A stretch of DNA of 28,408 nucleotides from a virus. How positions within the stretch are numbered: the first letter of the stretch is position 1; each line of letters opens with the position of its first letter. The stretch spans positions 1 to 28,408 of the IMG/VR virus record IMGVR_UViG_3300031758_000433; one strand, written 5' to 3'. The notes beneath the pieces were generated by a model, which saw only the letters and a list, made by a program, of their open reading frames with translations, was not told where the DNA came from and ran no database searches. Made by a program: the position numbers and the translations under genes. Shown here one piece after another: positions 1 through 28,408 of this stretch.

Positions 1-1
1 A

Positions 2-76
2 ATAGAATTTGCCAAAGCTTATTTTAAACTATATCTCAAACAACAAGAAGTCGTAGCAAGTTTAGCGAAATTGTAA
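2..76 (+). CDS. 16: C-terminal end of probable small terminase subunit (gp16), partial
   Basis: An open frame runs in from the left edge and ends at the TAA at 74-76, giving about 24 residues ending in ASLAKL. It is followed after 9 bases by the large terminase start. Position directly upstream of gp17 is where T4-like phages carry gp16, the DNA-recognition subunit of the packaging motor. The fragment is helical in character (lysine, glutamine and leucine rich) but too short to identify by sequence, so the assignment rests on gene order only. Confidence 0.5.
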   Translation: MEFAKAYFKLYLKQQEVVASLAKL

Positions 77-85
77 TTTTGTCTT

Positions 86-1735
86 ATGAGTGATCAGGTA
101 TATCTTGGTAATCCCAACCTTAAAAAAGCTAATGTAGCCGTAGAATTTACACAGGAACAAGTTCTTGAGTTTGTAAAGTGCAAGAACGATCCTGTGTATT
201 TTGCTAAAAATTATATCAAGATTGTTTCACTAGACTATGGTGAAATACCTTTTAGGATGTATCCATTCCAAGAGAAGTTAATTACAAACTTTCACGAAAA
301 TAGATTTAACATTTGTAGAATGCCTCGTCAGACAGGTAAATCTACAACTTGTGTTTCATATTTGTTACATTATGCAGTGTTTAATGATAATGTTAACATA
401 GCTATTCTAGCCAACAAGGCATCCACAGCACAAGATCTACTTAGTAGATTACAATTTGCATATGAAAAACTGCCAAAATGGATGCAACAAGGTATCGTAT
501 CATGGAACAAACGATCTCTAGAACTGGAGAATGGCTCAAAAATTATCGCCGCATCTACTTCTGCATCTGCTGTCCGAGGCGGATCGTATAATATCATCTT
601 TTTGGACGAATTCGCTTTCATCCCGAATCACATTGCTGATGAATTCTTTGCCTCTGTTTATCCTACTATATCGTCTGGACAAAGCACAAAAGTCCTAATT
701 GTTTCTACCCCAAAAGGTATGAATCATTTTTACCGTATGTGGCATGATGCCGAACGCGGTAAAAATGAATACGTTCCCACAGATGTTCATTGGTCCGAAG
801 TTCCAGGAAGAGACGATAAGTGGAAAGCACAAACTATTGCAAACACGTCAGAACAACAATTTAAAGTTGAGTTTGAGTGCGAATTTTTAGGATCTGTCGA
901 TACTCTCATATCTGCAGCAAAACTCAGATCTTTAGTTTACGATGATCCCATAAAAAGAAATGCAGGCCTTGACATTTATGAAGAACCTCAAAAGGATCAT
1001 AATTATGTTTTAACGGTTGATGTTGCTAGGGGCGTAGAGAAAGATTATTCAGCATTTACAATTTGTGATACAACAAGTTTTCCATATAGACTTGTAGCAA
1101 AATACAGAAATAACCAGATTAAACCAATGTTATTTCCGAGTATTATCAAAGATCTTGCAGTCGCTTACAATAAAGCATATGTTTTAGTTGAAGTTAATGA
1201 CGTTGGTGAACAAGTTGGACAGATTCTTCATATGGATTTGGAATATGATAACGTCCTTATGTGTACGATGAGGGGTCGTGCTGGTCAATTAGTGGGTCAA
1301 GGGTTTTCTGGTAAGAAATCTCAAATGGGCGTGAAGATGTCCAAAAATGTCAAAAAGATTGGATGCATGAATCTTAAGACTTTAATAGAAGAAGATAAAT
1401 TAGTCATTAAAGACTATGAAGTGATCAGTGAACTCACAACTTTCATTCAGAAAGCTAATTCTTTTGAGGCTGAAGATGGTTGTAATGATGATCTTGCAAT
1501 GTGTCTAGTTATTTTTGCATGGTTAATCATGCAACCATACTTCAAAGAAATGACGGACAATGATGTTCGTAAAAGGATTTATGAAGAACAAAAAAATCAA
1601 ATTGAACAAGATATGGCCCCTTTCGGATTCATTTCTGATGGGTTAGATAGTGGAGAAAGCTTTGTTGATGAAGATGGCGATCGTTGGCATGTTGATGAAT
1701 ATGGAGACATGCAATATATGTGGGATTATAGATAA
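86..1735 (+). CDS. 17: Terminase large subunit gp17 (packaging ATPase and nuclease)
   Basis: This is the motor that pumps phage DNA into the prohead and cuts the concatemer. The 549 residues are somewhat shorter than T4 gp17 (610). The N-terminal ATPase has a Walker A RQTGKST at residues 81-87, a Walker B IIFLDEFAF with D174-E175, and the STP coupling motif at 207-209. The C-terminal RNase H-like nuclease has its acidic residues in VDVARG (D312), VEVND (E369) and NDDLA (D468-D469). The tail is acidic and rich in D, E and W. The ATG at 86 lies just after the probable gp16 stop, and the gene overlaps the next one by a single base. The match to T4-type terminases is clear across both domains. 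Confidence 0.97.
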   Translation: MSDQVYLGNPNLKKANVAVEFTQEQVLEFVKCKNDPVYFAKNYIKIVSLDYGEIPFRMYPFQEKLITNFHENRFNICRMPRQTGKSTTCVSYLLHYAVFNDNVNIAILANKASTAQDLLSRLQFAYEKLPKWMQQGIVSWNKRSLELENGSKIIAASTSASAVRGGSYNIIFLDEFAFIPNHIADEFFASVYPTISSGQSTKVLIVSTPKGMNHFYRMWHDAERGKNEYVPTDVHWSEVPGRDDKWKAQTIANTSEQQFKVEFECEFLGSVDTLISAAKLRSLVYDDPIKRNAGLDIYEEPQKDHNYVLTVDVARGVEKDYSAFTICDTTSFPYRLVAKYRNNQIKPMLFPSIIKDLAVAYNKAYVLVEVNDVGEQVGQILHMDLEYDNVLMCTMRGRAGQLVGQGFSGKKSQMGVKMSKNVKKIGCMNLKTLIEEDKLVIKDYEVISELTTFIQKANSFEAEDGCNDDLAMCLVIFAWLIMQPYFKEMTDNDVRKRIYEEQKNQIEQDMAPFGFISDGLDSGESFVDEDGDRWHVDEYGDMQYMWDYR

Positions 1736-1965
1736 TGGATTTTGATGATCAATTTGAATTAGAACATTTATTTCTTACTGAGAGAAAATGTAGAAAGTGT
1801 GGAAAAGTAAAAGATCTTATTGATGGTTTTTATCTTACGAGAAAAGGTAGAGGTGGCATAGCATCAGCATATTCATATGAGTGTAAAAATTGCACTATTC
1901 AAAGAATAGTCTCCAGTAGAATGACTAATAGAGTTTTTGATAAATGGGAATATCCTGACTGGTAA
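1735..1965 (+). CDS. Small zinc-ribbon protein, function unknown
   Basis: A 76-residue protein with two CxxC pairs, CRKC near residue 19 and CKNC near residue 50, spaced as in a treble-clef or zinc-ribbon fold. The surrounding KxCRKCGxxK pattern resembles zinc-binding segments of HNH-type proteins, but no HNH catalytic histidine/asparagine cluster is visible, so nuclease activity is not supported. The ATG shares its A with the last base of the gp17 stop (TAATG), indicating translational coupling with the terminase. A role in packaging or in DNA binding is possible from position only. It is followed by about 85 bases holding the gp18 promoter. Confidence 0.75.
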   Translation: MDFDDQFELEHLFLTERKCRKCGKVKDLIDGFYLTRKGRGGIASAYSYECKNCTIQRIVSSRMTNRVFDKWEYPDW

Positions 1966-2007
1966 TTTTTGTTCATGTACTGTTTCCCCAATATAAAGTT
2001 AGCAAAT

Positions 2008-2015
2008 AATAAATA
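2008..2015 (+). promoter_or_regulatory. Late promoter (AATAAATA) for gp18
   Basis: AATAAATA matches 7 of 8 bases of the T4 late promoter TATAAATA, recognised by gp55 with the gp45 clamp. It lies 37 bases before the gp18 ATG. It is embedded in an inverted repeat CAAATA (2003-2008) / TATTTG (2014-2019). Confidence 0.7.
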
Positions 2016-2052
2016 TTTGTAGTCAAGTTGAAACTTCTTTAGAGGGAAAGAC

Positions 2053-4461
2053 ATGTCGCTAAACTTAGTATCACCAGGCGTAAAGGTCAGAGAAGTTGAT
2101 CTTACTGTAGGCAGAATCGATGCAGTAAATGATCAAGTTGCAGCAATCGCCGGCCCATTTCTTAGAGGACCTATTGGACAACCAGTTCTAGTAGAGACCG
2201 AACAGGATCTTTTAAACACATTCGGCAAACCATCTAATACTGATGGTCAGTATGAATATTGGTTAACTGCATCCTCATATCTCTCTTATGGAGGAACATT
2301 AAGAGTTATTAGATCAGATGATGATGAATTAATCAACGCACATGCAGGTGTTGGTGGAAGTGCCGTAACTCTAAAAATAAAATCACAAGAAGATTATCAA
2401 AATAATTATACAAGTTCAACCGGATGGTTTTTTGCTTCTAAAGAAGCAGGATCTTGGGCTAATGGATTGAAAGTTTGTGTAATTGATAGTGCTGCAGACC
2501 AAAGAGTTTCTATTGGTACTTTTGGTTTAGCTGTAGGTTATGCTATGACTTGCGGAGTCAGCACTTCATATGTAACTTCTTCAGGAACTGTAGAAACTTT
2601 CAATGGATACATCAAGGGAATTATTACAAAAGTTAATGTTGGTAGTGTGGATGTAAAAATTGTAAGTAGACATGATTCAACTACCGGATTAAGTACTTCC
2701 GTTTCATATCAAACAAATGGACTCAATAAAATATTTCAACAACCAGAAGGTGAGGGAAGTATTTACTATCAAGTCTTTAATAATGTAGGAACTGCTACTT
2801 CCCTAGAGAAGTTTAGAATTTCTAATGCAGCTACAATCGGAATCGGATCTACTGTAGTAGCAACTACCGCTTCAATATCAAATAATGTTGAAGTTGGTGA
2901 TTTAATTCAATCACTGAATAGTACATTTAAAGCAAGAGTGGTTGGACTAGCAACTGGTCAAATCATCGTAGATACAGTTTCTCCTGTTGCGCTTGCAGCT
3001 ACAACTTTAGTTGTAACCTATGTCAGAAATTCTATAGATGGAACTTTAAGTAGAGGTGAGGGGTTACTTCCTAATAGTGATCTTAATTCAGTAGTCGATT
3101 GGTATGATCAACAGACTTTAGGATTAACTAATTCTACTGTATTTTGGAAAAACATTGCTCCTAGACCAGGAACATCTCAGTATACCGACTCAAGAAATGG
3201 AAAAAATGATGAGGTACACGTAGTTGTAGTCGATGATAGTGGATCCGTTTCTGGAATATCTGGTAACATTCTAGAGAAATTTACCAATCTGTCAAAAGCT
3301 ACAGACGCCAAAATTACTCCAAGTGAAAATATTTACTATAAGACATATATTCAAAATAATTCAGAATATATTTACGCTGGCGAAGTAGATGCTTTACTTT
3401 CTCCTTCATTCACATCCCTGGATGGTTATGTATTATCCAGTGGAGGGTCAATCGCTTGGGGTCAGGAAGCAAATTCAACTACTTTTGGACTTTCTGGTGC
3501 AAAAACTTATTCATTACAAAATGGCCACAACTATGGAGCTGGTAATGGATATTCTGTGAGTCTGGCAAATATCCTAAGTTCTTATGATATACTATCAAAC
3601 CCAGCAGAATATAATATAAACTTTATTCTCGGTGGTCCAAGTGGTGGAGAAACAATCTTTGATTCTCAAGCAAAAGCAAATAAACTTATTTCCATTGCAG
3701 AATCAAGAAAAGATTGTGTAGTAACCATATCCCCACACAGAAGTGGTGTTGTAAATGTAACCAATAGTGATACCCAAACATCGAACATAATTAATTTCTA
3801 CGATTCAGTATCTTCAAGTTCTTATGCAGTATTTGATTCTGGATTCAAATACATGTTCGATAGATTTAATAATCAGTTTAGATATATCCCATTGAATGGA
3901 GATATTGCTGGACTCATGGCAAGAACATCTATTAATAATTATCCATGGTTCTCCCCAGCAGGAGCTGCAAGAGGAACTATCAACAATGCGGTTAAACTTG
4001 CATACAATCCAAGTCAAGGTCAAAGGGATCTTCTTTATCCTAAGAGAATTAATCCAGTTATTTTCTCTCCTGGATCCGGAATTATTCTTTTTGGTGATAA
4101 AACAGGACTTTCTTATTCATCAGCTTTTGATAGAATAAATGTTCGTCGTCTATTCCTAACCATCGAAGAGACCATTGAAAGAGCTGCAAGAGCCCAACTA
4201 TTCGAATTCAATGATGCTGTAACAAGATCAAACTTCTTGAATATTGTTGAACCATATCTCCGTGATGTAAGGGCAAAGAGAGGTATAACAGACTTCTTAG
4301 TTATTTGTGATGAATCCAATAATACTCCAGATATTATTGATTCAAATCAATTTAGGGCTGATATTTTTGTAAAACCAGCACGATCAATTAACTTTGTTGG
4401 TCTAACTTTTGTTGCTAACAGAACTGGAGTTAGCTTCGAAGAGATTGTCGGAACCGTTTAA
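2053..4461 (+). CDS. 18: Contractile tail sheath protein gp18
   Basis: Forms the contractile sheath around the tail tube. At 802 residues it is longer than T4 gp18 (659), with the extra length in the middle, as expected for the variable protruding domains. The N-terminus (SPGVKVREVDLT) and the C-terminal block (RAKRGITDFLVICD, NNTPDIID, VKPARSINF, RTGVSFEE) are the most conserved parts of the sheath family and match well. The middle (about residues 100-450) is rich in S, T, G and V and likely beta structure. A purine-rich stretch (GAGGGAAAG) precedes the ATG. A late promoter lies just upstream, and the tube gene follows after 41 bases. Confidence 0.96.
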   Translation: MSLNLVSPGVKVREVDLTVGRIDAVNDQVAAIAGPFLRGPIGQPVLVETEQDLLNTFGKPSNTDGQYEYWLTASSYLSYGGTLRVIRSDDDELINAHAGVGGSAVTLKIKSQEDYQNNYTSSTGWFFASKEAGSWANGLKVCVIDSAADQRVSIGTFGLAVGYAMTCGVSTSYVTSSGTVETFNGYIKGIITKVNVGSVDVKIVSRHDSTTGLSTSVSYQTNGLNKIFQQPEGEGSIYYQVFNNVGTATSLEKFRISNAATIGIGSTVVATTASISNNVEVGDLIQSLNSTFKARVVGLATGQIIVDTVSPVALAATTLVVTYVRNSIDGTLSRGEGLLPNSDLNSVVDWYDQQTLGLTNSTVFWKNIAPRPGTSQYTDSRNGKNDEVHVVVVDDSGSVSGISGNILEKFTNLSKATDAKITPSENIYYKTYIQNNSEYIYAGEVDALLSPSFTSLDGYVLSSGGSIAWGQEANSTTFGLSGAKTYSLQNGHNYGAGNGYSVSLANILSSYDILSNPAEYNINFILGGPSGGETIFDSQAKANKLISIAESRKDCVVTISPHRSGVVNVTNSDTQTSNIINFYDSVSSSSYAVFDSGFKYMFDRFNNQFRYIPLNGDIAGLMARTSINNYPWFSPAGAARGTINNAVKLAYNPSQGQRDLLYPKRINPVIFSPGSGIILFGDKTGLSYSSAFDRINVRRLFLTIEETIERAARAQLFEFNDAVTRSNFLNIVEPYLRDVRAKRGITDFLVICDESNNTPDIIDSNQFRADIFVKPARSINFVGLTFVANRTGVSFEEIVGTV

Positions 4462-4502
4462 TTCTTTAAGATAAAACATCAATCCCTACCGAGGTAAAAA
4501 CA

Positions 4503-5174
4503 ATGGCTGCACAATTTTCAAATACATCAACCTTTCAACAAAGAACTCTAGAAGATTTTAAATCAAAACTAATTGGTGGTGGTGCTAGACCAAATCTATT
4601 TGAAGTAGAACTTGGTTTTCCCACATTCGCTACTGGTAATGACACTACTATCTCAGAGTTATCTAGATTTATGATCAAGGCAGCTAACTTGCCAGCTTCA
4701 AATGTTGGAGTAATTGAAGTTCCTTTTAGAGGAAGAAATTTAAAGATAGCTGGAGATAGAACCTTTGATGTGTGGACTATTACAATAATTAACGATGTTG
4801 ATTTTAAATTAAGAACAACATTTGAAAAGTGGATGAATGCAATCAACAAACATGATGATAACTCTGGTTTAATTAATCCAGCACAGTATCAAAGAGATGC
4901 TATAGTAAAGCAGTTTGGAAGAGCTTCTATCCAAAATGCTACTGGAAACGTTGCTGATCCTGCAATTACAATTGGAACGACATTACCTGTTCTAAAGGCT
5001 TATAAGTTCTACGGAATATTCCCAACTTCAGTAAGTGCGATTGACCTTTCCTATGATTCTGCTGATACAATCGAAGAATTTACTGTAGATTTACAAGTTC
5101 AGTGGTGGGATGCTCTCGATAATGGTGGAGCTTCACAATTATCTACTACTGAGACCCCAACTGCGGAACTCTAA
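4503..5174 (+). CDS. 19: Tail tube protein gp19
   Basis: Forms the inner tube through which DNA passes. The 223 residues exceed T4 gp19 (163). Family features are the N-terminal RPNLFEVELGFP segment, a central VPFRGRNLKIAGDRTFD strand pair, the INDVDFKLRTTFEKWMNAIN helix region, and the C-terminal FYGIFPTSVSAIDLSYD motif before a final strand containing VQWWD. The same FPTS-S-IDxD motif recurs in the gp3-like protein at 10845, showing the shared tube fold. GAGG at 4490-4493 is a reasonable ribosome binding site. It appears to be co-transcribed with gp18; I see no late promoter box in the short gap. Confidence 0.95.
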   Translation: MAAQFSNTSTFQQRTLEDFKSKLIGGGARPNLFEVELGFPTFATGNDTTISELSRFMIKAANLPASNVGVIEVPFRGRNLKIAGDRTFDVWTITIINDVDFKLRTTFEKWMNAINKHDDNSGLINPAQYQRDAIVKQFGRASIQNATGNVADPAITIGTTLPVLKAYKFYGIFPTSVSAIDLSYDSADTIEEFTVDLQVQWWDALDNGGASQLSTTETPTAEL

Positions 5175-5180
5175 TAAATA
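5173..5180 (+). promoter_or_regulatory. Late promoter (AATAAATA) for gp20
   Basis: AATAAATA begins inside the gp19 TAA stop codon and ends 25 bases before the gp20 ATG, matching the T4-type late promoter box. Confidence 0.7.
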
Positions 5181-5205
5181 GTAGAAACTAGTTCACCCTT
5201 GAATA

Positions 5206-6909
5206 ATGCCTAAATTATTTGGTTTTAAAATCCAAGATTCGGAGGACGATAGATCTAAAAAGTCTATCGTCTCTCCTGTTCCGGAGAATCAAGAAGATTC
5301 TTCGGACTTTTATGTGTCTAGTGGATTTTATGGACAATATGTTGACATTGAAGGAGTTTATAAATCAGAATATGATTTAATTAAAAGATATCGTGAAATG
5401 GCTTTACATCCAGAGGTGGATGGAGCTATAGAAGACGTTATAAATGAAGCAATAGTATCTGATCAAAATGATTCTCCAGTACAAATAGACTTATCGAATG
5501 TACCCGCTTCAGATAAACTCAAAAAAATTATTAGAGATGAGTTTATCTATATTAAAGAAATTTTAGATTTTGATAAAAGATGTCATGAGATTCTAAGAAA
5601 TTGGTACGTAGACGGTAGAATTTATTATCATAAAGTTATAGATTTAGAAAAACCACAAGAAGGAATTAAAGAAGTAAGATATATTGATCCTACAAAAATT
5701 AAACTTGTAAGAAAAATTAAAAGAGATGGAAAACATGTTTTGAATCCATCTTTTATGGTTACTGATGGTAAATCAGGGAACGTTAGTATGAGCACTCCCG
5801 AAGTGGAAGAATTTTATGAATATGATCCAAATACTAGGGGTGGTCAAAGAACAAGTACTTTTAAGAGTGGTGTAGGTGGCGCTGCAAGAATTTCTAAAGA
5901 TTCAATCACATATGTACATTCCGGTCTTGTAGATAGGAATAAACAAGTTGTTCTTTCATACCTACACAAAGCAATCAAAGCTCTCAATCAATTAAGAATG
6001 ATTGAAGACTCTCTTGTTATATACAGATTGTCTCGTGCTCCAGAACGTCGTATCTTTTATATTGATGTTGGCAATCTACCAAAAATTAAAGCGGAACAAT
6101 ATCTCCGTGATGTCATGACTCGCTATCGCAATAAGTTAGTTTATGACGCCAATACTGGAGAAATTCGTGATGATAAAAGAATGATGGCAATGCTAGAAGA
6201 TTTCTGGCTCCCTCGCCGTGAAGGTGGTAGAGGAACTGAAATCTCTACTCTTCCAGGTGGGCAAAACCTTGGAGAACTTGCTGATATTGAATATTTCCAG
6301 AAGAAACTTTATAGAGCTCTTGGTGTTCCAGAGTCTCGTTTGGGTGGAACAGGTGGATTCAACCTAGGCAGATCTTCAGAGATTTTAAGAGACGAAATTA
6401 AATTTACTAAGTTCGTCGGAAGAATGAGAAAGAGATTTTCTCAACTATTCATGGATATGTTAAAGACTCAACTTATCCTCAAAAATATTGTAACTCCAGA
6501 AGACTGGAAAATTCTTTCCGATCACATTCAATTCGATTATGTTTATGACAATCACTTTGCAGAACTAAAAGAAGCAGAATTGATTCAAAACAGACTCAAT
6601 GTTCTTGCAGTTGCTGAACCATACGTTGGGAAATATTTTTCTGTAGATTATGTCAGAAGAGTTATTCTCAAACAAACTGATTCTGAAATTGTAGAAATTG
6701 ATGAACAAATAGTAAAAGAGAAAGAAAAAGGAATTATTCCACCCGATGTAGATCCTACAACTGGACTTCCTGTTGGGGAACAACCACCTATTGATCAAGG
6801 ATCTATGGGCGAAGTTCCAGTTTCACCAGAAGCTTCAACTGCTTCTGTTGAGATGCAACCAACAGAAGAAGCTCCTAAAGCCACTATGCCTAAGGGTGGT
6901 AGGATCTAA
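5206..6909 (+). CDS. 20: Portal vertex protein gp20
   Basis: Forms the dodecameric portal at the head vertex. It nucleates prohead assembly and later binds the terminase and neck. The 567 residues compare with 524 in T4. Recognisable blocks are YREMALHPEVDGAIEDVINE near residue 65, the YIDPTKIKLVRKI stretch near 162, SRAPERRIFYIDVGNLP near 279, a glycine-rich GRGTEISTLPGGQNLGEL segment near 344 and SRLGGTGGFNLGRSSEI near 376. This gene is widely used as a cyanomyovirus marker. The C-terminal about 80 residues are P, E and Q rich and probably disordered. A late promoter overlaps the preceding stop. Confidence 0.97.
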   Translation: MPKLFGFKIQDSEDDRSKKSIVSPVPENQEDSSDFYVSSGFYGQYVDIEGVYKSEYDLIKRYREMALHPEVDGAIEDVINEAIVSDQNDSPVQIDLSNVPASDKLKKIIRDEFIYIKEILDFDKRCHEILRNWYVDGRIYYHKVIDLEKPQEGIKEVRYIDPTKIKLVRKIKRDGKHVLNPSFMVTDGKSGNVSMSTPEVEEFYEYDPNTRGGQRTSTFKSGVGGAARISKDSITYVHSGLVDRNKQVVLSYLHKAIKALNQLRMIEDSLVIYRLSRAPERRIFYIDVGNLPKIKAEQYLRDVMTRYRNKLVYDANTGEIRDDKRMMAMLEDFWLPRREGGRGTEISTLPGGQNLGELADIEYFQKKLYRALGVPESRLGGTGGFNLGRSSEILRDEIKFTKFVGRMRKRFSQLFMDMLKTQLILKNIVTPEDWKILSDHIQFDYVYDNHFAELKEAELIQNRLNVLAVAEPYVGKYFSVDYVRRVILKQTDSEIVEIDEQIVKEKEKGIIPPDVDPTTGLPVGEQPPIDQGSMGEVPVSPEASTASVEMQPTEEAPKATMPKGGRI

Positions 6910-6915
6910 TAAATA
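6908..6915 (+). promoter_or_regulatory. Late promoter (AATAAATA) for the gp67-like gene
   Basis: AATAAATA overlaps the gp20 TAA stop and lies 27 bases upstream of the gp67-like ATG, with the same stop-plus-promoter arrangement as at gp19/gp20. Confidence 0.7.
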
Positions 6916-6942
6916 CCTTAAATAAACATTGAATTAAAACAA

Positions 6943-7137
6943 ATGGATGATTTAATTGACATGATTGTTGCTGACCAATCCCCATCAGATATCAGCGACA
7001 GAATTAAAGAGATTTTAATGCAAAAATCAGCAGAAAATATTGATATTATTAGACCTGCGGTTGCTGCATCAGTTTTCGGAAATGAAGAAAATGTGGAAGA
7101 AAGTGATGATGAAGTTGCAGAGGAAGATGCAGAATAA
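6943..7137 (+). CDS. 67: Prohead core protein, gp67-like
   Basis: A 64-residue protein with a short helical N-terminal half (MDDLIDMIVADQ...DRIKEILM) and a very acidic C-terminal tail of E and D residues. This is the layout of T4 gp67 (80 residues), a minor scaffold-core protein needed for correct head shape and degraded by the gp21 protease during maturation. Position between portal and protease is the gp67 position in T4. Sequence identity is low because the protein is short and biased, so the call depends on size, charge pattern and synteny together. Confidence 0.8.
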   Translation: MDDLIDMIVADQSPSDISDRIKEILMQKSAENIDIIRPAVAASVFGNEENVEESDDEVAEEDAE

Positions 7138-7143
7138 TAAATA
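7136..7143 (+). promoter_or_regulatory. Late promoter (AATAAATA) for the gene at 7169
   Basis: AATAAATA overlaps the stop codon of the gp67-like gene and ends 25 bases before the next ATG. Confidence 0.65.
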
Positions 7144-7168
7144 ACTATTATAGGACTTTATTATAACG

Positions 7169-7438
7169 ATGCAAAGAACAAAAATAATTGCAACAGAAGT
7201 TGCAATGCCAACAACTGCAGGCGCTGCTTCCAGTATTAGTGAAGCAACTTGCGTAAGATTATACAATGGTTCTGGTGCTGCAGCTACGGTAAGTATTTCA
7301 ACTGCTGTTGGAGCTGCAACAACCAATTCATTCACAATGGCTACAGGTGATGTTGAATTTCTTCAAAAAGCTGCAACGGATGTAATTTTTGCATCTTCTG
7401 CGTCTGTGAAAGCTGCCAAAGTAGGACTTACCAACTAA
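7169..7438 (+). CDS. Small probable virion protein, function unknown
   Basis: An 89-residue protein rich in A, T, S and V, with alternating hydrophobic and polar residues (VRLYNGSGAAATVSI, FTMATGDVEFLQK) typical of a small beta-sandwich. It has no signal peptide, membrane segment or catalytic motif. It has its own late promoter and sits between prohead core gp67 and protease gp21, inside the head-assembly block. T4 has gp68 here, but this composition does not resemble the charged core protein gp68. A capsid accessory or decoration role is an inference from fold type and position. Confidence 0.75.
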   Translation: MQRTKIIATEVAMPTTAGAASSISEATCVRLYNGSGAAATVSISTAVGAATTNSFTMATGDVEFLQKAATDVIFASSASVKAAKVGLTN

Positions 7439-7443
7439 GAACC

Positions 7444-8094
7444 ATGAAACTAATTACCGAAGAAGTAACGAATGTAAAAATTATCACTGAAGGAAAAGGT
7501 GATAATAAAAAACTTTATATTGAAGGAGTATTTCTCCAAGGAGAAATTAAAAACCGTAATGGGAGAATGTATCCCATCACTGTTCTCTCTCGTGAGGTTG
7601 ATCGTTATAATGAACAGTTTGTATCTAAAGGTCGCGCTTTAGGAGAACTCGGACACCCCGATGGTCCTACTGTAAACCTTGATCGTGTTTCACATAAAAT
7701 CACTTCTCTCACTCAAGAGGGAAATAATTTTATCGGTAAAGCACAAATTTTGAATACTCCAATGGGAAAAATTGCATCCTCACTTCTTGATGAAGGTGTA
7801 ATGCTTGGCGTTTCTTCTCGTGGTGTTGGTTCACTCCAAACAACTAGTGAAGGTCACAAAGTAGTTGGTGAAGATTTTATGCTTGCTACTGCAGCTGATA
7901 TCGTCGCTGATCCTTCTGCTCCAGATGCTTTTGTTTCTGGAATCATGGAAGGAAAAGAGTGGGTTTGGGAAGGTGGAATCCTTCGTGAACAACTCGTTTC
8001 AAAAACTCAAAAGAGAATTAATACTCTTGTTGATCAAAGAAGACTTGATGAACAGAAGTTAAATCTGTTTAATGAGTTTTTATCAAATCTATAA
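7444..8094 (+). CDS. 21: Prohead core scaffold protein and maturation protease gp21
   Basis: A serine protease assembled inside the prohead that degrades the scaffold and trims gp23. The 216 residues are close to T4 gp21 (212). Herpes-protease-like catalytic residues are visible: His in GELGHPDGP (H71) and Ser in LGVSSRGVGS (S124/S125). The NRNGRMYP motif near residue 37 is typical of the family. The start lies 5 bases after the preceding stop, so it shares a transcript with the small gene upstream. T4-type specificity is L/I-x-E followed by A, G or S; candidate sites appear in gp23 and in the repeat protein at 19596. Confidence 0.95.
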   Translation: MKLITEEVTNVKIITEGKGDNKKLYIEGVFLQGEIKNRNGRMYPITVLSREVDRYNEQFVSKGRALGELGHPDGPTVNLDRVSHKITSLTQEGNNFIGKAQILNTPMGKIASSLLDEGVMLGVSSRGVGSLQTTSEGHKVVGEDFMLATAADIVADPSAPDAFVSGIMEGKEWVWEGGILREQLVSKTQKRINTLVDQRRLDEQKLNLFNEFLSNL

Positions 8095-8096
8095 AT

Positions 8097-8108
8097 TATA
8101 AATAAATA
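8097..8108 (+). promoter_or_regulatory. Late promoter (TATAAATA / AATAAATA tandem) for gp22
   Basis: TATAAATA at 8097-8104 is an exact T4 late promoter box, overlapped by a second AATAAATA at 8101-8108. The gp22 ATG is at 8140. This is the only exact 8/8 box seen in the window. Confidence 0.75.
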
Positions 8109-8139
8109 CAGATTATACAAAGGTAATCGGAGAGTACAA

Positions 8140-9315
8140 ATGTCCCGTGGTAAGAATTTACAAGAAATGGAAACCGGCACTTCACAATCCAAAACTGCTG
8201 TAAACGCTAATGCAGCTGCAGCAGAAGCACCACACAAGAGTGCAACCCCTGTTGCAACTCCTGGACAAACTGGTGCTTGGGAAGATCTTGGCGGTCCAAC
8301 CCCAGAAAACAGTCGTCCAGATGACAACTCAAATACTTTAAAAACTCCAGGTGCAACCCTGAAGCAAGTTAAAGATGTTGTCAATGCTAAAGCTGCTGCA
8401 GCTGAAGCTCCTCAAACTTCTGCAACTCCTGTTTCAACACCAGGTCAAGGTGGTGGAATGAAGGAAGAAGTAGAAGAAGATGAGGATCTAGTTGAAGAAG
8501 AAGAAACTGAAGCGACTGAAGAAGAAACAGAAGCAACAGAAGAATCTGAAGAGGGTGCTGAAGAAGTGGTAGAAGAAGATGTAGATTCTATCATTGAAGA
8601 GGATGTAAATGCTCTCCTATCTGGCGAAGAAGAACTCTCCGAAGAGTTTAAAGAAAAGGCAAAGCTTGTATTTGAAGCTGCCCTTCACGCCAAAACAAAA
8701 GAAATTCAATCAGTAATGGAAGAGCACTATGCTACTGCTCTTGCAGAAGAGGTTGAAGAAATTAAACTAGAACTAACCGAGCGTGTTGATTCATACCTAG
8801 AGTATGTTGCATCCGAATGGTTAGAAGAAAATGCTCTCGCAGTTGAAAGTGGTCTCAAAACTGAGATCACCGAGTCCTTCATCAATGGTATGAAGGGACT
8901 TTTTGAAGCACATTATGTATCAATGCCTGAAGAGAAATATGATGTTCTAGAGAGCATGGTAGAAAAACTTGATGAAATGGAGACAAAACTCAACGAGCAA
9001 ATTCAAAGAAATATTGCTCTTAACAAGAAACTTGCAGAATCTGCTGCTGACAGCATTTTCAATCAGGTTTCCGAGGGTCTCGCTCTTTCCCAAAAGGATA
9101 AGCTTGCAAGCCTCGTAGAAAGTGTTGAGTTTGAGAGTGAAGATGACTATTACCAGAAACTGGTAACTCTTAGGGAGTCTTATTTCCCAAGAAATGCTGG
9201 TATTCCAGCAAACGAGACGGAAAATCTATCAGAAGAAGCGAATTTCCAAGAGGTGACTCATTCACCTTCTATGGACGCTTATTTGCGTGCGCTTTCCAAC
9301 GTTGCTAAAAAGTGA
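8140..9315 (+). CDS. 22: Major prohead scaffolding core protein gp22
   Basis: Forms the internal scaffold of the prohead and is removed by gp21. The 391 residues exceed T4 gp22 (269). The N-terminal third (residues 1-105) is A, P and T rich and holds an internal duplication. Residues 108-170 are strongly acidic with E-rich runs. The rest is predicted long helix and coiled coil (EKAKLVFEAALHAKTKEIQ; LDEMETKLNEQIQRN), which is the conserved core of the family, ending near MDAYLRALSNVAKK. It sits between protease and capsid genes as in T4. A late promoter precedes it. Confidence 0.93.
   Translation: MSRGKNLQEMETGTSQSKTAVNANAAAAEAPHKSATPVATPGQTGAWEDLGGPTPENSRPDDNSNTLKTPGATLKQVKDVVNAKAAAAEAPQTSATPVSTPGQGGGMKEEVEEDEDLVEEEETEATEEETEATEESEEGAEEVVEEDVDSIIEEDVNALLSGEEELSEEFKEKAKLVFEAALHAKTKEIQSVMEEHYATALAEEVEEIKLELTERVDSYLEYVASEWLEENALAVESGLKTEITESFINGMKGLFEAHYVSMPEEKYDVLESMVEKLDEMETKLNEQIQRNIALNKKLAESAADSIFNQVSEGLALSQKDKLASLVESVEFESEDDYYQKLVTLRESYFPRNAGIPANETENLSEEANFQEVTHSPSMDAYLRALSNVAKK
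8200..8448 (+). repeat. Internal 23-residue duplication in gp22
   Basis: Residues 21-43 (8200-8268) and 81-103 (8380-8448) of gp22 share 19 of 23 residues, with the common core AAAAEAP..SATPV.TPGQ, spaced exactly 60 codons apart. DNA identity is lower than protein identity, implying an old duplication kept by selection. Confidence 0.85.
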
Positions 9316-9375
9316 TTTTTAGATAATACTCAAACCGCAGTTCAACAACACTTTTAACAGAGGTATTAAAAACAA

Positions 9376-10770
9376 ATGGACGGAATTAATTCACAAATGT
9401 TAATGGAGAAGTGGGCTCCAGTTCTAGACTTCGACGGTCTAGGAGAAATCAAAGATTCCCACAGACGTGCAGTAACTGCACAAATGCTCGAGAACCAAGA
9501 GAGAGAACTCCGTGAGTCTGCTGAGTTCCTCGGCGAAGCTTCCCCAGTTAACTCTGCCGGTACCGGTGGATTTAGTGGTGGTGCTACTGCTGGTGGTCCA
9601 GTTGCTGGTTTCGATCCAGTTCTAATCAGCCTCATTCGTCGTTCGATGCCTAACCTCATCGCTTATGACATCTGTGGCGTTCAACCAATGAGTGGTCCTA
9701 CTGGACTCATCTTCGCAATGCGTTCCCGCTACGATAACCAGTCTGGTACTGAGACCTTCTTCGATGAAGTAGATACCACCTTCTCTGGTCAGAACAACAG
9801 CCGCAACCTTTCCAGCGGATTCTCCGATGGTCTAGTTGGTTTCGGTACAACCAACCAGGATGGAACCAATCCTAACGTTCTCAATCCAGTTGGAACCGCA
9901 ACAACCAACCCATCTCCATACAACGTTGGTCAGGGTATGGCGACTGGTGAATCAGAAGCTCTTGGAGATGCTGCTGCTAATGCCTTCAACCAGATGGCAT
10001 TCAGCATCGAGAAGGTAACCGTAACTGCTAAGTCACGCGCCCTCAAGGCTGAGTATTCACTAGAACTCGCTCAAGACCTCAAGGCAATTCATGGTCTAAA
10101 TGCAGAAGCAGAACTTGCTAACATTCTCTCCACTGAGATCCTCGCAGAAATCAACAGAGAAGTTATCAGAACCATCTATAAGGTTGCTGAGCAAGGTGCT
10201 GCTGTTAACACCGCTACTGCTGGTGTATTCGACCTTGACGTTGACTCTAATGGTCGTTGGTCCGTTGAGAAGTTCAAGGGTCTACTCTTCCAAATCGAGC
10301 GTGATGCTAACGCAATCGCACAAAGAACTCGTAGAGGAAAGGGCAACACCATCATCTGTTCTGCAGACGTTGCTTCCGCACTAACCATGGCCGGTGTACT
10401 TGATTACACCCCTGCACTCAACGCTAACCTTAACGTTGATGACACTGGTAACACCTTCGCTGGTGTTCTCCAAGGTAAGTATCGTGTATACATTGACCCA
10501 TATGCTGCTAACGTTGCTGCTGATCAGTACTACGTTGTAGGTTATAAGGGTTCTAGCGCATATGATGCTGGTATCTTCTACTGCCCATATGTTCCTCTCC
10601 AGATGGTTCGTGCCGTCGGTCAGGACACCTTCCAACCAAAAATTGGCTTCAAGACCCGTTATGGTATTGTTGCCAACCCATTTGCAGAAGGAACCGATCA
10701 GGGACTCGGAAGACTCCGCCTCAATGCAAACCGTTACTACAGAAGAGTCAAGGTTTCCAACCTCATGTGA
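9376..10770 (+). CDS. 23: Major capsid protein gp23
   Basis: Builds the head hexamers. The 464 residues are shorter than T4 gp23 (521). Diagnostic blocks are RRSMPNLIAYDICGVQPMSGPTG near residue 89, KVTVTAKSRALKAEYSLELAQDLKAIHGL near residue 213, and FKTRYGIVANPF near the end. FLGE|AS at residues 51-56 fits the gp21 cleavage rule, so the mature protein probably starts at A55; T4 gp23 is cut after E65. Codons are strikingly more C-ending than in neighbouring genes, as expected for the most abundant virion protein. GAGG 11 bases upstream of the ATG may serve as the ribosome binding site. Confidence 0.98.
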   Translation: MDGINSQMLMEKWAPVLDFDGLGEIKDSHRRAVTAQMLENQERELRESAEFLGEASPVNSAGTGGFSGGATAGGPVAGFDPVLISLIRRSMPNLIAYDICGVQPMSGPTGLIFAMRSRYDNQSGTETFFDEVDTTFSGQNNSRNLSSGFSDGLVGFGTTNQDGTNPNVLNPVGTATTNPSPYNVGQGMATGESEALGDAAANAFNQMAFSIEKVTVTAKSRALKAEYSLELAQDLKAIHGLNAEAELANILSTEILAEINREVIRTIYKVAEQGAAVNTATAGVFDLDVDSNGRWSVEKFKGLLFQIERDANAIAQRTRRGKGNTIICSADVASALTMAGVLDYTPALNANLNVDDTGNTFAGVLQGKYRVYIDPYAANVAADQYYVVGYKGSSAYDAGIFYCPYVPLQMVRAVGQDTFQPKIGFKTRYGIVANPFAEGTDQGLGRLRLNANRYYRRVKVSNLM

Positions 10771-10796
10771 TTCATTTCACAACTCTTCAGATTCAG

Positions 10797-10818
10797 GGGT
10801 CCGAAAGGACCCTTTTTT
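10797..10818 (+). terminator. Rho-independent terminator after gp23
   Basis: Stem GGGTCC (10797-10802) / GGACCC (10807-10812) with a GAAA tetraloop, followed by six T residues. It closes the structural block. Confidence 0.92.
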
Positions 10819-10824
10819 ATTGGA

Positions 10825-10832
10825 AATAAATA
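10825..10832 (+). promoter_or_regulatory. Late promoter (AATAAATA) for gp3
   Basis: AATAAATA sits directly after the gp23 terminator and ends only 12 bases before the gp3 ATG, so the transcript leader would be very short. The surrounding A-rich sequence makes chance occurrence more likely here than at the other boxes. Confidence 0.55.
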
Positions 10833-10844
10833 AAAATAAAAACA

Positions 10845-11384
10845 ATGTCTGGTGCTTTTGATAGACAAATTGCAAATAGAAATTTTCTTAGTCCATTAGG
10901 GTTTAAATTTAACCTTGTAAGGACTCCTAAAGTTGATTTCTTTTCAAAATCAGCAAATATTCCAGGATTAAATCTTGGAGTTGCCATCCAACCAACTTAT
11001 CTAAAAGATATCCCCATTCCTGGAGATAAACTTATTTTTGATGATTTTAGATTAACATTTAATATTGATGAAAATCTAGAAAATTATAATACAGTTCAAA
11101 ATTGGATGAGAGGACTTGGGTATCCAGAAAGTGTTTATGAATACACGGAATGGAAAAATAGTGATCCCACTAATCCAGGCCAAGATCCAAATACATCAGA
11201 TGGAACTTTGATTGTCTACAATAGTAATTTCCAACCATCAACTCTAGTAAAATTTCAAGGAATGTTTCCGACTTCCTTATCAGAAATTGACTTTGATGCA
11301 ACTCAAGCCGATGTGCAATATGCAGTGGCGACAGTAACCTTTAAGTATGTTCTTTATAAGATTTTGCCTTATGAACCTGGATGA
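10845..11384 (+). CDS. 3: Tail completion and sheath stabiliser protein gp3 (tail-tube fold)
   Basis: At 179 residues it matches T4 gp3 (176), which caps the tail tube when full length is reached. The sequence shows the tube fold shared with gp19: an N-terminal RNFLSPLGFKFNLVRTP strand, the FFSKSANIPGLNLG motif (compare FMIKAANLPASNVG in gp19), NYNTVQNWMRGLGYP, and GMFPTSLSEIDFDAT near the C-terminus. In T4-like cyanophages gp3 follows gp23. An alternative is a second tube paralog. The end overlaps the UvsY start by 14 bases, coupling a tail gene to recombination genes. Confidence 0.87.
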   Translation: MSGAFDRQIANRNFLSPLGFKFNLVRTPKVDFFSKSANIPGLNLGVAIQPTYLKDIPIPGDKLIFDDFRLTFNIDENLENYNTVQNWMRGLGYPESVYEYTEWKNSDPTNPGQDPNTSDGTLIVYNSNFQPSTLVKFQGMFPTSLSEIDFDATQADVQYAVATVTFKYVLYKILPYEPG

Positions 11385-11799
11385 AATACAAACACTTTGG
11401 GAAGAAGATTCTAAAATTGATGAAGACAACCTCCACACAGAATCGGTAAAGATTCCAAGTCTTCATGCAAAATATTATAAAATTTTTAATAATATCTTGA
11501 CTCTTAAAAAAGCTCAAGAGAACAAATACAAGATCTTAAAAAAAGAAAAGTGGCAATACTACACTGGTAAAGCTGAACCAGAAGTTTATGTAGAAAAACC
11601 CTTTGATCATAAGGTACTTAAACCAGATTTGGATAAGTACATGGATGCTGACGAAGACTTACTCAAGTGTCAGACAAAGATTGAGTATTATCAAATGATG
11701 CTCAACTATCTGGAAAGCATTCTTAAAACTATATTAAATAGAACATATCAGCTCAAAAATGCAATTGAGTGGCAGAAATTTATTAGAGGATATGACTGA
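11371..11799 (+). CDS. uvsY: Recombination mediator UvsY
   Basis: Loads the UvsX recombinase onto gp32-covered single-stranded DNA. The 142 residues compare with 137 in T4. Shared features are the N-terminal LxxLWEEDSKID region, a basic KKEKWQYYTGKAEPEVYVEKPFD stretch equivalent to the T4 RLDYYSGRGD region, and a C-terminal helix LKCQTKIEYYQMMLNYLESIL that mediates hexamer assembly. The ATG at 11371 aligns with the T4 N-terminus; an upstream in-frame ATG at 11347 lies deeper in gp3 and is less likely. It overlaps gp3 by 14 bases and UvsW by 8. Confidence 0.92.
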   Translation: MNLDEIQTLWEEDSKIDEDNLHTESVKIPSLHAKYYKIFNNILTLKKAQENKYKILKKEKWQYYTGKAEPEVYVEKPFDHKVLKPDLDKYMDADEDLLKCQTKIEYYQMMLNYLESILKTILNRTYQLKNAIEWQKFIRGYD

Positions 11800-13255
11800 T
11801 ATTGTAATTGCGAAAAAGAACGAAGTATTCCTGAAAATAGAAGCGGAACCACATATCTATCAGGAACTTTCGGAACATTTTACTTTTGATGTACCAGGGG
11901 CTAAGTTTATGCCCCAGTATAGAAGTAAGTATTGGGATGGAAAGATTCGTCTTTTTTCAACCCATACTGGGGAAATATATGTCGGTCTTCTTGATAAAGT
12001 TGTTTCTTGGGCTAAGAAGTGGGACTACAAAGTAGAATTTAAAAACAATAAATTTTACGGAACTCCTTTAGAAGAAAATGAAATGATTTCTTATGAAGGT
12101 GTAAGAGATTATATGACTAGAATATCTAAGCATAAACCCAGAGACTATCAAGTAGATGCAGTTTATGATGCACTTAGATATAATCGTAAACTTTTAATTT
12201 CTCCAACTGCTTCGGGTAAGTCATTGATGATCTATTCGATCGTTAGATACTTTGCAGAAAGAGATCAAAAGATTCTTCTAGTTGTCCCCACAACGTCTCT
12301 GGTTGAACAGATGTTCAAAGACTTCCAGGATTATGGATGGAACGCAGAAGACTACTGCCACCGCATCTACAGTGGTCGTGAGAAGACGAATGAATACCCT
12401 GTGGTCATAACCACCTGGCAATCAATTTATAAACTTCCTAGGACCTTCTACGACTCATTTGATGTTGTTATTGGAGATGAGGCTCACCAGTTTAAATCAA
12501 AATCTCTGGTGGGAATTATGACTAAAATGGATAATACCAAGTACAGGTTCGGTTTTACGGGTACACTTGATGGAACTCAAACGCATAAATGGGTATTGGA
12601 AGGCCTATTTGGTCCATCATATAAAGTAACTCAAACTAAAGAGTTAATTGACAAGGGACATCTTTCCAAACTTCAAATCAAAATTATTATTCTTAAACAT
12701 AATCCACAAGAATTCCAAACTTTTGAGGATGAAGTTCAATTCATCATCGGTCATCCAAAAAGAAATAACTTTATTAAAAATCTAGCTTTAGATTTAAAAG
12801 GCAATACTCTTGTACTTTTTTCTAGAGTTGAATCTCATGGTCAACCTTTATATGAATCAATAAATAATTCGGTCAAGGATGGACGTAAGGTTTTTTATGT
12901 TCATGGTGGAGTAGATGCAGAAGAAAGAGAGTTAGTCAGAGAGATTACGGAAAGAGAACAGAATGCAATCATTGTGGCTTCGTATGGTACGTTTAGTACA
13001 GGAATTAACATTAAGAATCTACATAACGTTATTTTTGCTTCACCTTCGAAGTCTAGAATCCGTAATCTCCAATCAATCGGAAGAGTTTTAAGGAAAGGTG
13101 ATAATAAAACTCAGGCTGTACTTTATGATATTGCTGATGACTGCACTAAAAACTCAAGAAAAAATTACACACTAAATCATCTGATAGAAAGAGTCAAAAT
13201 TTATAATGAAGAACATTTTAACTACGAGTTTGTACAGGTAAACTTAAAAGAATGA
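11792..13255 (+). CDS. uvsW: RNA-DNA and DNA helicase UvsW
   Basis: A superfamily 2 helicase that unwinds R-loops and branched DNA and shifts T4 from origin-dependent to recombination-dependent replication. The 487 residues are near T4 UvsW (503). It has the N-terminal UvsW DNA-binding domain (residues 1-100, with YWDGKIRLF), a Q-motif-like KPRDYQVDAV, Walker A PTASGKS at 138-144, DEAH at 229-232, and C-terminal motifs VASYGTFSTGINIKN and QSIGRVLRKG. The start at 11792 aligns with T4; an earlier in-frame ATG at 11759 lies within UvsY. An AGAGGA tract sits immediately upstream. Confidence 0.95.
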   Translation: MTDIVIAKKNEVFLKIEAEPHIYQELSEHFTFDVPGAKFMPQYRSKYWDGKIRLFSTHTGEIYVGLLDKVVSWAKKWDYKVEFKNNKFYGTPLEENEMISYEGVRDYMTRISKHKPRDYQVDAVYDALRYNRKLLISPTASGKSLMIYSIVRYFAERDQKILLVVPTTSLVEQMFKDFQDYGWNAEDYCHRIYSGREKTNEYPVVITTWQSIYKLPRTFYDSFDVVIGDEAHQFKSKSLVGIMTKMDNTKYRFGFTGTLDGTQTHKWVLEGLFGPSYKVTQTKELIDKGHLSKLQIKIIILKHNPQEFQTFEDEVQFIIGHPKRNNFIKNLALDLKGNTLVLFSRVESHGQPLYESINNSVKDGRKVFYVHGGVDAEERELVREITEREQNAIIVASYGTFSTGINIKNLHNVIFASPSKSRIRNLQSIGRVLRKGDNKTQAVLYDIADDCTKNSRKNYTLNHLIERVKIYNEEHFNYEFVQVNLKE

Positions 13256-13659
13256 TGGAAGAAGATTTCTATGCAGTTATTAAATTAGTATCAGGGGAGG
13301 AGATATTCTCTATTGTTTGCCCATCTGAAGAAGAAGGTAGAACAATGTTAATATTGAACAATCCTGTTGTAATAGAAGTTGTTGTTATGAAACAGCTTGG
13401 TATGCAAGGATACAAAATAGATCCATGGCTTAAGTTTGCTGATGATGATACTTTCTTACTCGATATGGATAGAGTTCTTACTCTTAGTGAAGTTCGTGAT
13501 GAAGAAACAATTGAAATGTATCACAAATTCTTGAGACAAAAGGACAGTAAAAACTCAAAAAATCCTCTTACTCCAGAAATGGGATATCTAGCTTCGGTTT
13601 CAGAAACGAGAAAGAGACTTGAAAAACTCTATAGGAGCCAAGATATTAAAGATAGCTGA
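13252..13659 (+). CDS. Small LSm-like protein, function unknown
   Basis: A 135-residue protein starting in an ATGA overlap with the UvsW stop. The first 60 residues show a short-strand pattern like an Sm/LSm barrel: IKLVSGEEIFSIV, a polar turn, then MLILNNPVVIE. After that comes an amphipathic stretch with PWLKFADDDTFLLD. The C-terminal 40 residues are basic and helical. The same SGEE... N-P ... PW ... D layout occurs in the gene at 27829, so the two look like distant paralogs. An RNA-binding or ring-forming role would follow from an LSm fold but is not shown. Confidence 0.72.
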   Translation: MMEEDFYAVIKLVSGEEIFSIVCPSEEEGRTMLILNNPVVIEVVVMKQLGMQGYKIDPWLKFADDDTFLLDMDRVLTLSEVRDEETIEMYHKFLRQKDSKNSKNPLTPEMGYLASVSETRKRLEKLYRSQDIKDS

Positions 13660-13703
13660 TCTTTGAAACCCCACAGAGTTATTGTACCGGATATTCTAGG
13701 GTA

Positions 13704-13732
13704 TTGTCAATAGCCGAACATTCTGTTATAAT
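13704..13732 (+). promoter_or_regulatory. Sigma70-type promoter upstream of gp55
   Basis: TTGTCA (13704-13709, 5 of 6 to TTGACA), a 17-base spacer, and a perfect TATAAT (13727-13732). The expected start is near 13739, about 26 bases before gp55. Host RNA polymerase could use it early. Confidence 0.82.
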
Positions 13733-13764
13733 AAGAACACTTAATATAAACAGGGACTCATGAA

Positions 13765-14244
13765 ATGCAGGCACCAAAAAGAAAAAGATCAGAACATTAC
13801 GTAAATAACAAAGAATTTCTTGAAGCAATATGTGAATACAAAAGAAAGGTTAAAGTAGCCGCAGAAAATGGTGAACCAAAACCACGTATTACAAATTATC
13901 TCGGGGAATGTTTTCTAAAGATTGCAACTCACTTATCGTATAAACCAAATTTTGTGAACTATATGTTCCGTGAGGATATGATTTGTGATGGTATTGAGAA
14001 CTGTGTTCAGTACATCCATAATTTCAACCCAGAGAAATCTTCAAACCCATTTGCATATTTTACTCAAATTATTCATTATGCTTTTCTAAGGAGAATTCAA
14101 AAAGAAAAGAAACAAATGGAGATTCGTTCCAAAATCATCGAAAGATCTGGATATGATGAAGTATTTACAGTAGATGATGACGGATTCAATTCTGCAGAGT
14201 ATAATAGTATTAAAGATGCAATTCAAACAAAGATGTATCAATGA
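13765..14244 (+). CDS. 55: Late sigma factor gp55
   Basis: The phage sigma factor that directs host RNA polymerase to TATAAATA late promoters, acting with the gp45 clamp. The 159 residues are close to T4 gp55 (185). It has a sigma region 2-like core: helices with FLKIATHLSYKPNFVNY, MICDGIENCVQYIHNFNPEKSSNPFAYFTQIIHYAFLRRIQKEKKQ, matching the region that binds the beta-prime coiled coil and the -10 element. AGGGA at 13752-13756 is well spaced for this ATG. Another out-of-frame ATG lies 5 bases upstream (13760) and opens a 14-codon frame. It overlaps gp47 by 4 bases. Confidence 0.93.
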   Translation: MQAPKRKRSEHYVNNKEFLEAICEYKRKVKVAAENGEPKPRITNYLGECFLKIATHLSYKPNFVNYMFREDMICDGIENCVQYIHNFNPEKSSNPFAYFTQIIHYAFLRRIQKEKKQMEIRSKIIERSGYDEVFTVDDDGFNSAEYNSIKDAIQTKMYQ

Positions 14245-15287
14245 CATTAATTGCTTGTGTGACAGATACCCATTATGGGGCTAGAAAAGGTAGTAAAACC
14301 TTTCATGATTATTTTAAAAAGTTTTATGAAGACATCTTTTTTCCAGAATTAGAAAAGAGAAAAATCAAACATTGCATTCATCTTGGTGATGCATTTGATA
14401 GCCGTAAATCAATTGATTTTTGGTGTTTGAACTGGGCAAAAGAAAATGTATATGATAGATTCCGAGATCTAGGTATAACCGTATATCAGATTGTAGGTAA
14501 TCATGATGCGTACTACAAAAATACAAATGAAGTCAACTCTATTGAGTCCCTGTTAAGAGAGTATGACAATATTGTTCCAATTTCTAGTCCCGGTGAGTAT
14601 GAAATTGATGGGTTTAAAACCTTTATGATTCCCTGGATTTCTCCAGAGAATCAACAAGAAACTTTAGATAAACTTTCAGATACAACTGCAAAAGCTGCTT
14701 TTGGTCATCTTGAGTTGAATGGATTCAGTGTTTATCCTGGAAATATTCAACAACATGGAATGGATATTAGTGTATTTGATAAGTTTAGAATCGTTTGTTC
14801 TGGACATTACCACACTCGTTCTAATAACGGTAAGATTTTTTATTTGGGTAATGCCTATCAACTTTATTGGAATGATGTTGATGATAAACGAGGATTCAAT
14901 TTCTTTGATACTGAAACTTTTCAATTAGAGTTTGTTCAAAATCCTTATAATATGTTTGAAAGAATTTATTATGAGGATCATAATCCCAAACTTTTCAATA
15001 CAACTCCTTATAAAGATAAGATTGTTAAAATTATTGTTCGCAAAAAATCCGATCAACTTTTATTTGAAAAGTTTGTGGATAAGATCTATAAGACTGGTGT
15101 AGTTGATATTAAGATTGTTGAAAACTTTGAAGTCAATGATGATAATGTTGACTTCGATCAAGAAAAAATAGAAGATACTATTACCATTTTAAATAAATAT
15201 GTAGAAGACTCTGATTTTGACTTGGATAAGGAAAAAGTCAAAACTCTTTTGCGAGAGGTCTATCAAGAAGCTTGCGAAATAGAATAA
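14241..15287 (+). CDS. 47: Recombination nuclease subunit gp47 (Mre11-like)
   Basis: The nuclease subunit of the gp46/gp47 complex that resects DNA ends for recombination-dependent replication and takes part in host DNA degradation. The 348 residues equal the T4 size (339). All phosphodiesterase motifs of the Mre11/SbcD family are present: D9 and H11 in DTHYG, D50 in LGDAFDSR, N87-H88-D89 in GNHDAYY, H156 in FGHLEL, and H189/H191 in CSGHYHTR. It overlaps the gp55 end by 4 bases (ATGA), implying coupled translation. Confidence 0.96.
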   Translation: MTLIACVTDTHYGARKGSKTFHDYFKKFYEDIFFPELEKRKIKHCIHLGDAFDSRKSIDFWCLNWAKENVYDRFRDLGITVYQIVGNHDAYYKNTNEVNSIESLLREYDNIVPISSPGEYEIDGFKTFMIPWISPENQQETLDKLSDTTAKAAFGHLELNGFSVYPGNIQQHGMDISVFDKFRIVCSGHYHTRSNNGKIFYLGNAYQLYWNDVDDKRGFNFFDTETFQLEFVQNPYNMFERIYYEDHNPKLFNTTPYKDKIVKIIVRKKSDQLLFEKFVDKIYKTGVVDIKIVENFEVNDDNVDFDQEKIEDTITILNKYVEDSDFDLDKEKVKTLLREVYQEACEIE

Positions 15288-15289
15288 GT

Positions 15290-15574
15290 ATGTACATGAT
15301 CACGCCATATGGAGAAGAAGACGGTGCATATGCTGTTTCGGATACTCATGGCGATAAGACATTATATTTTTTCCAAGATGAAGATGACGCTGAAAGATTT
15401 GCCGGTCTTTTAGAAGCTGAAGATTATCCTGAGATGGAAGTTGTTGAAGTTGATCCAGAACTTGCAATAAAGACTTGCCACCAGTATAATTATAAGTATG
15501 CAATTATAACTCCTGATGATTTTGTGATTCCTCCCCGAAAATATGATACTTTTCAAAACGATTCGTTGGCGTAA
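15290..15574 (+). CDS. DUF3110-like small protein
   Basis: A 94-residue acidic protein whose core TLYFFQDEDDAERFAGLLEAEDYPEMEVVEVD resembles the DUF3110 family, which I know from cyanobacteria and plants, where it is of unknown function. The typical signature is a phenylalanine-rich strand, ED-DDA-RFA-LLEAQDFP, then a V-rich strand. The start at 15290 is 2 bases after the gp47 stop; an earlier in-frame ATG at 15272 would overlap gp47. Its 3' end overlaps gp46 by 32 bases, so it is wedged between the two nuclease subunits. Probable origin from a host gene is inference. Confidence 0.75.
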   Translation: MYMITPYGEEDGAYAVSDTHGDKTLYFFQDEDDAERFAGLLEAEDYPEMEVVEVDPELAIKTCHQYNYKYAIITPDDFVIPPRKYDTFQNDSLA

Positions 15575-17258
15575 CTTTCTTTCTACTGGAAATCAATTTA
15601 CCGAAGTAAATTTTCAAGACGCTAAGACAAACTTAATTGTAGGAACTAATGGTTCCGGTAAGAGTACAATTCTTGATGCTCTTACTTTTGTTTTGTATAA
15701 TAAACCATTCAGAAAAATTAATAAACCACAACTTATTAATTCTGTGAATGAGAAGGACTGTCTTGTAGAAATTGAATTTGATATTGGTAATAAAAATTAT
15801 AAAGTTGTGAGAGGTATCAAACCAAATATTTTTGAAATTTGGATTGACGGGACAATACAAAATCAAGACTCTGCAGCTCAAGATCAGCAGAAAAAGTTAG
15901 AAGAAAATATTTTAAAACTTAATTATAAATCTTTCACCCAAACAGTCATCTTAGGTTCGGCTACATTCGTCCCTTTTATGCAATTAACTTCTTCCCATCG
16001 TAGGGAAATTGTAGAAGATCTTTTAGACATTAAGATTTTTTCTACAATGAACAATATCTTAAAAGAACGAATGCGTAAAACAAATGAACTCATTCGTGAA
16101 TATTCAATCAAGAAAGACATGATTGAAGATAAGATTGAAATGCAAGAGAACTTTATTAAGAATCTTGATGAAAGTGGTAAAGAAAGAATCCAAAAGAAAA
16201 AAGATAGTATTAAATTTATTGAGAATGAAATTGATGAATTGAATACTGATAATGAAGGAATTTCAATGATGATTGAAAAAGAACTTCAACCAAAGTTGGA
16301 AGAACTTACTAGTACAAATTCAACTCTAAAGAAACTTAATTCTATCAAGGCAAAACTAGAACAAAAGATTCAAACTCTTGTCTCTGAACATAAGTTTTTT
16401 CAGGAAAATACGGTTTGTCCTACTTGTACCCAAAGTATAGAGAATGAATTTCGCTTAAATAAGATTGTCGATATCGAGGAGAAATCCAAAGAACTCAATG
16501 ATGGATACCGAGAGTTGGAGGATGCCATCAATGTAGAACAAGAGAAAGACCAACAATTTTTATCTTATTCTACGGAGATTAGTAAACTCAACAATGACAT
16601 TACCACAAACAATGTTAAGATTACTGGGCTTAACAAACAGATCAGAAATCTTGGACATGAAATTCAAGAAATTACCGAACAAATTCAAAACAGAAATACT
16701 GAGCGTAAAACCCTTGAAAACTTAATAAAAGATCTAGACAAAATAGAAAAAGATAGATCTAACGAAAAGGAACAGATTAGTTACTACGATTTTGCTCATT
16801 CATTGATGAAAGATGGTGGAGTGAAGTCTAAAATCATCAAAAAGTATCTGCCTCTTATGAATCAGCAGATAAACAAGTATCTACAGATGATGGACTTCTA
16901 CATCAACTTTACACTGGATGAAGAGTTTAAGGAGGTTATTAAGTCACCAGTTCATGAAGATTTTAGTTATGAGTCATTTAGTGAAGGTGAGAAGATGCGT
17001 ATTGACCTTTCTCTCTTATTTACTTGGAGAGACATTGCCAAACTTAGAAATTCGGCCAGTACAAATCTTCTCATCCTAGATGAAATTTTTGATAGTTCTT
17101 TAGACGGAGCAGGAACAGATTTCTTCACAAATATTATTCGTTATGTCATTCAGGATGCTCATGTATTTGTGATTTCACATAAGACGGATGATCTTATGGA
17201 TAAGTTTGAAAAAGTGATAAAATTTGATAAAATTAAAGGATTTAGTAAAATGGTGTGA
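15543..17258 (+). CDS. 46: Recombination nuclease subunit gp46 (Rad50-like ATPase)
   Basis: The SMC-like ATPase partner of gp47. The 571 residues match T4 gp46 (560). Walker A GTNGSGKST is at residues 34-42 and the Q-loop region SFTQTVILGSATFVPFMQL follows near 130. Two coiled-coil arms flank a zinc-hook CPTC at 292-295. The ABC signature FSEGEKMRIDLSLLFTW is near 480, and Walker B LLILDEIFD has D513-E514. HVFVISHK is the switch histidine segment. Start choice follows alignment to T4. The stop lies inside the hairpin at 17254-17277. Confidence 0.97.
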   Translation: MILFKTIRWRNFLSTGNQFTEVNFQDAKTNLIVGTNGSGKSTILDALTFVLYNKPFRKINKPQLINSVNEKDCLVEIEFDIGNKNYKVVRGIKPNIFEIWIDGTIQNQDSAAQDQQKKLEENILKLNYKSFTQTVILGSATFVPFMQLTSSHRREIVEDLLDIKIFSTMNNILKERMRKTNELIREYSIKKDMIEDKIEMQENFIKNLDESGKERIQKKKDSIKFIENEIDELNTDNEGISMMIEKELQPKLEELTSTNSTLKKLNSIKAKLEQKIQTLVSEHKFFQENTVCPTCTQSIENEFRLNKIVDIEEKSKELNDGYRELEDAINVEQEKDQQFLSYSTEISKLNNDITTNNVKITGLNKQIRNLGHEIQEITEQIQNRNTERKTLENLIKDLDKIEKDRSNEKEQISYYDFAHSLMKDGGVKSKIIKKYLPLMNQQINKYLQMMDFYINFTLDEEFKEVIKSPVHEDFSYESFSEGEKMRIDLSLLFTWRDIAKLRNSASTNLLILDEIFDSSLDGAGTDFFTNIIRYVIQDAHVFVISHKTDDLMDKFEKVIKFDKIKGFSKMV

Positions 17259-17277
17259 CAGTTTAAAAAGTGTCACA
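17254..17277 (+). repeat. Palindromic hairpin TGTGACA-N10-TGTCACA at the gp46 end
   Basis: A perfect 7-base inverted repeat (17254-17260 / 17271-17277) around a GTTTAAAAAG loop, containing the gp46 stop. The core CAGTTTAAAAAGTGTC (17259-17274) recurs in inverted orientation at 23876-23891. Role unknown; it could be a protein-binding site or an mRNA-end stabiliser. Confidence 0.7.
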
Positions 17278-17302
17278 AGGGGTCTAATCAGACCCCTTTT
17301 TT
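17277..17302 (+). terminator. Rho-independent terminator after gp46
   Basis: Stem AAGGGGTCT (17277-17285) / AGACCCCTT (17290-17298) with loop AATC, followed by a T tract to 17302. It separates the gp55-gp47-gp46 operon from the VWA gene. Confidence 0.92.
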
Positions 17303-17334
17303 CATGTAATATAGCCACATACGAAACAAAGTTC

Positions 17335-19545
17335 ATGTCTGTTAATCACGAAGTCAAAGGTCATCTTGCCCGTCTCCTCGCTACTGAAGATCTGGTGGTG
17401 GAACACAAACACGTTCCCACTGCGTCTTTCAATGTGGATACTCGTGTCCTGATTCTCCCGATGTGGGAGAAGGCTTCTAACGTTGTCTACGATATGCTTG
17501 TTGGTCATGAAGTGGGTCATGCACTTTATACTCCTAACGAGGACTGGAGTGAAAAGTTTTCCATCCCACAACAATTTGTGAATGTTACGGAAGATGCTCG
17601 TATTGAAAAGTTGATGAAACGTAGGTATGCGGGTCTCAATAAGTGTTTTTATGCGGGTTATCGTGAACTTCACGAGGATGATTTTTTCCAAGTAAAGGAA
17701 GAAGATATTTCTAAGTTTAATCTTGCAGATCGTGCCAATCTTTACTTTAAGATTGGTAACTACATTGATATACAGTTTAATCAGGAAGAACAAGAAATCA
17801 TCACTATGATTGGTGATGCAGAAACTTTTGATGAAGCGATTCAAGCTGCGGTAAAACTTTATGAGTACTGCAAGAAAGAACAGGATCAACAAATGAAGAT
17901 TGATTCTATTGATACAGTGGAACAAAATTCTGGAAACAGTTCAGAACCTTCCTCAGAACCCCAAGAAGAATATTCGGATCAGAATACACTTGAAACCTCT
18001 GGTGAAGGTGGCCAGACTCCTTCTGATGGTGAATCGGGGGATGATATTGATCAACCTTCTAAGGGAACTTCAAATCAGGGTGGAGAGACTTCTGATCCTA
18101 AAGTCCATACTGCAGATAATTTGGAAGAATCTATTCGAGATCTTGTCAACAGCTCTTCGTATGAAAATGTTTATGTGGAACTTCCCAAACTTAATCTAGA
18201 AACTGTCATTGCATCTAATTCTGAAGTTCATGATGAAATTAATGATTGGTGGAACAAATCAGTAGAATCTCTTAGTAAGAGTCAATCTAATGCTAAGGAA
18301 TTTTTGTTTGGAAAAATTGATAAAGATTTTCGAGAGTTCAAACGTTCTGCTCAGAAAGAAGTTAACTACTTGGTGAAAGAGTTTGAATGTCGGAAAGCTG
18401 CAGATTCATACGCTCGTTCCACTACTGCTCGTACTGGTGTTCTAGATTGTTCTAAACTTCATACTTATAAGTATAATGAAGATTTGTTCCGTAAGGTAAC
18501 CACTCTTGCAAACGGAAAAAATCATGGCCTAGTGTTTGTCCTGGACTGGTCTGGCTCAATGTCAAATGTGATGCAGGATACAATCAAACAACTTTATAAT
18601 TTGATTTGGTTCTGTAAGAAGGTTTCTATTCCCTTCGAAGTTTATGCATTTACTAATGAGTGGCGTCGTAGTACATATGACGAAAAGGGAAACTTTATGA
18701 GGATGGAACCACACTATCAAAAGAAATCTGGACTCATCTGTGTAGATGAAACATTTTCCATGATGAATCTTTTTACTAGTAAAGTAAATAATCGTGTTCT
18801 GGAAGAACAAATGATTAACATTTATCGCATTGCTAAAGAATTTAAGTATTCTTATAATGATGCTCCAATGTATAATACTCCGACTAGACTACTTCTTTCT
18901 GGAACTCCTTTGAATGAAGCTTTGATTGCAATGCATCAAATTTTGCCTAAGTTTCAAAAGGAAAATAAACTCCAGAAAGTTCAATGTGTAGTTTTAACCG
19001 ATGGTGAAGCTTGTTATATGAAGTTTCACAAAGAGTTTAAAAATCGTTCTGTTGATGGTGGAGAACCTTATATTGGATTGAACTCTCTTAATAGTCACCC
19101 TACTTTCATTCGTGATCGTAAAACTGGCTGTACTTATAAAGTACCATTTGAATTTCATCAATTTACGGACACTCTTCTTCAGAACCTTCGTGATCGTTTT
19201 CCTTCTGTGAATTTTATTGGTATGCGGGTTCTTGAAAATCGTGAAGCTAATTCTTTCATTCGTAAGTATTACGATAATTATGAATATAGTTCTGGTTATG
19301 CTCAAGACAATAAAGAATATGTAAAAATCATGAATGATTGGAAAAAGAATAAATCTTTTTCAATTAAAAATTCTGGTTATCATTCTTACTTTGGCCTTTC
19401 TGGTTCGGCACTTTCTCAAGATTCTGAGTTTGATGTTCATGAATGTGCAACAAAATCCCAAATTAAATCTGCATTCGCAAAGTCTCTAAAGAGTAAGAAG
19501 ATGAATAAAAAAATTCTTGGTGAGTTTATTGATCTTGTTGCTTGA
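17335..19545 (+). CDS. HEVGH metallopeptidase-like and VWA domain protein (CobT-like)
   Basis: A 736-residue protein of four parts. Residues 1-120 hold GHEVGHALYTP (H58, E59, H62), the HExxH zinc-peptidase motif, followed by VTEDARIEKL (E86), a plausible third ligand as in gluzincins. Residues about 195-260 are an acidic, low-complexity S, E, D, G linker. Residues about 395-570 form a VWA domain with MIDAS residues D404-x-S406-x-S408 in LDWSGSM, T524 in GTPLNE and D556 in LTDGEA. The remainder is helical and basic. Acidic linker plus C-terminal VWA is the CobT layout; its expected partner, a CobS/MoxR ATPase, is encoded at 23964. The ATG at 17335 is the first after the terminator. Substrate is unknown, and cobalamin synthesis is not supported because CobN is not seen. 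Confidence 0.88.
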   Translation: MSVNHEVKGHLARLLATEDLVVEHKHVPTASFNVDTRVLILPMWEKASNVVYDMLVGHEVGHALYTPNEDWSEKFSIPQQFVNVTEDARIEKLMKRRYAGLNKCFYAGYRELHEDDFFQVKEEDISKFNLADRANLYFKIGNYIDIQFNQEEQEIITMIGDAETFDEAIQAAVKLYEYCKKEQDQQMKIDSIDTVEQNSGNSSEPSSEPQEEYSDQNTLETSGEGGQTPSDGESGDDIDQPSKGTSNQGGETSDPKVHTADNLEESIRDLVNSSSYENVYVELPKLNLETVIASNSEVHDEINDWWNKSVESLSKSQSNAKEFLFGKIDKDFREFKRSAQKEVNYLVKEFECRKAADSYARSTTARTGVLDCSKLHTYKYNEDLFRKVTTLANGKNHGLVFVLDWSGSMSNVMQDTIKQLYNLIWFCKKVSIPFEVYAFTNEWRRSTYDEKGNFMRMEPHYQKKSGLICVDETFSMMNLFTSKVNNRVLEEQMINIYRIAKEFKYSYNDAPMYNTPTRLLLSGTPLNEALIAMHQILPKFQKENKLQKVQCVVLTDGEACYMKFHKEFKNRSVDGGEPYIGLNSLNSHPTFIRDRKTGCTYKVPFEFHQFTDTLLQNLRDRFPSVNFIGMRVLENREANSFIRKYYDNYEYSSGYAQDNKEYVKIMNDWKKNKSFSIKNSGYHSYFGLSGSALSQDSEFDVHECATKSQIKSAFAKSLKSKKMNKKILGEFIDLVA

Positions 19546-19565
19546 GGGGGAAACCCCTCTTTTTT
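19544..19565 (+). terminator. Rho-independent terminator after the VWA gene
   Basis: Stem GAGGGG (19544-19549) / CCCCTC (19554-19559) with a GAAA loop and six T residues. The TGA stop of the VWA gene overlaps the stem's first bases. Confidence 0.92.
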
Positions 19566-19566
19566 A

Positions 19567-19573
19567 CTAAATA
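19567..19573 (+). promoter_or_regulatory. Late promoter (CTAAATA) for the repeat protein
   Basis: CTAAATA resembles the late box (six of seven bases of ATAAATA) and lies 22 bases before the ATG at 19596, directly after the terminator. It overlaps an 8-base inverted repeat AAATACTT (19569-19576) / AAGTATTT (19580-19587). Confidence 0.55.
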
Positions 19574-19595
19574 CTTACAAAGTATTTGTAAAAAA

Positions 19596-20882
19596 ATGGA
19601 CTTTAACGACCTGCAAAATCTGACAGAAGCTTATAACCAAGTTAATCAACAACTTGATGAAGCAGAAGGTTCTTATGGTGAAACTCCAAAGGCATATGCT
19701 GCAGCATCAAAAACCAAGATGACTGCAAAGAGAAAGCCTTTCCTCAAGAAAATGCTCAGAAGAACTAATCCTGCAGAAAGAAGGCCTGAGACTTCTCCAA
19801 GAAAAGGAATGACTGCTTCTGATAGAGAGGAAGCAAGAGCAGGTGCAGCACATGGTTCTCCTCGCGGTCATGATTATCCTTCAGAGGGTCCTGGTGGAAT
19901 TACTAAGAATCCTAAGAAACTCCGTAAGCAAAAAGCAATGGGTGAGTTTGCTAAAGAAGATTTTGAACTTTGGGTGGAGTCTCTTGTAGAAGAAGGTTAT
20001 GATCTATCCGAGTACACTTGGGATGACATGCTTGATATCTATGAAGCAGAAGGTTCTTACGGTAAGACACCTAAAGCAAGACAAGCAATGGGTAAACTTG
20101 CTATCGCAAGACGTGAGAAACCCGCAAGTGAGTATTCTCAGAAAGGTGAGAAGACTAAGAAAGTAAAGGCAATTGAGAAGCATACTCAGAGAATTGATAA
20201 TGGTCCTGATGCAGGAAATCGTGGTAAGAAATCTACTAAACCAAGATGGTCTGGTATGTTGGGTAAATCTGGTAGGGGTAAACTTGACCAAGATAGCAGA
20301 GATTATGCGAGAGATAGTGCTGTTGAGTACACTGCTGGTGGACACAAGCCAGGTCCTGGTACAGTAACCAAGAATCCTAAGAAACTCCGTAAGCAAAAAG
20401 CAATGGGTGAAATTGATGAAAGTTACAACACTTATCAAGTAGTTCTTTCGCATTTACTTGAGGAAGGATATGCTTCAAATGAAGAGTCTGCAGATAAAAT
20501 CATTCTTAATATGAGTGAATCTTGGTTTGCAGAAATTATTGAAGCACGTAGGATGGATACAGAAGGTTCTGATCGTGGAGATTCGGCTCGTGCGGAACGT
20601 GCAGAAAAAGCAAAATCTTCCTTTATGGCTGCGAAAAAAGGTAAAGAGACCAGACTAAAAGCAGGTATTACTAACCTTCAACATAAGGCTGAGAAAGAAC
20701 ACTCTAAGAACTTTCCTGGTTCAAGACAAGAACCAAAAGTAAAGGGTGAAAAAGAATCCCCAGAGGAAGAACAGAGAAGAAAGGCTACTCGTCATAACGA
20801 AAGAGTTATGAAACATGGATTTACCGAAAAGGAAAAGAAAGAATCAAAAGCGAGAGAAAAATATGATTCATCTAGAGATTGA
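19596..20882 (+). CDS. Modular acidic/basic repeat protein, candidate internal head protein
   Basis: 428 residues built from alternating acidic helical modules and long basic, probably disordered arms. Acidic modules are residues 1-27, about 116-155 (EDFELWVESLVEEGYDLSEY) and about 273-320. Basic arms contain KRKPFLKKMLRR and twice the segment TKNPKKLRKQKAMGE. Each acidic module ends in a site fitting gp21 prohead-protease specificity: LDE|A (E22), IYE|A (E150) and IIE|A (E316); LTE|A at E11 also fits. The first two junctions are followed by AEGSYG and the third by a related TEGSDRG. A leading short acidic helix cut off by gp21 is how T4 internal proteins are targeted to the head. Function as a DNA-associated internal protein is inferred. 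The first in-frame ATG after the terminator is used. Confidence 0.82.
   Translation: MDFNDLQNLTEAYNQVNQQLDEAEGSYGETPKAYAAASKTKMTAKRKPFLKKMLRRTNPAERRPETSPRKGMTASDREEARAGAAHGSPRGHDYPSEGPGGITKNPKKLRKQKAMGEFAKEDFELWVESLVEEGYDLSEYTWDDMLDIYEAEGSYGKTPKARQAMGKLAIARREKPASEYSQKGEKTKKVKAIEKHTQRIDNGPDAGNRGKKSTKPRWSGMLGKSGRGKLDQDSRDYARDSAVEYTAGGHKPGPGTVTKNPKKLRKQKAMGEIDESYNTYQVVLSHLLEEGYASNEESADKIILNMSESWFAEIIEARRMDTEGSDRGDSARAERAEKAKSSFMAAKKGKETRLKAGITNLQHKAEKEHSKNFPGSRQEPKVKGEKESPEEEQRRKATRHNERVMKHGFTEKEKKESKAREKYDSSRD
19905..20410 (+). repeat. 41-base perfect direct repeat inside the repeat protein gene
   Basis: The 41 bases at 19905-19945 and 20370-20410 are identical (starting AAGAATCCTAAGAAACTCCG and ending GGTGA), 465 bases apart and in frame. 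They encode KNPKKLRKQKAMGE. Related flanking repeats encode AEGSYG(E/K)TPKA near 19662 and 20046. Confidence 0.9.
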
Positions 20883-20893
20883 TTAAATAAATT
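20883..20893 (+). promoter_or_regulatory. Possible degenerate late promoter before the gene at 20916
   Basis: TTAAATAAATT contains TTAAATA and AATAAATT, each one base off the boxes seen elsewhere in the window. It overlaps the upstream stop region as other late boxes do. Distance to the GTG start is 22 bases. Confidence 0.35.
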
Positions 20894-20915
20894 ATTATAG
20901 TATTTGAGGTTTATT

Positions 20916-21875
20916 GTGGAGTTTTTTGAAAAAGATAAACATGTAAAATTTATTTTTGAGTTACAAAATGGACAACCACTTCAACTAACTTACTATTTGC
21001 AACCAAATAGTTTGAGGGAAAAGTGGTTGAATGAAGTTAAAACATATCTCAACCGAAGTAATGCATCACTCAATCTCAAAATATCAAATAAAAATTATTT
21101 ACATTTAAATGAATTAACTGAAAAAATAAACTCAATAGTGAAGGATATCAATACTGCATATAATTCTAATATGTTGAGTTTTTTGAGTGGAACGAGTGAT
21201 GCAAATAGGGAAAAACTGAATAGTTTACATGAAAAATTTGAAGAATATGGTGCGGATAAAAAATTATATCTTGGTGAAGATGTTCATAGACTTTGGTTGG
21301 ATTTAAATGAATGGATTCATGTAACAGAAGTTGCAATGGGTACAACTGTGAAAGATTTTCCAGAATACAGTGCCTTAGTGTCTGTTTATCCGCCATATGA
21401 TGGTAGGAGATTGGAAGAAAAAGATAAATTATTTTTAACTACTGATTTCTCGTGGGGGCATCTTTATCTCGGATATAACACCTTAGGTAAAGACTACATG
21501 CACGCTTGTCATGATGATGATGTTAGAGTTGTTACAAATAAACAAGTAAAAGTTCAACAAAGGTATAGTTCTGAGGTATGGCTTTGTTTTCAGAATAAAA
21601 CGTATTGCCAAAAAACAACTGAGTTACAATTCTATAAGTGGTATGAAACTATAGAACAAGAAGCTCAGGAAATAATTCCTATTGAGAATTTAAATGCTCT
21701 AGCTTTAGGTAGATATTTTCTTGGACATATTGTAATTGATGATGATCTGTTAAGATTTCATCCAATTGAGGACGATTGGTATTTTAATACTGAAGTTCAA
21801 AAAAGGTGGAACAATGAAGTCTTTTCTCAAATTAAAAGGGTAGTAGAAATTGAAATAGATGAACAAAATAATTGA
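20916..21875 (+). CDS. Conserved-looking protein of unknown function
   Basis: About 319 residues starting at GTG 20916, preceded by GAGG at 20906-20909 with good spacing; a TTG 12 bases upstream is less likely. I do not recognise a named family. The first half is helical and charged. The second half has a compact, likely beta-rich block with SWGHLYLGYNTLGKDYMHAC, CHDDDVRVV, and SSEVWLCFQNKTYCQ, which looks like a folded domain with paired cysteines and histidines (HACHDDD), possibly metal binding. The gene overlaps the next by 17 bases, so the two are probably translated together and work together. No signal peptide or membrane segment is visible. Confidence 0.72.
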   Translation: MEFFEKDKHVKFIFELQNGQPLQLTYYLQPNSLREKWLNEVKTYLNRSNASLNLKISNKNYLHLNELTEKINSIVKDINTAYNSNMLSFLSGTSDANREKLNSLHEKFEEYGADKKLYLGEDVHRLWLDLNEWIHVTEVAMGTTVKDFPEYSALVSVYPPYDGRRLEEKDKLFLTTDFSWGHLYLGYNTLGKDYMHACHDDDVRVVTNKQVKVQQRYSSEVWLCFQNKTYCQKTTELQFYKWYETIEQEAQEIIPIENLNALALGRYFLGHIVIDDDLLRFHPIEDDWYFNTEVQKRWNNEVFSQIKRVVEIEIDEQNN

Positions 21876-23871
21876 AACATTTATAGAAAACTCATTGGAG
21901 AATCAGTGGTATCCCCCAAATTCTTCAAAACAATTCAATGTATTTGACTCAGATTGGCCTTTTCTTCAAATAGATTTTTCTGATGACTTTGAAGAAATGC
22001 ATCAAGAATGCATTGATAATGATCATCTTTTTGTGGGTCATAGGCAGAAAGATAAACATCTAAGTTATTCTCATGAAGGTTGGTCTGCTTTAACTTTACA
22101 TGGAATACGTCCAGATGCTACTGAAAATTATGATCAATATGGACTGACTGAACCAGATTATGATTGGACAGAAGCTTGTGTATATTTTCCTACTTGCGTT
22201 AAATTTTTAAAAAAATTGGGATATGGTAGTTACGATCGAGTAAGGATCATGAAACTATCTCCTGGTGGATACATTATGCCACATTCTGATGGTGATGGTA
22301 GAATTTTTGGTCCTTTGAACATAGCAATTAATAATCCTGATGGATGTAATTTTTACTTTGAAAAATGGGGAAAAGTTCCTTTTAGTCAAGGGACAGGATT
22401 TTTTTTAGATATAGGAAATGTTCACGCTGTTTTTAATAATAGTGATGAACCTAGATATCATTTTATTGTTCATGGATCTATTAATAATAATTTAATACAA
22501 ACAGCATTTGATCAACTTAAAACTCGAAAGAAACGGGTATGTTACGGGGTTTATAATCAACGAAATAGGATTAATAATTTTTCGATGTACCTAAGATCCA
22601 AAGGTGCAACCTTATTTTATCTCAACAGATCTAGAAGTAATGTAGATATAATTTGTGGAGATGAAATACATGAGATATTGAATGAAGCTTTAATTAAAAA
22701 ATATGAGTATTGTGTGATTCAATCTTCTGGATGTACTTTGAAGAGTTTTGATTATGATAAAGAAATTAGAGATTTTATAAATGAAAATAATTTTGGTATA
22801 GCTGGACATATATTATCTTGGCCTGGGAGGTGGTTGGAATTACACCACCAATTTTTTATAGTCAACGTTTCTGCATGGAAAGAAGTTGGATGTCCGGAAT
22901 TTGGTGATTGGTGTTCTGAAGAACAATTATTACCTGTAGTTGAAAGAAGTATTGAAAACTTTCATGATGACTATACTCCATTGTGGGTTAAGTATTCAAA
23001 CAAACAAGAATACCAATCTAACGCTGGACAGGGTTGGAAACTTTTGAGTTCTATGTTTTTAAATGATTGGCCAGTAATAACTTTGAGCGAAAAATTACGT
23101 TTTAATAAGTTTTATTATTATCCAGAATTTAATACTGAAAAGTTTGAATCAAGTATTAAAACTTTAACTCCATATGAAGGTCAGAATTGGAATCAAGTAA
23201 AGTTGATAAATGATGCAAAATCAGTAAAAGATCAAATATGGTTATTTAATAGTGAATCAATGTCAATTAATAATGAAGGTAAGTTTAATTTAGTTGTAAA
23301 TACTGCAAGTGGATTTAAGTTGTTTGATATTTTTAAAAATAAAAAATTGGACTTAAATGGTAAAATTATTGTATATGATTTTAATATTAAAAGTATACAA
23401 TGGTATAAACACTTACATACATGGAAGACAAATGATATTGTAGAATGTATCAAATCTTTTTCCGAAAAGGATTATTTTACTTGGTTGGGGAAAACAGATC
23501 ACTCAAGATTTGTAATGGATCATAGTTTTGATTTATCAATCAAAGAACTTATGGACCATTTTGGTGGAACCGAATCATTTATTAAGTATTGGTCAGTCTT
23601 TAAAAAAACTCCTACAAAGTTTGTTGTTGCTGATTTGTATAAAGAATCTCAAAAGTTTGCAAATATTTTTGTTGGACCTGGGAAAAAATTTGTAAATCTT
23701 TCTAATATTTTTTCTACCGATGCTACCACTTTGTTATATGGACATACAGAAGTTCAGAGTTGTCAACAAAGATGTTTAGCTTCTTTGTATGTTGTTGATC
23801 CTGAAATAGAAGTTTCTATTTGTGACTTTTGGAATAGAAACATTTTTGGTAAAGTAAAAAATATCTTGTAG
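21859..23871 (+). CDS. Multidomain 2-oxoglutarate/Fe(II) oxygenase-like protein
   Basis: A 670-residue protein. Residues about 100-210 look like an aspartyl/asparaginyl beta-hydroxylase-type oxygenase: RIMKLSPGGYIMPHSDGDG gives the H142-x-D144 iron pair, NVHAVFNN gives the distal H189, and EPRYHFIVHG gives R199 for 2-oxoglutarate. Residues about 220-350 form a second region with KYEYCVIQSSG and GHILSWPGRWLELHHQFFIVN, of a type I cannot name securely, perhaps glycosyltransferase-like. Residues about 480-540 have a Rossmann-like run, VVNTASGFKLFDIF then GKIIVYDFNIKSIQWYKHL, reminiscent of class I methyltransferases but with a poor glycine loop. Substrate is unknown; modification of a protein, glycan or nucleic acid are all possible. 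No ribosome binding site is visible; the start overlaps the upstream gene. Confidence 0.78.
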   Translation: MNKIIETFIENSLENQWYPPNSSKQFNVFDSDWPFLQIDFSDDFEEMHQECIDNDHLFVGHRQKDKHLSYSHEGWSALTLHGIRPDATENYDQYGLTEPDYDWTEACVYFPTCVKFLKKLGYGSYDRVRIMKLSPGGYIMPHSDGDGRIFGPLNIAINNPDGCNFYFEKWGKVPFSQGTGFFLDIGNVHAVFNNSDEPRYHFIVHGSINNNLIQTAFDQLKTRKKRVCYGVYNQRNRINNFSMYLRSKGATLFYLNRSRSNVDIICGDEIHEILNEALIKKYEYCVIQSSGCTLKSFDYDKEIRDFINENNFGIAGHILSWPGRWLELHHQFFIVNVSAWKEVGCPEFGDWCSEEQLLPVVERSIENFHDDYTPLWVKYSNKQEYQSNAGQGWKLLSSMFLNDWPVITLSEKLRFNKFYYYPEFNTEKFESSIKTLTPYEGQNWNQVKLINDAKSVKDQIWLFNSESMSINNEGKFNLVVNTASGFKLFDIFKNKKLDLNGKIIVYDFNIKSIQWYKHLHTWKTNDIVECIKSFSEKDYFTWLGKTDHSRFVMDHSFDLSIKELMDHFGGTESFIKYWSVFKKTPTKFVVADLYKESQKFANIFVGPGKKFVNLSNIFSTDATTLLYGHTEVQSCQQRCLASLYVVDPEIEVSICDFWNRNIFGKVKNIL

Positions 23872-23894
23872 TGGACACTTTTTAAACTGGCACA
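23871..23894 (-). repeat. Inverted copy of the gp46-end hairpin motif
   Basis: Read on the - strand this matches 17254-17277 at 20 of 24 bases, with CAGTTTAAAAAGTGTC identical over 16. It lies immediately after the oxygenase stop. The palindromic arms are less perfect than in the first copy. Confidence 0.6.
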
Positions 23895-23896
23895 AT

Positions 23897-23920
23897 ACCC
23901 CTTTCTTCTGGGGTGGTTTT
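23897..23920 (+). terminator. Probable terminator upstream of the CobS-like gene
   Basis: Stem ACCCC (23897-23901) / GGGGT (23910-23914) with an 8-base loop, then GGTTTT. The stem is short and the T tract weak, so partial termination is likely. A TATTAT at 23925-23930 might be a -10 element for the next gene, but no good -35 is seen. Confidence 0.5.
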
Positions 23921-23963
23921 CGCGTATTATAGCTTCAGTTGAAACACACCACCCAACCACATT

Positions 23964-25067
23964 ATGCCTCGCAAATCTCCTGTGACTGACGAACAACTCA
24001 TTTCTGATCTCAAAAATCTCTATGGTACTGAAATTAGTGCTGGGGATATTCGAGGTTTCTGTGCCTCTCGTAATATGAATTACCAGACCGTAACTCGTCG
24101 TCTGGAATCTTTCAAGACTACTCGTGGTCGTTGGAATCTGGAAGTGACTCAAGAACGTGTTGAAGAGATTGAGCGTTCTTATCAAGCACCTGCCGTTCTT
24201 CCTGCCGCTGAACAAAACCTTATTCCTGATAAAGATGATACCTTCGTCAAGTTTGGTAACTTTAACGATATTAAAAAGATTATTCAGTCCCGTATCTTTT
24301 ACCCTGCGTTCATTACGGGTCTTTCGGGTAACGGTAAAACGTTCTCGGTTGAACAAGCGTGTGCTCAACTCAAACGTGAACTGATTCGTGTCAACATCAC
24401 GATTGAAACGGATGAGGATGACCTGATTGGTGGGTTCCGTCTTGTTGATGGTGCTACTGTTTGGCACAATGGTCCTGTGGTGGAAGCACTTGAACGTGGT
24501 GCTATTCTCCTATTGGATGAGATTGATCTTGCTTCCAACAAGATCCTGTGCCTTCAATCTATTCTGGAAGGTAAGGGTGTGTTCCTTAAAAAGATTGGTC
24601 GCTTTGTGAAACCTGCTTCTGGTTTCAATGTGATTGCCACCGCCAATACCAAAGGTAAGGGTTCTGATGACGGTCGATTTATTGGCACTAACGTTCTTAA
24701 TGAAGCTTTCCTTGAACGTTTCCCCGTGACCTTTGAGCAGTCTTATCCTGCTCCTGCAACTGAACAAAAGATCCTGGAAGGCGTTGCTCTGGATCTTGGT
24801 GTGAAAGACCGTGACTTCTGCAAGCGTCTGGTGGACTGGGCAGACATCATCCGCAAGACCTTCTACGATGGTGGTATTGAGGAAATCATCAGCACCCGTC
24901 GTCTGGTTCACATCATCCGTGCATACGGCATCTTCCAAGACAAAGCAAAGGCAATCCAAGTGTGCGTCAACCGTTTTGATGATGAAACCAAACAGTCCTT
25001 CCTGGAACTGTATGATAAAGTGGATGCTGATTTCCAGATGCCCATTGACCAGGAAACACAATCCTGA
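23964..25067 (+). CDS. cobS: CobS/MoxR-like AAA+ ATPase
   Basis: A 367-residue ATPase commonly annotated cobS in T4-like cyanophages. Walker A GLSGNGKT is at 119-126, Walker B ILLLDEID has D185-E186, sensor 1 N228 lies in IATANTK, and a candidate arginine finger R252 lies in NEAFLERF, followed by a helical lid with STRRLVHI. The MoxR-type insertion TIETDEDDLIGGFRLVDG precedes Walker B. The N-terminal 75 residues look like a helix-turn-helix-like adaptor (DIRGFCASRNMNYQTVTRRLESF). CobS normally works with CobT and CobN; only a CobT-like VWA gene (17335) is present, so a remodelling machine with another target is as likely as cobalt chelation. Codons are more GC-rich than in the two genes upstream. 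Confidence 0.93.
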   Translation: MPRKSPVTDEQLISDLKNLYGTEISAGDIRGFCASRNMNYQTVTRRLESFKTTRGRWNLEVTQERVEEIERSYQAPAVLPAAEQNLIPDKDDTFVKFGNFNDIKKIIQSRIFYPAFITGLSGNGKTFSVEQACAQLKRELIRVNITIETDEDDLIGGFRLVDGATVWHNGPVVEALERGAILLLDEIDLASNKILCLQSILEGKGVFLKKIGRFVKPASGFNVIATANTKGKGSDDGRFIGTNVLNEAFLERFPVTFEQSYPAPATEQKILEGVALDLGVKDRDFCKRLVDWADIIRKTFYDGGIEEIISTRRLVHIIRAYGIFQDKAKAIQVCVNRFDDETKQSFLELYDKVDADFQMPIDQETQS

Positions 25068-25073
25068 TATAAT
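25045..25073 (+). promoter_or_regulatory. Strong extended -10 sigma70 promoter at the cobS end
   Basis: TTGACC (25045-25050, 5 of 6), a 17-base spacer, and TATAAT (25068-25073, 6 of 6) with a TGA extension at 25065-25067 (TGnTATAAT). It lies mostly within the last codons of the CobS-like gene. Expected start is near 25080, for the DUF3310-gp45-gp44 operon. Confidence 0.82.
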
Positions 25074-25074
25074 T

Positions 25075-25103
25075 GGGGAAGGTAAGAAGTGCCTCCCCTT
25101 TTT
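25075..25103 (+). terminator. Terminator overlapping the promoter start site
   Basis: Stem GGGGA (25075-25079) / TCCCC (25094-25098), extended by GG/CC across a bulged A, loop about 9 bases, followed by TTTTT. It should stop transcripts arriving from the CobS-like gene. A transcript starting near 25080 would lack most of the 5' arm. Confidence 0.75.
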
Positions 25104-25114
25104 GTTCTTTTACT

Positions 25115-25657
25115 ATGATTAGAATGTCTGAAAACTTTGAAAGCACTTACGAAAGTTCCATCCCAAACCAAGATTTTTGGGTAGAAGATGGAATCAGTTT
25201 GACTGGTAATCCAAATCCTTCTCCCGATACAATCTTTATTGGCTCAGGAAAAGAAAACACTAATATCAATCAATTCACCATGCATATTGGTGACAATGGT
25301 ACACTCAACCTTGATAAAACCCCTGTTACTATGAGCGAAAACAAAAATCATTTGTGGAAGTATAATGAAGATAAAATCCTGAAAGACATTAAGGATTATG
25401 TGACTAGTACTTATGGTAGTCACTATTGTAGTCACAACGAAGAATACCAAGATATTCAAACGATTGATCTGATGGCAGCAAAGGGTCTTGCTCCTGGATT
25501 TTGTCAGGCGAATATTCTAAAGTATGGAAGTCGTTATGGTGATAAAGATGGTCGCAACAAACGTGACCTTCTCAAAGTGATTCATTATGCTATGCTCCTG
25601 CTTCACTTTGATGGCCATTATTCTCGTAAAGATAATGGCCTTTCCGAATTCCGTTGA
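25115..25657 (+). CDS. DUF3310-like protein
   Basis: 180 residues from the ATG at 25115; ATG 25124 (177 residues) is an alternative. The C-terminal 70 residues match the phage DUF3310 pattern: HNEEYQDIQTIDLMAAKGL, then FCQANILKYGSRYGDKDGRNKRDLLKVIHYAMLLLHF, equivalent to the family's FCLGNALKYIWRxGKK...DLxKAxWYL. That family is widespread in phages, is often near nucleotide or replication genes, and has no settled function. The N-terminal 90 residues are polar and less conserved in character. It is the first gene after the strong promoter at 25045 and is followed by the sliding clamp. Confidence 0.82.
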   Translation: MIRMSENFESTYESSIPNQDFWVEDGISLTGNPNPSPDTIFIGSGKENTNINQFTMHIGDNGTLNLDKTPVTMSENKNHLWKYNEDKILKDIKDYVTSTYGSHYCSHNEEYQDIQTIDLMAAKGLAPGFCQANILKYGSRYGDKDGRNKRDLLKVIHYAMLLLHFDGHYSRKDNGLSEFR

Positions 25658-25680
25658 TCATGAAACTCAAAAATACATCT

Positions 25681-26349
25681 ATGAAACTCTCTGAAAAAAC
25701 CCTCTCTCTTCTCAAGAACTTCTCTGGAATTAATCAGTCTATTCTCTTTAAGAAGGGAAATAAACTCCGCACTATTTCTGTAATGAAAAATATTCTTGCG
25801 GAAGTTGAAGTAGAGGAAGAATTTGAAAAAGACTTTGGTATTTACGACCTTAACCAGTTCCTAAATGCAATGTCCCTCTATCAGAATCCTCAACTGAAGT
25901 TTGCTAATGATAGTTATGTGACTATCAGTGAAGGTAATGCACGTTCTAAGTATTTCTTTGCTGATCCTGCAGTGATTGTGACTCCACCCGAAAAGTCTAT
26001 TGCACTCCCTTCTGAAGATGTCTGTTTTGAAGTAAATACTCAACAACTAGATAAACTTCTCAAGGCTGCAGCAGTTTATGGTGTTCCTGACCTTTCTGTT
26101 GTTGGAGAAGCTGGTGTTGTGAAATTGGTTGTTCGTGACAAAAAGAATGACACATCTAATGAATATTCACTGGTTGTTGGTGAAACTACTGGAACTTTTG
26201 TACTGAACTTTAAAGTTGAAAACATTAAGATTCTTCCTGGTTCTTATGAGGTTGTGATCTCCAAGAAACTCCTGTCTCGTTTCCAGTCAGAAGATAAGAA
26301 TCTTACATACTACATTGCATTGGAACCCGACTCCACCTATGATGAGTGA
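25681..26349 (+). CDS. 45: DNA polymerase sliding clamp gp45
   Basis: Trimeric clamp that tethers the polymerase and also activates late transcription with gp55. From ATG 25681 it is 222 residues (T4 gp45 is 228), and MKLSEKTLSLLKNFSGINQSILF aligns with T4 MKLSKDTTALLKNFATINSGIML. An in-frame ATG at 25660 would add seven residues (MKLKNTS) and cannot be excluded. Other family blocks are IYDLNQFLNAMSL, EYSLVVGETTGTFVLNF, ILPGSYEVVISKK and the C-terminal YYIALEPDSTYDE, close to T4 YVVALEADSTHDF. A small hairpin overlaps its stop. Confidence 0.96.
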   Translation: MKLSEKTLSLLKNFSGINQSILFKKGNKLRTISVMKNILAEVEVEEEFEKDFGIYDLNQFLNAMSLYQNPQLKFANDSYVTISEGNARSKYFFADPAVIVTPPEKSIALPSEDVCFEVNTQQLDKLLKAAAVYGVPDLSVVGEAGVVKLVVRDKKNDTSNEYSLVVGETTGTFVLNFKVENIKILPGSYEVVISKKLLSRFQSEDKNLTYYIALEPDSTYDE

Positions 26350-26359
26350 GGTAACTCAC
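26346..26359 (+). promoter_or_regulatory. Small GUAA-loop hairpin at the gp45 stop
   Basis: GTGAG (26346-26350) / CTCAC (26355-26359) enclosing GTAA, a GNRA-type tetraloop. It contains the gp45 stop codon and ends 7 bases before the next ATG. There is no T tract, so it is not a terminator; it may affect translation or mRNA stability. Confidence 0.45.
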
Positions 26360-26366
26360 CTATATT

Positions 26367-26879
26367 ATGAACATCTTTGTCACTTCCCCTTGGCCTGCTG
26401 AGAGTGCTATTTGTCTCCCAGACAAACATATCGTCAAGATGCCCTTAGAGTGTTGTCAGATGCTCTCTATCGTGGCATCAGAGAAGTGGGGACACGGGTA
26501 TGGCACTCTCCCTAAGACGGATGGAACCCCCTATAAGACCGAGAAAGGAGCATTCCGCAATCATCCCTGCACCAAGTGGGCAATGGAGAGTATCCATAAT
26601 GCCTACTGGTTAATCAAGTGGGGATTGAACTTGTCTGATGAATACTGCCTGCGGTATAATAAAACTCACTCCTGTTATAAGACCCTCGTGGACGCATATT
26701 ATTTGTTTCCAAAGGGCAAGATTACAGAAGTGACTCCATTCGCTCGTGCTATGCCTATAGAGTGGAAATTTGATGATACTATTGATACCTTTACTGCTTA
26801 TAAAAGGTATATTGCTTCTAAACCTTGGGTTGCAGATAATTATCTGCGGATGCCTGAACGTAAACCTAATTGGATTTGA
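26367..26879 (+). CDS. Conserved phage protein with DKHIVKM motif, function unknown
   Basis: A 170-residue protein. The start MNIFVTSPWPAESAICLPDKHIVKMPLECCQMLS is a pattern I recall from many phage proteins beginning MNIFVxxxxPxxAAxxLxDKHVVKMxLExxQxL. Later blocks are GAFRNHPCTKWAMESIHNAYWLIKWG and TPFARAMP. Some relatives carry labels hinting at pyrimidine-dimer DNA glycosylase similarity; the conserved D-K-H and R-N-H-P-C residues could be catalytic, but I cannot confirm that. Position between sliding clamp and clamp loader fits a DNA-related job. Codons here are more GC-rich than in gp44. The end overlaps the region 2 bases before the gp44 start. Confidence 0.8.
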   Translation: MNIFVTSPWPAESAICLPDKHIVKMPLECCQMLSIVASEKWGHGYGTLPKTDGTPYKTEKGAFRNHPCTKWAMESIHNAYWLIKWGLNLSDEYCLRYNKTHSCYKTLVDAYYLFPKGKITEVTPFARAMPIEWKFDDTIDTFTAYKRYIASKPWVADNYLRMPERKPNWI

Positions 26880-26881
26880 TT

Positions 26882-27832
26882 ATGAGTCGTGATGAGTTTC
26901 TGTGGGTTGAAAAATATCGCCCACGTAAAATTGAAGATTGTATTCTTCCTGATGCAAATAAGAAGACATTTTTGGAGTTTCTAAATAAAAAAGAAATTCC
27001 AAACCTCATGCTTGCTGGTCCTGCAGGTTGTGGAAAAACTACAGTTGCAAAAGCTCTTTGCGAAGAATTGGGTGTAGATTATTATGTCATTAATGGATCT
27101 GACGAAGGACGATTTTTGGACACGGTACGGAACCAAGCAAAGAACTTTGCTTCGACCGTCTCACTTTCTGCGGGTGATGCAAAACACAAAGTCATCATCA
27201 TTGATGAGGCTGACAACACAACCCACGATGTACAACTCCTTCTACGGGCTAATATTGAGACGTTTTATAACAATTGCAGGTTCATCTTCACATGTAACTA
27301 TAAAAACAAAATCATTGAACCTCTCCACTCTCGATGTGCAGTTGTTGAGTTTAGTATCAAAGGAAAAGAAAAAGCTCAACTTGCAGGATCATTCTTTAAA
27401 CGTATTCAGAATATCCTTGACTTGGAAAGTATTCAATACGATCAAAAAGTCCTTGCGGAACTTATCAATAAATATTTTCCGGATTGGAGAAGGGTTCTAA
27501 ACGAATGTCAGAGGTATTCTGCTGGTGGTAAAATCGATTCTGCGATCCTTGCTGAGTTCTCGGATGTAAATATCAATGACCTGGTTAGAAACCTTAAAGA
27601 AAAGAACTTCCCTGAAGTACGTAAATGGGTCGTTAATAATTTGGACAATGATTCTGGTGTACTTTTGCGTCGTGTTTACGATGCTCTTTATAATGCCCTT
27701 GAAAGTTCTTCTATTCCTGCTGCTGTGCTCATTATTGCTAAGTATCAGTATCAGATTGCCTTCGTTGCGGATCAAGAAATTAATCTTCTGGCGGCGTTAA
27801 CTGAAATTATGGTGGAGTGTAATTTTAAATGA
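26882..27832 (+). CDS. 44: Clamp loader large subunit gp44
   Basis: AAA+ ATPase of the RFC/DnaX class that opens gp45 and loads it at primer ends, with gp62. The 316 residues match T4 gp44 (319). Family features are the N-terminal LWVEKYRPRKIEDCILP, Walker A GPAGCGKTT (46-54), Walker B IIIDEAD with DEAD at 108-111, sensor 1 FTCNY, and the RFC box SRC (150-152) carrying the arginine finger. The ATG at 26882 is 2 bases after the preceding stop; an earlier frame extension to 26870 has no support from the T4 alignment. It ends in an ATGA overlap with the next gene. Confidence 0.97.
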   Translation: MSRDEFLWVEKYRPRKIEDCILPDANKKTFLEFLNKKEIPNLMLAGPAGCGKTTVAKALCEELGVDYYVINGSDEGRFLDTVRNQAKNFASTVSLSAGDAKHKVIIIDEADNTTHDVQLLLRANIETFYNNCRFIFTCNYKNKIIEPLHSRCAVVEFSIKGKEKAQLAGSFFKRIQNILDLESIQYDQKVLAELINKYFPDWRRVLNECQRYSAGGKIDSAILAEFSDVNINDLVRNLKEKNFPEVRKWVVNNLDNDSGVLLRRVYDALYNALESSSIPAAVLIIAKYQYQIAFVADQEINLLAALTEIMVECNFK

Positions 27833-28125
27833 TTGATGTAAAACTATTTCGTATTGCTACTGGAGAAGAGGTTGTAGCTGAACTTGTCTCTCAGGATGAT
27901 AACTTTGTGACTGTGAAAAATGGTTTAGTTGTTCTTCCTAGTCCAGATGGTCGTGTGGGATTTGCTCCATGGGCTTCTGTGATCGATAAGACGATTCCCG
28001 AATTGATTATCGCTAAGAATCACATTGTCTATGTTGCAGAAGTTGATCCACAAATTAAAAAGAAGTATAATGAAGTTTATGGGAGTAAACTCGTAACTCC
28101 AGAAGAAAAAAAACTGATCATTTGA
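27829..28125 (+). CDS. Small LSm-like protein, second copy
   Basis: A 98-residue protein starting in the ATGA overlap with gp44. The N-terminus VKLFRIATGEEVVAELVSQDDNFVTVKNGLVVLPSP has the strand-turn-strand spacing of an Sm/LSm barrel, followed by FAPWASVID and a helical tail VDPQIKKKYNEVYGS. It resembles the first 100 residues of the protein at 13252 in layout (GEE turn, N-x-x-V-V strand, PW, Y near the end). Its place in the clamp-loader operon suggests a replication or RNA-related role. Function unknown. Confidence 0.78.
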   Translation: MIDVKLFRIATGEEVVAELVSQDDNFVTVKNGLVVLPSPDGRVGFAPWASVIDKTIPELIIAKNHIVYVAEVDPQIKKKYNEVYGSKLVTPEEKKLII

Positions 28126-28126
28126 T

Positions 28127-28408
28127 ATGCAACTAGAACTTGATGATGCGATTTACGCAGCGGATAAATTCATCGATTACTTCTCCAACATGGGTAGAAT
28201 CGATGAATATCTGCGTAATGTGAAATTGGATAGAATGGAACAAATGCCGTCATCCATTCTTGGGATTGGTCCCGAGGATGACATGTTTGATGCGTTTGAT
28301 ATGCACCCACAGGACATGAACTTCAAAGTTTATCCTGCAGGAGAAAGGGGTGGATTTACAAATGAATATTTCAACGAAAGACTTCAGATTACTACTTCTC
28401 ATGCGATT
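28127..28408 (+). CDS. Partial protein of unknown function, cut by window edge
   Basis: An open frame of 94 codons from the ATG at 28127, one base after the previous stop, with no stop before the edge. It starts MQLELDDAIYAADKFIDYFSN and continues with acidic and methionine-rich segments (GPEDDMFDAFDMHPQDM). In T4-like cyanophages the clamp-loader small subunit gp62 lies close downstream of gp44, but this sequence does not look like gp62 as I know it. I therefore leave it unnamed. Confidence 0.65.
   Translation, partial: MQLELDDAIYAADKFIDYFSNMGRIDEYLRNVKLDRMEQMPSSILGIGPEDDMFDAFDMHPQDMNFKVYPAGERGGFTNEYFNERLQITTSHAI

Follow-up and report, generated by a model that had tools for sequence, protein, structure and literature searches.

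The 28.4-kb window (the whole stretch of DNA analysed) is a fragment of a T4-like cyanophage-type genome of marine type, and two of its genes appear to specify a machine of AAA+/VWA type, with a probable zinc-peptidase head, that remodels or cuts proteins, a reading to which we assign a probability of roughly 0.6. Judged by gene context, the client is most likely a phage replication, recombination or host-takeover protein or complex. The head most likely binds zinc, as its HExxH...E set of residues is kept intact, and we infer that it may act in proteolysis. The phage pair is most likely not a chelatase, and its ‘cobalamin synthesis’ label is poorly supported. The features under discussion are as follows.

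17335-19545, + strand: CobT-like HExxH-VWA protein of 736 aa (PHROG_459 ‘peptidase’, E=2e-269)
17335-17904, + strand: N-terminal minigluzincin-like domain, residues 1-190 (AlphaFold, Foldseek, other phage VWA proteins)
17506-17520, + strand: HEVGH, residues 58-62, with presumed zinc ligands H58 and H62 and presumed catalytic E59 (invariance)
17581-17601, + strand: NVTEDAR, residues 83-89, with E86 the presumed third zinc ligand (invariance of N83/E86/D87)
17902-18120, + strand: acidic/serine-rich disordered linker, residues 190-262 (composition, pLDDT)
18523-19254, + strand: VWA domain, residues about 397-640 (Foldseek, invariant MIDAS residues)
18544-18558, + strand: MIDAS DxSxS, plus T524 and D556
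19542-20882, + strand: Lys-rich repeat ORF between the pair (matches PHROG unknowns only)
23964-25067, + strand: MoxR/CobS-type AAA+ ATPase of 367 aa (PHROG_249)
23964-24188, + strand: ATPase N-terminal extension, residues 1-75, HTH-looking but unproven (weak Pfam HTH matches)
24318-24341, + strand: Walker A GLSGNGKT, residues 119-126
24507-24527, + strand: Walker B LLLDEID, residues 182-188

Gene names were assigned from PHROG and Pfam in the region of interest and from synteny with P-SSM2 elsewhere. The window runs from terminase, tail, portal and head genes through gp55, gp47 and gp46 to the VWA gene, whose ATG start at 17335 is backed by alignment of relatives; three insert ORFs, the AAA+ gene, gp45 and gp44 follow. 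The Lys-rich ORF lies outside the machine, since most relatives have the paired genes <500 bp apart. The parts named in the preliminary description were all located: HEVGH at residues 58-62, E86 as a possible third ligand, an acidic linker (25% D/E and 3% K/R), a VWA domain with an intact MIDAS (D404/S406/S408, T524 and D556, invariant across 55 relatives) and, 4.4 kb downstream, an ATPase with all AAA+ motifs, including a sensor-1 (ATANT) and a sensor-2-like motif (STRRL).

The head motif is strongly conserved. HExxH was invariant in 117/117 intact N-termini from 125 loci on IMG/VR viral contigs; the single N-terminus scored without it is cut off downstream of the motif's place and stands outside the intact set. 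NxxED, including N[IL]xED variants, was invariant in the same 117 sequences. Among 57 divergent N-domains, ten columns were invariant (L15, P42, H58, E59, H62, T66, N83, E86, D87 and G100), six of which are the motif residues H58, E59, H62, N83, E86 and D87, so that the gluzincin pattern of HExxH with a downstream Glu is present as H58-E59-H62...E86. Two synonymous codons are both in use at each of H58, E59, H62 and E86, so recent shared ancestry does not account for the identity of these residues. Loss of H58/E59/H62, which the preliminary description would have counted against its proposal, was not found in close relatives. Both histidines are lost together in two distant lineages, represented by the Acinetobacter pABTJ2 (QEVAK) and Pseudomonas phage nickie (SEISK) proteins, which nonetheless keep the pair, suggesting that catalysis is dispensable in those two lineages. 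These proteins and cellular CobT, all of which keep the domain without the histidines, lend some weight to a pseudo-enzyme in which the HExxH metal is structural or only a sensor or carrier and the machine does nothing but remodel, as does the description of most characterised MoxR/VWA partners as assembly or remodelling factors (PMC7159879). We consider this unlikely, as E59, which is no zinc ligand in such sites, is as invariant in phages as the histidines.

Structure prediction is consistent with a metalloprotease-like head. With the AlphaFold model of the N-domain (pLDDT 86.6), the top seven PDB matches in Foldseek were ArdC and selecase, at weak E-values of 0.05-1.4 with probabilities of 0.77-0.97 for most; the best, to ArdC, was still weak at E 0.045 (probability 0.97), and Methanocaldococcus jannaschii selecase reached a TM by target of up to 0.56. 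Despite the weak E-values, the agreement among HExxH proteins in the matches to this predicted model is telling. ArdC and selecase, the latter a minigluzincin, share the HExxH metal site with the head, but they are without AAA+/VWA coupling. In BFVD the head domain was also found in phage ‘CobT’ and VWFA proteins, haloarchaeal tailed viruses included, with PolyVal metallopeptidase and SprT domains next in order; these viral metallopeptidase matches lend support to a zincin fold. The sequence of the VWA protein gave no significant match when searched directly against Pfam, NCBIfam and PDB. Its full-length model (pLDDT 76, with linker residues 195-252 at pLDDT <50) matched the NorD VWA of NorQD complexes (Foldseek E=5e-4) and the MDN1 MIDAS.

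The ATPase matched AAA_5 (E=4e-18) and CbbQ_C in Pfam, and its closest PDB structures are CobS, NorQ and midasin. It matched the CobS model TIGR01650 at E=2e-19, yet with 70 bits it does not reach the equivalog cut-off of 558.6. It is thus a MoxR-class AAA+ protein with all motifs, and its linked VWA partner has an intact MIDAS. An HTH reading of the ATPase N-terminus is unproven, the Pfam and PDB matches being weak and mixed (DUF2089, best E=0.003, in 9/28 members). We propose that the pair would work as a machine of the MoxR (CobS/NorQ/midasin) class. By analogy with NorQD, the VWA protein would use its MIDAS to bind the ATPase hexamer, and its N-terminal domain, tethered by the long, disordered acidic linker, would be free to reach the client. 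The minigluzincin-type head would bind zinc and either cleave the client or hold on to an exposed peptide under the pull of the ATPase; the client would be a replication, recombination or host-takeover protein or complex, not a cobalt chelatase. NorQ/NorD, RavA/ViaA and midasin share the MoxR-class AAA+ protein with a VWA/MIDAS partner, whereas no metallopeptidase-like head is described for them in the literature examined.

The two genes occur together. By tblastn over phage records, the VWA protein was found in 463 and the full-length ATPase in 458, with equal counts for records named Synechococcus (365), Cyanophage (61) and Prochlorococcus (24). In 108 loci on viral contigs, the ATPase gene follows the VWA gene on the same strand at a distance of ≤4.7 kb. 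The other loci have <2 kb of sequence left, except one (L143) in which the ATPase is ~30 kb away on its contig and the VWA gene is near a B12-type RNR gene. The ATPase therefore accompanies the VWA gene at every testable locus, which supports a paired machine; independent occurrence of the genes, held in advance to argue against one, was not seen. The mirror-tree correlation of the two proteins mostly reflects shared phage ancestry, so only the partial correlation is informative; given gp44/45/46 controls, it was 0.55-0.65.

The pair with HExxH...ED is also present in Pelagibacter, Ochrobactrum, Klebsiella and Rhizobium phages, in Salmonella/E. coli SSU5-like, Roseobacter CRP-810 and Cobavirinae phages, and on IncC plasmids, which have the ATPase gene upstream at a distance of a few kb; the HExxH motif is thus shared by IncC plasmids, phage-plasmids and unrelated phages. 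For the Vibrio ICP2-type and Gordonia relatives, the confirmed motif is HExxH. In PLSDB, 1013 plasmids matched the Rhizobium phage protein and 1075 matched the V. fluvialis plasmid protein (946 conjugative, mostly IncC-like), counts that include some matches covering the VWA part alone. The CRP-810 query found nothing among the viral contigs. Staphylococcus phage AAA matches were rejected as weak, and none of the nearby ORFs inspected encodes an HExxH-VWA protein.

Gene neighbourhood provides circumstantial evidence for the client. On T4-like viral contigs the pair lies between gp47/gp46 upstream and gp45/gp44 downstream, with gp46 found in 67/70 cases and gp45/44 in 46/51. The order in SSU5, nickie, pABTJ2 and Rhizobium elements is DNA ligase, VWA, AAA+, dnaE. 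The ICP2-type pair is near a DNA primase, the Cobavirinae pair near DNA polymerase and primase/helicase genes, and the IncC pair near ssb-bet-exo. Of the nine positive lineages the least convincing is CRP-810, whose neighbour, a pyrimidine-dimer glycosylase gene, belongs to DNA repair. In Gordonia Monty, the exception, no replication or recombination gene was nearby except an HNH endonuclease. Counting the whole T4-like lineage as one observation, replication or recombination neighbours were present in 9/10 element lineages (T4-like, SSU5, nickie, pABTJ2, Rhizobium, ICP2, Cobavirinae, CRP-810, IncC and Gordonia).

Metal insertion, virion assembly and host proteins had been guesses in the preliminary description, and this context favours a replication/recombination module over virion genes. 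T4-like phages process many of their head proteins, and the pair might instead be a chaperone and processing protease for structural proteins in virion assembly or maturation. Such a role was proposed by Iyer et al. 2021 for the MoxR and metallopeptidase-vWA pair of group 2.2 jumbo phages, by analogy with a MoxR-vWA in an Acidianus virus tail (PMC7824862). Compared by description only, that pair is like the one in the window, an AAA+ protein plus a vWA protein with an N-terminal metallopeptidase, whereas the window pair has the context of a replication module. We regard virion assembly as distinctly unlikely: nearly all lineages have the genes in replication/recombination modules and not among virion genes, relatives are kept on the ~946 conjugative, mostly IncC-like plasmids, which make no virions, and cobS, although a cyanophage core gene, is not one of the only two named virion proteins in the 25 core genes (Sullivan 2010).

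Liu et al. 2021 read cobST of cyanophages and haloarchaeal tailed viruses, the same cyanophage genes as the window type, as a cobaltochelatase that borrows host CobN to boost B12 and class II ribonucleotide reductase in the infected cell, and took the ‘peptidase’ annotation of cobT as a misannotation (PMC8651126). We searched for CobN (PF02514) in phages and hosts, with S. meliloti detected as positive control. None was found in the window, itself a fragment, or in 19 records of related phages, of which 15 are named genomes in GenBank and four are viral contigs. A cobN-like gene, named beforehand as evidence against a non-cobalamin role, was not seen in these records. The host test covered Pelagibacteraceae, Kluyvera and Xenorhabdus. 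CobN was absent from a Kluyvera genome carrying the SSU5-like VWA gene and a Xenorhabdus genome carrying the pair; both have cobB/cbiA, indicating B12 synthesis there without CobN. CobN was also absent from 27/27 Pelagibacteraceae genomes with CobT-like genes (sets of thirteen and fourteen), in most of which an ATPase gene adjoins the CobT-like gene. These are partial single-cell genomes, but absence from all 27 is hard to explain by gaps. The absence of cobB from the 13 Pelagibacteraceae genomes tested is weak evidence alone, as the same search missed two alphaproteobacteria having CobN. The HExxH pair is present in two phages of Pelagibacter ubique.

The suspicion that the cobalamin label misleads is therefore supported by the lack of CobN in the phages and tested hosts. 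The CobS-like ATPase, the B12-type RNR gene at L143 and a PF02514 protein in Synechococcus elongatus (a control) are consistent with a chelatase, but we consider one very unlikely, since phage records are without CobN, the pair is kept in phages of CobN-less hosts, HExxH is preserved by phages and gone from true CobT, the ATPase, at 70 bits, falls far short of the CobS cut-off of about 559, and the RNR-linked VWA gene of L143 is 30 kb from its ATPase.

The architecture itself has already been reported, and the pair was partly described before and is mislabelled in most records; the host-side CobN test, the link to a decayed CobT, the replication context and the plasmid spread are new here. Clokie 2010 described cobS as acquired from bacteria other than the hosts, and a 2023 study stated its function in phages to be unknown (PMC9983427). 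This gene belongs to the core set of T4-like cyanophages, serves as a marker in ecological work and is listed among B12 auxiliary metabolic genes. Should the pair prove to be a protease or remodeller acting on replication proteins, many interpretations of marine viral metagenomes in terms of B12 would be wrong, and a widespread machine of mobile genetic elements would gain a testable job.

CobS/CobT (S. meliloti; PDB 9uka, 21vu) shares with the window pair the AAA+ and VWA subunits, the acidic linker and a homologous N-domain. In cellular CobT, which has a CobN partner, the HExxH columns read DSxAL or similar and the downstream ExxRxE motif is retained, whereas the window protein has HEVGH and matches neither CobT domain, PF06213 or PF11775. 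A profile of N-domains from mobile elements, built without cellular CobT, matched 30/76 cellular CobT N-termini at E<0.01 and no shuffled decoys, and hhalign of the two groups gave P of 1e-6 to 3e-9. The direction of change may have been loss of HExxH in CobT, and a decayed head would explain the origin of the chelatase subunit. We raise only tentatively, as a doubtful combination, that phages, phage-plasmids and IncC-type plasmids share a split ATP-driven zinc protease for replication/recombination complexes, with CobT a descendant whose head decayed and SAR11 CobST a non-chelatase. Distant HExxH relatives do pass the CobT models, the Xenorhabdus protein matching both PF06213 and PF11775 and the IncC protein PF06213.

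One of the ORFs inserted between the VWA and AAA+ ATPase genes of the window, at 21859-23871, carries an aspartyl/asparaginyl beta-hydroxylase domain at its N-terminus.

Window 19542-20882: internally repetitive, Lys-rich ORF (PHROG matches, function-unknown families)
Window 21859-23871: 670-aa ORF, PF05118 at the N-terminus (E=7e-9)
Viral contig L143, 2294-4231: B12-type (class II) ribonucleotide reductase-like ORF
IncC plasmid pNDM-1_Dok01 (L250), 1816-9809: HExxH-VWA protein locus with recombination genes and an AAA+ ATPase

The Lys-rich ORF holds two copies of the internal repeat TKNPKKLRKQKAMGE.

CobT-like genes are retained in SAR11 genomes (Pelagibacteraceae loci L156-L223), with the ATPase present in most, and CobN is absent from these genomes. 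On pNDM-1_Dok01, ssb-bet-exo-DUF3150 recombination genes adjoin the HExxH-VWA gene and the ATPase lies ~5 kb upstream of it. In L143 the VWA gene lies 1.8 kb downstream of the reductase-like ORF and 30 kb from its ATPase.

The CobS-like ATPases of SSU5, pABTJ2 and nickie (L102-L104) carry an N-terminal zinc-finger-like CxxC...H...H motif, unlike the T4-like ATPases, which do not.

Follow-up and report, generated by a model that had tools for sequence, protein, structure and literature searches.

A 428-aa protein encoded in the genome of a T4-like cyanophage is probably a late head protein, built of modules, that is targeted to the prohead core and processed by the prohead protease gp21. Its gene occupies positions 19596–20882 of a 28,408-base virus record (the window, i.e. 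the whole stretch of DNA analysed; coordinates are on its + strand unless another record is named). Long basic arms alternate with acidic modules along the chain, and candidate gp21 sites lie at the joints. The best reading, by analogy, is that the protein functions like the T4 internal or core proteins, without detected homology to IPIII or gp68. Sequence comparison, which covered IPIII among the T4 internal proteins (E 0.58) and gp68 among the core proteins (E 0.12), showed similarity in neither case.

Gene context, modules and candidate cut sites

The window encodes, in order, gp17, gp18, gp19, gp20, gp21, gp22 and gp23, then a uvsW-like helicase; it also carries gp47/gp46-like genes, a VWA/peptidase gene, cobS, a sliding clamp and a clamp loader. 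The T4 gene numbers, together with uvsY, gp55 and gp62, are putative and assigned by position. Because of this gene set, from gp17–gp23 through the clamp loader, we regard the phage as T4-like. Matches to the 428-aa protein occur in 152 phage records, which by name are Synechococcus phages, cyanophages or 'marine' phages. The head cluster includes the protease gp21 (7444–8094; phrog_207, E 4.5e-82; 44% identity to T4 gp21 over 148 aa), the scaffold gp22 (8140–9315), which has several hydrophobic-x-E|A/G/S sites (the bar marks the scissile bond), and the major capsid protein gp23 (9376–10770), with the propeptide site FLGE|ASP. The gene for the 428-aa protein is separate from gp22 and lies outside this cluster, starting 8.8 kb beyond the end of gp23, between the VWA/peptidase gene and cobS. 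The VWA/peptidase gene (phrog_459) has an HEVGH and a VWA-like motif and adjoins cobS in S-CREM1 and S-SZBM1. In the window (17224–25067), three genes separate the two: that for the 428-aa protein, 20904–21875, which has no family match, and 21859–23871, which encodes an Asp/Asn beta-hydroxylase domain and a long unknown part.

The reading frame holds 428 codons plus stop and fills 19596–20882 exactly, as the sequence-only reading had it. An upstream TTG (19542) was rejected as the start in favour of the ATG at 19596, because the stretch preceding this ATG contains a terminator-like hairpin with a T run behind it (19544–19559), which lies between the VWA/peptidase gene and this reading frame, and a conserved late-promoter-like box, ACTAAATA (19566–19573, 30 nt upstream of the ATG). 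The box has one mismatch to NATAAATA, given as the late promoter of cyanophage S-PM2 in the available part of PMC2984593. Such a box precedes all 26 N-terminally complete ORFs of the family, starting 27–35 nt upstream of the ATG (21 TATAAATA, 1 CATAAATA and 4 CTAAATA); exact NATAAATA occurs in 22, and the window's own, inexact box is counted within the 26. In the window, boxes lie ahead of 6/10 head, tail or packaging genes versus 0/14 others (Fisher p 0.0016), a count that leaves aside three genes, including that for the 428-aa protein, and in which the ORF at 7169–7438 is grouped by position alone. This 89-aa ORF, itself with a late-promoter-like box, lies between a gp67-like ORF and gp21; two small proteins labelled virion protein, S-SCSM1_38 and S-SCSM1_39, occupy the equivalent position.

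The chain opens with a targeting-like peptide (residues 1–11; 19596–19628) ending in LTE|A at E11, followed by residues 12–22 (19629–19661), which end in LDE|A at E22, as delimited by the site scan and junction comparison. Next come basic cassette 1, of the EGSYGETPKAY type (residues 23–115, net charge +14; 19662–19940), and acidic module 1, of W-type (116–150, net –12; 19941–20045), which ends in IYE|A at E150. Basic cassette 2, of the EGSYGKTPKAR type (151–272, net +18; 20046–20411; defined by sequence and charge), leads to acidic module 2, of N-type (273–316, net –9; 20412–20543), ending in IIE|A at E316. A basic C-terminal cassette beginning RRMDTEG (317–428, net +10; 20544–20882 with the stop) completes the protein. 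The three sites named in the sequence-only reading (E22, E150 and E316) and the basic arms between modules are thus present as described. Of its three acidic modules, two stand, but the first is merely the 22-residue N-terminus. AEGSYG does follow E22 and E150, but TEGSDRG starts five residues past the third cut, where the sequence is IIE|ARRMDTEGSDRG.

Scanning for strict [LI]xE|[AGS] sites gave six, with P1 at 11, 22, 150, 275, 290 and 316, compared to a mean of 0.9 in 10,000 residue shuffles, none of which reached six. LTE|A (E11), IDE|S (E275) and LEE|G (E290) had been overlooked earlier. E11, E22, E150 and E316 terminate N-terminal or acidic segments, while E275 and E290 are located within acidic modules or at their edges. 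If gp21 cut at 22, 150 and 316, every acidic module would remain attached C-terminally to the basic arm before it, giving predicted fragments with net charges of +2 (23–150), +9 (151–316) and +10 (317–428). The earlier picture of a gp21-cut, polyprotein-like head protein is likely right in kind, given the conserved sites, the encoded gp21, gp22 and gp23, the late-promoter-like boxes and the reports of similarly built relatives in virions. Its 'basic fragments' are too simple, since 23–150 and 151–316 are basic arms that carry an acidic module.

An AlphaFold2 model (14 sequences; mean pLDDT 64, pTM 0.21) predicts beads on a string without a global fold. Helices are predicted at 118–132 and 142–153 in acidic module 1 (block pLDDT 79–85) and at 279–290 and 296–305 in acidic module 2 (86–93). 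The arms, cassette 1 among them, are mostly of low confidence, and the last 40 residues form a confident helical segment. PHROGs 1784 (over 280–428), 3708 and 27516, all of unknown function, match parts of the protein. A Pfam search returned no match, and a search of solved structures nothing usable (best E 0.037, mei-1 chains).

Targeting-like signals and relatives reported in virions

According to the available text of PMC9026906, T4 gp21 cleaves after L/I-X-E, and the T4 internal proteins each carry one short, N-terminal targeting propeptide ending in L/I-x-E (10–19 residues in the IPs, 7 in Alt, which is additionally cut C-terminally). T4 ipII and ipIII start MKTYQEFIAE|A, and T4 gp23 has FLTE|AEI, in the region occupied by FLGE|ASP in the window's gp23; gp23 of four cyanophages has LTE|A (three) or LAE|A. 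The 428-aa protein resembles IPI, IPII, IPIII and Alt in having a short N-terminal peptide that ends in L/I-x-E|A (E11, E22), and in coming from a T4-like phage with a protease of the same family; its gene, with the late-promoter-like box, is putatively of late type. It differs in carrying more than one targeting-like module and more than one cut site, both within the chain and at its N-terminus, in the spacing of hydrophobic positions (P6/P3, versus P7/P4/P3 in T4) and in the shuffling of cassettes among such cyanophage proteins.

Are the acidic modules also targeting signals? We infer that they are, mainly because a targeting-like [ST]FSxFME|A segment can fill the same slot. The tail ARRMDxEG, which follows IIE|A in the 428-aa protein, is preceded by SFSxFME|A in five relatives and by TFSQFME|A in one more, and these six have no acidic module there.

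A related signal is found on an enzyme. NMNAT-like (NMNAT/cytidylyltransferase) N-termini have an aromatic residue at P7, F at P4, L/I at P3, E at P1 and A at P1′ in 5/5 sequences, from S-CREM1, S-SZBM1, S-CREM2, S-SCSM1 and S-RIM2 (loci L002, L005, L081, L082 and L083). NMNAT-like proteins are reported in virions of S-SZBM1 (PMC9146016), S-CREM2 (PMC10665884) and S-SCSM1 (PMC9602691) in the accessible portions of these papers. Hence the signal tracks head loading, by correlation, and its exact T4-type capsid-targeting spacing would explain why NMNAT is in virions. These proteins (S-SZBM1_140, S-SCSM1_91, S-CREM2 gp154) share with the 428-aa protein an N-terminus that ends in the same cut signal, but each is an enzyme with a single N-terminal targeting-like site, rather than a multi-module chain.

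Several relatives of the 428-aa protein are themselves reported in virions. The short relative S-SCSM1_89 is annotated as 'virion protein', and PMC9602691 reports 45 S-SCSM1 proteins found by mass spectrometry. Its plan is familiar: MDSKTFNSLSE|AYAAVY, a basic arm, an acidic module ending ILDE|ARRADKEG and a basic tail. BLASTP E-values are 4e-14 to L068 and 1e-6 to P0001. S-SZBM1_139 and S-CREM2 gp160 are distant relatives that have stretches in common with family ORFs in a BLAST comparison run with neither low-complexity filter nor composition correction, so that its E-values are optimistic for such charged proteins; the virion tables, as far as available, list 4 peptides for the former (PMC9146016) and 7 for the latter (PMC10665884). 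S-CREM2 gp155 and gp136, also detected in virions, were considered as relatives and rejected, as they show no similarity to the family. In S-SZBM1_139 (L081, 6989–8362) and S-SCSM1_92 (L083, 45061–46623), both reported as virion proteins, an acidic stretch gives way to a long tract that is rich in Ala and Lys and resembles histone H1; proteins of this type are possible DNA-condensing internal proteins.

The closest relative among phages with a published virion list, S-SZBM1_194 (48.6% over 424 aa), is absent from the 30-protein S-SZBM1 virion table as given in the available text of PMC9146016. This absence counts against the head-protein reading, and it would fit a core or scaffold component that is cut up and expelled, like T4 gp22 and gp67/gp68, leaving little or nothing in the mature head; the core would be organised by alternating charge. 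Such a role is a sub-case of the gp21-substrate reading, with the fate fixed. Many cut sites per protein point the same way, and T4 core proteins are cleaved to multiple fragments, most of which leave the head (PMC9026906, available text). Like gp22, gp67 and gp68, the 428-aa protein has acidic segments and several gp21-type sites per chain, but it also has long basic arms, and the window's phage encodes a gp22 of its own. Against expulsion stand the virion reports for S-SCSM1_89 and for two more distant relatives, S-SZBM1_139 and S-CREM2 gp160, and shuffled cassettes are unlike a conserved scaffold. We regard this fate as rather unlikely.

Candidate cut signals at shuffled junctions

The bare motif is unspecific, because the S-CREM1 genome holds 118 strict sites versus 60.5 expected and several of its tiny ORFs outrank the module proteins. 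Charge maxima (acid-to-basic) fall within 3 residues of a strict site in 52 of 227 cases, compared to 15.9 expected, a modest coincidence. Three motif matches alone were thus rejected as proof of cutting, and the argument was placed instead on conservation of the junctions under shuffling.

A set of 70 loci, extended by those from named phages and by the window, gave 64 distinct related ORFs, all counted by script and part of them also read by eye. Cassette patterns were picked by eye after the ORFs had been read, and exclude the residues ahead of the joint. The ORFs have a mosaic make-up, in which N-terminal or acidic segments of five kinds precede cassettes of eleven kinds in 24 combinations. 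Hydrophobic-x-E is found at 73 of 74 distinct junctions, across all 11 cassette types, although the counts come from related ORFs and are non-independent. The comparison of sites across homologs, suggested in the sequence-only reading, thus shows them kept at junctions while the modules shuffle. P1 is E in 73/74, and P3 is I (32), L (30), V (6), F (5) or S (1), so that L/I make up 62/74, compared to a background of 17%. P2 is more variable (D at 34, then M, Y, L, G and others). P1′ is A at 54 and G at 12; there is counter-evidence here, with I, V or L at six junctions (I 3, V 2, L 1) and E at one, K also occurring once. The single miss has the context KSSRPR, probably no cassette start, and was retained in the count. 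EGSYG cassettes are preceded by hydrophobic-x-E at 35/35 junctions (L/I at P3 in 33), and [LI]xE, corresponding to the E11 site, ends 21/21 distinct N-termini. In its conserved P3 and P1 and free P2, the junction pattern matches the T4 gp21 rule, as far as sequence can tell.

Could the joint be conserved as DNA rather than as a protease site? The protein would then be an uncut virion or assembly protein, with hydrophobic-x-E|A marking where an acidic helix ends and where cassettes preferentially recombine. In the EGSYG joint the E-A part is mostly GAA GCA and the E-A-E part almost invariant, and direct repeats of 38 and 69 nt span the joints of the gene; the 69-nt repeat D1 has copies at 19887–19955, covering the KNPKKLRKQKAMGE stretch, and at 20352–20420 (87% to the first). 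An E-G with a hydrophobic residue two positions before it is also common in the family: in the control, the EGY motif inside acidic modules, P3 is L/I in 18/40 and any of LIVFM in 31/40, which is less strict than the junctions yet an imperfect negative, since those 31 fit hydrophobic-x-E|G. On the other side, P3 and P1 are kept while P2 is free whichever segment type (N-terminal, W, A, N or V) meets whichever of the eleven kinds of cassette, which is protease-like, and the same pattern occurs in gp22, gp23 and NMNAT N-termini. Eight different codons encode the P3 residue ahead of EGSYG, and this argues for constraint at the protein level and not solely for a copied DNA joint. On balance, an uncut protein seems unlikely. 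At the DNA level, the KNPKKLRKQKAMGE segment is highly conserved wherever present (46 copies in related ORFs, in 30 distinct forms) and could be a recombination joint for cassette shuffling.

An unpackaged intracellular protein that binds nucleic acid or takes over the host is very unlikely: the arms are basic and partly disordered and the gene lies between the VWA/peptidase gene and cobS, away from the head cluster, but the late-promoter-like box and upstream terminator-like hairpin, an N-terminal LxE|A that resembles capsid-targeting peptides, and the relatives reported in virions all argue against it.

Proposed pathway and implications

If the 428-aa protein is a core-targeted gp21 substrate, its gene would be transcribed late, from the T4-like late promoter, whose sequence is observed and whose activity is presumed. 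Binding to the gp22 core would come next, with the N-terminal peptide and both acidic helical modules serving as repeated capsid-targeting sequences, a step proposed because of the T4 IPIII precedent and the exchange of acidic module and [ST]FSxFME|A before the same cassette. On the basis of the cleavage rule and of conservation, gp21 would cleave after hydrophobic-x-E at E11, E22, E150 and E316. The released arm-plus-module fragments may remain with the DNA, be ejected or exit the head. Over evolution, near-identical KNPKKLRKQKAMGE and EGSYG DNA may recombine, swapping cassettes between genes and phages, with selection preserving the cut signal at the junctions.

That relatives keep the cut signal while shuffling modules suggests a swappable head-loading system. 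What is new relative to T4, whose internal proteins have a single N-terminal propeptide in the available text of PMC9026906, is the apparent use of multiple addresses and cuts per protein, shuffled among proteins. No description of such an arrangement was found in titles and abstract openings of literature on this arrangement and on cyanophage virion proteomes. A bolder version is possible, though doubtful: a combinatorial head-cargo system whose polyprotein combines acidic 'address' modules with basic payload cassettes, both interchangeable, and in which several capsid-targeting modules load the prohead and gp21 frees several payloads to be injected with the DNA. If this were true, cassette swaps at cut-site joints would allow fast change of the injected protein set. 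A shuffled, multi-address, multi-cut version of the T4 internal proteins would account for many 'hypothetical' cyanophage genes; one short family member has matches in 246 of 50,697 phage records. It would also yield a sequence rule that predicts head-carried cyanophage proteins, virion NMNAT included, and the question of what cyanophages inject would become directly testable.
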